A stretch of DNA of 64,000 bases from contig NZ_CACSIK010000003.1 of the NCBI RefSeq assembly GCF_902705875.1, positions 262,407 through 326,406 of the forward strand, in the 5' to 3' direction. How positions within the stretch are numbered: the stretch's first letter is position 1; each line of letters begins with the position of its first letter. The stretch comes from Zhongshania aliphaticivorans (GTDB taxonomy: Bacteria > Pseudomonadota > Gammaproteobacteria > Pseudomonadales > Spongiibacteraceae). Under the pieces are notes generated by a model that was given only the letters and a program-made list of their open reading frames with translations, was not told the origin of the DNA and ran no database searches. Shown here piece after piece: positions 1-64,000 of the stretch. The position numbers were made by a program, and so were the translations under genes.

Positions 1-145
1 ACGTGCCACAGGCACAGGAACCACCACAATCCGCATCGATACCCGGTACGAAATTCTCTATGGCAGCCTGCATTAGGCTAGAACCCTGCTGAACGCTTAC
101 CCGGTGCTCTTCACCGTTAAACTCAACAAACGTTAGATTAATCAC
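1..145 (-). CDS. [2Fe-2S] ferredoxin, putidaredoxin type (partial, N-terminal 48 residues)
   Basis: The gene runs off the left edge; only the first 48 codons are present. It starts with GTG at 145, eight bases after a strong AAGGAG ribosome binding site. The residues around the iron-sulfur loop read DCGGSCACGT, the C-x5-C-x2-C spacing of adrenodoxin/putidaredoxin-type ferredoxins (Cys40, Cys46, and the third expected just outside the window), with an additional Cys44. Such ferredoxins pass single electrons to cytochromes P450 or other oxygenases in the cytoplasm. It is related to the complete ferredoxin at 13443-13760. The partner oxygenase could lie just left of the window; that is inference. 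Confidence 0.9.
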   Translation of the reverse strand, partial: MINLTFVEFNGEEHRVSVQQGSSLMQAAIENFVPGIDADCGGSCACGT

Positions 146-666
146 AGCTTCTTCTCCTTATCATTATTTTGTCTCAATGCTTACTGTGATTAGCGTAACG
201 GGGTTGGCGTTATCATTTTTGGACTAAAACCATTCATTTCAAGACAACAAGCTTGTTATTTTAGCTATCACTCCCTTCTTCCACCCCTTAGATCATTGGG
301 CTACTGCGACAAGCTCATTCAATCTCAACCTGATATTTTAAGCAGCACAGTACCTCAACTCCCTTTGATGCACCGTGGTGCAAGAACCTAACGGTCGCAC
401 TTAGAGGGTGCGCCTCGGTATCGCACGTAATAAGAATCATATTCATTCATAAAAATTTACTAGTATTCCCACCGCATCATTACATTATTGTAAATTTCAC
501 TTTGCGCTATAAGTAAACCGTTAGAAGCCCTGTTATCCCGTTAAAAACATCCCGACAGAATCATCCACCACCTACATGGCGTAAAGATTGCTTTCTTCAA
601 TGCCCAACAAATCATGGCAAGTATCTTTATCTTGCATTTCGATGTTATGTATTACGGAGAAATTAA
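146..666. other. 521-bp divergent intergenic region with dyad elements
   Basis: No convincing gene is present between the divergent ferredoxin and amidase genes. Several dyads are visible. TGCACC-GT-GGTGCA lies at 369-382. CGCAC/GTGCG lies at 396-412. A 19-bp Fur-box-like element lies at 429-447. TTACA/TGTAA lies at about 480-493. The region therefore probably holds the two divergent promoters and their operators. Confidence 0.5.
429..447. promoter_or_regulatory. possible Fur-box-like operator
   Basis: The 19 bases AATAAGAATCATATTCATT differ at three positions from the common gammaproteobacterial pattern AATGAGAATCATTCTCATT and are built around a GAAT-cat-ATTC dyad. The element lies 220 bp upstream of the amidase lipoprotein gene. 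This is motif resemblance only; the distance to either start codon is long, so the target is unclear. Confidence 0.3.
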
Positions 667-3600
667 ATGCGCCATATTTTAGTTGTTGGCTGCTTAAGTG
701 CTTTATTATCAGCCTGTGGTGGTAGCGGTGGATCTTCAAACACCACGCCTCAAGATGATAATTCAAATTATGGCCCCGAGGCCACCGGTCAACTTATCGA
801 CTCACCAGTAAAGGGTATATTTTACTCCGTAGACCCAAGTCAAACAGCCAGTGCAAACCTGCCTCTGACTGACGCCCTAGGCAACTTCGAATACCTAGAA
901 GGGCAAACAATTTCGTTCTTTTTGGGCTCACTAAAGATTGGCTCTGCTATTGCTCAGCCAGCGATTACCCTAGATGACTTACTTGGCAGCGGCAACGCCA
1001 TAACAAATTTAGCGCGGGTTCTACTCACCCTAGATGAAGACAGTAACCCGGATAATGGCATTAGCCTTTCCCCTGCAGTCATCGACAAAACCCTTACGCT
1101 CAACATGACCTTGACTGACTTAGAGGTCGACCCCGCTAATTTTGAAGAAAGCGATGCCAGCGCATTTGCCCAAGCGGCCAATGAAGATAACCGCCCCTTA
1201 GTCACCGCCGCCGAAGCTGATGCTCACTTAGAAAAAACCCGAAAAGATCTGTCCGATGGTAGCTTTGATTTTGATGGCGGAGCTGACACAGATAACGATG
1301 GCGTGAACGACGCCGTCGATGCCTGCCCTTCTACTGAGGCCGGTTTAAGTGTTGACGCAGACGGCTGCGCCCTCGAAGAAGCAGAGCAAGATAGTGACGC
1401 CGACGGCATCAAAAATGGCAATGACAACTGCCCTGCTGATGCCAATGAGGACCAGCTAGACACCGACAATGATACTCGCGGTGACGCCTGTGATCTCGAC
1501 GACGACAACGATGGCCTCCTCGACAGCGATGAGATAGATAACGGCTCAAACCCTCTCCTTGCTGACTCCGATGCGGATGGCGTTGACGATGGTAATGATG
1601 CCTTTCCCACTGATAACACCGAAACCCAAGACAGCGATGGCGACAGCATTGGCAACAACGCCGACCAGGATGACGACAATGATGGTTTGAGCGACACCGA
1701 CGAACAAGCCCTAGGCACAGATCCACAACGCGCCGACAGCGACAGTGACGGCGTTTCAGATAGCCAAGACGCCTTCCCCACAGACCCGACTGAATCCGCT
1801 GATACCGATAGCGATGGTGTCGGCGATAATAGCGACGCGTTCCCCCAAGACCCCTCAGAAATAAAAGATAGTGACAGTGATGGTGTTGGCGATAACGCCG
1901 ATGCATTTCCTAACGACAGCACTGAAACTGTTGACACTGATGGCGACGGAACTGGCAACAATGCCGATCAAGATGACGACGGCGACGGTCTAAGTGATGC
2001 CGATGAGCAGACTGCAGGCACCGACCCACTGAATACTGACTCCGATAATGATGGTGTTTCTGACAGCCAAGATGCCTTCCCCACCGACCCTACTGAATCC
2101 TCTGATACCGATTCCGACGGTACTGGCGATAATAGCGATACATTTCCTGAAGACCCTTCTGAATCTAAAGATACCGACGCTGACGGCGTTGGCGACAATG
2201 CAGATGCATTCCCGAACGACAGCGGCGAAACAACCGACACTGACGGTGATGGAGTGGGTAACAACAGCGATGAAGACGACGATGGCGACGGCCTAAGTGA
2301 TACCGATGAGCAATCTAATGGTACCGACCCACTAAATACCGACTCGGATAATGACGGTGTTTCTGACAACCAAGACGCCTTCCCCAACAACGCTTCCGAA
2401 TCAGCAGACACCGATGGTGATGGTGTTGGCGACAACAGTGATGCATTCCCTGACGACAGCACTGAAACTACGGATTCAGATGGCGACGGAGTCGGTGATA
2501 ACGGCGATGCATTCCCCAGTGATAGCTCTGAGTCTGCCGATTCAGACGGCGACGGTGTGGGCGATAACGCCGACGCCTTCCCCAATGACAGCACTGAAAC
2601 TGCCGATTCAGATGGCGACGGTGTGGGCGATAACGCCGATGCCTTCCCTAACGACAGCTCCGAAACTGCTGACGCTGATGGCGACGGTATTGGCGACAAT
2701 GCCGATATTGACGACGATAACGATGGCGTACGTGATGATCTGTTTGTACTTGTAGAAGCCACCATGGCAGACGTGCACTCTGCCTTGGCTGGGGAGCTGG
2801 TCGACGAAGATGGCAACACATTAAGCTGTGTGGCGATCACTCAGCAGTATATTGATCGTATCCTTGCCTATAACGACAACCCTCAGCCAAACGGCGGCCT
2901 GCCTATCTTTGGTGTACTGGCCATTATGCCAAATGCCCTAGAGCAAGCAGCAGCTTTAGATGAACTATACGCAAACGATGGCGGCGTTGGAGAACGCTAC
3001 CTACACTGCATGCCGGTATTATTAAAGGACAACTATGACACCTTTGATTACCCATCAACACAAGGTTCCTACTCAATGCTGGGACATCAAGCTGGTGTTG
3101 ATGCCAATTCAGTAGATGGACTGCGTGAAGCCGGCGCCCTGATCCTAGGTAAAGCCAACCAAGATGAATTTGCTTTCTTTACAACGGGCTTTTCCGCCCG
3201 CGCGATTCAGGTTAGCAATCCGTACAACACCTCAGAAAGCCCAGCAGGTTCATCGTCTGGTACCGGCGCCTCTTTAGCGGCCAACTTTGCCCTAGGTGGC
3301 ACTGGTTCAGACACCTGTCAGTCAATTAGGCACCCGTCATCAGTTGGTGGCCTAGTCGGCATTAGACCCAGTCTTGGTGTGGTATCACAACACGGTATTT
3401 ATCCACTGGCGCACAGCCGAGATACCGGCGGGCCAATGACTCGCTCAGTAACCGACTCAGCCTTAATGCTCACCGCCATGGGTAAGTATGACGAGCGCGA
3501 CCCCAAGGCCGCCGCCTACCCTGCTGAGCAGCGCCCAGACAGTTACGCCCAATTCCTCGATCGCGAGCAATACGGCTTAGCTGGACGCGCTATTGGTGTG

Positions 3601-4479
3601 GTGCGTGATCTTGGCGGCAACACTGATGCCATGGGTACCGGAGCTCAGGGTGAACTCATTGCTGCCGCTGTAGCAAAAATGGAAGAATTAGGTGCAACGG
3701 TCTACGACGTCTACCTTCCTAACTACGCTTCACTTAGCGCAGGTTCAAGTCATTACGATATGAACGAATACTTTGCCGTCTTTGAGTCAGAAGGTGGCAC
3801 CAGTGCCCGCCGTTGTGTAAGTAGCACAGCTATTGCACTTGACGGCGTAGAATCCGCCCACGACCGCGACAATCAGTGCTACGGCATTGAAGGTATTGTT
3901 GAGACTGCACGTGTTGGTCCAAGAACAGCTGGGTTGTTCGCACTCACGGCACTGGGTGATGCCAACCAAGCACCAACCGACGCCCAGCTACAAGCGATTG
4001 TCGACATGCGTGCATATGTAACAGGAGAAATGGACGTTGTTAAAGACCTAAACGGTGAGCCCCTTATTGCGCCAAATGGCGGAACAGTAAGCGTTGATGC
4101 CCTTCTCTTTTCGCCCGGCCCCACCGGCGGCAGAACCTGTGATTTTGGCTCTACAACCCAAATGGGCTCCATTGTGGTACCCGTTGGATTTGACGATTCC
4201 GTTGGCGTTCCCCGCGGCATGGAAATCTTTGTTCGCCAGTTTGACGAAGGCACCGGCATTGGTATTGCTTACGATTACGAGCAAGCCACTAAACACCGTC
4301 AACCGCCAAACATCGTTCCCGCTATTGGCAGTGATAACGACACCATCAGCGAGTTCAATGCACGAGTAAAAGCGGCCATCGCCGCCTATGCTGCCTATCC
4401 GCCGGAAGACTTAGAACCCGAAGCGTATCGCGCAGCTTTAGAGGAATTACTTGGCCCACAAACGCAAGCACAGGAGTAA
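667..4479 (+). CDS. lipoprotein with thrombospondin type-3-like repeats fused to an amidase-signature domain
   Basis: This 1270-residue protein starts with a lipoprotein signal (lipobox LSAC, Cys at residue 17) followed by a Gly/Ser linker. Residues about 200-690 are a long array of Asp-rich calcium-binding repeats of the DxDxDGxxD thrombospondin type-3 kind. Residues about 695-1250 are an amidase-signature hydrolase domain. The expected catalytic residues are visible: Lys787 in VLLKDNY, the Ser-rich loop SPAGSSSGTG (Ser862-864) and the nucleophile Ser886 in GSDTCQSIR. The family hydrolyses amide bonds by a Ser-cisSer-Lys triad. The architecture suggests an enzyme displayed on a calcium-stiffened stalk from the outer membrane. 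In the usual GSDTGGSIR motif the residues before Ser886 are GG; here they are CQ, so activity and substrate are uncertain. It stands alone, with a hairpin just downstream. Confidence 0.88.
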   Translation: MRHILVVGCLSALLSACGGSGGSSNTTPQDDNSNYGPEATGQLIDSPVKGIFYSVDPSQTASANLPLTDALGNFEYLEGQTISFFLGSLKIGSAIAQPAITLDDLLGSGNAITNLARVLLTLDEDSNPDNGISLSPAVIDKTLTLNMTLTDLEVDPANFEESDASAFAQAANEDNRPLVTAAEADAHLEKTRKDLSDGSFDFDGGADTDNDGVNDAVDACPSTEAGLSVDADGCALEEAEQDSDADGIKNGNDNCPADANEDQLDTDNDTRGDACDLDDDNDGLLDSDEIDNGSNPLLADSDADGVDDGNDAFPTDNTETQDSDGDSIGNNADQDDDNDGLSDTDEQALGTDPQRADSDSDGVSDSQDAFPTDPTESADTDSDGVGDNSDAFPQDPSEIKDSDSDGVGDNADAFPNDSTETVDTDGDGTGNNADQDDDGDGLSDADEQTAGTDPLNTDSDNDGVSDSQDAFPTDPTESSDTDSDGTGDNSDTFPEDPSESKDTDADGVGDNADAFPNDSGETTDTDGDGVGNNSDEDDDGDGLSDTDEQSNGTDPLNTDSDNDGVSDNQDAFPNNASESADTDGDGVGDNSDAFPDDSTETTDSDGDGVGDNGDAFPSDSSESADSDGDGVGDNADAFPNDSTETADSDGDGVGDNADAFPNDSSETADADGDGIGDNADIDDDNDGVRDDLFVLVEATMADVHSALAGELVDEDGNTLSCVAITQQYIDRILAYNDNPQPNGGLPIFGVLAIMPNALEQAAALDELYANDGGVGERYLHCMPVLLKDNYDTFDYPSTQGSYSMLGHQAGVDANSVDGLREAGALILGKANQDEFAFFTTGFSARAIQVSNPYNTSESPAGSSSGTGASLAANFALGGTGSDTCQSIRHPSSVGGLVGIRPSLGVVSQHGIYPLAHSRDTGGPMTRSVTDSALMLTAMGKYDERDPKAAAYPAEQRPDSYAQFLDREQYGLAGRAIGVVRDLGGNTDAMGTGAQGELIAAAVAKMEELGATVYDVYLPNYASLSAGSSHYDMNEYFAVFESEGGTSARRCVSSTAIALDGVESAHDRDNQCYGIEGIVETARVGPRTAGLFALTALGDANQAPTDAQLQAIVDMRAYVTGEMDVVKDLNGEPLIAPNGGTVSVDALLFSPGPTGGRTCDFGSTTQMGSIVVPVGFDDSVGVPRGMEIFVRQFDEGTGIGIAYDYEQATKHRQPPNIVPAIGSDNDTISEFNARVKAAIAAYAAYPPEDLEPEAYRAALEELLGPQTQAQE

Positions 4480-4499
4480 ACACAGGGGCACAATCAAAC

Positions 4500-4532
4500 A
4501 AGCAAAGACTGAGAGACCCTCAGTCTTTGCTT
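4500..4532. terminator. strong hairpin, likely terminator after the amidase gene
   Basis: A perfect 14-bp inverted repeat (4500-4513 with 4519-4532) has a 5-nt loop, 20 bp after the amidase stop codon. The T-tract is short, so it may act on both converging transcripts or depend on other factors. Confidence 0.75.
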
Positions 4533-4709
4533 ATCCATTCACTGCAGAAGTTCACACACTTAATATTCTGTCAGGCGGCCCCACTAAGTACTGATTTAGT
4601 GTCGCAGGATAAAGATCAAAAATCAGAAGACTCATGTGTTTAAAATGGCGACCGCCATCAAACAATAATTTGTGACTTAAGGCCCACACGCAAAGCGCGC
4701 CAGCTCACA

Positions 4710-7472
4710 CTAAAGTAGATTATTTTTTCGCGCGTAAGCAACAGCAGAGGTTCTGTTGCGCACACCTAATTTTTCAAAAATATTATGAACATGCCATTTG
4801 GCGGTCGACAAACTTATATGCAGCGCTTCAGCCAATTCTTTATTCCCTAGGCCGCCGCCAATCAGCCTTAAAATTTCCAATTGGCGGTCGGTCAGAGGTT
4901 CGGCCAGTACTGCATTCTGTACTTGTTCTTCACCAAAAGAGACCTCACTTTCTGGTGCTAGGCCGCCATTAAATAAGGCGATTAATTGTATCTCACATTG
5001 ATATTGCACAGCCTGGGCTTGATCAGAGCTCGTTGATATCGATGAGGCATGGAGCCGTTGTAATATCGCCAACAAGCCCGAACCCACACGATAGATAGGG
5101 TATATATGTGATTCTGGCGCGGCATGATTAACAACCTTGGCCAATTCTCGTACTGCTTCGGCCTCTTTACCCACACGCCATAAGGCAAGAGATTTCATTG
5201 CACATAACTGTTGCGTTAGAGCGATGCGTTGCTGTTGTTGCGCCACTTTTATCAACGGGCTTAATTGCCGCAAAGTTTCGCTGGCTTTATTCTCCGCAAG
5301 GGAGAGCCTTGCCTCACTTAGATCAATACACAACAAAACCGCGGATCGATTTTGCTTATCAATAAAACGATGCTGACGATTTAACATATCTGTTCGCCTG
5401 ACAGTTTCTCGCGCAGCCTGAATATCACCCTTATGTAATAGCAGCTCAATTTCCTCGGCAATAAAGGCAAAATACAATCGCGGCATATCCATGGTGACCG
5501 CCATATCTTGGCTCTGTCGCAGCAGCGCTAGCGCAGCATCTAGCTCACCGGCCCAAACCAAGTAACGCGCCTCAGCACAGCGCGCAACCAGTAAAGGTTC
5601 TGGAGAGCTGGAAATCCTAGAAATCACTCTATTATCATTCAAGCTGCGCTCAATACGCGTAAAATCACAGCGCTGGCAATCCACTTCAACCTTAGCCAAC
5701 GCCGCCAATGCGGCCATTTGCCCACCATCCATCGCATCGGCAACCGAGAGTGCAGCACGTGCCGCACTGTCCTCTGCGGCTTGAATATGGCCTAGCTCGG
5801 CATTTGCCATACTGGCAACAAAATCCCCCCAAATAGCCGCGTAGGCACTTCCTCCTCGACGCCCGTATACAAAGGCATCGGTTGCCGAGCTAAGCGCCGA
5901 GGCCAGATCCTTATTCAAATAATGCGCATAAGCATTGGCAACCGCCGCCGAGGCAATCAAAGCCGTCTCTGTTTTCGGCAGCTCTGTGAGTAAGGCCTTA
6001 GAGCGGCCAATGCAAATATCTAGTTCCTCAATGCAGGCCGACGCTATGCAGCGAATGACACTGCACAAACCCGCTAACGACTGAACCTCTTGTTCCGTTA
6101 GTACCCAGTAATTCGCCTCAGATTTGTCGAGTAAGGCTGTAAACTCATCGCATATCGCTACCGCAACACCAACACCATCCCGAGTAAAAACCCGCGACCA
6201 AGCATGGTGTAACATGATTTCTGGACGACGATACTGGTACTCCTTGGGGAGCTTTCTCATCCACTCAAAAACAATTGAATGATTGCCCTCACCAATCGCC
6301 ACTGTTTGAGCATGATCGGCAATTAAGTCTGTGGCTTTTTCGTAATCAGCTGCATCTAAGCAATATTGTATTGCCTCAAGGACATAGCCTTCGGCAATAC
6401 ACCAGTCGGCGGCGAGAGCACAAACCGTTTTATTAACGCCAGGCTCTAATCTTTGCAATTGGTTTTCAAGATACTCAGAAAACAGGTGGTGATAGCGATA
6501 CCAGCGCCCTTCTCTATCTAAAGGAATTATGAATAAATTTGCCGCCTCTAGCTGGGCAAGCCTATCTTCACCATCAACCGTCGCGGTCACAACATCGCAC
6601 AATTCCGCGCAAAAACGATTAAGCGGTGCGGTGTGCAATAAAAAATGGCGAGTAGCTTCGTCTTGCAAGCCGTACACGGATTCAAATAAATATTCTTTTA
6701 AATTTCGGTCTCGGGCAGAAAAACTGCGAACAATGTCTTCTTTATTTTGACTGGAATTACTCATCGTCATGCCAGCAAGTTGCAGCCCCACCATCCAACC
6801 TTCTGTTCGGTCATGGAGTAATTGCAAAACAGCCGCGGGCAACTCAACATTATGCAGCTCTTTCATAAACTGCCCGGTTTCTTGCATACTCAGATTTAGA
6901 TCTACCTGACCGAGCTCAACGAGCCCGCCGGCTAATTTTAATCGACTTAAATCCAGAGAAACTTTAAACCTTGAGGCAATCACCGCTCGGCAGCTCGCCG
7001 ACATATAGCTAATATAGCGTGTCCAAAATTGCAAAATAACTGGATTTTCTATGGCATGAAAATCATCGACGAAGAGGGCAAAACGCCGGTCTGTCGCAGC
7101 GAGATACTGAATAATAGAATCAAAAAATGGGCTTAAATCAGTCGCCGAGCTAGACCGTAAAACAGCAAGACGTTGCTCTGCAAACCCTTTATCAATAGCG
7201 GCAATGGCCGCCACAATATAACGTGCAAAACGCCGAGGATCATCATCACCCGGTTCAAGGCTCAACCAACTACAGGCATAGCCCTCTAGCCGGTATCGCT
7301 CATAGAGCTCAACTAACAGTGTCGATTTACCCGACCCCGCCGGCGCAACAACGGTAACCAAACGCACCGCATCATCGAGCACTTGGTTAACCCTTGAAAC
7401 TATCGTGGCTCGACTCATTCGCTTATGACGAATATAGGGCGGGCTCAACTTTGTTTCGATAATATCTGTCAA
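4710..7472 (-). CDS. MalT-like LuxR-family transcriptional regulator with ATPase domain
   Basis: This 920-residue regulator has the MalT/STAND layout. The N-terminal NTPase carries a Walker A motif APAGSGKS (Lys49) and a Walker B-like FALFVDDFH. A long helical repeat sensor region fills the middle. A LuxR-type DNA-binding domain occupies about residues 858-920 (LTDRQLEILRLI, then the recognition helix SLSTAKWHVHNIF). The chosen start is TTG at 7472, five bases after GAGGT. Proteins of this type activate catabolic promoters after binding an inducer and ATP. It is divergent from the styrene oxide isomerase-like/aldehyde dehydrogenase pair, which it probably controls. A second regulator of the same architecture lies at 22805-25528. 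Confidence 0.9.
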   Translation of the reverse strand: MTDIIETKLSPPYIRHKRMSRATIVSRVNQVLDDAVRLVTVVAPAGSGKSTLLVELYERYRLEGYACSWLSLEPGDDDPRRFARYIVAAIAAIDKGFAEQRLAVLRSSSATDLSPFFDSIIQYLAATDRRFALFVDDFHAIENPVILQFWTRYISYMSASCRAVIASRFKVSLDLSRLKLAGGLVELGQVDLNLSMQETGQFMKELHNVELPAAVLQLLHDRTEGWMVGLQLAGMTMSNSSQNKEDIVRSFSARDRNLKEYLFESVYGLQDEATRHFLLHTAPLNRFCAELCDVVTATVDGEDRLAQLEAANLFIIPLDREGRWYRYHHLFSEYLENQLQRLEPGVNKTVCALAADWCIAEGYVLEAIQYCLDAADYEKATDLIADHAQTVAIGEGNHSIVFEWMRKLPKEYQYRRPEIMLHHAWSRVFTRDGVGVAVAICDEFTALLDKSEANYWVLTEQEVQSLAGLCSVIRCIASACIEELDICIGRSKALLTELPKTETALIASAAVANAYAHYLNKDLASALSSATDAFVYGRRGGSAYAAIWGDFVASMANAELGHIQAAEDSAARAALSVADAMDGGQMAALAALAKVEVDCQRCDFTRIERSLNDNRVISRISSSPEPLLVARCAEARYLVWAGELDAALALLRQSQDMAVTMDMPRLYFAFIAEEIELLLHKGDIQAARETVRRTDMLNRQHRFIDKQNRSAVLLCIDLSEARLSLAENKASETLRQLSPLIKVAQQQQRIALTQQLCAMKSLALWRVGKEAEAVRELAKVVNHAAPESHIYPIYRVGSGLLAILQRLHASSISTSSDQAQAVQYQCEIQLIALFNGGLAPESEVSFGEEQVQNAVLAEPLTDRQLEILRLIGGGLGNKELAEALHISLSTAKWHVHNIFEKLGVRNRTSAVAYARKNNLL

Positions 7473-7516
7473 TTAGACCTCATCTCACCACGTTTCAAGT
7501 AACGCGCGCTTAGCGG

Positions 7517-7586
7517 AATACCAAGCCAATCCTGGCCACCCTGAAAGAACCGTACTAAAGATCGGTTCGCCCACCCACTTGGTATT
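7517..7586. promoter_or_regulatory. nested inverted repeats in a divergent promoter
   Basis: The 218-bp gap between the MalT-like regulator and the membrane isomerase-like gene contains AATACCAAG (7517-7525) matched by CTTGGTATT (7578-7586). Nested inside are GAACCG (7547-7552) and CGGTTC (7563-7568). Similar AATACCAA words recur near other genes of the cluster (about 14899 and 22744). These are candidate activator sites; binding is inferred. Confidence 0.4.
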
Positions 7587-7690
7587 TTATTCTAGATGGC
7601 TGAGGGGCTTCCCTTTTTATTAGATATGCTGCCAAGCCATTTTCGGCAGCACAACATTATAGGCAAGTAATAATAACAGAGGACAAGGCA

Positions 7691-8179
7691 ATGCGAGCGT
7701 ACTACTCCAATAGATTAATTAAACATGGCCTAGCAGCGATGCTAGTCGGGCTCTTTGGCGGCTTTCTGCTAGGCTTTTCGATGGTAGGTGGTATGTCACT
7801 AAGCCCAGTACCCGTATTTTTCCAGTTCGAACTCCCCGGCTCCAATGCCGGTTGGCGAATTCTGCACGTAGGCACACTCATGAACGGCATCATGGCACTG
7901 GCTATTGGCCTTGTTATGCGTACGGTTTACTTAACCGACGGTCGCTCACGCTCAATATTCATCTGCTTTGCACTCGCTATTTGGGGAAACTTTAGCTTTT
8001 ATCTATTCGGCATGTTTGCCCCCAATCACGGCTTGAGTATTGAAGCCAACCGACTTGGCGAAGCCAGTATCGCCGGTGCATTGGCCTATATTCCCGCCAT
8101 CCTCGCAGCCGTAGTGTCTATTTGGGCCGTGTTTGTCATGTTGTTTGCTGAACCCACCTACGAATCCGCAAACAACTAG
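7691..8179 (+). CDS. styrene oxide isomerase-like (StyC-type) integral membrane protein
   Basis: This is a 162-residue, four-helix membrane protein; the start follows AGAGGACAAGG. It aligns along its length with styrene oxide isomerase StyC as I recall that sequence. Shared features are VGG near residue 32, ELPGS..GW (48-55), H59-x5-N65-G, and WGN..FYLF..F.PN.GL (98-115). In StyC, His58, Asn64 and Tyr103 are the haem-ligand and active-site residues. The equivalents His59, Asn65 and Tyr104 are all present. StyC converts an epoxide to an aldehyde (Meinwald rearrangement) in the inner membrane. The next gene, 42 bp downstream, is an aldehyde dehydrogenase, mirroring the StyC-StyD order. The substrate is unknown, and automated annotation would probably call this hypothetical. 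A divergent paralogue lies at 27217-27711. Confidence 0.75.
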   Translation: MRAYYSNRLIKHGLAAMLVGLFGGFLLGFSMVGGMSLSPVPVFFQFELPGSNAGWRILHVGTLMNGIMALAIGLVMRTVYLTDGRSRSIFICFALAIWGNFSFYLFGMFAPNHGLSIEANRLGEASIAGALAYIPAILAAVVSIWAVFVMLFAEPTYESANN

Positions 8180-8221
8180 CTCAACGCCAACAATACTAAC
8201 TTATCTATACGTGAGATTATT

Positions 8222-9667
8222 ATGACGAGTGCACAACAATACGTCGATATAGCCCCTGATGACACGGCATTTTCAGCGGTTTTTAATGCGCAAAAATCCG
8301 CATTTAACGCCAGCAAATACCCCGATTACGCGAGTCGCCACAACAAACTTAAAGCCTTAGAAAACCTACTGCTCGACAATCGTGACGCCATTATTGCCGC
8401 CCTACACGAAGACTTTGGCCACCGCAGCGCCGACGAAACACGTATTGCCGAAATTAGCAGCACGGTGGCGCATATTCGCTACGCACGAAAAAATCTTGCC
8501 AAATGGATGCGCCCCCAACGGCGCGCTACCTCTATCTGGTTTTTACCCGGCAGCAACCATATTCAAGCCCAGCCAGCCGGCGTGATCGGCATTATGGCGC
8601 CATGGAATTACCCAATTAACCTGGCTGTTGCGCCCTTAACCTCGGCACTGGCCGCGGGTAATCGGGCAATGATTAAAATGTCGGAGTACACCCCAGCGTC
8701 AACAAAGGTACTCAAAACCATTCTGGCTAAAGAGTTTGATGAATCCGAAATCGCGGTATTTGGCGGCGAAGCTGAATCCTCTGCTCAGTTTTCTAAACTC
8801 CCCTTCGATCACCTAATGTTTACCGGATCAATCGCGGTTGGCAAAAAAGTCATGGCTGCAGCCGCGCCAAACCTCACCCCACTAACGCTTGAACTAGGTG
8901 GCAAGAGTCCAGTTATTATCAATAAAGACTACCCCATGGAAGAGGCTGCCAGCAGAATCACCTTCGGTAAAATAGTCAATGCTGGGCAAACCTGTGTCGC
9001 CCCAGACTATATATTACTACCCAAAGGTAAAGCTGAAGATTTTGCCATGTGGATGAGCCGAAAATACGCAGACAGACTCCCTGAAGGCGCTTGTTCACAA
9101 GATTACACATCCATTATTGATCAGCGTAATTACAATCGTCTCATCGCCATTTTGGATGACGCCATCAGCAAAGGTGCCACGGTTATTCCTTTAGAACAAA
9201 ACAGCACATCCAGCCAAGAGAAACGTAAATTCCCCCTCACTCTTGTTATCAACCCAAGTAGCGACTGCAGAATTATGCAGGAAGAAATTTTTGGCCCGCT
9301 GCTGCCGGTTATTGAAACTGACGGCCTTGATGACGCAATTGCCCGTATCAACGCGGGTGGCCGCCCCCTTGCACTGTATTACTTCGGCCACGCTCCCGCA
9401 GAACAAGAAAAATTATTGCGCCAAACTCACTCCGGCGGTGTAACCGTTAACGATGTATTGCTGCAGTTTTTACAACCTTCGCAACCCTTTGGTGGCACTG
9501 GCAGCAGTGGCTTTGGCAGCTGCCACGGCTGGGAGGGGTTTCGCTCCTTCTCCCACATGAAACCAGTATTCACCCAGAAAGGCATAGGCGGATTTACCGG
9601 CTTAAAACTACTCTACCCGCCCTATGGCCCCTTAGCCCGGCGGTTAATTACTATGATGGGAGGATAA
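8222..9667 (+). CDS. aldehyde dehydrogenase (coniferyl-aldehyde dehydrogenase-like)
   Basis: This 481-residue NAD(P)-dependent aldehyde dehydrogenase has the catalytic cysteine Cys258 in NAGQTCVAPDY and the general base Glu224 in LELGGKSP. The cofactor region is GVIGIMAPWNYP, and EIFGPLLPV lies near the C-terminal side. Its length and the C-terminal PFGGTGSSGFGSCHGWEGF segment fit the class-3/coniferyl aldehyde dehydrogenase branch. It oxidises an aldehyde to a carboxylic acid in the cytoplasm. It lies 42 bp after the styrene oxide isomerase-like gene and is probably co-transcribed. The pair would turn an epoxide into an acid ready for CoA activation, as StyC-StyD do in styrene degradation. 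Substrate identity is inference. Confidence 0.92.
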   Translation: MTSAQQYVDIAPDDTAFSAVFNAQKSAFNASKYPDYASRHNKLKALENLLLDNRDAIIAALHEDFGHRSADETRIAEISSTVAHIRYARKNLAKWMRPQRRATSIWFLPGSNHIQAQPAGVIGIMAPWNYPINLAVAPLTSALAAGNRAMIKMSEYTPASTKVLKTILAKEFDESEIAVFGGEAESSAQFSKLPFDHLMFTGSIAVGKKVMAAAAPNLTPLTLELGGKSPVIINKDYPMEEAASRITFGKIVNAGQTCVAPDYILLPKGKAEDFAMWMSRKYADRLPEGACSQDYTSIIDQRNYNRLIAILDDAISKGATVIPLEQNSTSSQEKRKFPLTLVINPSSDCRIMQEEIFGPLLPVIETDGLDDAIARINAGGRPLALYYFGHAPAEQEKLLRQTHSGGVTVNDVLLQFLQPSQPFGGTGSSGFGSCHGWEGFRSFSHMKPVFTQKGIGGFTGLKLLYPPYGPLARRLITMMGG

Positions 9668-9692
9668 ACAACAAGCTAAACCGAAGAAATAA

Positions 9693-9746
9693 TAAGCAAC
9701 TTGCTTACTGAAAAAACTTACCGGGTTAAGTCATTAATGCGGTAAG
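9693..9746. promoter_or_regulatory. two inverted repeats upstream of a TonB-dependent receptor gene
   Basis: TAAGCAA-C-TTGCTTA (9693-9707) is a perfect 7-1-7 palindrome; its one-base centre suits a protein operator better than an RNA hairpin. CTTACCG (9717-9723) pairs with CGGTAAG (9740-9746). Both lie between the aldehyde dehydrogenase stop and the receptor start at 9801. Confidence 0.4.
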
Positions 9747-9800
9747 CACTACATAAAAATAATTAATTTTAATAAATACTATTTTAAGGCGAAAATAATA

Positions 9801-12311
9801 ATGTTCATAAAAAAAAGACCCACTATCCCTTTAATTTCAGTCATTGCCGCTTTACTAAGCGCAGCTAATATCGCGCATTCAAAGCAATTAGAAGAAGTGA
9901 TTGTTACTGCCCAAAAAACCTCGGCAAGTACGCAAGACACCCCCATTGCCATAACCGGCATGACCGCTGATTCACTTGAAAAATTTGGCTTTCAAAATGC
10001 CAATGACATTTCAGCCCAAGTTCCTAATATGCAGGTCAGCGGCCCCTACGGCGATGTTCAACCCATTTTTGCTATTCGCGGCGTCAGCATGTCTGACTAC
10101 AGCTCAAATCAAGCCAGCCCGATTGGCGTTTACACCGACGAAATGTATATGGGTGCCACCTATACCCACGGCATGAACTTTTTTGACGTAGAACGCCTAG
10201 AAGTTCTACGTGGCCCGCAGGGTACCTTATACGGTAAAAACACCACTGGCGGTGCAGTGAACATTATTACTAACACGGCCAATGTTGGTGATGAATTTGG
10301 TTTTAATTTAAAGACAGGGGTCGGAAATTACGGTGCCACCACTGGCGAATTTGGCGTTGAAGACACCATCATAGACGATGTATTAGCGCTAAGACTGGGT
10401 TATTCATCGTCCCGCAATGATGGCTATGTTGAAAATGCACTGGGTGGCCCAAACCTTTCCCAGCTAGACTTTCAAGGTGCACGCCTTTCACTTGAATGGC
10501 TACCTAGTGACGCAACCACCGTTACATTTAAATACACCAACAGCGGCAATGATTCACGCGCCAATGCTTCACGCAACGAACCTCGCGGCAACCTCGACAA
10601 TGACCCCATTACAGTAGCCGCATTAGAAACAGCTGGGGTGGGCGTTTACAACAATCCTGATAATGGCTATATCGATAACACCGGCTACTCCCGCCCGGCC
10701 AACAATCTTGACCGGCACGAAGTCCAAGACGACTACACCGGCGCCTTAATTGTCGATAATGAACAGGGTATTTTACGCATAGACCATATTACCGATAATT
10801 ACACTTTCACCAGCACCACCAGTTATAGCGAAGCCGATTATAGCCAGAAACAAAATACCGACGGTGGCCCCGATGGTTTACTACACATTCGCTGGGCAGT
10901 AGAAACCGACGCCTTCAGTCAAGACTTTAGGGTTGCCGGCGATTTTGGTGGTCCCGTCAGTTTTATTGCCGGGCTTTACTACGCGACTGAATTCCAAGAT
11001 ATGCATAATATCTATGAAATTTATGAGACGGCTCCCGACCTTCGCGTTGCCGTCACCTTTCCTGGCGCTGCCGCGTTTTATCCCTTCTTATTAGACTTTG
11101 GTGGCGTCGACCAAAAAATGATTACTGACAAAACGAGCTATGCCGCCTATTCACAATTTCGCTTTGACGCCACGGATCAGCTCGGTTTTGATTTTGGCTT
11201 GCGCTACACCGTTGATGAAGTCGATCTTGAATATTTAAACGTATCCCGACTAAATTATGACGGCGACCCCATTGGCACTTGGGTGCCCGGCAATACCAGT
11301 GGTTCGGATGAGCCCTTTATCGCACCGAGTATTGGTGGCAGCGGCCCACTGGAACTCGCCCAGTTATTAGGTAACATTTTGAATGGCAGCGTAGGAGTAA
11401 GCGACCTCGTCCCATCTGGACAGCTTGTCGGCTATACCCACGGCCCTTACACCACAGATTCAGCAACCCAGCAGGCGGCCAAAGAACAAGAGATAACCGG
11501 GAAGTTAGGCGTAGATTACGCCGTGAACAGTGACCTGATGGTTTACGCCAGCTTCAGTAAAGGCTACCGCGCAGGCAATTTTAATGGCGGCGTATACTAC
11601 GAAGAGCGTGATTTCGAAAATGCTTATGCAGAACCAGAATTCATCGACGCCTATGAGCTAGGTTTTAAATCTGACCTGCTCGACGGCTCGGCACGCCTTA
11701 ATGCCGCCCTGTTTTATTATGACTACACCAATCAGCAGTTTATCAATGTCGTCGGTGTTTCTAATTTTCTAGAAAATGCAGGTGGCTCGACCATACTGGG
11801 CGCTGAGGCAGAATTTACTATGGCGCTCTCTGATCGGCTCATGCTCAACCTTGGTATAGGCTTGCTAAAAACAGAGTACACAGAGCTTGAGCTTTCGGAC
11901 ACCCGCACCTTAAACAACCCCGATGACACCGTTGACCTTTCTGGTAATGAACTGATTTCTGCACCACAAATCAGCGGCAACATCTCCTTAGACTACGATG
12001 TATTAAGATTAGAAAGTGGCGACCTCATCTTAAATGTCAACGCTAACTATCAAAGCAAACAGTGGTATAGCGCCTATAATGACGACGCGAGTTACGAACA
12101 CATCAAGCAAGACCCCTACGCCCTTATTAATACCCGCCTAAGCTGGCACGTCAGTGACGACAGTTATTCACTGTCGCTATGGGCCAAGAACTTAATGGAC
12201 GAAGAATACGATGGCTACGCCATTAATCTTCAGGCGGGTTTTGGCTTTGATTATTTTCAACAAGGACCACCAAGAACCTACGGGCTAGAATTTACCTACC
12301 GCTATCAATAA
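9801..12311 (+). CDS. TonB-dependent outer-membrane receptor (copy 1)
   Basis: This 836-residue outer-membrane transporter has a signal peptide (about residues 1-27) and a TonB box EEVIVTAQ at 31-38. A plug domain carries VERLEVLRGPQGTLYGKN and TTGGAVNI, and a C-terminal beta-barrel follows. AAGGCG precedes the start. Such receptors bring scarce or bulky substrates across the outer membrane using TonB/ExbB/ExbD energy. It is strikingly similar to the protein at 17416-19917 along the whole length, for example QPIFAIRGVSMSDYSSNQA and the barrel segment FYYDYTNQQFINVVGVS. The catabolic neighbours suggest a hydrophobic organic substrate rather than a siderophore. Confidence 0.95.
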   Translation: MFIKKRPTIPLISVIAALLSAANIAHSKQLEEVIVTAQKTSASTQDTPIAITGMTADSLEKFGFQNANDISAQVPNMQVSGPYGDVQPIFAIRGVSMSDYSSNQASPIGVYTDEMYMGATYTHGMNFFDVERLEVLRGPQGTLYGKNTTGGAVNIITNTANVGDEFGFNLKTGVGNYGATTGEFGVEDTIIDDVLALRLGYSSSRNDGYVENALGGPNLSQLDFQGARLSLEWLPSDATTVTFKYTNSGNDSRANASRNEPRGNLDNDPITVAALETAGVGVYNNPDNGYIDNTGYSRPANNLDRHEVQDDYTGALIVDNEQGILRIDHITDNYTFTSTTSYSEADYSQKQNTDGGPDGLLHIRWAVETDAFSQDFRVAGDFGGPVSFIAGLYYATEFQDMHNIYEIYETAPDLRVAVTFPGAAAFYPFLLDFGGVDQKMITDKTSYAAYSQFRFDATDQLGFDFGLRYTVDEVDLEYLNVSRLNYDGDPIGTWVPGNTSGSDEPFIAPSIGGSGPLELAQLLGNILNGSVGVSDLVPSGQLVGYTHGPYTTDSATQQAAKEQEITGKLGVDYAVNSDLMVYASFSKGYRAGNFNGGVYYEERDFENAYAEPEFIDAYELGFKSDLLDGSARLNAALFYYDYTNQQFINVVGVSNFLENAGGSTILGAEAEFTMALSDRLMLNLGIGLLKTEYTELELSDTRTLNNPDDTVDLSGNELISAPQISGNISLDYDVLRLESGDLILNVNANYQSKQWYSAYNDDASYEHIKQDPYALINTRLSWHVSDDSYSLSLWAKNLMDEEYDGYAINLQAGFGFDYFQQGPPRTYGLEFTYRYQ

Positions 12312-12350
12312 TCAACATAGCGTAGGTTGAAATGTTTATAGCTCGGAAAC

Positions 12351-12383
12351 GATGATGTCGAAACTGCCGAAGTCGACATCATC
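12351..12383. terminator. perfect 11-bp inverted repeat between receptor and ferritin-like gene
   Basis: GATGATGTCGA (12351-12361) and TCGACATCATC (12373-12383) form a hairpin with an 11-nt loop, 39 bp after the receptor stop. There is no T-tract, so it may be a factor-dependent or processing hairpin, or an operator for the downstream gene. Confidence 0.5.
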
Positions 12384-12445
12384 AAACAACGCCGTTGACG
12401 CGCGCCGACCAACCATCGCAACACTCACTAATGCAGGTGATTTTT

Positions 12446-13369
12446 ATGAAAGACAAAGGCGAATTTCAAAGTGATGCACATCCCATGGACAAGTTTCCGG
12501 TTAGAAAACTTGAATTCAATTTTGACGACATCCAACTAAAAGATCCTTTGTGGAGTCAATCCAATCGTGACTTCTCTATGGTCATTAATGCACTAGGCGT
12601 TCACGTACCTCACTTTGAACGCTATCTGGTTAAAACCATGATAGAAGCCAAGTCAAAAGTGAGCGATGAAAAATTAAAAAAAGATATGTCTGCCATTACC
12701 GGACAGGAAGCGCATCACGCAAAAAACTTCCTTCACTACAACAAATGGTTGGCGAAACGTTATCCCAAAATTGCCACTTTAGAAAACAAGGCGCGAGACT
12801 TTTTTGTTTCGCACGGGAAGCAGGATTCACTTAAGCGGAAAGTAGGTTATACCGCTGGCTATGAAACTTTTACCTTTCTCGCCGGGCTTATTGTTTTAGA
12901 AAACTATGATCGCTGGATGAAACGCAGCGACCCCGTCATGAAAGCACTTTGGGTTTGGCACCAAGTTGAAGAAATTGAACACGGGGCAGTCGCCTTTGAA
13001 GTTTATAAAGATTTATACGGTGATGACGAGTGGTATCGAAAGTGGATGGTACTGGCCGCGCTGGTTCATATCGCAGGCGAAACACTAAAGTGCTACACAA
13101 CCATGACCGTTGTAGAAGGCTATTGGCGAAATCCGTTTCGTGGCATTAAAAAAATGGGCTTTTGCGTGTATATGTTATGCCGCTTTTTATACAACGCCTT
13201 ACCCGTATTCAAAAAAGACTACCACCCGCGTAATCATAAACTAGTAACCGGTAAAAAGAATGCGATTCAAATTGCCTGGCGCCGGTTTGAACATGAAGGC
13301 GGCGATGTGCTCTCTATCGACCATGACAAAATGGCCAGAATTATGGGTATAGCAAAACCTTCACACTAA
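12446..13369 (+). CDS. ferritin-like 'predicted metal-dependent hydrolase' family protein (COG3687/PF10118), putative di-iron protein
   Basis: This 307-residue protein starts at ATG 12446, preceded by AGGTGA at good spacing; an in-frame TTG at 12395 is a weaker alternative. Homologues are usually labelled predicted metal-dependent hydrolases. The sequence shows the four-helix di-iron carboxylate pattern: Glu58 (FERYL), Glu88-x2-His91 (GQEAHH), Glu140 (GYETF) and Glu176-x2-His179 (EEIEH). That arrangement is typical of ferritin-like oxidases and oxygenases. A ferredoxin gene follows 73 bp downstream, which suggests the protein needs electrons and supports a redox role rather than hydrolysis. 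A paralogue lies at 26336-27205 with all six residues conserved. The family assignment is firm; the oxygenase role is inference. Confidence 0.85.
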   Translation: MKDKGEFQSDAHPMDKFPVRKLEFNFDDIQLKDPLWSQSNRDFSMVINALGVHVPHFERYLVKTMIEAKSKVSDEKLKKDMSAITGQEAHHAKNFLHYNKWLAKRYPKIATLENKARDFFVSHGKQDSLKRKVGYTAGYETFTFLAGLIVLENYDRWMKRSDPVMKALWVWHQVEEIEHGAVAFEVYKDLYGDDEWYRKWMVLAALVHIAGETLKCYTTMTVVEGYWRNPFRGIKKMGFCVYMLCRFLYNALPVFKKDYHPRNHKLVTGKKNAIQIAWRRFEHEGGDVLSIDHDKMARIMGIAKPSH

Positions 13370-13442
13370 ACCTGCTTGATCAACATAGACTCAGTATTTA
13401 ACAAGTAATCAGAACTCGAAAATTAATTAGGAAAAAGCAAGA

Positions 13443-13760
13443 ATGAGTAATAGCATTGAATTTACATTTATCGATAGCAATGGAGATCCGCACACTGTCA
13501 GTGCCACCTCTGGCGAAACCTTAATGAGTATTGCAACGAATAACAATATCAGAGGGATCGACGGGGATTGTGGCGGCTGCTGTGCCTGTGGTACTTGCCG
13601 GATTCATCTAGATTCAACGCTGACACACATTTCTAGCCCAGAACAAGATGAACTCGATATTATTGAATTTGCCGGTGATGACTCAGGTACACAACGCCTA
13701 GGCTGCCAAATACAAATTGACGAGGCCTTCGCCGGTAAAACGATTAAGGTGGCACAATAG
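13443..13760 (+). CDS. [2Fe-2S] ferredoxin, putidaredoxin type
   Basis: This complete 105-residue adrenodoxin/putidaredoxin-type ferredoxin has cluster ligands in DCGGCCACGTC (C-x5-C-x2-C) and a fourth Cys near the C-terminus in RLGCQIQ. There is an extra Cys within the loop, as in the ferredoxin at the left edge. AGGAAAA precedes the ATG. It carries single electrons to an oxygenase in the cytoplasm. No cytochrome P450 or ferredoxin reductase is present in the window. The nearest candidate acceptor is the ferritin-like protein encoded immediately upstream on the same strand, and a reductase must be supplied from elsewhere. Confidence 0.95.
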   Translation: MSNSIEFTFIDSNGDPHTVSATSGETLMSIATNNNIRGIDGDCGGCCACGTCRIHLDSTLTHISSPEQDELDIIEFAGDDSGTQRLGCQIQIDEAFAGKTIKVAQ

Positions 13761-13859
13761 GCTTTATCTTTTAAGCTGCGTATTAACACGAAACTAGCCA
13801 ACACTAAGTACTATCACGCTAGCAGTAGTAACGGCTGAACCCATCACATCCCACTAAGC

Positions 13860-14867
13860 TCATTCTGCCATTTTTTGGCGGAATTGCATTGGGGTAAGCC
13901 CAAACCAGCGCTTACAAGAACGATTAAACGTACTTTGTTCAGCGTAACCCAGTAAGCCTGTTATTTGGTTCAAGCGTAAATCGACTTGGGCCAAATAGCG
14001 CTCCGCTTGGCTGCGGCGTTCCTTATCTAATAATAGATCATAGCGTGTTGACTCTTCGGCTAATCGTCGCTGCAAGGTACGGGGGTGCATCGCTAAATGT
14101 TCGGAGATAGCATTGGCATTACACTGTCCCGTTGGCAGTAAGCGACGTATTAATTCTGCGACACGCTCGGATAACCTTGCCGCTCCGAGCATATATTGCG
14201 GCTCTAAATACTCAGCTACCAGATGACGGGTTTCGGCATCCGCAGAATCAATACTCTGAAGCGCAAGCTCTTCGGTCAACTCAAACCCACACCAGGACTG
14301 CTCAAAGTAGACGGGGCAAGAAAAAATTTCACGATATACCGACGACGCAGCTTGTTGCTTATGCGTGAATCGAACAGACGTAAATGTCGATTGATGGCCG
14401 GCCAATAAACGAAGTATGCCTAAACCATTTGCCAAGCTCAGCTCGTAAGACTGACACTGCTGGGGGCGAATAGCTTCTAGGATTTCGTACTGAAACCGAA
14501 GCACACCCTTAGTTTCAGCGGCTGCAGCTTTTAATTTCAACGCTGGGCTATGAAGGTAAAGAAATTGTGAAATCGCCCCTAGCGCCTCTAATACCGTACT
14601 GGCACTTCTGGCAATGACGGCAACCGGGCCAAGAATATCCAAGCCCTGCCATTTTGCTAATCGCAGCCCAAAGTCTGGGCAGTTAAGCTCACGCGCACTT
14701 GCTTCTAACAGAAGCCCAGCATTTCTATAAGCTAAAAAGGCATGATCATCTTCCGTTACATCAACGGGTATTTTGAACCGCGTCAATAACTTAGCGGGAT
14801 CACCACCCAGCATTTCGACTAACTCATGGTAGCCCCGAAGGTTACTGGCCCTGATTAAACTTCCCAT
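13860..14867 (-). CDS. AraC-family transcriptional regulator (OruR/ArgR-like)
   Basis: This 335-residue protein has an N-terminal ligand-binding domain of the Arabinose_bd (PF12625) kind, including FLAYRNAGLLLEASARELN. A C-terminal AraC DNA-binding domain follows: HPRTLQRRLAEES is the first helix-turn-helix, and LLGYAEQSTFNRSCKRWFG the second. Regulators of this subgroup often control lipid, steroid or amino acid catabolism. It is divergent from the flavin monooxygenase at 15054. The 186-bp intergenic region contains a 7-bp direct repeat at 21-bp spacing, the geometry used by AraC-type activators, so this regulator probably controls the monooxygenase. Confidence 0.92.
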   Translation of the reverse strand: MGSLIRASNLRGYHELVEMLGGDPAKLLTRFKIPVDVTEDDHAFLAYRNAGLLLEASARELNCPDFGLRLAKWQGLDILGPVAVIARSASTVLEALGAISQFLYLHSPALKLKAAAAETKGVLRFQYEILEAIRPQQCQSYELSLANGLGILRLLAGHQSTFTSVRFTHKQQAASSVYREIFSCPVYFEQSWCGFELTEELALQSIDSADAETRHLVAEYLEPQYMLGAARLSERVAELIRRLLPTGQCNANAISEHLAMHPRTLQRRLAEESTRYDLLLDKERRSQAERYLAQVDLRLNQITGLLGYAEQSTFNRSCKRWFGLTPMQFRQKMAE

Positions 14868-14935
14868 AAACCCACCACACTTGGCTTTCTATAATGCGAA
14901 TACCAAACTATATTCACTTATTATTGTGTTTCACC

Positions 14936-14978
14936 ACTGTCGGTTAATGATAACAAACTGTCGCAATTCGACAATATA
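14936..14978. promoter_or_regulatory. 21-bp-spaced direct repeats, candidate AraC-type operator
   Basis: ACTGTCG occurs at 14936-14942 and again at 14957-14963, exactly two helical turns apart. The second copy overlaps the dyad TGTCG-caatt-CGACA. The repeats lie between the AraC-type regulator gene and the flavin monooxygenase gene. Confidence 0.5.
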
Positions 14979-15053
14979 TTGGCTAGGTAAATACGTAAAT
15001 TAAGCTCACTAAATAACAAAAATGATTCAATATACACAGCAGGGACCAGCAAT

Positions 15054-16547
15054 ATGAATAAGAGCAATCACTTTGATGTTTTAATTATTGGCGCGGGCCT
15101 ATCAGGCATTGGCACAGCCTGCCACATTGCCGATGAATGCCCAAACAAAAGCTTGGCTATTATAGAGCGTCGCGAAACATTGGGTGGCACTTGGGATTTA
15201 TTTCGTTACCCCGGCATACGTTCAGACTCCGACATGCTCAGCTTTGGCTATAAATTCCGTCCTTGGAACGAGCTAAATACCCTCGCCGACGGCAGCGCCA
15301 TTCGCAATTACATCTCCGATACCGCAGAGGAGTATCGCGTTCGGGATAAAATCCATTTTGGACTCAAAGTGATCGCCGCAGACTGGTCAACGAATGACGG
15401 CCAATGGTTATTAACCACACAACACGAGGCCAGTGGCGAGACTCGTGAATACACCTGTTCTTATCTTATTAGCTGTACCGGCTACTACAATCACGACACG
15501 GCATTTCGCCCCGACTTCCCCGGTGAAGAACGATTTAAAGGTATAACCATACACCCACAACAATGGCCTGAAAATCTCGACTACAGCAACAAACGCGTTG
15601 TCGTCATTGGCAGCGGTGCAACAGCCGTAACCCTTATCCCAGCCATGGCTGATGAGACTGCCCACATCACTATGTTACAGCGCTCGCCATCTTATATTTT
15701 TTCCCTACCGGGTTACGACAAAATGACGGAGGTGCTCAGTAAATTAATGCCTAAAAATTGGGCTTATGGCATAGCACGCAAACGCAATATTTTCTTTCAA
15801 CGCGCCCTATACCTCGCCTGTCGTCGCTGGCCAAAAGCGATGAAAAAAGTATTACTGTCACAAGTAAGAAAACACCTTGGCCCAGATATTGATATGCGCC
15901 ATTTCACACCAAATTATATGCCCTGGGACGAACGCCTGTGCGCAGTTCCCGACGCCAATTTATTCAAGGTGTTACGTGAAGGTAAGGCAAGTATCGAGAC
16001 CGACCACATTGAAACATTTACCGAAAAAGGCATTCTGCTAAAGTCGGGCAAAGAGCTTGAAGCTGATATCATCATTACCGCAACAGGTTTAAATTTGCAG
16101 ATGCTCGGCGGCTTAAAGATGTCGGTAGATCAACAGCCACGACCACTAGAAGGGCAGCTGACATACAAGAGCATACTTGTCGAAAACATACCCAATATGG
16201 CTTGGATTTTTGGTTATGTAAATGCACCCTGGACTCTGAAATCAGAAATCTCCGGCAAGTATCTCTGCCGTCTTTTCAAATATATGGAACAGAATGACGT
16301 TAACGTGGTTGTTCCTCAAGACCGAGACAATTGCGCACTAGACGACGGCATCATGGATTCATTACAAGCCGGTTATGTGCAAAGAGGAAAATACAGCCTT
16401 CCACGTCAAGGTAGCAAACTTCCTTGGCAGGTATTAATGCATTATGGCCGCGATAAGAAAATGCTGCTAGATGAACCTATCAACAACAGTGCTTTGACAT
16501 TTAGCAAAGCGACAAAGAACAGGGTAACAACAAAGGCCGCAGCTTGA
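15054..16547 (+). CDS. flavin-containing monooxygenase, Baeyer-Villiger type
   Basis: This 497-residue class B flavoprotein monooxygenase starts after AGGGA. It has an N-terminal FAD-binding motif GAGLSG (13-18) and the Baeyer-Villiger fingerprint FxGxxxHxxxWP, seen exactly as FKGITIHPQQWP (161-172). A second nucleotide-binding motif GSGATA (186-191) serves NADPH. The family inserts oxygen next to a ketone to form an ester or lactone, or oxidises heteroatoms, in the cytoplasm. It is transcribed away from the AraC-type regulator and ends with a hairpin, so it is probably a single-gene unit. The window also carries alpha/beta hydrolase and beta-oxidation genes that could process a product. The actual substrate is unknown. 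Confidence 0.93.
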   Translation: MNKSNHFDVLIIGAGLSGIGTACHIADECPNKSLAIIERRETLGGTWDLFRYPGIRSDSDMLSFGYKFRPWNELNTLADGSAIRNYISDTAEEYRVRDKIHFGLKVIAADWSTNDGQWLLTTQHEASGETREYTCSYLISCTGYYNHDTAFRPDFPGEERFKGITIHPQQWPENLDYSNKRVVVIGSGATAVTLIPAMADETAHITMLQRSPSYIFSLPGYDKMTEVLSKLMPKNWAYGIARKRNIFFQRALYLACRRWPKAMKKVLLSQVRKHLGPDIDMRHFTPNYMPWDERLCAVPDANLFKVLREGKASIETDHIETFTEKGILLKSGKELEADIIITATGLNLQMLGGLKMSVDQQPRPLEGQLTYKSILVENIPNMAWIFGYVNAPWTLKSEISGKYLCRLFKYMEQNDVNVVVPQDRDNCALDDGIMDSLQAGYVQRGKYSLPRQGSKLPWQVLMHYGRDKKMLLDEPINNSALTFSKATKNRVTTKAAA

Positions 16548-16634
16548 ATGCAAAAGTGGTAATAAGCAGATTAGGCTTAACGTTCAGATCAGCAGCTCGT
16601 TAAAGATTTTCTAACTTATTCAGTTGATTTAAGT

Positions 16635-16670
16635 CATTCTCACCGGCAACGCACCAGGCCGGCGGGAATG
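16635..16670 (+). terminator. hairpin after the flavin monooxygenase gene
   Basis: A 13-bp stem with one mismatch and one G-T pair (16635-16647 with 16658-16670, loop 10 nt) lies 87 bp after the stop. There is no T-tract, so it is a moderate candidate. Confidence 0.45.
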
Positions 16671-16796
16671 TAACAGAGAGCGCCCTAAATCTTACTTCGC
16701 GCATCCCTCGCAACCAAGTAATGCATCAATTCTATAATTCAAAGCAGCGGCACACCCCTTAACAATCAAGGCCATGCATTACTTTTTCATATTCCC

Positions 16797-17258
16797 TTAC
16801 AGTGGCAATATTAAATCTAAAGCTAGGAAGTCTAAAGTTGGCCCACCATTAACCAACATATCTACGACTGGCAACAGTATTCCATCTACAGGTGAGCGAC
16901 CATTCAAATTAGGGTTACCCAAAACAACGGGGACAGCAGCGGTCACAATCGTCAAGGCGCCATCCAATCCGCCCACAACAGGCAATCCACGACCATCTAC
17001 TAGCGGCAAACTACCCAGTATTGACAAGTCACCAAGTAATGGCAGACCCTCTGAACCTAGGTTTAATAAATCGCCACCTAATAAGCCACCTACTACAGGG
17101 ATTTCGCCCAAGGCACTACCTAGACCACCCAAAAGACCGCTCTCTTCACCACCTAGGTTAAGCACTCCAATGATAGGGAGTTCAGCGGAATTGACGGCAC
17201 TTGCAGAACAAGAAATCAAACCAATCATGGCAAGTTTTTTAATGCTTTTAAGTTTCAT
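16797..17258 (-). CDS. small secreted Gly/Leu/Pro-rich hydrophobic protein, unknown function
   Basis: This 153-residue protein has a clear signal peptide (about residues 1-24, ending SAVNSA). The mature part is almost free of charge and made of degenerate repeats such as LPVVGGL, IPVVGGLLGG and LPLLGDL. GGAG precedes the ATG by six bases, and codon use looks like its neighbours, so it is probably real. It lies downstream of, and on the same strand as, the second TonB-dependent receptor. A strong terminator separates them and an own promoter is plausible. I do not recognise a family. A surface or periplasmic role in handling a hydrophobic substrate would fit its position, but that is speculation. 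Confidence 0.7.
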   Translation of the reverse strand: MKLKSIKKLAMIGLISCSASAVNSAELPIIGVLNLGGEESGLLGGLGSALGEIPVVGGLLGGDLLNLGSEGLPLLGDLSILGSLPLVDGRGLPVVGGLDGALTIVTAAVPVVLGNPNLNGRSPVDGILLPVVDMLVNGGPTLDFLALDLILPL

Positions 17259-17318
17259 AAATTACTCCAAATTTTATTATCTTAAAATGAAAAACAAATA
17301 AACAATCGCTTCGATGAT

Positions 17319-17354
17319 AAAAAACCGACACCCCAAGTAGTGGCAGGGTGCCGG
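17319..17354 (-). terminator. rho-independent terminator after receptor copy 2
   Basis: On the minus strand a 9-bp GC-rich stem with one G-T pair (17354-17346 with 17333-17325) is followed by six T residues. It lies 62 bp after the receptor stop codon. Confidence 0.85.
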
Positions 17355-17415
17355 GAAAGGAAATCGTCAAGACCTTTTAAATATCATCCTATTCCACACG
17401 TTTTAAACAAATTAT

Positions 17416-19917
17416 TTAGTAACGATAGCTCATCTCTAAACCATAAGTACGTGGCGAACCCTGTTGGTAGTAATCGAAACCAAAAGTCCCCTGAAGGTTA
17501 ATCGCGTAACCGTCGTACTCTGTTTCCATTAAGTTTTTACCCCATAACGCTACCGTATAGCTACCATCATTGCTGTACCAAGACAGACGCCCGTTCACAA
17601 GTGCGTAGGCATCTTGGCGGATGTTTTCGTAACCATTTTTATCGTTATAGGCGCTGAACCACTGCTCACTTTGGTAGTTACCATTGAGGTTCATACTCAT
17701 GTAACCGGTATCAGTGGCAAACAACTCGTAGTCGATAGACATGTTCATGCTGATCTGAGGCGCAGAGATAAGCTCATTGCCCGCTAGATCGACAAAGTCG
17801 TCATCGTTATTAATAGTTTCCACATTGGCTAACACGAGTTCGGTGTACTCAGATTTCAGCAGCCCTATGCCAACCTGAATAGTCAGCGCTTCAGTCACAG
17901 CAAATGCCATTTCTGATTCAAGACCATAAATTGTCGAGCCGCCCGCATTTTCAAGGAAATTCGAGACCCCAACAACGTTGATGAATTGCTGATTGGTGTA
18001 ATCATAATAGAACGCAGCAGCGTTGATTCGCACACGCTGGTCAAACAAATCTGACTTCATACCGACTTCATAAGCATCAATATACTCTGGTGCGGCATAG
18101 GCATCATCAAATTCACGCTCCTCATAATAAACACCCGCATTAAAGCTACCTGCACGGAAGCCACGGCTAAATGCACCGTATACCATCAGGTCATCACTGA
18201 AGCGGTAATCTAAGCCAATCTTACCCGTCCACTCGCGCTCATTCGCTTCCTGCGGCTCGACTGAATCTTGAGTATATGCCCCATGGGTGTAACCCGTTTG
18301 AGTCGTTAACAGAATATCATCCAAACCAATGCGGCCACTCAATAAACCATTAAGCAATTCGCCAAGCTCTAATGGACTTTGTCCGGCAACGTTGACGGGA
18401 ACAAAGATATTATCTACACCCGTGGTATTGCCAGGTGTATAGGTTCCTCTTGGGCTACCGTCATATCCCACTCTCGACGCGTTTAAGTAAGTGAGTTTCA
18501 CGCGGTCATGGGTGTAGCGAATACCTATATCCATTCCCAAGCGGGCAGAGATGTTCCATCTAAGCTGGGAGTAAGCTGCGTAACTGGTTTTCTCAGTATC
18601 CATCTTATGATCTACAGAACCGAAGTCCAGCAAATACGGATAATAGCCGGTCAATTGAGGATAGGTGGCCGCTACACGAGTGTCTGGCGGAGTTTCGTAT
18701 ATGCTATACACATTGTGCAGCTGCATATCTTCCGTTGCGTAATACGCACCAGCAATAAGGTCGAAATCATCCGCAAAGGTTGTAGAAAAACGGAAGTCTT
18801 GACTAAAGGCTTGGGTATCAACACCCCAATTAATATGCAGTAAGCTGTCTGGACCACCGTCAACATCTTGAAGCTGGCTGTAAGACGAATCGGCAAATGA
18901 CGTGATTGCCGTTAAGGTATACGCATCATCAATATACTCAATTTTGTTCACTAACATATCTGATTCTACAATCAGCTCACCGGTACCGTTATCCTGTACT
19001 TCAAAGCGGCCTAAGTTTTGCGCAGGGCGTGAATAGCCGGTGTTATCAATAAACCCATTATTAGGGTGACTGCTTGTACCTACACCTGTTGCACTTAGAG
19101 CCGTCACTAACCCTGGGTTTTTGGACAAATCGCCGCGTGGTTCACTACGAGCTGGGCTAGCGAGTGAATCATTGCGACCCGTGGTGTACTTCAACACCAT
19201 ATTGGTTTTGTCACTTAAGTTAAAATTCAACACCAAGCGCGCTGCCTGAAAATCTTGCTGAGACAGATCTGGGCCGCCTAGCTGATTTTCATAAAAGCCG
19301 TCACGACGAGAATACGAATAGAACAAACGCGCCGCCATAACATCTTCAATTACCGTGCCCTGTACACCGTAATCACCTGTGTGACCATTATAATTTCTTA
19401 ACCCCTGCTTCAAACTAAAAGTAAAATCATCACCAATCATCGGGGTTTTAGTTACAATATTAATGGCACCACCGGTGGTATTTTTACCGTATAGAGTGCC
19501 TTGCGGTCCACGCAAAACCTCAAGCCGCTCAACATCAAAAAAGCTCATACCGTGGGTGTAAACCGCACCCATATAAGCTTCATCTGCATACACACCAATG
19601 GGGCTAGCCTGATTCGAACTGTAATCAGACATGCTCACACCACGGATAGCAAAGATGGGCTGCACTTCACCGTAGGGACCGCTTACCTGCATATTAGGTA
19701 CTTGGGCGACAATATCATTAGCATTAGAAAAGCCGAATTTTTCTAAGGCGCCTTCTGACATCCCGGTTATCGCAATAGGCGTGTCCTGCGTACTCGCTGA
19801 CACTTTTTGCGCAGTAACAATCACCTCTTCCAATTGTTGTGAATTAGCAGCGACGGAGACTGCCAGAAAGGGTAATGCACGCAGCATCACCGACAACTTT
19901 TTCTTTTTAACTACCAT
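17416..19917 (-). CDS. TonB-dependent outer-membrane receptor (copy 2)
   Basis: This 833-residue TonB-dependent receptor has a signal peptide (cleavage near ANS, about residue 25), a TonB box EEVIVTAQ at 30-37 and the plug motif VERLEVLRGPQGTLYGKN. A long beta-barrel ends in a terminal aromatic residue (SYRY). It is a close paralogue of the receptor at 9801-12311, colinear over the entire length. The upstream sequence is unusual: a CCCGGGCCCG palindrome takes the place of a normal ribosome binding site, and a 21-bp AT-rich direct repeat lies immediately upstream. The two receptors probably take up related substrates under different regulation. Confidence 0.95.
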   Translation of the reverse strand: MVVKKKKLSVMLRALPFLAVSVAANSQQLEEVIVTAQKVSASTQDTPIAITGMSEGALEKFGFSNANDIVAQVPNMQVSGPYGEVQPIFAIRGVSMSDYSSNQASPIGVYADEAYMGAVYTHGMSFFDVERLEVLRGPQGTLYGKNTTGGAINIVTKTPMIGDDFTFSLKQGLRNYNGHTGDYGVQGTVIEDVMAARLFYSYSRRDGFYENQLGGPDLSQQDFQAARLVLNFNLSDKTNMVLKYTTGRNDSLASPARSEPRGDLSKNPGLVTALSATGVGTSSHPNNGFIDNTGYSRPAQNLGRFEVQDNGTGELIVESDMLVNKIEYIDDAYTLTAITSFADSSYSQLQDVDGGPDSLLHINWGVDTQAFSQDFRFSTTFADDFDLIAGAYYATEDMQLHNVYSIYETPPDTRVAATYPQLTGYYPYLLDFGSVDHKMDTEKTSYAAYSQLRWNISARLGMDIGIRYTHDRVKLTYLNASRVGYDGSPRGTYTPGNTTGVDNIFVPVNVAGQSPLELGELLNGLLSGRIGLDDILLTTQTGYTHGAYTQDSVEPQEANEREWTGKIGLDYRFSDDLMVYGAFSRGFRAGSFNAGVYYEEREFDDAYAAPEYIDAYEVGMKSDLFDQRVRINAAAFYYDYTNQQFINVVGVSNFLENAGGSTIYGLESEMAFAVTEALTIQVGIGLLKSEYTELVLANVETINNDDDFVDLAGNELISAPQISMNMSIDYELFATDTGYMSMNLNGNYQSEQWFSAYNDKNGYENIRQDAYALVNGRLSWYSNDGSYTVALWGKNLMETEYDGYAINLQGTFGFDYYQQGSPRTYGLEMSYRY

Positions 19918-19930
19918 AAGCCCGGGCCCG

Positions 19931-19978
19931 TTTTTATATGATTAAAATTATAGATAATTTTTATATGATTAAAATTAT
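19931..19978. repeat. 21-bp perfect direct repeat upstream of receptor copy 2
   Basis: TTTTTATATGATTAAAATTAT occurs at 19931-19951 and again at 19958-19978, a 27-bp period with a 6-bp spacer. It begins 13 bp upstream of the receptor start codon. It could be a repeated operator or a recent tandem duplication of promoter/leader DNA. Confidence 0.9.
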
Positions 19979-20544
19979 CAGTATGTATGCGTTGGCAACC
20001 TCCTACTATAAATCTCCAACTGGTTTCACAAGATTATTTGTATCCAAATACACAAATTTATCTTTATTAGATTCATATTCTTTTACCTATTTTCCACTCA
20101 ATTCTGGGCCAGCAACACCCAAGAGTTTATGATAAGGTGTTAATGTGTGATAAAGCTTTTTTCCAACACCAAATATCATCGATCAAAAACCAGCAGCATA
20201 CGCTAAATTAAACTCCTCACTGCGCTCTAGTTCAAACTTTGAAAAGTCTGTCGATAATTCTGTGCTTCTTGGCCAATATATTTTTATTTTCTGAGTCAAA
20301 ATTTAATCGTCAATTTTTTTACTTTATCTTTCACATTTTGCGAATCAAATACAGCTCAAGAAACGGCATAGCAAGCGCCTTATTAATTCTGGTCATACGG
20401 TATTCGTTATTGTCATCACAAACGCTAAACTTAACGTTGTATTTGCAATACATTACCGCCACTTAAACTACTGGTTATTACCCAATTTTGTTTATAGCTC
20501 GCCCATCATATCTGATGGAAATTAGCTCACACCAGCAAGACAAG
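19979..20544. other. AT-rich non-coding gap
   Basis: This is AT-rich sequence between the receptor gene and the end of the hydrolase gene. Short open frames on the plus strand (around 19938-20132 and 20239-20466) lack ribosome binding sites and recognisable products. A weak hairpin CCATCA/TGATGG lies at 20503-20518. I see no gene. Confidence 0.5.
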
Positions 20545-21651
20545 CTATGCCTCTGCCAGCAATGACAAGACCGCCTCTGCGATATCGTCACCATTACTTT
20601 CTTCAACAAAATGGCCGGACTCTGGAAATTTTAGGGTCCGCTCTTTCATACTTGGTAGCGCCTGCTGCCATTGCATAATCACTTCATCTTTACCGCAGGC
20701 ATCCCACTGCCCAAACACACCGCAGGCTGAAATATTACGACCATCCACACCCCAGTGCTTCACTATTTCGGTTTGGATAAATTGACAAAAATCATGGTTA
20801 TCCTGGCGACCATGTTTTTTATCTTGGTAGCTATAGCCGTGCCCCCACACTTCGGCATTCTGTACATTCCGCTTGGAGCTTTTCGCATTCGCTACGCTGC
20901 GTAAACTTTCTGACCAAACGTAATCAGGGCTGCCTTTAGGAATAGCGCCAAGACCAAACTGCGCTGTTTTTGTGAGTACACCAGCCACAAATTTAAAATT
21001 ACTTTGCGGCTTAGCATGAGAAACGACATAACCCGCAACACCGCCCCACAATCTATTTGGCACCAACTTTGGCACTCTGCACCACGGCAGCCACGTTATA
21101 GGGAAGTTTTTATAGGTCAGCCCCTCTTCCGGCATAGGAAAAACTGTAGTGTTAAGCACCACTAAGTTTTTCACCCGCCAATGATCTTGGAGCAACGCCC
21201 CTATTCCGATTGGACCACCCCAATCGTGCACAAGTAATGTCACATCTTCTAACTGCAGCTCTCTCACTAGTTGAATCAGGTTCGCAGCATGGTGCATATC
21301 AATCATTTCAAAATCAGCTTGGTCTGAAAGCCCAAAACCAATATGATCCATTGCAATAATCCGCAGGTTTATATCCGCACCCGTCAGATAGTCTCGTATA
21401 TGGCGATAGGTATATGAGCTTTCCGGGTTACCATGCACCATCAAAAGGGTCGCAGCTGGCTCGCCATCACCAATAGTAAAATCGTAGTAAAACATCGTTT
21501 TACCCGCATCATAGCCATCCTTGAGCACATACCAATGCTCACAGCCCGTGGGCGAATAATCCTTTGGCGGATTTTTAAGTGGCGTATTTGTGCTGATCAA
21601 CATTTTTATTATCTTGATTAGACTAACATGTTGACACATCCTACATTGCAT
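20545..21651 (-). CDS. alpha/beta hydrolase, haloalkane dehalogenase-like
   Basis: This 368-residue hydrolase has the haloalkane dehalogenase signature. The oxyanion loop is HGNPESSYTYR (73-83), whose Asn75 is a halide-stabilising position. The nucleophile is Asp143 in HDWGG, with Trp144 as second halide ligand, and the catalytic His347 is in SGHFVEE. AAGGG precedes the chosen ATG; Met17 (21603) is an alternative start. The family uses an Asp-ester intermediate to split carbon-halogen bonds; relatives act on epoxides. The presence of both Asn and Trp favours dehalogenase-like chemistry, but an epoxide hydrolase role would also fit a cluster with an epoxide isomerase-like gene. It is divergent from an AraC-type regulator with only 67 bp between starts. 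Confidence 0.85.
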   Translation of the reverse strand: MQCRMCQHVSLIKIIKMLISTNTPLKNPPKDYSPTGCEHWYVLKDGYDAGKTMFYYDFTIGDGEPAATLLMVHGNPESSYTYRHIRDYLTGADINLRIIAMDHIGFGLSDQADFEMIDMHHAANLIQLVRELQLEDVTLLVHDWGGPIGIGALLQDHWRVKNLVVLNTTVFPMPEEGLTYKNFPITWLPWCRVPKLVPNRLWGGVAGYVVSHAKPQSNFKFVAGVLTKTAQFGLGAIPKGSPDYVWSESLRSVANAKSSKRNVQNAEVWGHGYSYQDKKHGRQDNHDFCQFIQTEIVKHWGVDGRNISACGVFGQWDACGKDEVIMQWQQALPSMKERTLKFPESGHFVEESNGDDIAEAVLSLLAEA

Positions 21652-21674
21652 TTTCCCTTAAGCGCAGGGTACTA

Positions 21675-21702
21675 TTCGCCAACAGAGTGTCATTTTCCGC
21701 CA
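21675..21702. promoter_or_regulatory. 21-bp-spaced near-direct repeats, candidate AraC-type operator
   Basis: TTCGCCA (21675-21681) and TCCGCCA (21696-21702) lie 21 bp apart in the 67-bp gap between the divergent hydrolase and AraC-type regulator genes. The spacing matches that of the repeats at 14936-14963 upstream of the other AraC-type gene, although the word differs. Confidence 0.4.
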
Positions 21703-21718
21703 CATAGGCGCTTTTTGC

Positions 21719-22738
21719 ATGCAAATTGTTTCGAATGTTATCGCCCGACTTATTGTTCGCGAGTTAAATTTAACCGCGGAGAGCTGGCCGCAACTTACAA
21801 AAAACACCCGCCAAACTAGCAACAGTATTCACCAGCAGAATTACATGCCGCTGAGTCAATTTAATACCCTGCTTAACAATGCACTGGACATTAGTGGCGA
21901 CTTAGCGCTTGGTTTAAAATTTGGTCGCCACGCGGATGCGCTAGCGGTAGGCGAAGCTGGCGCCATCTCACTTTCGGCTCCGAATCTACACCAATGCCTG
22001 CGCTCACTCATGGCATTCAGCCGCCTGACAAGTGACTACATGCTGTATGAAACAGTAGTTGGTGACGCCTTGAAAATCAGATGCCGCGAGCAGATTTACC
22101 TCGAGCCCGCGATCAGACGCATCCAACACGAAGTTTTTGTCCTTATTATTCAAAATACCGTCGAGCTTATTATTGGGCGCCCTTTTGTTGAAGGAAGCTA
22201 TCTTTTTGCATACGACAAGCCTGACTATTTTGATCAATATGCCGAGCACTTCAACTCACCCTGTTTTTTTAACCAAGCCCTTAGTGGGGTTAACGTGCCT
22301 CACCATCTTGGCGATTCACCGTCTCCCTTTTATGATCTAAACCAATGGGAAACGGGACGTAATCAATTCATTAAACTTACCCAAGAATTCAATGCTGCCG
22401 ACCAGAAACTTTATAGCCACCACGTTCTTACCATACTTCGTTCGCACACATTACCCATGCCCACTTTTAGCAGTGTTGCCCAAACCCTAACGCTATCTGA
22501 GCGAACATTAAGTCGCCGCCTCGCAGAAGAAGACACCACTTTCCGCAAGTTACTCAATACCGTTACCAACGAGTGGGCCAACCACTATCTGAGCGAAACC
22601 AAATACAGTATTGACGCAATAGCGGCGCAACTGGGTTACCAAGATGCGGCAAACTTTAGGCGCGCTTATAGGCAACTTAATAATTGCACCCCAAACGCCT
22701 ATCGAACCCAATACACAGATTCTGACAATTCTCTTTAA
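21719..22738 (+). CDS. AraC-family transcriptional regulator
   Basis: This 339-residue protein has an N-terminal Arabinose_bd-like domain (features include GLKFGRHADALAVGEAG) and a C-terminal AraC DNA-binding domain. The first helix-turn-helix contains LSERTLSRRLAEEDTTF and the second IAAQLGYQDAANFRRAYRQ. It is the same general class as the regulator at 13860-14867, but the two differ widely outside the DNA-binding domain. It is divergent from the haloalkane dehalogenase-like gene and is probably its regulator. The ATG at 21719 lacks a strong ribosome binding site, so a slightly different start is possible. Confidence 0.9.
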   Translation: MQIVSNVIARLIVRELNLTAESWPQLTKNTRQTSNSIHQQNYMPLSQFNTLLNNALDISGDLALGLKFGRHADALAVGEAGAISLSAPNLHQCLRSLMAFSRLTSDYMLYETVVGDALKIRCREQIYLEPAIRRIQHEVFVLIIQNTVELIIGRPFVEGSYLFAYDKPDYFDQYAEHFNSPCFFNQALSGVNVPHHLGDSPSPFYDLNQWETGRNQFIKLTQEFNAADQKLYSHHVLTILRSHTLPMPTFSSVAQTLTLSERTLSRRLAEEDTTFRKLLNTVTNEWANHYLSETKYSIDAIAAQLGYQDAANFRRAYRQLNNCTPNAYRTQYTDSDNSL

Positions 22739-22804
22739 CTACAATACCAAGCTCTTTAATCAGCGTTTGTTAGCCTAAAGTTTGTATACCTAGCTAAACC
22801 GACA

Positions 22805-25528
22805 TTAAATTAAGCGAAGCTGTCGAGCAATATTAACCGCTGACGTGCGATTGCTGGCGTGCAACTTTCCATAGAGATTTTTCAAATGCCAAGCAATGGT
22901 ATTCTCGCTGAGTGACATCGCCTCAGCGATTTCCCGATTCTTTAGGCCCTCACCCAAATACTGAAGCAAGGTGGTATCTTTACCACTCAGCGCTTCAATT
23001 GCGCCTTTACCCCCCACTTGCTCCAAAACATCGCGCTCTGGCACATCAAAATGTTGTTTTAAACGCGATATATAGCTCTGATCGCCAGACCAAGGAACTG
23101 ACGCCTTTTCTGAATCCCAGTTCTTAAGAGCTTTTCTGAGCAACACCACTACCTTGTTGCTTAAGCCGCACAAACTACTTAGTAGCAAGCCGCTTGATGC
23201 CAAGGCAATAGCCTGTGTTGCTTTTCGGAGGGCGGTTTTGTGTTTTCCACATTGATCATACGTCACCGCCTCTAGCAGAGTAATTTTGATAAGCTCTGAT
23301 TTTCGATTTGCCCGTGTCGCCTGCTCCGCCAACACAGACAAAACATGCAATGACGCACTGACATCAATACTACCCACACTCTGCTCTAGCAAGGTTGCAC
23401 TCACCCCGCGACAATATTCAATGTCAGACCACACCGCCGCCGCATTCCCTCGCAAAGCTCTCCGCTCAGCCAAGCTGTCTAACTCTGCGACCAAAGACTT
23501 GGCCTCATCAGTTTTATTTTGCTTGAGCAAAACCACCACTCGCTCTCCCAACATATTCGCCACAACTCGGTCGTAGCCCTCCCGGCAACCGTAAGATTCA
23601 CCTTGCGCTAAAATATCGAGGGCAGTTTCATTTTGGCCCTCGTCGGCGGCGATCCGCGCTGACGTCAGATAGGCCGCAATAATTGGCTCTACTGTTACTG
23701 AGTCTTTTCCTAATACCTCTTGCAGCGGCAAGTATCGCTTAGCGTTACTAACATCGCCCCACTCGTAATATATTTCAGACAGCAAGGCATCAGATACAGA
23801 AAACCGTAACAAGGGGTCGCCAATGATATCGGCGGCAATAATAATTGATTTTTCATATTCTGCCTTCGCTTGCTGTAAGCGGCCGTCTAGACGATAAGCC
23901 ATGCCGCGAAATATGTGTCGATATACCAGTGCCAGCAAATTTGTTTGATCGCCACCAGACTCTAGCTTTACCGCAAGACGATGCGCCTGATCGTGATGTC
24001 CGGTGTTAAATAACGCATACACTAAGCCAGCTGCCTGTACATTTTTAAAAATATTTGAAGCGTCTATTTCTAAATGGTTGTAACGCTCGCAAAGCACTTC
24101 TAACTCATCATAACGGCCACGACACATCATAATCACACAATTAAGCGCATCTAATTCCAGGGCAACATCATGCGCTTCCGTTTCATGTAGTGACGCCAAC
24201 CCCGCCTCATCAATCTCAGAAAGATAATGTACCGCTTTCTCTCTAGCACCCTGCAAGGCGTAACACCAGCTCAAGATCAAAAGCAATTTAGGCCGCGTTT
24301 TCACCAAGTCACTCGGCAGCGACTCTATCCACCCCGCCGCTGCGCGCAATTGATTATGGGTCATAATTTCTATGCGGAAGCGCTCTACAACACTAACAAC
24401 TCGATGCCAATCTTTAATCGCCAGAGCATGAAATACCGCCTCCTGATAATTACCCACATTAAAGCACCACTCAAATACCTGCTGATGAATACTTACTATG
24501 CGGCTTTGCGGTAATTCCTGAGAACGAGTTAAAAGATACTGATGAAAGAGGTTGTGAAGTCGGTAGCTGTGATCAACCTCCATCGTAAATAAAAACAAAT
24601 TGTCATTGCGTAATAATGTCAGTGTCTCTTGGCAAGCTGGGTCAAAGAAATCACCCAACGGTTCAGTAATCGTATTTAACTGTGCCAGCTCGAATAAACT
24701 TTTACGCTGCGCTGCATTCAAGCCTGCCATTACTTGCTCGTCGAAATATCGATAACACGGAGTCAGGTATTTTTCCTGCATAAAAATTTCTGGCGCAAAA
24801 GAACTATCGCCATCGAAATACTCACCAATTAGATTTAACGCGATTGGCCACGCATCAATTTGTGACAGCAAGGCATTAACTTGATCGCCAGCTAGCTCAA
24901 CGCCAAAGCGCTGACTTAATATCGCCGATGCCTCCAAAACACTTAAACGAAATGCCTCTTGGGGAATATGGCAAAGCTGACCCAGTGGGAGTAAAAATTC
25001 AAATCGTGCAGGCAAACTAGCCCGGCTAGCAACAACAAATTTAATTCGCTGATGGCTACTCTCAATAATATCGGCAATAAGCTCTAAACCATCTGTAGTG
25101 GATAACTGATGGACATTATCAAAGAACAACACCACATCACTATCCGCAGTATGTAATTCATTAATGAGCATCGCCGTCACGATGTTAACGTCAACACCAT
25201 CAATGGACTGTATCAACGCTTCCGTTACAGAGCCGACACCACTCACGGTTCGCTGCAACGCTTGCGAAATAAGCCGCAGCAGCACCAGAGGCTCACGATG
25301 CTCTGGAGAAAATGCACACCAAGCTGACTTCCGCTGCTGGGAGACCAGTTCATATGCCTGCGTCATCACACAGGATTTTCCGTAACCAGGCGCGGACTCC
25401 AAATAAGTCAGTTTTTTACCCGACTCCAGTATGGCATTGAGCACGTCTTGCCCGCACTCTCGCGTAACTAGCTGAGACACGTCCAACAATGGCTTGAAAT
25501 GCGAAAGCCGCGCTACTGAAAACTGCAT
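22805..25528 (-). CDS. MalT-like LuxR-family transcriptional regulator with ATPase domain (second copy)
   Basis: This 907-residue regulator has the MalT architecture. Walker A is APGYGKSC (Lys51), the Walker B-like segment is VVLFFDNVHQL, and long helical repeats form the middle. The C-terminal LuxR helix-turn-helix (about 845-907) includes LKNREIAEAMSLSENTIAWH. It has the same layout as the regulator at 4710-7472 but is well diverged. It lies upstream of, and divergent from, the ferritin-like/StyC-like gene pair at 26336-27711, just as the other copy is divergent from a StyC-like/aldehyde dehydrogenase pair. Each probably activates its adjacent operon in response to a pathway metabolite. Confidence 0.9.
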   Translation of the reverse strand: MQFSVARLSHFKPLLDVSQLVTRECGQDVLNAILESGKKLTYLESAPGYGKSCVMTQAYELVSQQRKSAWCAFSPEHREPLVLLRLISQALQRTVSGVGSVTEALIQSIDGVDVNIVTAMLINELHTADSDVVLFFDNVHQLSTTDGLELIADIIESSHQRIKFVVASRASLPARFEFLLPLGQLCHIPQEAFRLSVLEASAILSQRFGVELAGDQVNALLSQIDAWPIALNLIGEYFDGDSSFAPEIFMQEKYLTPCYRYFDEQVMAGLNAAQRKSLFELAQLNTITEPLGDFFDPACQETLTLLRNDNLFLFTMEVDHSYRLHNLFHQYLLTRSQELPQSRIVSIHQQVFEWCFNVGNYQEAVFHALAIKDWHRVVSVVERFRIEIMTHNQLRAAAGWIESLPSDLVKTRPKLLLILSWCYALQGAREKAVHYLSEIDEAGLASLHETEAHDVALELDALNCVIMMCRGRYDELEVLCERYNHLEIDASNIFKNVQAAGLVYALFNTGHHDQAHRLAVKLESGGDQTNLLALVYRHIFRGMAYRLDGRLQQAKAEYEKSIIIAADIIGDPLLRFSVSDALLSEIYYEWGDVSNAKRYLPLQEVLGKDSVTVEPIIAAYLTSARIAADEGQNETALDILAQGESYGCREGYDRVVANMLGERVVVLLKQNKTDEAKSLVAELDSLAERRALRGNAAAVWSDIEYCRGVSATLLEQSVGSIDVSASLHVLSVLAEQATRANRKSELIKITLLEAVTYDQCGKHKTALRKATQAIALASSGLLLSSLCGLSNKVVVLLRKALKNWDSEKASVPWSGDQSYISRLKQHFDVPERDVLEQVGGKGAIEALSGKDTTLLQYLGEGLKNREIAEAMSLSENTIAWHLKNLYGKLHASNRTSAVNIARQLRLI

Positions 25529-26020
25529 GAAAAATACCTGTTAGAATTATTATTGCCACCATATGCACCCATGGCTAGCCACCAGAAACACCGAGTATAC
25601 AAACCCATCAGCAGCGTACCATTGAAAGCTTTAGGTGGAAGCTAACCCGAGTGCAGCCACTAAACAACCACTATTTATGGTGGTGGGTATACATACCAGA
25701 AATAGTGGATGCCTTATTAAGCTGAGGCGCTACTAAACCTTCAGATACGTTAAATCAAACTAACAGCAACAGCGATGTTTGTGGATTGAACATAAATGAG
25801 CAGTAAATCGTCACCAACATCACCTAGTCTTTGCCGCCAATAAACGCCTCTCAATTCATTCGATATACTGACCGCACTGCCATCCAATTTGTGCACAATT
25901 TCACGCCGATTTTTAAACGCATCAATTTCTTGTGGTAACACATCGCATCAATTTTGGTGGTGCACTAACCCTTACACGATTTTATTGTTCGCCTAGAATT
26001 TTAAAAATAGCGAGCAGCCC
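25529..26020. other. intergenic region with an inverted repeat, no gene recognised
   Basis: This is the space upstream of the second MalT-like regulator. CCACTATTT (25668-25676) is matched by AAATAGTGG (25700-25708). Between them GGTAT-AC-ATACC forms a smaller dyad. A short minus-strand open frame at 25750-25941 has no recognisable product. Confidence 0.5.
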
Positions 26021-26223
26021 ATGTCTCAACCATTAACCGCAAGCGCGGGGTTGCCCAAAGCGATATAGAAAGCGCTCAACTGCAGAACAATGACTTTGCG
26101 CCACTCCCCACTGACGAAGTGATTGTCGTGACCCATGGTGTTGGCATTTGCCAGACGGATGTTGTCGGCAAAGTCGACGCCACCCCCTTCTTCCAGTACG
26201 CCCTAGCTTCATTGCGGTGGTAG
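26021..26223 (+). pseudogene. remnant of a zinc-type (aryl-)alcohol dehydrogenase N-terminus
   Basis: Translation from ATG 26021 gives MSQPLTASAG. A single-base frameshift near 26050 then continues as VAQSDIESAQ and DEVIVVTHGVGICQTDVVG up to a stop at 26221. The start MSQPLTA and the VGICxTD segment (first catalytic zinc cysteine) are characteristic of medium-chain zinc alcohol dehydrogenases. The usual His after this Cys is Gln here, and everything beyond about 65 residues is missing. The gene is therefore broken by frameshift and truncation. It would have oxidised an alcohol to an aldehyde in the same pathway context. Confidence 0.6.
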
Positions 26224-26335
26224 AGAACCACCACCAAAATAGGTGGCGTATTAGAATTCTCAAAACGGGTGGTATCAAGCGCTGCCTTTCTACGTAGAGT
26301 GCAATCAAAATCAGCGATTAATCTCCGAGGCCAAT

Positions 26336-27205
26336 ATGCCAGAGCATCACACTAGTGAACGCACTTTAGTAGTAAGACGAATGCCCTTTGTTTTTAACGA
26401 CGACATTGATGCGCAATGGAATCGCGCCAAGCCAGAGTGGAGCTATATGGTCAACGGTGCGTCACTGGCCATGCCTTATTTAGAACCCTACCTTATACGC
26501 ACCATGAAGAAAGCGCTTCCTAAGCTCAAGGACCCAGCACTTATTCAAGAAGTAAAAGACTATATTGGCCAAGAGGCGCAGCACTATCAGCAGCACAGAA
26601 AATTCAACGATTTAATAAAATCGAAAGGCTACCAAGAACTTAATGCCCTAGAGGAGCAAATGCTCAAAGAATATAGCGCGCTAGAAAAACACCAAAGCCT
26701 GCGCTTCAACCTTGCCTATGCAGCGGGTTTTGAATCAATGGCGTTAGCGGTGGGTCACTGGCTAATAAAACATCGTGAGTCTCTTTTTGGCGGCTCCGAC
26801 CCACACGTTGCCTCCTTGATCCTCTGGCATTTTGTTGAAGAAATAGAACACAAATGCGCAGCCTACGATGCATATCAAGCCGCCTATGGAAGTTACTGGC
26901 ATCGCGTTTACGGTACTTTTTTCGCCGCACTACACGTGATGAAATTTAGCCGACGTGGATATATCATTATGATGAAAAAAGACGGCGGTTGGCGGAAAAT
27001 AGGACAACGCCTAAACATCATAAAATACAATCTCTGCTTTTTATTTGGCACAGCTCCTAAGCTGCTTCACTCATTATTACCCTGGCATCACCCTAGCGAT
27101 ATAAAAGATCCCCAATGGAGTGTTGACTGGATTCATGCTCACAAAAATAACAGCGAAAATTTAGCTTACCTAGACACCAACAATTTAATAAATCCAATAG
27201 TATAA
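26336..27205 (+). CDS. ferritin-like 'predicted metal-dependent hydrolase' family protein (COG3687/PF10118), second copy
   Basis: This 289-residue paralogue of the protein at 12446-13369 starts at ATG 26336 after GAGG. The putative di-iron ligands are again present: Glu50 (YLEPYL), Glu80-x2-His83 (GQEAQH), Glu133 (GFESM) and Glu169-x2-His172 (EEIEH). The family has no proven biochemical role that I can name, and 'hydrolase' is a prediction. The four-helix Glu / Glu-x2-His pattern points to a di-iron centre. It is followed 11 bp later by a StyC-like membrane protein and is surely co-transcribed with it. That supports a functional link between the two families, for example epoxidation followed by isomerisation (inference). 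Confidence 0.87.
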   Translation: MPEHHTSERTLVVRRMPFVFNDDIDAQWNRAKPEWSYMVNGASLAMPYLEPYLIRTMKKALPKLKDPALIQEVKDYIGQEAQHYQQHRKFNDLIKSKGYQELNALEEQMLKEYSALEKHQSLRFNLAYAAGFESMALAVGHWLIKHRESLFGGSDPHVASLILWHFVEEIEHKCAAYDAYQAAYGSYWHRVYGTFFAALHVMKFSRRGYIIMMKKDGGWRKIGQRLNIIKYNLCFLFGTAPKLLHSLLPWHHPSDIKDPQWSVDWIHAHKNNSENLAYLDTNNLINPIV

Positions 27206-27216
27206 GGACAGAAGAA

Positions 27217-27711
27217 ATGAACGAAGAAATACTAAAGTATCAACGCATATTAGTGATTAACGGCACCCTAATATTACTCATCGGCTTTATTATTGGTTTT
27301 GGATTTTTATTCTTTATTACCGGTGAAATAAGTCTATTCCCTATTCCCGGCAAGATCGAATACCAAGTACCCGGAACCTATGATGCTTGGCGCATGGCTC
27401 ATATGGAATGTATTGTTAATGGCTTAATGCTCTGGCTAATTGCAGCACTGCTTCCGGTATTTTTAACTTTTGTTAAAAGTATACGATGGCTAACAATAAC
27501 ACCGCTGATTATTTCTTGGACCATCATTATTGCATCTGCGATCGACCCTCTATTTGAAAATGCACGGGGCCTAATATTTGACGAGAATTCCAATTTAATG
27601 AATGCCCTTGCGTTCTTCCTTTTTTACCCCGGCGTAACACTGAGTTTTGTATTTGCTATCGGGATCTTACTGGCCGCTTGGAAGTATTCTAAAAATCACC
27701 AACAGGTATAG
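27217..27711 (+). CDS. styrene oxide isomerase-related membrane protein, divergent paralogue
   Basis: This is a 164-residue, four-helix membrane protein; AAGGA precedes the ATG. It is related to the StyC-like protein at 7691-8179. Shared features are a G-rich first helix, F/SPIP, the QVPGTYDAW segment (50-58) and H62-x5-N68-G, matching the His and Asn active-site positions of StyC. The WGN..FYLF motif is degenerated (WTIIIASAI), so the active-site Tyr is not conserved. It may therefore catalyse a different reaction or act as a haem-binding or structural partner. It shares an operon with the ferritin-like gene upstream and is followed by a hairpin. Confidence 0.6.
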   Translation: MNEEILKYQRILVINGTLILLIGFIIGFGFLFFITGEISLFPIPGKIEYQVPGTYDAWRMAHMECIVNGLMLWLIAALLPVFLTFVKSIRWLTITPLIISWTIIIASAIDPLFENARGLIFDENSNLMNALAFFLFYPGVTLSFVFAIGILLAAWKYSKNHQQV

Positions 27712-27738
27712 TCTGTTTATTTTATATATATAAGAATA

Positions 27739-27777
27739 TAGCACCTTGAAATTTTAAGTTAAAAAAACAAGGTGCTA
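27739..27777. terminator. hairpin between convergent operons
   Basis: TAGCACCTTG (27739-27748) pairs with CAAGGTGCTA (27768-27777) across a 19-nt A/T-rich loop. It lies between the StyC-like gene and the thiolase gene, whose 3' ends face each other. Confidence 0.55.
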
Positions 27778-27811
27778 CTGTCACACTACATATCGCGCTA
27801 TCAGCTTAAAG

Positions 27812-28993
27812 CTAGCAAACTTCAAATAAGCCCGCCGCACCCATGCCGCCACCAACACACATGGTGACAACCACGTATTTAACCCCTCGACGCTTACCTT
27901 CTAACAATGCATGCATAACCATACGGCTGCCGCTCATTCCATAAGGATGACCAATGGAAATAGCACCGCCATTTACGTTTAGACGATCATTAGGAATGCC
28001 CAGCTTGTCACGGCAGTAAATCACCTGCACAGCGAACGCTTCGTTTAATTCCCACAGCCCAATGTCATCCATTTTTAAGCCTGCGCGTTTAAGCAGCTTA
28101 GGAATGGCATACACCGGACCAATACCCATTTCATCAGGTTCACAACCGGCAACAGCAAGTCCACGGTAAATACCCAGCGGCGCCAAACCACGCTGCTCGG
28201 CTAATTTACCATCCATGAGCACCACCGCCGCCGCGCCATCTGAAAGCTGTGAAGCATTACCTGCGGTTATGCTGCCACCCTCGCGAACCGATTTAAGGCT
28301 CGACAAACTTTCTAAGGTGGTTGATGGACGATTACCCTCATCTTTACTTAAGGTTACTTGCTCTTCTGAAGCCTCGCCGGTCTCCTTGTTCATCACAAGC
28401 TTAGTGGCGGTGACGGGTACGATCTCATCATCAAATTTACCCGCAGCTTGAGCCGCAGCGGTTCTCTGCTGCGATTGCAATGCGTATTCATCCTGAGCTT
28501 CGCGAGATACATTATAGCGGTTGGCAACAACCTCAGCGGTGTCTAGCATTCCCATATACAAAGCTGGAGCATGAGCTGCCGCTTTAGGATCTACAGCGCG
28601 ATGCACATTCATATGCTCGTTTTGTACTAAAGAAATAGATTCGCAACCGCCCGCCAGCAACATTGGTACACCGTCTGTCATTATCTGCTTGGCACCGGTT
28701 GCAATCGTAATTAGGCCAGAAGAGCACTGTCGGTCAATCGTCATACCAGCAACAGTTACTGGCAAGCCAGCGGCCATTGCCGCATTGCGACCAAAGTTCA
28801 TTGACTGACTGCCCTGCTGAAGAGCCGCGCCCATAATGCAGTCGTCTAATTCTTGAGGATCAACTCCCGAACGCGCTACCGCTGCTTTAATCGCTACGGC
28901 TGACAACGAAGGTGCCTCTAAATTATTAAAGGCACCACGATAAGCCTTGCCAATTGGGGTGCGCGCCGCTGATACAATCACTGCGTCTTTCAT
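27812..28993 (-). CDS. acetyl-CoA C-acyltransferase (3-ketoacyl-CoA thiolase)
   Basis: This 393-residue thiolase has the full catalytic set: nucleophile Cys90 in DRQCSSGL, His349 in [10 protein letters not shown] and Cys379 in [10 protein letters not shown]. It cleaves 3-ketoacyl-CoA with CoA to give acetyl-CoA (or propionyl-CoA) and a shortened acyl-CoA. It is the last gene of a four-gene operon on the minus strand: acyl-CoA dehydrogenase, MaoC hydratase, SDR, thiolase, with gaps of only 20-50 bp. Together they provide a complete beta-oxidation spiral after CoA activation. AGGACATTT precedes the start. The chain or ring substrate cannot be told from sequence. Confidence 0.93.
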
Positions 28994-29032
28994 AATAAAT
29001 GTCCTGTATTGATGCTCGTTTTGCAGATTAAA

Positions 29033-29953
29033 TTACGCATTATTTTGCTGTAAAAATGCCTGCGCTTTTAACAAGAATTTTTCTGACTGTTTAGCGCCAT
29101 TCTCTAGGGGTGCCTGCCTGTCGGTGTTACAAATTTCGTCCCAGTGCTCGGCAACAGCTTCGGGTGTTTGCTGGCTAGGATCTAAATACACCCCTTCCGT
29201 TTCAAAAATTCTGGAGCTTGCGTAGCCACCGCCACCGGCACATAAAATGTGACGACTAGGCGCACCGTCATGACAAAGTAATAGTGCCCCAGCTGTAACG
29301 GCTTCTGGCACCAACATGGCCAAAATTTCTTCTGGCATCAAATCTTCTGTCATCCGTGTTGCTGCGGTAGGCGCTAAAGAATTCACTCTAACATTGTACT
29401 TGGCACCTTCCAGCCCTAGGGTATTCATCAAACCCACAACCGCCATTTTGGCAGCGCCGTAATTTGCTTGGCCAAAGTTGCCATACATACCGCTGGATGA
29501 GGTTGTCATCACAATACGGCCATACTGCTGCTCCTTCATTAAGTCCCAAACTGCTTTGGTGCAATTTACCGACCCCATAAGATGAACATCCATCACTAAT
29601 TTAAAATCGTCTAAGGACATTTTAGTAAAGGATTTATCACGTAAAATACCGGCGTTATTAACCAGAATATCAACTCGGCCCCAAGCGTCTACCGCCTGCT
29701 TAACCATGTCTTCAACTTCGCTCATGACCGCCACATTAGCGCCATGTGCGATCGCTTCTCCACCACTGGCTACGATCTCGGCAACCACGGCTTTCGCCGC
29801 TTCAGAAGATGCCCCAGCGCCATCTCTTGCACCGCCTAAATCGTTGACCACAACCTTGGCGCCCCGCGCTGCCAGCGCTAAGGCATGACTGCGCCCCAAA
29901 CCATTTCCGGCACCTGTCACTATCGCTACCTGACCATCAAAACGTATACTCAT
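29033..29953 (-). CDS. short-chain dehydrogenase, (3R)-hydroxyacyl-CoA dehydrogenase-like (MFE-2/HSD17B4 type)
   Basis: This 306-residue SDR has the cofactor motif TGAGNGLG (13-20), NNAG (99-102) and the catalytic set Ser152, Tyr165 and Lys169 (YGAAK). The insert VVNDLGGARDGAG and the motif SSSGMYGNFGQANYGAAK are typical of the dehydrogenase domain of peroxisomal multifunctional enzyme type 2, which oxidises (3R)-hydroxyacyl-CoA to 3-ketoacyl-CoA. This matches the R-specific MaoC hydratase encoded just upstream. AAGGAGA precedes the ATG. The R-stereochemistry of this operon differs from classical FadB-type beta-oxidation and is common in steroid and branched-chain degradation (inference for this organism). 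Confidence 0.92.
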   Translation of the reverse strand: MSIRFDGQVAIVTGAGNGLGRSHALALAARGAKVVVNDLGGARDGAGASSEAAKAVVAEIVASGGEAIAHGANVAVMSEVEDMVKQAVDAWGRVDILVNNAGILRDKSFTKMSLDDFKLVMDVHLMGSVNCTKAVWDLMKEQQYGRIVMTTSSSGMYGNFGQANYGAAKMAVVGLMNTLGLEGAKYNVRVNSLAPTAATRMTEDLMPEEILAMLVPEAVTAGALLLCHDGAPSRHILCAGGGGYASSRIFETEGVYLDPSQQTPEAVAEHWDEICNTDRQAPLENGAKQSEKFLLKAQAFLQQNNA

Positions 29954-30000
29954 TTTTATCTCCTTCTATGTTAGTAAAGGCAATTTCCCGACCGGAATGT

Positions 30001-30462
30001 TTATGCAACCATTTGTACGCCGATCCACTCAGCCACAAGAGCGGGTTTTGTCTCACCGTCTATCTCTATAGTGACTTCTGTATTTACCCGAAAATTCCCG
30101 GGCTTAATTTCATCAATGGCTAAAATTTTTGCCTTAGCACGAATACGACTACCCACTTTTACCGGTGCAAGAAAACGAACTTTATCAAAGCCATAATTAA
30201 TGCCCATATAAACGCCGTTTATGACCACGCTATACTGTTCAGAAAAATACGACAGCATAGATAAACTCAGAAATCCGTGGGCAATAGTAGTACCAAACGG
30301 GGTCTCTTTTGCACGCTCAGGATCTACATGAATAAATTGATGATCCAAGGTGCAATCAGCAAATTGATTAATCCTATCTTGATCTATTGTCAGCCAATCT
30401 GTCGCTTCTGATTCAAAACCAATATAGTTTTGAATTTGATCTTTTTCGATTAATGTCGTCAT
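30001..30462 (-). CDS. MaoC-family (R)-specific enoyl-CoA hydratase
   Basis: This 153-residue single hot-dog protein has the R-hydratase motif TLDHQFIHVD, with the catalytic pair Asp40 and His45 spaced as in PhaJ-type enzymes, followed by GTTIAHGFLSLS. It adds water to trans-2-enoyl-CoA to give (3R)-hydroxyacyl-CoA. GGAGAG precedes the ATG. It lies between the acyl-CoA dehydrogenase and the (3R)-hydroxyacyl-CoA dehydrogenase-like SDR in the same operon, exactly the order of the reactions. Confidence 0.93.
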   Translation of the reverse strand: MTTLIEKDQIQNYIGFESEATDWLTIDQDRINQFADCTLDHQFIHVDPERAKETPFGTTIAHGFLSLSMLSYFSEQYSVVINGVYMGINYGFDKVRFLAPVKVGSRIRAKAKILAIDEIKPGNFRVNTEVTIEIDGETKPALVAEWIGVQMVA

Positions 30463-30483
30463 AAATACTCTCCGTAATTATTG

Positions 30484-32286
30484 TTAAAACCAGCTGTTTT
30501 CCATGTCGTAAAAAGTTGCATCGAGGTTAATCAAGTTTGTAGACCACGCTTCTAGCAGAGGCAGTTCAAAATTTAAAAAATATGTCATTGCTTGCAACTT
30601 ACCGCGATAAAAATCCTGCTCTGTCTGGTGAGGTTCAGCGTTCAATGCCGCTTGTGCCACTACACCCTGACGCAGCCACAACCATGCGATCACCACATGA
30701 CCAAACATATCTAAGTATTTCACGGAATTTGCCAACACCAGATCAATGGGCTTTTCCATCATCGAGCCTAGTAAATGATCTGTGGTTTTAGTGAGTATTG
30801 CCACCGCGACACTCAACTGCTCTGCCGCTTTAGACAGACCAGCTAGCTTGGCGGCTTCAATATCGTGTTGAATTTCTGCTAGACATGCGCGATAACCCGC
30901 CATTTGATTCATGGGCAGTTTCCGCGCCAATAAATCCATGGACTGAATACCTGTGGTCCCTTCGTGAATCGGGTTAAGGCGGTTATCCCGGTAGAACATT
31001 TCCACTGGATGCTCATTTATATAACCGTGACCACCCAGTATTTGGATGGCTAAATCATTCGACTTAGGGCCGTATTCAGAAGGCCAGCTCTTAATAATGG
31101 GCGTTAAGAAATCCAGCAGCGTATTAGCTTTTTGTCGCTCTTCGTCACTGTTTGCGGTGTGACGGTCATCAGCCAGTTTTGCGCCAAATAAGCACAGCGC
31201 GAAAGCACCTTCGGAATACGCTTTTTGGGTGAGCAGCATACGCCTTACATCGGCATGCTCAATAATACTAACGGGAGGTGACAACGGGTCTTTGCACGAC
31301 GGTAAGCGCCCTTGAAAACGCTCACGTGCGTAATCCAAGGAATATTGGTAACCCACCAAGGCAGTACACGCTGCATTAGTGCCCACCATGATGCGTGCTT
31401 CGTTCATCATATGAAACATATAGCTGAGCCCACGATTCGCTTCACCCAGCAAGTAGCCAACGGCGCCGTCTTTCTCACCAAAACTCAATGCCGTTGAGGT
31501 ATGGCCGCGGCCACCCATTTTATGGAACAAGCCGGCTAAGGCGACGTCGTTGCGCTCACCCAAGCTACCGTCATCGTTGACAAGTACTTTAGGAACAATA
31601 AAAAGGGATATCCCTTTGACGCCGGCTGGAGCCCCCTTAATTCTGGCCAAGACCAAATGAACAATATTGTCATTGAGATCGTGATCACCGCCAGAAATAA
31701 AAATTTTACTCCCGCTAATACGGTAAGTGCCGTCTTCTGCTGGAACCGCCGTCGTCAGCAAATCCGCAAGCCCAGAACCCGCGCTTGGCTCGGTCATGGC
31801 CATGGTGCCGGCAAAGCGACCACTGCGCATGGGCTTTACCCATTTTTCTATCTGCTCCGGTGAACCATGATTTTCAATCAGGCTGGCATTGGCTGAGGTC
31901 AGCGCGATATAACCCATCGTTGTACTGCCAGCAGCCGACAAATACGCATTGGCGGCAGTGGAGATCATCAGGGGCAGCTGCATGCCGCCATAGTCATAAT
32001 CTGCCGTTGACGACACGAAACCGGCCTCAATGGCAGCGTCAACCGCCACTTTGATTTCCGGAATCATGGTGACTTTCTTGCCGTCAAAGGTCGGCTGCTG
32101 CTCATCAACTTTTTTACGAATAGGCACAAAATACTTGGCAGCAATTTGCTGGGCGGTATTGATGGCCGCATTAAAGGTTTCCTTAGAATGGTCTTCATAA
32201 CGCGAGCGCTCGATCAAGCTCTCAGCATCAAATAGCTCATAAAGCATGAATTGGATATCGCGTTCAGAGAGTATTGCTGCCGTCAT
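30484..32286 (-). CDS. acyl-CoA dehydrogenase, long (about 600-residue) type
   Basis: This 600-residue flavoprotein starts at ATG 32286 after AGGTG; a GTG two codons earlier is less likely. It has the flavin/substrate motif MTEPSAGSGLADL and the catalytic-base segment NPIHEGTTGIQ. The extra C-terminal helical region (from about residue 470) is characteristic of the DmdC/FadE5-like subfamily with the PF12806 extension. It introduces the trans-2 double bond into acyl-CoA, passing electrons to ETF. It is the first gene of the beta-oxidation operon, 102 bp downstream of an XRE/MmyB-type regulator on the same strand. Confidence 0.93.
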   Translation of the reverse strand: MTAAILSERDIQFMLYELFDAESLIERSRYEDHSKETFNAAINTAQQIAAKYFVPIRKKVDEQQPTFDGKKVTMIPEIKVAVDAAIEAGFVSSTADYDYGGMQLPLMISTAANAYLSAAGSTTMGYIALTSANASLIENHGSPEQIEKWVKPMRSGRFAGTMAMTEPSAGSGLADLLTTAVPAEDGTYRISGSKIFISGGDHDLNDNIVHLVLARIKGAPAGVKGISLFIVPKVLVNDDGSLGERNDVALAGLFHKMGGRGHTSTALSFGEKDGAVGYLLGEANRGLSYMFHMMNEARIMVGTNAACTALVGYQYSLDYARERFQGRLPSCKDPLSPPVSIIEHADVRRMLLTQKAYSEGAFALCLFGAKLADDRHTANSDEERQKANTLLDFLTPIIKSWPSEYGPKSNDLAIQILGGHGYINEHPVEMFYRDNRLNPIHEGTTGIQSMDLLARKLPMNQMAGYRACLAEIQHDIEAAKLAGLSKAAEQLSVAVAILTKTTDHLLGSMMEKPIDLVLANSVKYLDMFGHVVIAWLWLRQGVVAQAALNAEPHQTEQDFYRGKLQAMTYFLNFELPLLEAWSTNLINLDATFYDMENSWF

Positions 32287-32388
32287 AATCACCTAACCTC
32301 AATGCAAAGTAGGGGTGCATTCTGTCGAAATGCGGTTTTGGCCACCACGACACCGAATGTCTAGCTGCAATCACACACGTTTTTGACG

Positions 32389-33225
32389 CTAATAAAATAG
32401 CAAGGGGTGAGAAAGCTGCTGATTTGACACGTCGCCGAAGGTGTCCTGCTCATTTTCTGGATAGAGGGTCACAATACTTAGCTTGGGCTCAGAGACAAAC
32501 GCACTAGGCCCCAAAGCACCAACCATGCTTCCCACACTAAAAAACCGTTTTAATTCACCATCAATATCCAACTGAACTCGGAAGCTTGCCATGGGTTCGG
32601 TGCGCGCCGCGCGCTGCCGCCAGTCTGAAGGTACACTCGGATACGCCTTTAAACGCTCAACGGTCTGGTTTGCCGTTTCATCGCCGGTAAACAGGGCGGT
32701 CTGTTGAATGGACATTAAAATAGCAGACAAGGTATCAGGCCAATCACTGACGATATTTCCCGCGCCAGAATGGCTGAAAATAAAGTCATAAAAATTCGTC
32801 ACCGATGCCAGCGCTTGCTCACTGACAATGCGCGAGTAAAAACTTACCCACCCTCGATTAACCATGAGAATATTTGTCGAGCTATCTACGACCGAGGCTG
32901 GGAAAGGATCTAATGCGCGCAAATTCATCTGCAGCGCCTTGCGAAGCCACTTTAATTCCGGCGAGTTAAAATCAATTTTTTCTTCACGCGGCGCATAGCC
33001 GGCTGCAATCAGCAAATGAGTCAAATCACGCCGACCCAACGCCATCACGTTTGCAATATCCAAGACCATGGTTTCGCTAGGCCGACTATTGCCGTTTTCC
33101 AAACGACTTATATGGCGCGGTGAACTATCCAAACGATCTGCCAACTCTTCTTGGCTCAGGCCATGCACGCCGCGCCAAAATTTAAGAAAGCGGCCAAAAA
33201 CAGAATGTGTATTATTATCTTTCAT
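32389..33225 (-). CDS. XRE-family transcriptional regulator with MmyB-like ligand domain
   Basis: This 278-residue protein has an N-terminal XRE helix-turn-helix at about residues 12-66 (LSQEELADRLDSSPRHISRLE). The C-terminal domain resembles MmyB/MLTR ligand-binding regions, with the characteristic NRGWVSFYS and DWRQRAARTEPMASF segments. Related C-terminal domains are proposed to bind fatty acyl compounds. It lies directly upstream of, and on the same strand as, the beta-oxidation operon, so it is a plausible local regulator responding to an acyl intermediate (inference). Confidence 0.88.
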   Translation of the reverse strand: MKDNNTHSVFGRFLKFWRGVHGLSQEELADRLDSSPRHISRLENGNSRPSETMVLDIANVMALGRRDLTHLLIAAGYAPREEKIDFNSPELKWLRKALQMNLRALDPFPASVVDSSTNILMVNRGWVSFYSRIVSEQALASVTNFYDFIFSHSGAGNIVSDWPDTLSAILMSIQQTALFTGDETANQTVERLKAYPSVPSDWRQRAARTEPMASFRVQLDIDGELKRFFSVGSMVGALGPSAFVSEPKLSIVTLYPENEQDTFGDVSNQQLSHPLLFY

Positions 33226-33291
33226 TGCCGCTCTGCTTATACCAATGAATTCACCACCGTGAGTGGCTTTGGATACGTCGCGCTGAACAAA

Positions 33292-33780
33292 CTATCGCGA
33301 TTCAATCTTTGCCGAAACCATGTCACCCCGCGCATCTTCCACCCACACAGCAGCCTTGTCTCCGTCAATATTGCCTTTAACAAAATACTCCTCGCCCACC
33401 TCCAAATTGACCAGGACACTGCCTTCGGCCTTATAGATATTATTAAAAAAGGAGAAGAATGGCACCGTAACATAATTCACCGCTCGAATATTCAAACGCT
33501 GCTTTCCGGCAGGCACCTCATGACGCTGAGAACATAGGCTTAGGCCTTGCTGATTTGCATTGCCGCCATCTTGAGTACAGGTGGAGCTAGCGTAAACATG
33601 CTTATCATTAACGGCAGCTAATTCATAAAAATGCTGCTTGATCAGTGATACTTTGCTGCTGCTATCATTTATGTGGGCAACAGGGCCGGAATAAGATTGA
33701 GAAAGCCCCGAGAATTCATTTACCTGAGCACAGTTAGTCAGTAGCAGTGCTGTAATAAAAGCAAAAAATACTCTTTTCAT
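33292..33780 (-). CDS. small lipoprotein of unknown function
   Basis: This 162-residue protein begins with a short lipoprotein signal ending LLTNC (Cys17). GGAAGGA precedes the ATG. The mature part contains two Cys residues (STCTQDGG and LSLCSQRH), a beta-rich segment (KQRLNIRAVNYV) and VNLEVGEEYFVKGNI. The layout resembles small periplasmic beta-sandwich lipoproteins that are common but mostly uncharacterised. I cannot assign a function. It is 66 bp upstream of the XRE-type regulator on the same strand. Confidence 0.75.
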   Translation of the reverse strand: MKRVFFAFITALLLTNCAQVNEFSGLSQSYSGPVAHINDSSSKVSLIKQHFYELAAVNDKHVYASSTCTQDGGNANQQGLSLCSQRHEVPAGKQRLNIRAVNYVTVPFFSFFNNIYKAEGSVLVNLEVGEEYFVKGNIDGDKAAVWVEDARGDMVSAKIESR

Positions 33781-34076
33781 TATTATCCTTCCCCGTGTCT
33801 ACCCGCACACTCACCGCCAGCAACAACGTTATGGAGGCTGCACTCAATATCAGTTTTTCTATTGTGAGGATAATATCAGCTTATCGTCACCCCTGTATGA
33901 CTAATCCACTATCAAACTCCAATTGACTACCCTAATCAGAATGTGGGGAGCCAGGTTTAGCATCCTCCGTTACGTCAATTAAGACGCCTACACTTCCATC
34001 TCCCCAATTCCTCCTTATTTACTTCAACATTAATCACCATACTTTCTAAAAATAGGTAACAAACCGGTGACCTGCC

Positions 34077-35411
34077 ATGTTCAACCCACAGTTTTCTCTT
34101 TTAGCCCTCACCCTACTGGCCATGTCTTGCATATTAATTGCCTGTGGAGGCGGTAGCTCCAGCACATCAACAGATTCCGACAATGATGACAGCAGCATAC
34201 CGAGTAATAGCGATAACGATGACACTAACGAGTCACTGGCTACGTGGATGATAAATACGAGCTCCCGCTCAGCACAGATTTTTGAATCTAGCGGTAGCAG
34301 CGTGGGCGTACTAGAAGATGTTCAGCTGGCAGAAGCGCAAACCATTGACGGTGTCGAATACACCTATATCGAAACCAATGGCATTCCAAAATACGATACC
34401 GTTATGACGCAAGATATGATTGACGCCCTGAACAACCGCCCCCTTGCAAACAGTGATTTCGACGCCGGCACAACCACGGCAACGGTTGGCGACCTCGTCA
34501 CTTTTGGCGAACATATTGGCTACAACAGCAGCACTGAAAATTGTAGCGACACTGGAGGCTCAGGGTATTGGCCGCCAGGACCGGGATGCCCAACCAGCCT
34601 TGAACGAGGTGAATATTTTACCGCTGAACCCGCCCCAGCCAGCAATGATTCTAATTGTTCAACGGGGCTGGGCACCATCGGATTAATGGTCAATGGCAGC
34701 GCCATTTTTGACTGGGGCGACGGCATGAGCTGGGGGCAAAACATTTGGTATAACCTTGCCCCGATTGCCGAGCAATATGACGTGGATATCTGTGGAGGCC
34801 ACGCGGCAAATGGCGAATACCACCACCACTTTTACACCAGCTGTTTAGCCGACCTAGTCAGTGACAACGGCGACGAGCACTCCCCAATTTATGGGTTTGC
34901 CGCCGATGGTTATCCCGTATACGGCCCATGGGAAAACAACAATGAACTTGCCATAAGTGCTTGGAAAATACGCGATTACAGCGCCAGTGAGAGCGAGGGC
35001 GGCTGCAACACCCCCGGTGAACGCAGCTGCATACTCAATGATGTTTATGACGTTTCCCAAGGGGTGAATTACAATATTACCGCTGGCCCAGACATCGGCG
35101 AAAACGTATCAACTCTTTCCGGCAATACCCTAGCTGCAGTGGACGGTTACTATCTTGAGGATTACTACTACGCCCAAGCGACAGCCAATGGCGCGCAACT
35201 CGATGAACATAATGGCCACGACAACAATGACGGTCGCGGCTATCACTACCACATCACACTGACCTCAGACTCAGGAAAACTGTCACCCGCTTTTCCCTAT
35301 ACCATTGGCCCGACATTTTACGGCGAGCTGCCAGATAATGCGGTTCGCAGCTGTGAATCCACCACACCGGGCGGCCCTGGAGACGGAGGCCCACCGTTAT
35401 TTCTATTTTAA
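34077..35411 (+). CDS. YHYH domain-containing lipoprotein
   Basis: This 444-residue protein has a lipoprotein signal (LIACGGG, Cys23) and an Asp/Ser-rich acidic linker (about 28-55). A large domain holds several His clusters, including GEYHHHFYTS and the name-giving YHYH at residues 389-392 in GRGYHYHITL. It also has YGFAADGYPVYGPW. The YHYH family (PF14240) is widespread in marine bacteria and has no established function; the His clusters suggest metal binding. It is the first gene of a locus with a His-rich periplasmic protein, a BaeS/BaeR-like two-component system and a small secreted protein. Confidence 0.85.
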   Translation: MFNPQFSLLALTLLAMSCILIACGGGSSSTSTDSDNDDSSIPSNSDNDDTNESLATWMINTSSRSAQIFESSGSSVGVLEDVQLAEAQTIDGVEYTYIETNGIPKYDTVMTQDMIDALNNRPLANSDFDAGTTTATVGDLVTFGEHIGYNSSTENCSDTGGSGYWPPGPGCPTSLERGEYFTAEPAPASNDSNCSTGLGTIGLMVNGSAIFDWGDGMSWGQNIWYNLAPIAEQYDVDICGGHAANGEYHHHFYTSCLADLVSDNGDEHSPIYGFAADGYPVYGPWENNNELAISAWKIRDYSASESEGGCNTPGERSCILNDVYDVSQGVNYNITAGPDIGENVSTLSGNTLAAVDGYYLEDYYYAQATANGAQLDEHNGHDNNDGRGYHYHITLTSDSGKLSPAFPYTIGPTFYGELPDNAVRSCESTTPGGPGDGGPPLFLF

Positions 35412-35522
35412 TTACCGCTCACCCTACGTGGTAACACCGCGATGACTGCGCTCCAAGAAGACAAGCAAGAGAGAATGATGCACAAGACATTTACCCAGCG
35501 CCTCAAGCGACAAGGCAAGCAT

Positions 35523-36080
35523 ATGATACGTGCTTGCCAAGCAATAAGACGCAACTTGCTCATAACCCCTCTGTTATTGCTGGCCTTGCCCGTCGCTGCT
35601 CAAGATATGGATCACTCCCATACGCCGATTGCGGTCCCTGATACGGCCTTGCCACCGGCCTTAAGCCTGAAGATCGTGAAGGATGCGATATCAGGTTATA
35701 ACCTCACTCTTCTTAGTGATAGCTTTACTCTCATACCGCCGCCCGATTATGCGCAAGGCAAAAATGACGAAAGCGCCATGAAAAACATGATGGCCAGCGG
35801 TGCTTGCACTGACGATGCTCAAGGCAGCCAACTAACAGGACACGCCCACCTTTACGTTAATAGCGTTAAAATCCAGCGTTTATATGCATCCGTTGCACAT
35901 ATACCCGACAGCGCCTTACAGCCTGGAATAAACCAAATTAGCGTTAGCATTAACAATCACTGTCACCGATATTGGACCTACCAAGACAAACCCATTATCG
36001 CCACCTTGTTCATCACGCCTGCGGACACCCAGTTAATCAAACATAGGTTTGAAAGCTTCCCGGTAAGCAGTCCCCACTAA
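35523..36080 (+). CDS. His-rich periplasmic protein, unknown function
   Basis: From ATG 35523 (AAGG upstream) the protein is 185 residues with a normal signal peptide ending LPVAAQ. In-frame ATGs at 35442 and 35475 would add an unusually long leader. The mature protein begins DMDHSHTP and contains GHAHLYVN and NNHCHRYW. These are three His-containing clusters suited to copper or similar metal binding, set in a predicted beta-sandwich (ISVSINNHCHRYW). It follows the YHYH lipoprotein and precedes the two-component genes. It is probably a partner in periplasmic metal or stress sensing, but no family could be named with confidence. Confidence 0.7.
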   Translation: MIRACQAIRRNLLITPLLLLALPVAAQDMDHSHTPIAVPDTALPPALSLKIVKDAISGYNLTLLSDSFTLIPPPDYAQGKNDESAMKNMMASGACTDDAQGSQLTGHAHLYVNSVKIQRLYASVAHIPDSALQPGINQISVSINNHCHRYWTYQDKPIIATLFITPADTQLIKHRFESFPVSSPH

Positions 36081-36198
36081 CACACTGGCTTATTAAAATG
36101 ATCAAGAAATACCCGATATCAAGCGATCTTGCATCCCACTTAAAAATTACCGCAGCTAGGTACTTCCCCAATCCTTGCTGCCCCGCTATATTCCAGTA

Positions 36199-37665
36199 AT
36201 GCCGCTCATGTTAACTATCTCCAAAAAACTCAACATTGCTTTTGTTGGCCTTGCTCTCGCAACATTAGTGGCGACATTGGGTTTGGCGCGCTGGAGCTTT
36301 AACCAAGGCTTTCTCAACTATGTGAACGCCCAAGAACAAGCTCGCCTTCGCCAGGCACAGACGGCATTAGCAGCGACATACCAATCCAGCGGCAACAGCT
36401 GGAGCGGCATAAACAACCGCCAGCTTGGTATGCTCATACTTCAATCAGCTATGAATGGCCACCCAGAAGCACTTGGCAATAGTGCCGCACCACCGCCCAC
36501 AGGCTTTAGCTCGCGGCCACCACCGCCAAGACATGAATTCGAAGAGGCCAGCCCTGTTCGGTCCTTAATGCCATCTGGCGCACCAACCGCACTTTATGAC
36601 AATGACAACAAGCTCATCGCCGGTTTAAAGCTCAGTGATGATTCGACACGACTAATGCGCTTCCCCATCATGGTAGAAGGCAAACGCGTTGGCGAATTAC
36701 GCAGCGAACCCCGCACTGAGTTTCAATCCCCCTCAGAAACAGCGTTTTCACAACAACAATTAATCACCAGCTGGCTTATCGGCGTACTATGTTTACTTGT
36801 CGCTATTGGTATTTCGCTGTTTTTATCACGCCATTTTCTCACCCCCATCAAACGCATGTTTGAAAATGTGCAAAAACTATCTAACGGCGACTATTCAATG
36901 CGAACCGTTAACAGTGGCACTGACGAGCTGGCTCAACTAGGTCGCAACATCAATCATCTCGGCCAAACTTTAAGCGAAAGCCAGCACACTCGGCAGCGGC
37001 TTTTTGCCGATATCTCCCATGAGTTACGCACCCCGCTGACCATCCTTAGCGGCGAAATTGAAGCATTGAAAGACGGTGTACGAGACTTTAATACCGAGCA
37101 ACTACTCTCACTCGATCAAGAGGTTCAGCGTTTACACCATTTAGTCAACGACCTCTACCAACTCTCGGTGTCTGACCTAGGCGGTTTAAAATACGAATTT
37201 ACGAACACCAATCTTAATGATGTTATTTCACGCTGCTGTGGCAGCTTTCAGCATCAAGCCACGGAAAAAGGAATACAGCTTAGCGAGCAGTTGAGCCATG
37301 TCGAACTTTTGTCTGACCCACAACGCTTGCAGCAGTTATTCTCAAATTTACTTACTAACGCCATTGCTTACACCGATGCACCAGGCAGCATTTTGGTCAA
37401 CTTGGTAGAGACGGGCGGTAACGCTAAAATTAATATTGTTGACAGCGCACCCAGCGTCACGAATGATCAATGCCAACGCTTGTTTGACCCCTTGTTTCGC
37501 ACAGACAGCTCCCGTAGCCGTCGCAGTGGTGGCGCAGGCCTTGGCTTGGCCATATGCCGAAATATTGTGAAAGCCCACGGCGGCCACATCTCCGCCTGCC
37601 CGTCTAATACCGGCGGCATAGATATAGAAATAACACTACCTATTAATCGTGAGATTCACTCGTGA
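36199..37665 (+). CDS. sensor histidine kinase, BaeS-like
   Basis: This inner-membrane kinase of 488 residues is numbered here from ATG 36199; starts at TTG 36175 or ATG 36208 are also possible. It has a first membrane segment (AFVGLALATLVATLGLA), a periplasmic sensor domain, a second membrane segment (LITSWLIGVLCLLVAIGIS) and a HAMP linker. The phosphoacceptor is His274 in FADISHELRTP, and the ATP-binding region has GGAGLGLAI. The N-terminal GFLNYVNAQEQ resembles BaeS. The sensor domain contains an unusual Pro-rich stretch (APPPTGF and RPPPPRHEF), also enriched in arginine. It overlaps the response regulator gene by four bases. Confidence 0.92.
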   Translation: MPLMLTISKKLNIAFVGLALATLVATLGLARWSFNQGFLNYVNAQEQARLRQAQTALAATYQSSGNSWSGINNRQLGMLILQSAMNGHPEALGNSAAPPPTGFSSRPPPPRHEFEEASPVRSLMPSGAPTALYDNDNKLIAGLKLSDDSTRLMRFPIMVEGKRVGELRSEPRTEFQSPSETAFSQQQLITSWLIGVLCLLVAIGISLFLSRHFLTPIKRMFENVQKLSNGDYSMRTVNSGTDELAQLGRNINHLGQTLSESQHTRQRLFADISHELRTPLTILSGEIEALKDGVRDFNTEQLLSLDQEVQRLHHLVNDLYQLSVSDLGGLKYEFTNTNLNDVISRCCGSFQHQATEKGIQLSEQLSHVELLSDPQRLQQLFSNLLTNAIAYTDAPGSILVNLVETGGNAKINIVDSAPSVTNDQCQRLFDPLFRTDSSRSRRSGGAGLGLAICRNIVKAHGGHISACPSNTGGIDIEITLPINREIHS

Positions 37666-38357
37666 GTAAACTACACATCTTAATTGTGGAAGACGAAGTC
37701 AAGATTGCACAACTGTTGGCAGAGTATTTTGAGCGCGATCAATTTACGGTGAGCATGCTGCATGATGGCAACGTCGCCGAAACCTTTATTCGCAATCAAC
37801 AACCCGATTTTGTTATTCTCGATTTAATGCTACCCGGTCGTGATGGTATTAGTATCTGTCGCGGTGTGCGTCAATTTTCAGACGTTCCCATTATGATGCT
37901 CACCGCAAAGATAGACGAAATTGATCGCTTGCTGGGCCTTGAGTTAGGGGCCGATGATTATGTCTGCAAGCCCTTTAGCCCTAGAGAGGTTGTCACCAGA
38001 GTCCGGGCGATATTACGTCGCTGTCAGAATACGCCTAAGACACCACAAGGTGGTAATGACGACACCCTAATCCATCATAATATCCGCTTAAATTTAGCGC
38101 GATTTGAATGCGCCGCCAACGATGTACTTATTGACCTTACTCCCGTTGAATTCCAATTACTTTATACTCTGATTGCTCAGCCTGGACGGGTATTTTCTCG
38201 CGAGCAACTAATGGACAGCTGTTATAAAGATCGGCGTATTGTGAATGACAGAACCGTTGACACCCATATAAAAAACCTGCGAAACAAGCTCGCAAAAGTT
38301 GATCAGAGCGATGTTAATATTCGTGCGATTTATGGCGTTGGCTATAAAATAGATTAG
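37662..38357 (+). CDS. response regulator, OmpR/BaeR-like
   Basis: This 231-residue regulator starts at GTG 37662, overlapping the kinase stop. The receiver domain has acidic residues EDE (10-12), the phosphoacceptor Asp54 in VILDLMLPG and a conserved Lys in YVCKPFS. The C-terminal OmpR-type winged helix contains TPVEFQLLYTL and RTVDTHIKNLR. With the preceding kinase it forms a BaeSR-like envelope-sensing pair. The likely targets are the adjoining YHYH and small secreted protein genes (inference). Confidence 0.95.
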   Translation: MSKLHILIVEDEVKIAQLLAEYFERDQFTVSMLHDGNVAETFIRNQQPDFVILDLMLPGRDGISICRGVRQFSDVPIMMLTAKIDEIDRLLGLELGADDYVCKPFSPREVVTRVRAILRRCQNTPKTPQGGNDDTLIHHNIRLNLARFECAANDVLIDLTPVEFQLLYTLIAQPGRVFSREQLMDSCYKDRRIVNDRTVDTHIKNLRNKLAKVDQSDVNIRAIYGVGYKID

Positions 38358-38487
38358 TATCAGAAGCCGATTTACTCCTACCGTTGCTCGTCAAATTTCT
38401 TCTTATTTCCTTCACATTTTCTCCCCGCTCAATACGCAAATGGCGAGCAATATAAAGTCATACAAAGACAATACTGAGGAGAAAATC

Positions 38488-38766
38488 ATGACACCTTTTT
38501 TGCAACGTAGCATTAACGCATTCATCATCAGCGCGGCAATCGGTGCCAGCAGCGTCCAGGCTCAGCCCGGAGGTCAACAAGGCGGTGAGCGCGGCCGGCC
38601 ACCAGAAGAAGCCTTCACTGCCTGCGCAGACTTGAGTGAAAATCAGGCATGCAGTGTCAGCATTGGCGATGACAACATTAGTGGCAGCTGTCTAAAGCCA
38701 CCTCGTGGCGAAGACAAATTACTGTGTGTACCTGAGAATGGCCGCCCACCAAAGTCAGATAAATAA
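38488..38766 (+). CDS. small secreted Cys-containing protein
   Basis: From ATG 38488, directly after GAGGAG, this is a 92-residue protein. The signal peptide ends SSVQAQ, followed by a Gly/Gln/Pro-rich segment (PGGQQGGERGRPP). The small domain holds four Cys residues (ACADL, QACSV, GSCLK, LLCVP) that could form two disulfides. It lies 130 bp after the response regulator. I do not recognise a characterised family; its position suggests an output or accessory of the two-component system. Confidence 0.7.
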   Translation: MTPFLQRSINAFIISAAIGASSVQAQPGGQQGGERGRPPEEAFTACADLSENQACSVSIGDDNISGSCLKPPRGEDKLLCVPENGRPPKSDK

Positions 38767-38800
38767 TTTTTACAGCGAAAATCAATCTAGCCAAGACCGT

Positions 38801-38833
38801 ACCCATTAAACGCTTAGTTAGCGCTTAATGGGT
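38801..38833. terminator. imperfect hairpin
   Basis: ACCCATTAA and CGCT (38801-38814) pair with AGCG and TTAATGGGT (38820-38833) around one mismatch, with a 5-nt loop. It lies 35 bp after the small secreted protein gene. It overlaps the end of the HmuY-like remnant on the other strand and could serve both directions. Confidence 0.5.
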
Positions 38834-39005
38834 AGAATTCAATTTGATAGTGTGCGGCCTCACCCGCCTCATTGTAATAATTTAAAATACGAAGCTTCCA
38901 AATTTGTTGATCTTGCCCACGGAGAATATAGACCACATCACGCGGTGAAATATGATGGATACCGTCCCCGTCATTACAAAAGCCAGAATATAACGTAATC
39001 CAACT
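38814..39005 (-). pseudogene. C-terminal remnant of a HmuY-like protein
   Basis: On the minus strand an open segment of 63 residues runs from just after an in-frame stop (39006-39008) to a TAA at 38814-38816. It includes NDGDGIHHISPRD, VVYILRGQDQQIWKLRILNY and AAHYQIEFYP. The pattern of an aromatic/acidic segment, then vY.lR..dgq..KLril.YYn and a final beta strand resembles the C-terminus of HmuY-family haem-binding lipoproteins. No start codon, signal or upstream part is present in frame, so it is a decayed gene fragment. The identification is by pattern only. Confidence 0.5.
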
Positions 39006-39264
39006 TCACCGCCGAGTTTCGAACCTCGTCTGACCCTATTATCATTAAATACTGATTATCTCACACGACCTAAATTACTACTCCCAGTGACAGCCTCTGC
39101 AAACTTTATTTAACTCTAATCGTTCTTATATAGCCTCCAACAAAACCAAGGCTATTCAACGCAACTTATTTAACAATCAAAATGTTGCACCATCTGCTGT
39201 TAATTCGCGATAGAGAATCCTATTATAGCCATCAACAATAAGTCGTAATGTATAAGGGCAGAGG
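39006..39264. other. non-coding gap upstream of the enoyl-CoA hydratase gene
   Basis: No gene or clear regulatory element was recognised here. The left part may be further decayed sequence of the HmuY-like remnant. Confidence 0.4.
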
Positions 39265-40053
39265 ATGAACAATCAGCATATTCAGTATCAATTAAACGAG
39301 CAAGGCATTGCCACTATCACCCTTAATCGCCCTGATTTTCACAATGCCTTTGATGACGCTGTTATCGCTGAATTAACCAATACATTTCAACAAGCCGGTA
39401 ATGACCCAGCAGTACGGCTTGTGATTCTAGCGTCTACTGGTAAAAGTTTTTGCGCTGGCGGTGATTTAAACTGGATGCGCCGTATGGCGGGCTATAATTT
39501 TGAAGAAAACTTACGCGATTCAAATTTACTTGCCGAAATGTTGCGCACCTTAAACTACCTTCCCAAACCAACCATAGCCCGAGTGCAAGGCCCAGCTTAC
39601 GGCGGCGGTGTCGGCTTGGTCGCCTGCTGTGATATTGCGGTAGCATCGCCCAATGCCACTTTTTGCCTAAGCGAGGTCAAGGTTGGCCTCATTCCCGCTA
39701 CCATCGGCCCCTATGTCGTTCACGCCATTGGCCAGCGGGCGTCGCGCCGTTATTTCACCACGGCGGAGCAAATCAGTGCTGACCAAGCACTGTCTCTCGG
39801 ACTAATATCAGAACTTGTTGATGACAACCTGCTAGACAACACGATTGCAAACATAACAAAACAGCTGCTGCGCAATAGCCCTAACGGCATCGCGGAGGCC
39901 AAGCGCTTAGTACTGGATATTGCTGATAAAGAAATCAACGCCGAACTGATCGCCGACACTAGCCGACGAATTGCTGAAACTCGCGGCTCTGAAGAGGGCA
40001 AAGAAGGGCTTTCCGCTTTTCTAGAGAAACGAAAACCGTCTTGGGTTAAATAA
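39265..40053 (+). CDS. enoyl-CoA hydratase, methylglutaconyl-CoA hydratase-like
   Basis: This 262-residue crotonase-fold protein has the oxyanion-hole segments SFCAGGDLNWMRRMAGYNF and GPAYGGGVGLVACCDIA, and the catalytic region FCLSEVKVGLIPATIGPYVV. The DLNWM and RMAGY motifs are typical of LiuC/AtuE-type 3-methylglutaconyl-CoA hydratases of leucine or terpene (citronellol/geraniol) degradation. It stands alone here, without the liu or atu partner genes, so its pathway is uncertain. GGGCAGAGG lies upstream of the ATG. Confidence 0.88.
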   Translation: MNNQHIQYQLNEQGIATITLNRPDFHNAFDDAVIAELTNTFQQAGNDPAVRLVILASTGKSFCAGGDLNWMRRMAGYNFEENLRDSNLLAEMLRTLNYLPKPTIARVQGPAYGGGVGLVACCDIAVASPNATFCLSEVKVGLIPATIGPYVVHAIGQRASRRYFTTAEQISADQALSLGLISELVDDNLLDNTIANITKQLLRNSPNGIAEAKRLVLDIADKEINAELIADTSRRIAETRGSEEGKEGLSAFLEKRKPSWVK

Positions 40054-40173
40054 CGACCACCAAGGTATTCCTGACAGGAAGTGACTAAACCTAGCTGACT
40101 TTAACTCGTGAGAGGTTCAGGTATACTTGCTCCCAACCTATCAGCACTGAATTTACCGTAATATGCTACTTGT

Positions 40174-40953
40174 ATGGAATCAGGCTTCGTGAGCAATACT
40201 TTAGATCCAAACACCACCCTTTTAGTCCTTGGTACCTCTCGAGGCGGCACCACGCTTATTACCGCCGCGCTAGGCGCCCACCCCGCTGTTGCTATGTTAG
40301 ATGAAGAATTTGGCGATGCCGTTTTTCACGTTACCGGCGGTAAATTCCGTGGCAATAAGCTCTGTGTACCCAATCAACTCGAATGGGACAAGCACCATCA
40401 ATGGTGGCATGAGTTATTTGCCTTCAGCGGCTATCTGCGAAAAAGTATGCTTTACAACCTCATGCCCTGCGGAAGCCTGAGCATGACCGACTACTTAAAA
40501 CGCAGCCCAGTACAGCCTATTTGTATTCTCAGAAATCCAGACTCGGTTATTTCCTCAATCGTTAAACGCGAGCGACGTAAAACCAAGGTGGCCGCTTATC
40601 GCTGGTCCCGCTGTGTTAATTTCTTTCAGCAACTGTTAGATGAACACCCCAAACAAGAAAATCTCAAAAAACCCATTATTATTAATTTCGAAAAACTGGT
40701 GGCATCACCCGAGGCCACTCTTAAAAAACTTTGTTTGGAGATCGGCTTAGAGTACCACCCTCAAATGCTTGAAGCGCCAGAACGCAATACACGCTATGGT
40801 GGTAAAACGTTTGACGCCAGCAAAGCAGCGGACAGTATCAGTGATAAATACGCCAGCTTCTTATCTGACAAAACACTCACACTTTACGAATCGTTAATTG
40901 CGGCCAGCATACCTGCCGAGACGGACAACAACCCTGTTAAAGCCTGCCCTTGA
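40174..40953 (+). CDS. sulfotransferase-family protein
   Basis: This 259-residue protein has the 5'-phosphosulfate-binding loop LGTSRGGTTL (about 19-28) and a 3'-phosphate-binding segment ILRNPDSVISSIVKRERR (about 118). Both match PAPS-dependent sulfotransferases. It would transfer sulfate to a hydroxyl on a glycan, lipid or small molecule. It lies alone between the enoyl-CoA hydratase and the SulP/Usp pair, on the edge of the surface-glycan block. The acceptor is unknown. Confidence 0.8.
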   Translation: MESGFVSNTLDPNTTLLVLGTSRGGTTLITAALGAHPAVAMLDEEFGDAVFHVTGGKFRGNKLCVPNQLEWDKHHQWWHELFAFSGYLRKSMLYNLMPCGSLSMTDYLKRSPVQPICILRNPDSVISSIVKRERRKTKVAAYRWSRCVNFFQQLLDEHPKQENLKKPIIINFEKLVASPEATLKKLCLEIGLEYHPQMLEAPERNTRYGGKTFDASKAADSISDKYASFLSDKTLTLYESLIAASIPAETDNNPVKACP

Positions 40954-41008
40954 TGATTATTCATCAAGCAAACGGCCGGCCCCATCAACACAACCCTTAC
41001 CATCGCGA

Positions 41009-41860
41009 TCAACGTAGCAATAACAATGGTCGCTTGGTTTTCTGCAACATCTTAGCGGTAAAACTACCCAGCAACATATCTCGCAAGGGATGATGGCTGT
41101 AAGCACCCATAACCGTTAAATCAATATTATTGTCTGCCTGGTACTGACACAATTGCTCGTCACTTTTACCTTTCGGTAAATTAACCAATTCATGATTTAC
41201 ACCTGCGGTTTTCAATACCGCCGCCGCTTCACCCAGAACATCAGCGGCCGTCGCCTCATCACCTACATAGACCAAGTGGCAGGGAATATCCTTAAATACT
41301 GGGCTAGACGCCACCATGTCTAAGGCTTTTCGAGAAGCGTCGTGGCCATCATAAGCCAGCATGATTTTTTTAGGTGCCGTAAATTCAGTGTTCACCACTA
41401 ATACAGGCTTATGTAATGACCTGATCACGGTTTCTAAATGTGTTCCCAGCTGCCCTTCTCGATGTTCTTCGCCGCGAACCCCCATGACAAGAACACGAAT
41501 ATCGCATTCCAGCTCAACCAAAGATTCTTGCAAGCTACCGTGCTGTTGCCACGACTCTGTATCTGCAACGCCATGCTTTACTACACGCTCGCTCGCGGCG
41601 TCTAGCATCAGTTTTCCCTTTTGCATCAACAGACGATTACGCTGCTGCTCAACGCGCGTTAGTTCCTCCAGCAACTCTTCCTGGCTTCCCAGACCGATAC
41701 TACCACTAAGATCTGCCACCGCAGCTTGAGGGCGGTGTTCAATATTATGTAATAATTTAACCCCTACCCCTGCCTTGCCAGCGACCCACGCAGCGTAATC
41801 ACACACAGCTGAGCTTAGACTTGCGCCATCAATGCACGCCAATACATAATTATTATTCAT
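41009..41860 (-). CDS. universal stress protein, tandem UspA domains
   Basis: This 283-residue protein is made of two UspA domains: residues about 1-150, ending RSLHKPVLVVNTEF, and about 155-283, with LAYDGHDASRKALDMV and ending KTKRPLLLLR. Its start codon overlaps the stop codon of the SulP transporter gene by one base (TAATG), so it is translationally coupled to it. SulP transporter genes are often paired with a Usp gene, suggesting control of anion or bicarbonate uptake by stress or nucleotide state (inference). Confidence 0.93.
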   Translation of the reverse strand: MNNNYVLACIDGASLSSAVCDYAAWVAGKAGVGVKLLHNIEHRPQAAVADLSGSIGLGSQEELLEELTRVEQQRNRLLMQKGKLMLDAASERVVKHGVADTESWQQHGSLQESLVELECDIRVLVMGVRGEEHREGQLGTHLETVIRSLHKPVLVVNTEFTAPKKIMLAYDGHDASRKALDMVASSPVFKDIPCHLVYVGDEATAADVLGEAAAVLKTAGVNHELVNLPKGKSDEQLCQYQADNNIDLTVMGAYSHHPLRDMLLGSFTAKMLQKTKRPLLLLR

Positions 41861-43359
41861 TAATGGCCTCCCATTACTTTTTCAATCTCTTCTGGCTTAT
41901 CGTGAATACCAAAACGGTCCACAATTGTTTCGCTCGCTTCATTTAAGCCTATTAGCTCAACTTCTGCGCCCTCACGCCTAAACTTTATGACAACTTTATC
42001 TAAAGCGCCAACCGCTGAAATATCCCAAAAGTGCGCTCGACTTAAATCTATCACCACCTTATCGACCACTTCTTTGAAATCAAACCCTGCATTAAATCGT
42101 TCAGCGGAATTAAAAAACACCTGACCAATAACGCGATAACTTCGTACACTTCCGTCTTCGCTTAACTCTTTGCTGATATACATAAAGTGACTGACTTTAT
42201 TCGCAAAGAATAGTGCAGCAAGTAACACCCCAACAAAAACACCGTAAGCAAGGTTATGCGTCCAAACGACGACCGCTACCGTTGCCAACATAATGATATT
42301 TGCTGACAAAGGGTTAGATTTTAAGCCAGTAACCGAGGCCCAATTAAAGGTACCGATAGACACCATAATCATGACCGCAACCAGTGCCGCCATGGGGATA
42401 AGTGACACCCAGTCACTCAGAAAGACAACCATGGTCAGCAGCATTGCTCCGGCAAAAAAGGTCGACAAACGACCTCGACCGCCAGATTTAACATTGATAA
42501 CCGATTGACCAATCATCGCACAACCGGCCATGCCGCCTAATAAGCCAGAAAAAATATTAGCAATCCCCTGCCCTTTACACTCACGATTCTTATCACTGCC
42601 AGTATCGGTTAGATCGTCAACTATAGTCGCCGTCATTAACGACTCTAATAAACCAACCACTGCCATCGCCGCTGCATACGGGAAGATAATACCAAGTGTC
42701 TCAAAATTTAATGGGACATCAGGCCAAAGAAAAATGGGTAATGTATCTGGCAACTCCCCCATATCCCCAACCGTGCGAATATCAAGGCCAATGATCAAAC
42801 TGATCACCGTCAAAGTTAGAATACACACTAGAGGTGAAGGAATAACCTTGCCCACAACCGGTAATAAAGGGAATAAATAGATAATACCGAGCCCAGCCGC
42901 CGTCATAGCATACACATGCCATGTCACGTTAGTTAGCTCAGGTAACTGCGCCATAAATATCAATATAGCGAGGGCATTCACAAAGCCAGTGACCACTGAC
43001 CGTGATACAAAACTCATCAACTGCCCTAACTTGAAATACCCCGCAACTATTTGGAGTGCGCCCGTAAGCAAGGTTGCCGCCAATAAATATTGCAGGCCGT
43101 GATCCCTTACCAAGGTCACCATCAGCAATGCCATTGCACCGGTAGCTGCAGAAATCATTCCCGGACGACCACCAACAATCGCCGTCACCACCGCAATACA
43201 AAAAGAGGCATACAAACCTATTTTTGGATCAACGCCGGCAATAATAGAAAAAGCTATTGCCTCGGGAATTAATGCCAAAGCAACAACTAAACCCGCTAGG
43301 ATATCGCCACGGATATTTCCTAGCCAATCTTCTTTCTTTGAAAGTAAGAACATAAACAA
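41860..43359 (-). CDS. SulP-family (SLC26) anion transporter
   Basis: This 499-residue inner-membrane transporter has about 12-14 membrane segments. SulP motifs include [20 protein letters not shown] near the N-terminus and [19 protein letters not shown] in the middle. A C-terminal STAS domain occupies about 395-495 ([20 protein letters not shown]). Family members move sulfate, bicarbonate or other anions with sodium or protons. No carbonic anhydrase or sulfate assimilation gene is next to it, so the ion is undecided. It is coupled to the downstream universal stress protein gene. Confidence 0.93.
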
Positions 43360-43503
43360 CTCTGTAAAATTAACAAAAATGAATTCAAAAAAACCAAATA
43401 CTAACTATGTGCAGCCAAGTTGATTACAAATGACAGTTCGCAATTAATTTCTGCACGTAACAATAGTATTAATAGGTAACTAAGTGCCGACTAAACACGA
43501 AAG

Positions 43504-44304
43504 TTAGTGCTTCCGTGTTGTTTTTCCTACTGACGCATCCGCCATTTCTGCGCCGCTAAATGCATGCCGATGACGAAATAAATAAATATGACGACACAGA
43601 CTAAACCACAGTTTTACGGGATGAAAAGCCAACTTATGCAGGAGGCTTGGACCAGCAACTAATATATCCGCGCGTTTGGCAACACTGGTCTCATGCATCA
43701 ATTCATAAGCCACATGCGGCTCTACAGCAAACACGTTCAAATCAAACAAAAAGAAATGATCAAACACTTTATCTACTGGTTCATAGATCGCACAGCCATA
43801 GTCTATGAACTTTTTCATCCCTATTCGGCTTAACAGGTATGATTGTGCTCCGAGACCCCCACGTTCTTGACGCACCAAGCAATGAGGCTCAGCCAAAGGT
43901 TCAAGCACTTTCCGTCGGCGTAATTTAAGCGACATCAACCGCACCATGTCTAAGTTTTTATCGAGCAACACTCTGAATACATCACCAAACTGCGGCTCTA
44001 CAACCACATCATCTTCAAATAAACACAGATATTCATAACCTCGATTATAGGCGTCCTTTACCGCTCTATAATGTGACAAGTAACAACCGAGCTCACTATT
44101 GGTCAGTCGCTTACCGTGCCGAATCATCGCTAAAGTATCGCGAAAGTACTCCCCCTGCTGCAGAGCTGGCCTATCTTTACGGCCATCCACAGCGGCATAT
44201 ACATCTGCCGCAACACCTTGAGCCTCTAAGTCAGCCAATAGCTTACGAGTGTTCTCAGCCTCTTTATCAAGACTAATAACGCGACACAGATAGTTTTTAT
44301 CCAT
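43504..44304 (-). CDS. glycosyltransferase family 25 (LPS biosynthesis type)
   Basis: This 266-residue protein has the GT25 features VISLDKEAENTRK at the N-terminus, LTNSELGCYLSHYRAVKDA and the acidic LCLFEDDVVVEP motif for nucleotide-sugar/metal binding. It also has GLGAQSYLLSRIGMKKFI. GT25 enzymes add galactose or related sugars to lipooligosaccharide or capsule. It opens the surface-glycan block that continues to about 50.5 kb. Confidence 0.9.
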   Translation of the reverse strand: MDKNYLCRVISLDKEAENTRKLLADLEAQGVAADVYAAVDGRKDRPALQQGEYFRDTLAMIRHGKRLTNSELGCYLSHYRAVKDAYNRGYEYLCLFEDDVVVEPQFGDVFRVLLDKNLDMVRLMSLKLRRRKVLEPLAEPHCLVRQERGGLGAQSYLLSRIGMKKFIDYGCAIYEPVDKVFDHFFLFDLNVFAVEPHVAYELMHETSVAKRADILVAGPSLLHKLAFHPVKLWFSLCRHIYLFRHRHAFSGAEMADASVGKTTRKH

Positions 44305-44583
44305 ACACCCTCAACCAAGTCCTGCGTGAAGTAAATGCCGTAACAAGCCCGATTCTGCAGCCAAAACGTTTAGTGACCGAAATTAATCGTGCTATCTCCA
44401 CCACTCATATACCTCAATATACATTGCAACGACTCAGCCTTAGCACTAAGGCTTGGGCTAAACGCCTTTCGCAGCGTAATACCTTTGCTTAGTGTAACAT
44501 TCAATATACTACTCATAGAACTGTCGCCCCTCGCCTCGTGGCAGCAAGGGCTGTAAACCACTAGTTTTTTGGACTACCCAGCA

Positions 44584-45711
44584 ATGCAAGCAGTTAACAT
44601 ATTAATTAACACCCAAAATTTCCCGCCAGAAGCAGGCGGCATACAAAATTATATGTATGAACTAGCCAATGCATTACATCACCTTGGCCATAATGTGCGT
44701 GTTATTTGCGATACCCACGCAACAGCAGGACAGCAAGAATTTGATGCCAGCCAGCCCTTTTCTATTGAACGCATCAATGGGCCAAAGCTCATTCGTCGCT
44801 TCCGTAAAGCGCAACGGATTACACGATATCTTCGTGGTACGAATCCTACATTACTTATTTGCGACAGTTGGAAGAGCCTTGAATTATTACAGCTTGAAAA
44901 ACGCCATCTCCTTGCATGCGTTTGCATAGCCCACGGCATGGAATTCCCCAAACAAACAACAGCAAAAAAACAAAAACGTATTAGTAATACCTTGTTAACA
45001 GCCACACACATTCTGGCAAACTCAAAATTCACGGCAAGCCGCATCCACCCCTATGTAGAAAATACCTCTAACATCCAAATACTCCACCCCGGAGTAGGCC
45101 AAGCACACCCACCGTCAGAGGACGATGTCACTAAAATCACACAATTAATCGCCAACCGCTCCCCCGTACTCCTCACCGTTGGTCGCCTAGAGGAGCGCAA
45201 AGGCCAAGATAAAATCATTGAGATCTTGCCAAAATTATTACAAGACCACCCGCAACTATTGTATGTCATTGCCGGCAACGGCCCCCTGCAAGGTACATTA
45301 ATAAACCGCACTGAAGAATTAGGCATAGTTGACCATGTTATCTTTTGCGGTAGGGTAAGTGATGGTCAACGAACTGCCCTACTCCAAAAAGCCGACCTAT
45401 TTGCGATGCCTTGTCGTGCTGTTGGCGACTCTGTTGAAGGCTTTGGGATTGTCTACATTGAGGCGGCCATGCTTGCCCTACCGAGCCTTGCAGGACGAAT
45501 CGGTGGCGCAGGCGATGCTGTTATAGACGGTCACACGGGCTTGCTGTGTGATGGAGACAATGAAAATGACATTTATCAAAGCATCACCAAAATGCTTAAT
45601 GACAAACAAGCACTTAAAGTGATGGGGCAAAACGCACAGCACCGCGCGCAAACAGAACTACAATGGGAGCAAATAGCCAATAGACTGCTGGCGCTCAGCA
45701 CCAATAGCTAA
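44584..45711 (+). CDS. glycosyltransferase family 4
   Basis: This GT-B retaining glycosyltransferase has 375 residues from ATG 44584; a TTG at 44569 would add five. The N-terminal acceptor domain shows FPPEAGGIQNYMYELANAL. The donor domain shows LTVGRLEERKGQDKIIEILP and the E-x7-E region DSVEGFGIVYIEAAML. It transfers a sugar from a nucleotide donor to a glycan in the cytoplasm. It is the only gene of the surface block on the plus strand. Confidence 0.9.
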   Translation: MQAVNILINTQNFPPEAGGIQNYMYELANALHHLGHNVRVICDTHATAGQQEFDASQPFSIERINGPKLIRRFRKAQRITRYLRGTNPTLLICDSWKSLELLQLEKRHLLACVCIAHGMEFPKQTTAKKQKRISNTLLTATHILANSKFTASRIHPYVENTSNIQILHPGVGQAHPPSEDDVTKITQLIANRSPVLLTVGRLEERKGQDKIIEILPKLLQDHPQLLYVIAGNGPLQGTLINRTEELGIVDHVIFCGRVSDGQRTALLQKADLFAMPCRAVGDSVEGFGIVYIEAAMLALPSLAGRIGGAGDAVIDGHTGLLCDGDNENDIYQSITKMLNDKQALKVMGQNAQHRAQTELQWEQIANRLLALSTNS

Positions 45712-45756
45712 TGCCACATTTTTACCATTCACGTTAAGAGAAAAACACGTTTGCCA

Positions 45757-46470
45757 CTAGCGTGGCTTGGGAATGTCGGGTTTGCCATCTTTCATTGGGA
45801 GCCCATTGGGGCCAGGGTATTTGCCGTTTTTAATACTCTCAAAAAAATCCGTCAAACGCTGATCTAGATTTTTAACTTTGCGCCCCACCAAATAGCGACG
45901 AAGCCGCTGAGGCAAAAATGGGAGTGATGCAATACCCGTAGCTCCTAAACCATCTATTACAACAAGACGGTTAATGAACTCATCATCACCTTGCAATCGT
46001 TTTTCAACCACTATGTTGTGAAGCAGGATTGATCTCGAAGGCACCGCGTGTTTCAGCCAGTGCGTCTTTAATTTTTCAAGCGCAGCCTTACATTCATCCG
46101 TGTAGCCAAAGTGCCACAGGTATAACATTAGCGACATGGATATATCACCGGTGTGATCCAGAATAAGCTCGGAGCACATTCCTAAACCAAGGTCTGTTTC
46201 AACCATTCCGTAGCTGCGACTAATATGATCGAAAATAGAATCTGCGTAATTTTCTTGAAAATCACGAAGAACTCGAAACTCCTCGGCATTGTCATCAAAG
46301 GCCGACAATGGCAACAACGTCTTGGGGAAGCCCTTTTTGCGACGACAATCTTCCAGTGTAAATTCAGGCCGCCGCACTTTAATACAGCGATCAGGATGAT
46401 CGGGGTGAATAAAGCAAAGGCGGTTGCCTCCCCGAGAAAAAGGCCGCTCTGCCGTTAACTTTATGCTCAC
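45757..46470 (-). CDS. YrbL-family (PhoP-network) kinase-like protein
   Basis: This 237-residue protein matches the YrbL/PhoP regulatory network family. Its features are PFSRGGNRLCFIHPDHPDRC near the N-terminus, RDFQENYADSIFDHISRSYG and the kinase-like catalytic-loop region LLHNIVVEK followed by RLVVIDGLG. YrbL-type proteins have a protein kinase-like fold and unknown targets. In this setting, overlapping a CgeB-like glycosyltransferase gene by four bases within an LPS block, a role in phosphorylating a core sugar is possible (inference). Confidence 0.82.
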   Translation of the reverse strand: MSIKLTAERPFSRGGNRLCFIHPDHPDRCIKVRRPEFTLEDCRRKKGFPKTLLPLSAFDDNAEEFRVLRDFQENYADSIFDHISRSYGMVETDLGLGMCSELILDHTGDISMSLMLYLWHFGYTDECKAALEKLKTHWLKHAVPSRSILLHNIVVEKRLQGDDEFINRLVVIDGLGATGIASLPFLPQRLRRYLVGRKVKNLDQRLTDFFESIKNGKYPGPNGLPMKDGKPDIPKPR

Positions 46471-47510
46471 TGACCAACCTCGCCAGCCATCACATCTTGA
46501 GCCCAGACATAATCATGACTAAAGCCCATCTCTAAACTCGCCTCGACAATAAATTGCGCATAGAGCTTTGAGTTTATCTCTTTATGAAAAAATTCACGGG
46601 CACGAGACGCCCAATGCTGCCGCTTGGCATCATCTGCCTGAAACTCTCGAATTTTTGCTATTAAGCTAGACTCGTCATCAAAATACACCGCTGATTCGGG
46701 CGGTAAAAGCTCATCAAAGCGAGGAGCACTGCTGGTAAGGAGCAATATCCCGTTACCCGCGAGCTGCGCCATACGCGCCGACGAATACCAATAATCGCCC
46801 TCTTGGCGATTCAAATTTAGTCCCATTTTGGTCTTCGCCAAGGCGCGATCGTAATCTCGCCCCCAAACCGGCGCCTCACCAAAGCTGCCATAGGTTTTAA
46901 AATTCATTTCCTGCTTTACAGCTTCTTTAATATTGCCGACCATTTCTAAACGCTTGGTAAAATCGGTGCTGTTACTACAAAACAATAAATCAATGTCTAA
47001 ATCTGTACGCCTTGAATTATCTAAGCACTCAACTGACGGCTCAACAGGGTTTGGCATATGATAAATACGAGCACCAAGCCCCTCAAACTGCCTTAACTCC
47101 CTTAACCCTGTTGAAACAAACACAGCATCAACCACCCCCGCCCGGGATCGAATCCGCTCTACATTACTCGGTACAAATAAAGGATCATTATTACAATGCG
47201 CAATGACACATGCAGGACGGCGACGTTTTATTTCACTTAGGGTCTCATTACTTATCGTATCGCAATGCCCCGCAATAACGAGATCAGGCTCCATCGCATC
47301 AGCCATTTCAAGTAAACGCTTATTTGCCTTGCCAACACCGAGATCACGGATACCAAACGGCGCTTCAAATGCGGCCACGTCGCGATCACTAAAGCTTTGC
47401 AAATAGTGATCATTTTTGATCAAGCCAAAACCTAATTTTTGCGCCCAGCTCACTCTCGTTCGGCCATAACGTCGCAACTGCTGGGTATCTACTTGAAGTA
47501 TTCTCATCAT
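46467..47510 (-). CDS. CgeB-like glycosyltransferase
   Basis: This 347-residue protein has a C-terminal domain like the CgeB/Glyco_trans_1_2 group: GLNLNRQEGDYWYSSARMAQ followed by NGILLLTSSAPRFDELLPP. The N-terminal Rossmann half has DLVIAGHCDTIS and CNNDPLFV. It probably transfers a sugar to a cell-surface glycan. Its end overlaps the YrbL-like gene by four bases, so the two are translationally coupled. Confidence 0.82.
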   Translation of the reverse strand: MMRILQVDTQQLRRYGRTRVSWAQKLGFGLIKNDHYLQSFSDRDVAAFEAPFGIRDLGVGKANKRLLEMADAMEPDLVIAGHCDTISNETLSEIKRRRPACVIAHCNNDPLFVPSNVERIRSRAGVVDAVFVSTGLRELRQFEGLGARIYHMPNPVEPSVECLDNSRRTDLDIDLLFCSNSTDFTKRLEMVGNIKEAVKQEMNFKTYGSFGEAPVWGRDYDRALAKTKMGLNLNRQEGDYWYSSARMAQLAGNGILLLTSSAPRFDELLPPESAVYFDDESSLIAKIREFQADDAKRQHWASRAREFFHKEINSKLYAQFIVEASLEMGFSHDYVWAQDVMAGEVGQ

Positions 47511-47591
47511 TGTCTCAACGGATTTAATATCTGTTTTTTTACAAATAACGCTATTTTCTTAGCGATACCCATACAGGACTACATGTTTAAA

Positions 47592-48731
47592 TTATTCTGC
47601 TAGCAATCGCCTATACACAGCAAGCGTACTCGCTAACTGACTACTTAAATAGTAACTTTGCGGCAGGGTAATCTCTGCATCAGCGTCAATTAAGTCATCC
47701 ACCCTTACCGCAAAGCTGACAACGTCATCGGCTGCCACCAAGCCCTGTGGAAAACCGACATTTAGCGATTCACTAGCGCCACCTCGATCATAGGCAACCA
47801 CGGGGGTACCACTGGCCAAAGATTCTGGCACAGTGCGGCCAAAGGGCTCTTCTTTATTGGACATATGGCAGGTAATGGCAGCTATCCCATAGAACTGAGC
47901 AATATCACTACGATGCCCCACAAAGGTGACAGCCTCATCAAGACCAAGCGCAGAACGCTTGGCAAGCAATTCCTCCTCATAATGCTGCTTACCTGGCTCG
48001 GCGTCACCAACAACAACACCGTGACAATCCTGACGAAGCTTTAGCAAACGCGACATCATGTCCAAAAATGCCTCCTGCCCTTTCCAGCGTGTTAACCGGC
48101 CCGGCATTAAAATGAGGTGCTTATCTTTTAACTGTGGATATTGCTCAAAAAGCGTTTTTTTCCATTGGTCAGTACACGCGCGAGGATTAAATACCGCAGG
48201 GTCGAGCCCTCGAGGTATTAAGGTAATACGACTTTCACTCGCCTTATAATTACTGACAATATAATTTTTTACACAATCTGATATGGCAATAAGATGCTCT
48301 GCACGCGCCATTACCGCGCTATAAAAATTAACCGAATACATGCCGTGGAAGGTGCTTACCAGCCGTGGACGCGTTGTTGGATTCATCCGTCGCCAGGCCA
48401 GCCAAACAATCCACGCCGGTGCTCGGGAACGCACATGCACAATATCCGCAGCCAGCCCTTCTAACAGCCGCCTCATTGGTCGAACCTGTAAGAGCGACCA
48501 AAGCGATTTTCGATGCACAGGAAAAGTAATATGCTCACTTCCGTCGGCCACCAAACCATCAACCAAGCGCCCCCCAAATGAAATCACTACCGACGTATGC
48601 CCTTCGCGCACCAATTCTCTCGCCAACTCAACCGTACCACGCTCAACACCACCGGAGTTTAAGGCGGGCAGAACCTGCACCACTTTAAGCGGGCCGCCGG
48701 CGTCAGTAGCTACATTTTTCGTATTAAGCAT
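47592..48731 (-). CDS. glycosyltransferase family 4 (LPS-type)
   Basis: This 379-residue GT-B enzyme has the N-terminal LPALNSGGVERGTVELAREL typical of LPS and capsule GT4 enzymes. The donor domain contains LIPRGLDPAVFNP, LMPGRLTRWKGQEAFLDMM and the EPFGRTVPESLASGTPVVAY motif. It transfers a sugar to the lipid A core or a related surface glycan in the cytoplasm. It is encoded just downstream of the ELM1-like gene on the same strand. Confidence 0.93.
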   Translation of the reverse strand: MLNTKNVATDAGGPLKVVQVLPALNSGGVERGTVELARELVREGHTSVVISFGGRLVDGLVADGSEHITFPVHRKSLWSLLQVRPMRRLLEGLAADIVHVRSRAPAWIVWLAWRRMNPTTRPRLVSTFHGMYSVNFYSAVMARAEHLIAISDCVKNYIVSNYKASESRITLIPRGLDPAVFNPRACTDQWKKTLFEQYPQLKDKHLILMPGRLTRWKGQEAFLDMMSRLLKLRQDCHGVVVGDAEPGKQHYEEELLAKRSALGLDEAVTFVGHRSDIAQFYGIAAITCHMSNKEEPFGRTVPESLASGTPVVAYDRGGASESLNVGFPQGLVAADDVVSFAVRVDDLIDADAEITLPQSYYLSSQLASTLAVYRRLLAE

Positions 48732-48755
48732 AGGGAGCCCAAAATTTCATCGCCA

Positions 48756-49670
48756 TTACTGCATTTCGCTGTCTATTTGCAGCCACCAATCCGCCGCTCT
48801 ATCCGCCTCCCAAAGGGCACGCGCAGCGGGTGACAACGGTGAGGATAAATCTGCATCGGTAAATCGTGTTGCCAAACCGCTCTCGGTCAGCTGGGCCATA
48901 CTCTTTGTCACTCGTGACTCGCGACTGGGCTCTAGCTCTAGTAGCCCCGTCGGCGCCCCCGAACTCACGCTCTCATAAACCATAGACACACTGTCACAAC
49001 TTACCCAAACCTGACTAACTTCGGCCAATATTTTGGGGAGCCAGCCCTTGCCAGTATCGCTATAAGGTAGCACGGACAGATTCTCCAGCCCCAGCCCAGC
49101 AACTTCATTAAGCAACCCAACGGGCGTTCGCGGAGAGTCCGACACCACCCACTCACACTCTGGCATCGCAGAAGCAATACGTTTTACTTGCCCAAGAATA
49201 GTCTCATTATTCCAGCGAAAATGAGTATTCACACCACCTATCAAAATAAGGCCACGCCCCTGATGACGCTGCCCATCCTGCGGCACAATATGATTTATCA
49301 CGCCGTAAGTACCAAGCACCGTGCGACGCTTGGGGGGGGAATCATGAAAAGGCATGCAAACGGCATCAAATAAACGCAGTGGCAACGACGGCCGCATAAG
49401 GACCATGGCTTTGCCGCCCATTACCCACTTACACCACAACAATGGGATGTGTGTTTTGTTTCCTGCAGCCAATATCCAATCCGGTGCCTGCTCACTACCA
49501 AACTGACGCTTTAACCCCTCGCGACCAGTGAAGGCAAACTTCGTTGCCGCCAAGTCAAACCAATGCAGCTCAACCCCCGTTTTGCTTTGCAAGCGAGCCG
49601 CCAAGCCTCGTAACTGATTAAGGTGCCCTAAACGCCCATCAGTAATCACCCAGACTCGACGAATACTCAT
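48756..49670 (-). CDS. ELM1/GtrOC1-like putative nucleoside-diphosphate-sugar-binding protein
   Basis: This 304-residue protein matches the mitochondrial fission ELM1-like family (PF06258), common in bacterial LPS clusters. Features are WVITDGRLGHLNQLRGLA at the N-terminus, DWILAAGNKTHIPLLW, LILIGGVNTHFRW and a VSCDSVSMVYESVSSGAP segment. The family has a GT-B-like fold and is thought to act in surface polysaccharide synthesis. Its start overlaps the end of the LpxL-like acyltransferase gene by four bases. Confidence 0.88.
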   Translation of the reverse strand: MSIRRVWVITDGRLGHLNQLRGLAARLQSKTGVELHWFDLAATKFAFTGREGLKRQFGSEQAPDWILAAGNKTHIPLLWCKWVMGGKAMVLMRPSLPLRLFDAVCMPFHDSPPKRRTVLGTYGVINHIVPQDGQRHQGRGLILIGGVNTHFRWNNETILGQVKRIASAMPECEWVVSDSPRTPVGLLNEVAGLGLENLSVLPYSDTGKGWLPKILAEVSQVWVSCDSVSMVYESVSSGAPTGLLELEPSRESRVTKSMAQLTESGLATRFTDADLSSPLSPAARALWEADRAADWWLQIDSEMQ

Positions 49671-50566
49671 TCGTAAAACCCGGCCTCTCCAACAGGCCTA
49701 GTTTTAAAGCGACGGTGCACCCACATATACTGATCTGGCACACTGCGTATATTTTCCTCAAGGATCGCATTAATAGCGCGAGCATCCACAGCAGGGTCAC
49801 CGCTCGGAAAATTATCCATAGGTATTATTTCAACCCGATATCGACGACCGCCATCTAAACGCCGCTGATTTGCATAAACTACCCTTGCCCGGCCTCCCCG
49901 CGCCAAGGTACTCGTACCAATTGTGGTCGCCGCAGGTATGCCAAAAAACGGCACAAACTCAGCTGACTTTCGACCATAGTCTTGATCAGGCAAATAAAAT
50001 AACCGCCGACCGTCACGAAGACACTTGAGTGCGCGCTTAATATTTCGACGGTGGATAGGCTCGCCATAGCGCGCCCGTGAACGACTGAGAATAAACTCAA
50101 ATACTGGGTTTCTATGCTTACGGTAAAAAGAATCCGATGGGTATTGCAGACCAATAAGCGTACCGCAGAAATCCAATGTGGTGAAATGGGTGCCAATCAC
50201 AATGATACCCGGGCCCCCTTCCTCCACCTCAAGATGCTCCTTTCCCAAAAGCTCAAACTCTACACCCAGCTTTTCGGGCGCAATAAACCATACCCTCAAG
50301 GTTTCCATCAAACCCACGCCTTGATTGCGCATGGTCTTCTTCACCAACACTCGGTGATCGGCCTCTGTTAATTCAGGAAAACACAAGCGCAAGTTGGTCT
50401 CACAGATATGGCGACGATCTTTGGCAAAAAAATAAAATAAATTGCCCACCCCCGCACCCAAGGCATAACTCAGCCGCCTCGGCAAATGGGCGAGTAACCA
50501 AAGTAAAGCCACGGCACACCATGAAGGCCAGTGAGTCGGGTTAAGTAGTTGTCTCTCAATTGTCAT
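49667..50566 (-). CDS. LpxL/HtrB-family lipid A acyltransferase
   Basis: This 299-residue inner-membrane acyltransferase has an N-terminal membrane anchor (AVALLWLLAHLP). It carries the catalytic H-x4-D motif in GTHFTTLDF, YRKHRNPVFEFIL and FYLPDQDYGRKSAEFVPFFG. It transfers a secondary acyl chain to lipid A on the cytoplasmic face. It is the first gene of a minus-strand run with the ELM1-like gene and a GT4, consistent with lipid A/core assembly. Confidence 0.9.
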   Translation of the reverse strand: MTIERQLLNPTHWPSWCAVALLWLLAHLPRRLSYALGAGVGNLFYFFAKDRRHICETNLRLCFPELTEADHRVLVKKTMRNQGVGLMETLRVWFIAPEKLGVEFELLGKEHLEVEEGGPGIIVIGTHFTTLDFCGTLIGLQYPSDSFYRKHRNPVFEFILSRSRARYGEPIHRRNIKRALKCLRDGRRLFYLPDQDYGRKSAEFVPFFGIPAATTIGTSTLARGGRARVVYANQRRLDGGRRYRVEIIPMDNFPSGDPAVDARAINAILEENIRSVPDQYMWVHRRFKTRPVGEAGFYE

Positions 50567-50751
50567 CTGATTGCATTACACTATTGCTACATTTTCGATG
50601 CTGGAACCGCAGCCAAAATAGCTCGGTGCGAAGTGCCGCATTGTACACTGTTTAACACATACGGTTAGCCGAGATCAGCATTTGCACACCCCTTATATCT
50701 TAGTAAAAGGCGTTAACCTTTTTTGTTAACTCGGAGAATGACAACCCCGCC

Positions 50752-51132
50752 ATGATGAACAAACCCGGCCGCACCGGCCCCGCTCGTATTCTTGACGCAT
50801 CAAAATATTCCCTCAAAGGGTTGCGGGCCGCATGGCAACACGAAGAGGCCTTTCGTCAAGAAAGCACTCTAGCACTCATCATGCTACCTGCTGCGCTCTG
50901 GTTAGGCAGCAACGCCGGCCAGCGATCAATATTAATTGCTACGGTCGTGTTAGTCGTCATTGTAGAACTTATTAACTCTGCCATTGAAGCCGTCGTCGAC
51001 CGCATCAGCACCGATCACCACCCCCTATCAGGACAAGCAAAAGACATCGGTTCAGCCGCCGTCATGCTTAGCCTGTTACTCTGCCTAAGCTGCTGGGGCA
51101 TGATCGCAGTTGAACGCTTCCTACTAAATTAA
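50752..51132 (+). CDS. dgkA: diacylglycerol kinase
   Basis: This 126-residue membrane protein has the DgkA features AWQHEEAFRQES near residue 30 and VVIVELINSAIEAVVDRI at the second helix, plus a final membrane helix (AAVMLSLLLCLSCWGMIAV). It phosphorylates diacylglycerol to phosphatidic acid and so recycles lipid by-products of envelope synthesis. A second Met codon immediately follows the first, so the start may be either. It adjoins the lipid A gene block. Confidence 0.93.
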   Translation: MMNKPGRTGPARILDASKYSLKGLRAAWQHEEAFRQESTLALIMLPAALWLGSNAGQRSILIATVVLVVIVELINSAIEAVVDRISTDHHPLSGQAKDIGSAAVMLSLLLCLSCWGMIAVERFLLN

Positions 51133-51172
51133 CGCCCCCTCAAATAAAAACCACTTTAGGCGGGTAATGGTC

Positions 51173-51201
51173 TTGACAATAACTCGCTAAACATGAATAA
51201 T
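51173..51201 (+). promoter_or_regulatory. sigma70 promoter for rpsT
   Basis: TTGACA (51173-51178), a 17-bp spacer and AATAAT (51196-51201) lie 44 bp upstream of the rpsT start codon. The -35 box is perfect and the -10 box close to consensus. Confidence 0.8.
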
Positions 51202-51245
51202 TCCCGGCCTAAATTTTCAGTGCTAGGTTTCAAGGAGTTATAAGG

Positions 51246-51518
51246 GTGGCGAATTCTCCACAAGCTAAAAAACGCGCACGCCAGGCGGAAAAACGTCGTA
51301 CGCACAACGCCAGTCTGCGCTCCATGGTTCGCACATACTTGAAAAAAGTTGTGTCAGCTATCGAATCAGGCGATCAAGCAGAAGCTCAAACTGCTTACGT
51401 TGCTGCAGTACCCGTTCTTGACCGCATGGCCGACAAAGGCATCGTGACAAAGAACAAGGCCGCTCGCCATAAGAGCCGGCTAAACAGCAAAATTAAAGCA
51501 ATGGCTACCGCTGCGTAG
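51246..51518 (+). CDS. rpsT: 30S ribosomal protein S20
   Basis: This 90-residue S20 starts at GTG 51246, after AAGGAG. It has the typical basic N-terminus [16 protein letters not shown], followed by [12 protein letters not shown] and ending [11 protein letters not shown]. It binds 16S rRNA early in small-subunit assembly. It is transcribed alone from a strong promoter and ends in a near-perfect terminator. Confidence 0.98.
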
Positions 51519-51535
51519 TAATTCGCTTTATTTTG

Positions 51536-51575
51536 CGACATAAAAAAACCCGCTTCTGCGGGTTTTTTTATGTCG
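51536..51575. terminator. bidirectional rho-independent terminator between rpsT and proB
   Basis: An 18-bp perfect stem (51536-51553 with 51558-51575) has a TTCT loop, a GC core and A7/T7 tracts on the two sides. It serves both convergent genes. Confidence 0.95.
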
Positions 51576-51581
51576 CCTACA

Positions 51582-52718
51582 TCAAGCAACCACGACTAAA
51601 TTATCTCGGTGAATCAACTCATGCTCACCGGCAAAGCCCAGCAATTCCGTTATTTTATGGCTTGGCACACCCTGCAAACGCCTTGCATCATCCGCGCAAT
51701 AATTAATCAAACCCCGAGCCACCTCACAACCATGGGCATCAACACACCTAACAAGGTCGCCACGGGAAAACTGCCCCTCAACCGCCACTACCCCAACAGG
51801 TAACAGACTGCGGCCCTGCTGCGTCAATACACGTACCGCACCCTCATCAATCACCACACTGCCACGCAAGCGCAACTGCCCGGCCAACCATTTTTTCCGA
51901 GCTGTAATCGGCGGCTCCTTAGAAAGCAGCAATGTACCAACATCCTCAGCAGCAAATACCCTATCCAATACTCGATCTTCGCGCCCACCTACAATCACTG
52001 TATTCGCCCCAGAACGGGAAGCCAAACGCGCTGCGCGCAATTTGGTCAACATACCTCCACGCCCCAGCGATCCAGCAGCGCCACCCACCATTACATCCAA
52101 GGCGCGATCTTCTACAGAGGCCTCAGAAATTAATTTTGCAGCGGGGTTAGCACGCGGATCCTCTTCAAACAAGCCGCGCTGATCAGTCAAAATCACCAGC
52201 GCGTCAGCATCAATCAAATTGGCGACCAACGCCGCTAACGTGTCATTGTCACCAAAACGTATTTCATCAGTAACAACCGTGTCATTTTCATTAACAATCG
52301 GCACCACACCCAAGTCAAGCAGCGTCAACAAGGTGCTACGCGCATTCAAATAACGATCTCGCGCCGAAATATCATCATGACCAAGCAAAATCTGCGCGGT
52401 CTGCAAACCATGAAGCCGAAACCGCGCCTCATAAGCCTGAACCAGACCCATTTGACCAACGGCAGCCGCAGCCTGTAGCTTATGCAAATCATCTGGCCGC
52501 TCACGCCAACCCAGACGAGTCATTCCCTCTGCAACAGCCCCAGACGAAACCAACACCACCTCTCGCCCAGCCGCCCTTAGCGCAGCCAACTGCGCAACCC
52601 AGGCATCCAAGCCCTCAGCATTAAGACCGCGACCATCATTTGTCAGCAGCGCTGAACCGATCTTTACCACAACACGCTTACACGCGGTTAATCTCCGCCT
52701 ACTCTCAGACAAGATCAT
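51582..52718 (-). CDS. proB: glutamate 5-kinase
   Basis: This 378-residue protein has an N-terminal amino acid kinase domain ([44 protein letters not shown]) and a C-terminal PUA domain from about residue 280. It phosphorylates glutamate in the first step of proline synthesis. It lies six bases after obgE on the same strand, the common gammaproteobacterial order rplU-rpmA-obgE-proB. Confidence 0.97.
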
Positions 52719-52724
52719 CTCACC

Positions 52725-53939
<1,215 letters not shown>

Positions 53940-53979
53940 CTAAAAAGGAGTGTGGATAAAACCTATCTACAGAAACAAA

Positions 53980-54005
53980 AAAGCCCCGTCAACAGACGAG
54001 GCTTT
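53980..54005 (-). terminator. terminator downstream of rpmA
   Basis: On the minus strand an 11-bp stem with one G-T pair (54005-53995 with 53990-53980) and a 4-nt loop is followed by T residues. It lies 19 bp after the rpmA stop. Confidence 0.85.
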
Positions 54006-54023
54006 AAACGTCACGAAGAAGGC

Positions 54024-54281
54024 TTAGGCCGCAACAATACTAATGTATTTGCGACTCTTTGGACCTTTAACTTCAAACTTCACCACACCATCTGCCTTTG
54101 CAAACAATGTATGGTCGGTGCCGCATCCTACGTTTTCACCTGCGTGAAAGCGTGTGCCACGCTGACGAACAATAATGCTGCCCGCGCTAACAACTTGACC
54201 ACCAAAACGTTTTACACCCAGACGCTTACTCTGTGAGTCGCGTCCGTTACGAGTACTACCACCAGCTTTCTTGTGAGCCAT
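54024..54281 (-). CDS. rpmA: 50S ribosomal protein L27
   Basis: This 85-residue L27 has the conserved N-terminus [20 protein letters not shown] and [17 protein letters not shown]. It sits near the peptidyl transferase centre of the large subunit. It lies 18 bp after rplU, as usual. Confidence 0.98.
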
Positions 54282-54299
54282 GAGTCTCTCCTAAATTTC

Positions 54300-54611
54300 T
54301 TAAGCACTGATTCCAGTGATTTTCACTTCGGTGAACCACTGACGGTGACCAGCTTGTTTCATGCTGTGCTTCCGACGGCGAAACTTAACAATTTTAACCT
54401 TGGCGTGACGACCTTGCGAAACAACTTCCGCAGTCACTTTGCTACCATCTACATAAGGTGCGCCAATTTTTAGCTCTTCACCAGCTTTAACCATCAACAC
54501 TTTGTCAAAGGTTACACTTTCGCCAGTGGCAACTTCGATTTTTTCTAGCTTAAGGGTCTCACCCTCAATAACACGGTGTTGCTTACCACCGCTTTCAATA
54601 ACTGCGTACAT
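54300..54611 (-). CDS. rplU: 50S ribosomal protein L21
   Basis: The start at 54611 gives the usual 103 residues beginning [14 protein letters not shown], with GGAG nine bases upstream; a longer frame upstream is not needed. [20 protein letters not shown] is the diagnostic C-terminal region. L21 binds 23S rRNA. The promoter at 54757-54785 drives it. Confidence 0.98.
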
Positions 54612-54756
54612 GGGCATAATCTCCAAGAGCCTGCTTGCAATAATGTATTTCGGCCGAGCGCTTTCTGCTATCACAGTCTACGCCGGGACAAGTCCAGGCA
54701 CCGTCACCACCACTTAACCATTAAGAGGCCGCACGGTTTTGCTTTCAGGGGCGCGA

Positions 54757-54785
54757 ATTGTACGCAGTTTTAGAAAAATAAACAA
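54757..54785 (-). promoter_or_regulatory. sigma70 promoter for rplU-rpmA
   Basis: On the minus strand TTGTTT (54785-54780), a 17-bp spacer and TACAAT (54762-54757) lie about 145 bp upstream of the rplU start codon. Confidence 0.7.
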
Positions 54786-54840
54786 CACCCTAAAACCTGT
54801 TACCGCAGAACGCTTGACAGTCCGCGGCTTCACTCATACG

Positions 54841-55836
54841 ATGCCAACCGACTCTGCCAGACGTATTGCCGTAATCATGCAACAGATCCGCCAGATCGTT
54901 GACAGCGAATTTGCTGCGGTCAACGACTTCATCATAGAACAACTTCACTCGAATGTGCCCCTTGTCGAAAACATTGGCCACTATATTGTCGATGCAGGTG
55001 GCAAGCGCCTCCGCCCCTTACTAACACTTTTGTGTGCCGGTGCCATCGGCAAAACTGACTCTCAGCATGTTCAGTTAGCCGCCGTTATTGAGTTCATACA
55101 TACCGCCACACTGCTGCATGATGACGTGGTCGATATTTCAGCACTTCGACGCGGACGCCCCACCGCCAACGCTAACTGGGGCAACGCTCCAAGCGTTCTA
55201 GTAGGCGATTTCCTTTACTCGCGCGCATTTCAAATATTGGTAGAAATTGGCAGCCTTCCACTGATGGGCCTACTCTCCAGTACCACCAATACCGTGGCAG
55301 AAGGTGAAGTACTGCAATTGAGCCGCGCAGGTAATGCAGATACCAGTGAGTCTACTTATTACGACGTTATTCGCAGTAAAACCGCCGTCTTATTTGGCGC
55401 CGCTTGCGAAGGCGCAGCCATTATCAGCCATGCAAGTGAGCACCAAACCGCTTTTTACAACTACGGACTCAACCTTGGTATTGCCTTCCAATTAATTGAC
55501 GACATCCTTGATTATGAAGGCAAGCCAGAAGAAACCGGTAAAAACGTTGGCGACGATCTCGCAGAAGGCAAACCAACACTGCCGCTAATTTATGTTTTAC
55601 AACATGGCAACGAAACTCAGAAACAGTTAGTACGCGATGCCATTAGCAACAAATCTGCCGAGCAGCTTGACGCTATTGTCGCCGCAGTGACCAGTAGCGG
55701 CGCGCTCACCTACTGTAGAAATGCAGCCAAACAGTATACCGACTCCGCTCTTGAGGCGCTTAAGCCTATCGAGGACTCCCCCTGTCGTCGCGCGCTGGAA
55801 AAACTAACCACTATCGCACTATCAAGACGCAGCTAA
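54841..55836 (+). CDS. ispB: octaprenyl-diphosphate synthase (polyprenyl synthetase)
   Basis: This 331-residue protein from ATG 54841 has the two Asp-rich motifs LLHDDVVD and LIDDILDYEG, plus DAGGKRLRPLL. It makes the long isoprenoid tail of ubiquinone from farnesyl and isopentenyl diphosphate. Its divergence from rplU is the classical gammaproteobacterial arrangement. ATG 54877 is an alternative start; neither has a strong ribosome binding site. Confidence 0.95.
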   Translation: MPTDSARRIAVIMQQIRQIVDSEFAAVNDFIIEQLHSNVPLVENIGHYIVDAGGKRLRPLLTLLCAGAIGKTDSQHVQLAAVIEFIHTATLLHDDVVDISALRRGRPTANANWGNAPSVLVGDFLYSRAFQILVEIGSLPLMGLLSSTTNTVAEGEVLQLSRAGNADTSESTYYDVIRSKTAVLFGAACEGAAIISHASEHQTAFYNYGLNLGIAFQLIDDILDYEGKPEETGKNVGDDLAEGKPTLPLIYVLQHGNETQKQLVRDAISNKSAEQLDAIVAAVTSSGALTYCRNAAKQYTDSALEALKPIEDSPCRRALEKLTTIALSRRS

Positions 55837-55930
55837 GCTAACCCGCCACCCAAGCTGCCATCAAAATTCATTAAGGGCAGCATTACTTGGGGCAAGGCAC
55901 CAAACGCAAGCCAACAACAAAAACACCCAG

Positions 55931-55958
55931 CCATAAAAAAAGCGCCCGCAGGCGCTTT
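55931..55958 (-). terminator. terminator downstream of the phosphomannomutase gene
   Basis: On the minus strand the stem AAAGCGCC/GGCGCTTT (55958-55951 with 55946-55939), loop 4 nt, is followed by a run of T residues. It lies 16 bp after the stop. Confidence 0.88.
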
Positions 55959-55973
55959 CACCGACAGAAAAAT

Positions 55974-57323
55974 TTATAACATCGCCAGTAATTCAGCGGT
56001 CTTCTCTTCCATTAGCGCGGCATTACCATCACTTTCAACATTCAGCCTAACAACGGGCTCAGTGTTTGACATTCTCACATTAAAACGCCAACCCTCAAAG
56101 CTCATACTTAAACCATCAGTAAAATCGACTGCCGCCGCCAACGGCTTATATTTAGCCTCAATTTGGGCGATTACGGTTTTCGCGTCAGCTACCTCACGGT
56201 TAATTTCCCCACTACAGGGGAACAGCGCCACTCGCTCTTCTACCAACGAAGACAGACTCGCGGATTTAACTGACATAAGCTGAGTAACCAGCAGCCAAGG
56301 AATCATTCCGCTATCACAATAAGCAAAGTCTCGGAAATAATGATGTGCACTCATCTCGCCACCGTACACTGCATTTTCAATGCGCATACGCTCCTTAATG
56401 AAGGCGTGACCCGTTTTGCACTGCACAGCCTTACCGCCAGCCTCTTCCACAATCGCAACGGTATTCCAAGTTAAACGCGGATCATGAACAATATTGGCGC
56501 CAGGGTTTTTCAATAGAAACGCTTCGGCTAACAAACCAACAACGTAATAGCCTTCAATGAAGTCACCCGTTTCATCAAAGAAGAAACAGCGATCAAAATC
56601 ACCATCCCAAGCAACCCCTAAATCAGCACCATGCGCCTTAATCGCATCAATGCTGGGCTGGCGGTTTTCTACCAGCAATGGATTGGGCACCCCATTAGGA
56701 AAATTACCGTCCGCTTCATGATGGACTCGAATAAATTCATAGGGCAAATGCTGCTCTAATAAATCGATGACCCTGCCCGCACCACCGTTACCGGCATTAA
56801 CCACAATCTTTAATGGCTTTAATGAAGCAACATCCACGTAACTCAACAGATGCTCGACGTAAGCAGACGCTGTATCTAATGACTGCAATTTGCCACGCTC
56901 GGCAGACTCAGCAAATTCATTTTGCTCAGCCAACTTTTTAATATCAAAAAGCCCTGTGTCACCACTGATAGGTTTAGACTCCTCCCGCACGAATTTCATG
57001 CCGTTGTAGTCTTTCGGGTTGTGGCTGGCGGTTACCGCGATTCCACCATCCATCTCCGCATGCGCCGTGGCAAAATAAATTTCTTCCGTGCCGCATAAGC
57101 CGATGTCATAAACATCCACACCAGAGTCTAACAGGCCATTCGTCAATGCCGCTTTAATCGCTTCGCTACTCAAACGTATATCATGGCCAACAACCACTTT
57201 TTTAGGCTTAATAACAGCAGCAAAAGCACGGCCAATTCGATAAGCAATATCCTCATTCAATTGATCAGGAATACGACCGCGAACGTCGTATGCTTTAAAA
57301 CATGTTATTTCACTGCTGCTCAC
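55974..57323 (-). CDS. phosphomannomutase/phosphoglucomutase (ManB/CpsG-like)
   Basis: This 449-residue alpha-D-phosphohexomutase has the phosphoserine loop [11 protein letters not shown] (Ser100), the metal loop WDGDFDRCF and the sugar-binding loop [11 protein letters not shown]. The N-terminus [23 protein letters not shown] closely matches the ManB/CpsG group. It interconverts mannose- or glucose-6-phosphate and the 1-phosphates for nucleotide-sugar synthesis. It overlaps galU by four bases, forming a two-gene operon that supplies sugars to the surface-glycan genes. Confidence 0.94.
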
Positions 57324-58159
57324 GATGAACCCTCGGCATAAATGTTTTCGTAGACGTAATTAGTGGCTTCGATAAAACCAGGTACGCTACCACAGTCAAA
57401 ACGCTTGCCTCGGAATTTATACGCGAGAACGCAACCATTTTGCGCCTGCGTCATCAATGCATCAGTTAGCTGTACTTCACCGTTTTTGCCAGGAGGCGTT
57501 TCACGTAAAATGTCAAAAATATCTGGCGTTAAAATATAACGACCAATAACAGCCATATTGGTTGGCGCATCTTCTGGCTTCGGTTTTTCAACCATGGAGC
57601 TAACACGGAATAAACCATCACCCATTTCTTCGCCGGCAATAACGCCATATTTTTCAATTTCTTCCAATGGCACCTCTTGGATAGCGACGATGCTGCAACG
57701 AAACTGGTTATAGAGCTTAACCATCTGCGCCATAACGCCTTCATCATCTTCATTATTGAGGCACAAATCATCCGACAAAATAACCCCAAACGCCTCATCG
57801 CCAACGAGGCACTCACCAGTCAAAATAGCGTGCCCCAAGCCCTTCATCTCACGCTGACGCGTCATCATGAAGGTACCTTTCTCAAGCACATTACGAATAC
57901 AGTCTAAATAACGCTCTTTGCTAGAACCTGCAATCTGATTTTCCAACTCATAACTAATATCAAAATGGTCTGCAATAGCACGCTTACCACGCCCAGTAAC
58001 CAAGGCAATTTCATTTAAGTCAGCGTTAATCGCCTCTTCAACACCATACTGCACCAACGGCTTATTCACGATGGGCAGCATCTCTTTAGGCATAGATTTT
58101 GTTGCAGGCAAAAAACGTGTGCCGTAACCGGCGACAGGGAATAAACATTTTCTAATCAT
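57320..58159 (-). CDS. galU: UTP-glucose-1-phosphate uridylyltransferase
   Basis: This 279-residue GalU has the N-terminal nucleotide-binding motif [21 protein letters not shown] and [10 protein letters not shown]. It makes UDP-glucose from UTP and glucose-1-phosphate in the cytoplasm. It is coupled to the mutase gene that supplies its substrate. Confidence 0.96.
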
Positions 58160-58319
58160 GATGTTTCCTTTTATTAATCTGGACCAAAATCCAGCTCCAT
58201 TAAAAAACTAGGCAATATGCAGCTATTTTCCCTTTAGCGCGCCCACTTAGCAAGAACAGCTCTTTTACTGTCTCTTAGTTACAGGAGTGTTACAGCAATG
58301 TTCAGGCCAATGTTTACAT

Positions 58320-58338
58320 TTTGTATGTGCCATACAAA
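58320..58338. promoter_or_regulatory. perfect 8-3-8 inverted repeat upstream of fabA
   Basis: TTTGTATG-TGC-CATACAAA lies 52 bp upstream of the fabA start, where the promoter is expected. A TetR-type regulator of unsaturated fatty acid synthesis (FabR/DesT role) is the natural candidate, but the word differs from the known E. coli and Pseudomonas sites. Confidence 0.6.
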
Positions 58339-58389
58339 CCCTTCGTGCTAAGATGGCAAGCAACATTCTCAAACTGATAATTCTGCCTC

Positions 58390-58911
58390 ATGTCTTTAAT
58401 TCATCAAAATAGCTTTACTAAACAAGAGTTAATTGATTGCGGAAACGGCACGTTGTTTGGCCCCGGCAATCCAAAACTACCTGTAGACAATATGCTTATG
58501 GTAGACCGCATCACCCATGTCAGCACCGAGGGTGGTACGCATAACAAAGGCGTACTCGTTGCTGAATTGGATATCAATCCCGACCTTTGGTTCTTTGATT
58601 GTCATTTTATTGGCGACCCAGTGATGCCCGGTTGCCTAGGCCTAGACGCCATGTGGCAGCTCGTTGGCTTTTATTTGGGCTGGCGTGGTAATAGCGGCAA
58701 GGGACGCGCACTCGGTGCTGGCGAAGTGAAATTCACAGGCCAAATTCTTCCCGACGCCAAACTTGTCACTTACACGCTAAACTACAAACGCTTAATAGAG
58801 CGCAAGTTAGTGCTTGGCATCGCCGACGGCGAAGTAGCCGTCGACGGCAAAGTTATCTATACCGCAAAAGATTTGCGCGTAGGTCTGTTTAAAGACGACG
58901 CCAGCTTCTAG
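58390..58911 (+). CDS. fabA: 3-hydroxydecanoyl-ACP dehydratase/isomerase
   Basis: This 173-residue protein has the FabA active site His72 in [14 protein letters not shown] and Asp86 in LGLDAMWQL. It dehydrates 3-hydroxydecanoyl-ACP and isomerises the product to the cis-3 form, the branch point of anaerobic unsaturated fatty acid synthesis. It is followed 57 bp later by fabB, the usual partner. Confidence 0.98.
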
Positions 58912-58968
58912 TAAGCGTTAAAACTTTTACTAACTCCATTTACCATTAAACATTAAAAGAGGTATTCG

Positions 58969-60192
58969 ATGAGACGTGTTGTCGTGACCGGCATGGGGAT
59001 TGTTTCCAGCATAGGCAATAATCTAGCTGAAGTATTAAGTTCGCTACAGGAAGGCAAATCGGGTATTGCGCTCAACGAGACCTACAAAGAAATGGGCTTT
59101 CGCAGCCATGTTTCAGGCTCCATTAAAAACCTTGACCTTAAAGCGCTAATTGATCGCAAACAATTCCGTTTTATGGGCGACGCCGCCGCTTATGCCTACC
59201 TTTCTATGCAGCAAGCTATCGCAGACTCAGGTCTTCAAGAAGATCAAGTTAGCAATGTCCGCACAGGAATTATTGCCGGTTCTGGCGGAGCATCTTCTGC
59301 GAACCTAATCGACTCGGCTGACACGTTACGCCAACGCGGCGTGAAGCGCATTGGGCCGTACCGTGTCACCCAGACCATGGGCAGCACCGTATCTGCATGC
59401 CTTGCGACACCCTTCAAAATCAAAGGTGTAAACTATTCAATTTCTTCAGCTTGCGCCACCAGCGCACACTGCATAGGCAACGCCGCAGAGCTTATCCAAC
59501 TTGGCAAACAAGACATTGTCTTTGCTGGTGGCGGCGAAGAAGAGCACTGGTCCCTAAGCTGCTTATTTGATGCAATGGGCGCCCTATCAACAAAATACAA
59601 CGACACCCCTGAGTGCGCTTCACGTCCCTATGACGCAGAGCGTGATGGCTTTGTAATTGCCGGTGGTGCCGGTATGGTAGTGCTAGAAGAACTCGAGCAC
59701 GCCAAAGCACGCGGCGCAAAAATTTACGGCGAGCTGGTTGGTTACGGCGCCACTTCCGATGGCTATGACATGGTTGCTCCCAGCGGAGAAGGTGCGGCTC
59801 GCTGTATGCACCAAGCGCTAGCCGGCGTTGATAGCGATGTTGACTACATCAACTCTCACGGCACATCGACACCTGCTGGCGACATGCAAGAATTAAAAGC
59901 GGTCAAGCAAGCTTATGAAGGCAAAAAGATCCCCGCTATTGGCTCTACCAAATCACTGGCGGGCCACTCATTGGGCGCAACAGGCGCTCAAGAAGCGATC
60001 TTTTCTTTACTCATGATGAAACATAATTTCATTGCCGCATCCGCTAATATCAGCACGCTAGATGACGAAGCGGCAGGCGTACCTATCGTGACAAGCAAGC
60101 AAGAAAATGTCACCTTGAATACAATTATGTCTAATAGTTTCGGCTTTGGCGGCACCAATGCCAGCCTTGTGTTTAAGCGTTACACAGCTTAA
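58969..60192 (+). CDS. fabB: beta-ketoacyl-ACP synthase I
   Basis: This 407-residue KAS I has the catalytic triad Cys162 ([10 protein letters not shown]), His297 (NSHGTSTP) and His333 ([11 protein letters not shown]). It elongates the cis-unsaturated acyl-ACP made by FabA. AAGAGG precedes the ATG. A hairpin follows the stop. Confidence 0.98.
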
Positions 60193-60197
60193 ACAAT

Positions 60198-60234
60198 ACG
60201 CGCCAGCGATTTATTTACACGATGGCTGGCGCGT
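60198..60234. terminator. hairpin between convergent fabB and moeA
   Basis: ACGCGCCAGC (60198-60207) pairs perfectly with GCTGGCGCGT (60225-60234); the loop is 17 nt. It occupies most of the 49-bp gap between the two stop codons. Confidence 0.75.
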
Positions 60235-60241
60235 TAACTCT

Positions 60242-61444
60242 TCAGTATAAATCCCGCAAAAAGATTACCTCAACGTGATCGCCTCGCTGCAACGTAACAC
60301 CCACAGGGATAACGGCCAGCGCATTACACCACGACACTGACGTTAATGCCCCAGAGCTCTGCTGAGGGTGAATATCTACCTGCATACCCGATACGCCAGG
60401 CGTCACTCTAGCCCGCAAATATTCCTGACGACTGCCCGCCTTGGGCCAACTGAAATTAGCATTAGCCGGCCACTGCGCCACGACAGGATTTGCCACACCC
60501 AACATTTTCAACAGATAAGGCCGAACAAAAAGACAGAATGTGACAAAACTCGACACCGGATTCCCAGGCAAACCAAAAAATGGCGCAGCACCCAAACGAC
60601 CATAAGCCAGCGGCTTACCCGGCTTGATGGCCAACTTCCACAACTGTAACTCCCCCAGCGCCTCAACTTGGGCTTTTACGTGATCCTCCTCGCCCACGGA
60701 TACTCCGCCACTGCTAATCACAACATCAGCGCGTGTAGAGGCATCGAGAAGCGCAGCTTTAGTAGCGCTGGCGTTATCTGGGATGATCCCCAAATCAACT
60801 ACCTCACAACCCAGCGAACGAATCATCGCCGCCAACATGGGCCTGTTAGAATTATAAATTTGCCCTGCAGACAAGGACTCTCCCGGCTCTCGCAATTCAT
60901 CGCCAGTAGACATTAACGCCACGCGGATAGGGGCAGACACAGAGAGCCGCGATATACCCAAGGACGCCAGCAACCCCAAATCCGCCGCCTGCAATCGGTG
61001 CCCCGCCTCAAATAACAATTGGCCCGCCGAGATATCCTGGCCACGAGGGCGAATATGCTGCCCCCTTTTTACGCCTGCGCTAACAGTTACCTGATTGCCT
61101 GATAATTCGCAGTCTTCCTGAGCGACAACCGTATCTGCATTAGGCGGAATAAACGCACCAGTAAAAATTCGCGCTGCGGTGCCTTCTTGCAGCTCCTCGC
61201 CTACTATTCCTGCGGGAATACGCTGACTAACAGGCAAGGATTTACCCGACAATAAGTCTTCATACCTAAATGCAAAGCCGTCCATAGCACTGTTATCAGC
61301 CGGCGGAACATCTCGCTCAGCAAACACGTCGCCATCAAGCACTGCGCCCAAATACAGTGCCGACACCTCGCTCTTAACGCACCCAATTGGAGCGTCAGAA
61401 AGAATATAGTGCAAAACATCATCAACAGCGCGCAAACCCAACAC
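60242..61444 (-). CDS. moeA: molybdopterin molybdenumtransferase
   Basis: This 400-residue MoeA has ERDVPPADNSAMDGFAFR at the N-terminus, AGHRLQAADLGLLASLGI, VALMSTGDELREPGE and ISSGGVSVGEEDHVK. It inserts molybdenum into adenylylated molybdopterin. Its start overlaps the end of moaB by one base, so the two are coupled. Confidence 0.95.
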   Translation of the reverse strand: MLGLRAVDDVLHYILSDAPIGCVKSEVSALYLGAVLDGDVFAERDVPPADNSAMDGFAFRYEDLLSGKSLPVSQRIPAGIVGEELQEGTAARIFTGAFIPPNADTVVAQEDCELSGNQVTVSAGVKRGQHIRPRGQDISAGQLLFEAGHRLQAADLGLLASLGISRLSVSAPIRVALMSTGDELREPGESLSAGQIYNSNRPMLAAMIRSLGCEVVDLGIIPDNASATKAALLDASTRADVVISSGGVSVGEEDHVKAQVEALGELQLWKLAIKPGKPLAYGRLGAAPFFGLPGNPVSSFVTFCLFVRPYLLKMLGVANPVVAQWPANANFSWPKAGSRQEYLRARVTPGVSGMQVDIHPQQSSGALTSVSWCNALAVIPVGVTLQRGDHVEVIFLRDLY

Positions 61445-61971
61445 TAACCCCCCGCATTCCGACGAGTTTTTAACACGCCAACAAAGTTACAAGGGCGATG
61501 CCGACTATCAAGCTGCTCACTAATAACCCCTTCCCATGCGGTCTTACATGCCCCAGTTGATCCAGGCACGCAGAAGATCACCGTATTGTTTGCCAAACCC
61601 GCTATTGCGCGAGACTGAATGGTAGAGGAGCCTATTTCCTGTAATGAAACCGCACGAAATACCTCACCAAAACCATCAATCTCCTTATCAAACAACACCG
61701 AAACTGCTTCAGGTGTTGAATCTCGACCGGAAAACCCGGTTCCTCCCGTGATCAATACCACTTGGACATCACTACGATAAATCCAATCTGACACCACAGC
61801 ACGTATTTGATAAATATCGTCTTTTACTATTTTCTTGTCCGCAAGCTGATGACCCGCCAACTCAAGCGCATCAACAAAAAACTTACCCGAACTATCACTT
61901 TTTTCATCCCGCGAATCTGAGACAGTTAATACCGCCACATCCAGCGGTATAAAATTATCATCGCCGCTCAT
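61444..61971 (-). CDS. moaB: molybdenum cofactor biosynthesis protein MoaB
   Basis: This 175-residue protein has LTVSDSRDEKSDSSGKF, the LITGGTGFSGRDSTPEAV loop, GEVFRAVSLQEIGSST and FCVPGSTGACKTAWEG. These are typical of the MoaB/MogA fold that binds molybdopterin. It is coupled to moeA downstream and overlaps the RmlD-like gene upstream by four bases. Confidence 0.94.
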   Translation of the reverse strand: MSGDDNFIPLDVAVLTVSDSRDEKSDSSGKFFVDALELAGHQLADKKIVKDDIYQIRAVVSDWIYRSDVQVVLITGGTGFSGRDSTPEAVSVLFDKEIDGFGEVFRAVSLQEIGSSTIQSRAIAGLANNTVIFCVPGSTGACKTAWEGVISEQLDSRHRPCNFVGVLKTRRNAGG

Positions 61972-62837
61972 TTACTTGCCCCTTCACAAATTGCACGCAC
62001 CATCCTAGGCAGGTAGGCCCGCCACGGCAGCTGCTTAACACCAAAATCCTGCAATATTTTATCGCAAGAAAGTACCGGCACACTCGGCACCCAGCCTATG
62101 CCGTCATCATCTGCCGTGATTTCCGCAACAGGTGCAACAAACTGCGAAGCAAACGCACAGACAACTTCAGCAAACTCATAAGCGCTAGTCGAACCACTGC
62201 TATTGTAATGGTAAACACCTCGACACAACGCACCACAACTAAGCTGATCGACCATCGCCGACACCACTCTTGCAAGATCAGATACCGGCGTTGGGCAACT
62301 CAATATTGCATCATTTAACGGCAGTACCTTACCTCCGCGAACAGTCACTAGGCAGTCACTGATAAAACCCCCTTCCTCTACCGCAATTAAAGGCCCCGTG
62401 CGTAACACTATACCTTGGCCCGAAAATTCAGTTAATAAAACCTCTAACTCCGCCAGTTGCCTGCCCGCCAGACTCGCCGCTGTAACACCGTCATTCTCCA
62501 CGCAACCATTATGCGGCGCGTCAAATCCATCAAAGACCCGGCCATCACTGAGCAAAATATACGGTACACACGCCTCCTGACAAAACTGCAATAACACTTC
62601 ACGTCGCTCTAACATCTGGGCATGCTTATTTTCAGCAATGCCATCCGCGCCCTGAAACTCCACCAAAGCTTGGCAATCTACAACAATTGCCTCTACTAAC
62701 AGGCTCGCATCCAATGAAGGCAGGTCATCTGGAGAAATGGCAATAAATGGTCGCAACCGCAAATGTAATTGATTGCAGATTGCGTCGCTCAAAGAACTTG
62801 ATGGAGAAATTAAAACTACATTCACAAAAGCATTCAC
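61968..62837 (-). CDS. RmlD-like NAD-binding-fold protein, probably catalytically degenerate
   Basis: This 289-residue protein has the overall plan of dTDP-4-dehydrorhamnose reductase-like SDRs: LLSDGRVFDGFDAPHNGC (compare STDYVFDG), GIVLRTGPLI, PTPVSDLARVV and GVYHYNSSGSTSAYEFAEV. The N-terminal Gly-rich cofactor motif is replaced by LISPSSSLSDAI. The Tyr-x3-Lys pair is lost (ASLAGRQLAE at that position). It is therefore likely a non-catalytic or altered member. Its four-base overlap with moaB places it in the molybdenum cofactor operon, an unexpected partner. Confidence 0.75.
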   Translation of the reverse strand: MNAFVNVVLISPSSSLSDAICNQLHLRLRPFIAISPDDLPSLDASLLVEAIVVDCQALVEFQGADGIAENKHAQMLERREVLLQFCQEACVPYILLSDGRVFDGFDAPHNGCVENDGVTAASLAGRQLAELEVLLTEFSGQGIVLRTGPLIAVEEGGFISDCLVTVRGGKVLPLNDAILSCPTPVSDLARVVSAMVDQLSCGALCRGVYHYNSSGSTSAYEFAEVVCAFASQFVAPVAEITADDDGIGWVPSVPVLSCDKILQDFGVKQLPWRAYLPRMVRAICEGASK

Positions 62838-62956
62838 ACGTTGTAAGAAAGTTACACTAACTGAGTAGCAGCATACAAAGATGGCTTACCCCATCAACAG
62901 TACTCAATGCCCCCAATATTCACAAGGAATTAAAATACAAATGGTTAAGCGCTAAC

Positions 62957-62981
62957 TAAAACGCCCTACAGAAGAAGGGCG
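62957..62981 (-). terminator. terminator downstream of ssb
   Basis: On the minus strand CGCCCT/AGGGCG (62981-62976 with 62967-62962) is followed by four T residues, 33 bp after the ssb stop. Confidence 0.65.
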
Positions 62982-63014
62982 CCTTTAAAGAATTTAAAAT
63001 CTATTAATTGTTTT

Positions 63015-63542
63015 TTAGAACGGAATATCATCGTCAAAGTCATCAAACCCACCGGCCGGTGGCGCACTTTGTGCTGGCGCTTGATTCTGCGGCGGAGGTG
63101 GTGGTGCACGGCGAGCTGGTTGCTGTGCAGGTGCCGCTTGAGCTTGGGGCTGAGACGGCGCCGAATAGCCACCATCATTGTAATTACCACCAGAACCCGA
63201 GTCTCCACGACCGTCTAACATTTGCATTTCTGCCGCAACTATCTCGGTGGTATAGCGATCTTGTCCGCTTTGGTCTTGCCACTTTCTAGTGCGTAGAGAA
63301 CCTTCAAGGTAAACCTTTGAGCCTTTTTTCAAATACTCTCCAGCAATCTCCGCAAGACGATTAAAAAATACAACTCGATGCCATTCAGTTCGCTCTTGCG
63401 GCTGACCTGTTTGCTTATCTTTCCAAGTCTCACTTGTCGCCACGGTGATATTAGTTACAGCACCACCAGATGGCATATAACGGGTTTCAGGATCCTGGCC
63501 TAAATTTCCCACCAGAATAACTTTGTTCACTCCTCGCGCCAT
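63015..63542 (-). CDS. ssb: single-stranded DNA-binding protein
   Basis: This 175-residue SSB has an N-terminal OB fold ([41 protein letters not shown]). A Gly/Pro/Gln-rich linker (about 112-165) follows, ending in the acidic protein-interaction tip DDFDDDIPF. It covers single-stranded DNA and recruits repair and replication proteins. It is encoded just downstream of an MFS transporter gene on the same strand. Confidence 0.97.
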
Positions 63543-63617
63543 GCGCCACCTCCAATTATTTCTAATACTGCGAATGTATTTCTCGCAAAAGATTAACTAT
63601 ACCGGATTCCCACCTTA

Positions 63618-64000
63618 TTAGCTGCTGAGCTGTATACCATCAGGCAAGGTAGCGGGATTAAAATCTGGGCCCGCACGAAAATACGCCAGCCGCTCACTTT
63701 CTAATATTGTAATATCTACCGCGCCTGGCAGAGATAACATTTCATCACGCAAATTTACAGCATCCCAATCCCCGAAATTCCAGCGTAAAATCATATTCTC
63801 TGATTTTGGCGGTACGGCCATTCCCCAGGCAACAATCAACCAGATACCGCCAAGTACTGCCGCACCCACAAACAATACCGACACTCCCCAGCGACCGAGC
63901 AGCCCGCCACCGATGGCGCCGCCACAAAAAGCCCCAAAAAACTGGAAGGTAGAATACACTCCCATCGCCGTACCCTTACCACCAGGGCATACTGTTTTGC
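63618..64000 (-). CDS. MFS transporter (partial, C-terminal part)
   Basis: Only the C-terminal 127 residues are inside the window; the gene continues past the right edge. The segment GKGTAMGVYSTFQFFGAFCG and two membrane helices (GVSVLFVGAAVLGGIWLIVAWGM) are typical of the last part of a drug/H+ antiporter-type major facilitator. A soluble tail of about 70 residues follows (LRDEMLSLPGAVDITILESE), resembling an appended HMA-like domain, which is unusual. The position before ssb is common in Pseudomonas-type genomes. Confidence 0.88.
   Translation of the reverse strand, partial: KTVCPGGKGTAMGVYSTFQFFGAFCGGAIGGGLLGRWGVSVLFVGAAVLGGIWLIVAWGMAVPPKSENMILRWNFGDWDAVNLRDEMLSLPGAVDITILESERLAYFRAGPDFNPATLPDGIQLSS

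Follow-up and report, generated by a model that had tools for sequence, protein, structure and literature searches.

The window, i.e. the whole 64,000-nucleotide stretch of Zhongshania aliphaticivorans DNA that was analysed, carries on its forward strand a gene for a 162-residue membrane protein of the styrene oxide isomerase (SOI) family (7691..8179, ATG start; hereafter SOI_w). An accessory aldehyde dehydrogenase (ALDH) of 481 residues starts 42 bp after its stop codon (8222..9667), as a preliminary description of this DNA had noted, and is followed on the same strand by genes for a TonB-dependent receptor putatively involved in substrate uptake (9801..12311), for a protein of Pfam family PF10118 and putative diiron oxygenase (12446..13369, 4.2 kb downstream of SOI_w), and for a 2Fe-2S ferredoxin, a putative electron donor (13443..13760). 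A MalT-type LuxR regulator is encoded divergently from SOI_w (4710..7472, reverse strand), an AraC-type regulator lies 3' of the ferredoxin gene on the opposite strand (13860..14867), and a flavin monooxygenase-like (FMO-like) protein represents the possible alternative oxygenase of the cluster (15054..16547, forward strand). Further along the forward strand, a second PF10118 gene (PF10118_w2, 26336..27205), its product bearing the same metal motif as the first, is followed after 11 bp by a second SOI-family gene (SOI_w2, 27217..27711, 164 residues).

The TonB-dependent receptor at 9801-12311 resembles another one on the opposite strand (17416-19917), and their relatives recur at several SOI loci. 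At 667-4479, a 1270-residue open reading frame has, by eye, long Asp-rich repeats followed by an amidase-like domain.

Relationship of the isomerase and dehydrogenase to StyC and StyD

The likeness of SOI_w to StyC, suggested earlier, was borne out by profile searches, with an E-value of 8e-29 for the NCBIfam StyC model NF045734 (100.6 bits, below the cut-off of 150) and of ~1e-19 for the PDB sequences of solved SOIs (30tw, 1.2e-19; 8pnu, 4.9e-19). All 82 proteins found in a homologue search bear the precomputed Pfam label PF26512; a DUF389 identity for the region was rejected, the Pfam match being weak (16.5 bits, cut-off 23.9). The AlphaFold2 monomer, modelled without haem (pLDDT 82), has four long helices like those of StyC (8pnu/8pnv, 30tw), and its best structural match in the PDB is 8pnu (TM 0.82/0.85, rmsd 2.1, E 5.6e-10), so that the expected SOI fold is also predicted. 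The protein was initially called unannotated, which is true in part, as UniRef already names an 82%-identical Zhongshania relative styrene-oxide isomerase.

The equivalents of StyC residues His58, Asn64, Asn99 and Tyr103 are present in SOI_w as His59, Asn65, Asn100 and Tyr104, each kept in 32/32 proteins of an alignment that includes the true StyC of the same genome as one row. Three of these (His59, Asn65 and Tyr104) had been singled out before, and the StyC numbers then given for them agree with PMC11374702. According to that paper, the ferric haem b of SOI sits on His58, mutants of Asn99 and Tyr103 are dead, and those of Asn64 and Asp95 are impaired. At two further positions SOI_w differs from StyC: Asp95 is replaced by Ala96 (Ala in 30 of the 32 aligned proteins), and Arg112, the haem propionate residue, by His113 (His in 28 of the 32). 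In PMC12502698, the Asp-to-Ala variant of another SOI was still active in whole cells, and an Arg variant retained haem with a several-fold lower activity in membranes. Because of these two replacements and the score below the NCBIfam cut-off, SOI_w is not a StyC, from which it also differs in its pairing with PF10118 and in that no StyA was found. From the agreement of profile, predicted fold and key residues, we assign SOI_w to a distinct subfamily of SOI-family enzymes, with its activity predicted. Neither the Ala96 and His113 changes, nor the PF10118 partner, nor the second SOI-family gene at 27217-27711 figured in the preliminary description.

That account had held up for the reading frames, the family, the residues and the fold, but not for the 'StyD-like' ALDH. 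The two NCBIfam StyD models gave only 139.7 and 136.3 bits (cut-offs 800 and 850), compared with 334.7 bits for the MdlD model, and the best solved relatives, matched over nearly the full length, are class-3 ALDHs (the steroid aldehyde dehydrogenase 9nxl, 4qgk and 5ucd, with 334, 284 and 267 bits). A StyD identity is thus ruled out, and the enzyme groups with class 3 outside the StyD clade.

The 3.98 Mb genome contains seven SOI-family genes: a true StyC (locus L013, 250.6 bits with NF045734), three of the window type including SOI_w, the copy at 27217, and two more divergent ones. In three paralogous clusters an SOI gene is accompanied by a MalT regulator, a class-3-type ALDH, a PF10118 protein and a ferredoxin, and both sister clusters outside the window additionally encode a CoA ligase. 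The L013 cluster is similar in combining an SOI-family gene with an ALDH, and also has a CoA ligase; unlike the window cluster, it has a true StyC, a StyD-like ALDH (668.7 bits, cut-off 800) and PaaK (above its cut-off), and PF10118 is absent from the 20 kb that were fetched. The absence of StyA noted earlier extends to the whole genome, where its domain PF17885 had no match; the family was detected in 4/185 genomes of the class.

PF10118 proteins and their pairing with SOI-family genes

Both PF10118 proteins of the window score far above the Pfam gathering score of 33.2 bits (151.8 bits for 12446-13369 and 193.1 bits for 26336-27205). The family is labelled 'Metal_hydrol', a predicted metal-dependent hydrolase. 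The first protein has 307 residues from its ATG, in a frame open from a TTG at 12395, and bears E58, E88xxH91, E140 and E176xxH179 on four helices. This E-ExxH-E-ExxH pattern was kept in 90/90 PF10118 proteins examined (reading frames under 240 residues excluded), with column counts matching the invariant columns of another PF10118 alignment; the hydrolase label is at odds with this invariant diiron-type motif. The same pattern over four helices is found in the ferritin-like diiron oxygenases CmlI, MMOH, stearoyl-ACP desaturase and R2lox, whose fold the predicted PF10118 structure may resemble, although sequence identity is ~10%; the PF10118 alignment gave no convincing match among PDB sequences (E 0.013 or worse). 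Among 38 SOI-linked PF10118 proteins, 27 form a subfamily of their own, whose HMM gives them 394 bits or more and controls 143 bits or less, and the other 11, including the second copy in the window, are nearer to ordinary PF10118.

This genome has five PF10118 genes, and four of its seven SOI-family genes have one at a distance of at most 5 kb (probability by chance ~1e-6, simple binomial). Scanning of genome contigs yielded 23 loci, in Zhongshania, Spongiibacter, Neomelitea, Nevskia, Stenotrophobium, Hydrocarboniphaga, Algiphilus, Zavarzinia and others, and PF10118 was present at 17. The six loci lacking it (L021, L025, L026, L037, L039 and L040) include two short contigs (L021 and L039) and one, L037, where, judging from the position of MalT, SOI and a PF10118 gene are probably 9.9 kb apart, the latter at the limit of the sequence that was fetched. 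After removal of copies, linked-subfamily PF10118 genes were found within 6 kb of 22/25 distinct window-type SOI loci, compared with relatives of the MalT regulator at 11/25 and of the ferredoxin and the ALDH at 9/25 each; no FMO relative was among the neighbours counted. These figures bear on the early proposal that SOI_w and a StyD-like ALDH form a pair for a different epoxide. A non-styrene epoxide is plausible, given the failure to find StyA and the presence of a true StyC cluster elsewhere in the genome; SOI and ALDH as a functional pair are unsupported, because the ALDH is of class 3 and occurs near so many fewer of these loci than PF10118 does.

The linkage was also apparent from the PF10118 side. 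When 341 genomes of the order were searched with a PF10118 profile, eight of them yielded a total of 11 genes scoring over 390 bits. For 11/11 an SOI gene is no more than 5 kb away; this count includes three genes of the own genome and comes from the same genome draw as one of the SOI-position scans. Among 369 class and 398 phylum genomes, this profile (E up to 1e-60) picked out five genes in three genomes other than the own one: three directly beside an SOI gene, one 9.9 kb off and one with no SOI within 8 kb on either side. In the fetched loci, 27/27 strong PF10118 genes are linked to SOI, a biased figure to which the 341-genome test is the fairer counterpart, as most of these loci were fetched through SOI. 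None of 50 control PF10118 genes has an SOI gene within 5 kb, and for 40 of these the sequence extended 5 kb to both sides (L045-L092; 7 of the 69 listed rows left out and an eighth fetched incompletely). Loci L041-L044 were kept out of the controls because they had been fetched for an SOI hit: PF10118 is beside SOI at L041 and L043, 7.6 kb away at L042, and absent at L044.

At four loci (L018, L019, L104 and L138) the SOI and PF10118 genes overlap by 4 bp, taking the starts of the longest frames. At L029 and L036 the pair adjoins an mfd-like gene, followed at L029 by a gene whose domains we take to be RadA-like; no other oxygenase was among the seven neighbours scanned there, and no ferredoxin relative was found. 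The subset of neighbours scanned at L029, L036, L038, L104 and L107 gave no clue to the substrate. Distances within 36 SOI-PF10118 pairs correlate strongly (r 0.917, with 0/5000 permutations as high), a value to which relatedness of the host genomes contributes. In genomes with at least two pairs, nearest kin agreed exactly in 10/17 cases, and in the other seven the only confusion was between closely related Zhongshania-type copies that share a subtype. Conserved pairing and co-variation of the two families are thereby demonstrated. We found no paper linking PF10118 with SOI in a literature search whose cover of subscription journals and preprints was thin.

Subtypes of the SOI family

A tree was built from 69 SOI proteins (80 reading frames, 75 after removal of copies, less six fragments or oversized frames), and subtypes were coded by the residues at the His58, Asn64, Asp95, Asn99 and Tyr103 positions. 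The haem-ligand position is occupied by His in 69/69, and 36/69 genes have PF10118 within 5 kb. The StyC clade (nine rows, six of them HNDNY) is never paired (0/9), and the window clade is uniformly HNANY (26/26). Pairing is complete in the HNTNY clade (5/5) and in the clade of SOI_w2 (5/5; HNII[SA] or HGVFS), in which SOI_w2 itself keeps His62 and Asn68 and lacks equivalents of Asn99 and Tyr103. It is partial in the type of the second L013 copy (H[QH]xFA, 2/6) and absent from the HNGNP single-gene type (0/12); the remaining six rows are mixed. The HNGNP proteins, in which the His is kept and the Tyr lost, are encoded in both the genus and the order (L016:6116-6568, L121-L128, L130-L132), with no PF10118 within 5 kb. 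Altogether, the Tyr103 equivalent is missing from 8/36 paired SOI proteins, SOI_w2 among them, which is the chief reservation about the route proposed below. It may be that these act on other substrates, or that the SOI family could provide haem redox partners for PF10118.

A possible route from alkene to aldehyde

As the best explanation of the whole, held with about even confidence, we suggest that a PF10118 oxygenase makes an epoxide which a haem-containing SOI-family protein turns into an aldehyde. We infer the haem and iron content, epoxide formation and isomerisation, the nature of the substrate and the order of steps as follows. The PF10118 protein at 12446-13369 would be a ferritin-like diiron oxygenase, fed with electrons by the adjacent 2Fe-2S ferredoxin, and would epoxidise a hydrophobic compound at an alkene bond. 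SOI_w would act as a haem b epoxide isomerase, with ferric haem on His59 binding the epoxide oxygen and Tyr104, Asn65 and Asn100 placing the substrate for rearrangement to the aldehyde. The class-3 ALDH may then oxidise the aldehyde to an acid, which the CoA ligase of the two sister clusters would feed into beta-oxidation. In a broader and more tentative form of this proposal, PF10118 would be a class of ferritin-like diiron monooxygenases, and those of its branches that are linked to SOI would epoxidise alkenes and have evolved in step with the membrane haem isomerases, giving a two-gene alkene-to-aldehyde module. If true, enzymatic Meinwald rearrangement would extend beyond styrene, a Pfam family labelled hydrolase would gain a testable oxygenase function, and a compact oxygenase-isomerase pair would be available for making aldehydes from alkenes.

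It is rather unlikely that SOI_w isomerises an epoxide supplied by another oxygenase, such as the FMO at 15054-16547, with PF10118 catalysing another step, e.g. hydroxylation or desaturation. Such an FMO is present in the cluster, and within 5 kb of control PF10118 genes there is a BVMO-like gene in 11/50 cases and an SDR gene in 17/50, as hydroxylases might have, hinting that the wider PF10118 family may be hydroxylases or oxygenases. This reading is opposed by the lack of FMO relatives among the neighbours counted near the 25 SOI_w loci, 22 of which have PF10118, and by the two mfd-adjoining pairs, where the neighbours scanned included no further oxygenase.

That the SOI-family protein has no isomerase activity and instead serves PF10118 as a redox partner or anchor, a haem b protein in the membrane delivering electrons or substrate to it, we consider quite unlikely. 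The haem of SOI can be reduced by dithionite, as described in PMC11374702. The haem His is universal, yet the catalytic Tyr is gone from 8/36 paired proteins, which keeps a redox role in play, and the mfd-adjoining pairs did without a detectable ferredoxin relative. However, ferredoxin is present in other clusters, and the His, Asn, Asn and Tyr kept throughout the window clade would be needless in a pure electron carrier.

Peroxides can be handled by both ferritin-like diiron enzymes and haem proteins, and the active sites of paired SOI relatives are diverse; PF10118 as a dioxygenase or peroxygenase whose peroxide product is rearranged by the haem protein is nevertheless very doubtful, given that SOI_w retains the Tyr/Asn pocket which places the epoxide oxygen in SOI. 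Least probable is an ordinary SOI for aryl epoxides, with the PF10118 linkage reflecting mere clustering of catabolic genes: SOIs do accept several aryl epoxides (PMC11374702) and the strain has a StyC-type cluster, but the mfd-adjoining pairs lie in no catabolic cluster, the two genes overlap at four loci, and the linkage was 11/11 when sought from PF10118.

At the StyC locus itself (L013:3361-4770 and L013:11545-12039), where StyA is missing, a FAD-type protein with no NCBIfam match is encoded near StyC. Such a protein lies within ~12 kb of StyC at 5/9 StyC-clade loci (L013, L099/L100, L101, L102/L103 and L116) and is a candidate replacement epoxidase. The StyC cluster and some of the SOI_w clusters are also adjoined by a trio of genes, which we take to encode an MMPL transporter, a DUF1329 protein and a YCF48-like protein (L013:14706-19788, L014:1300-6266, L020:100-5063 and L035:3700-8620) and which perhaps serve hydrophobic substrates.
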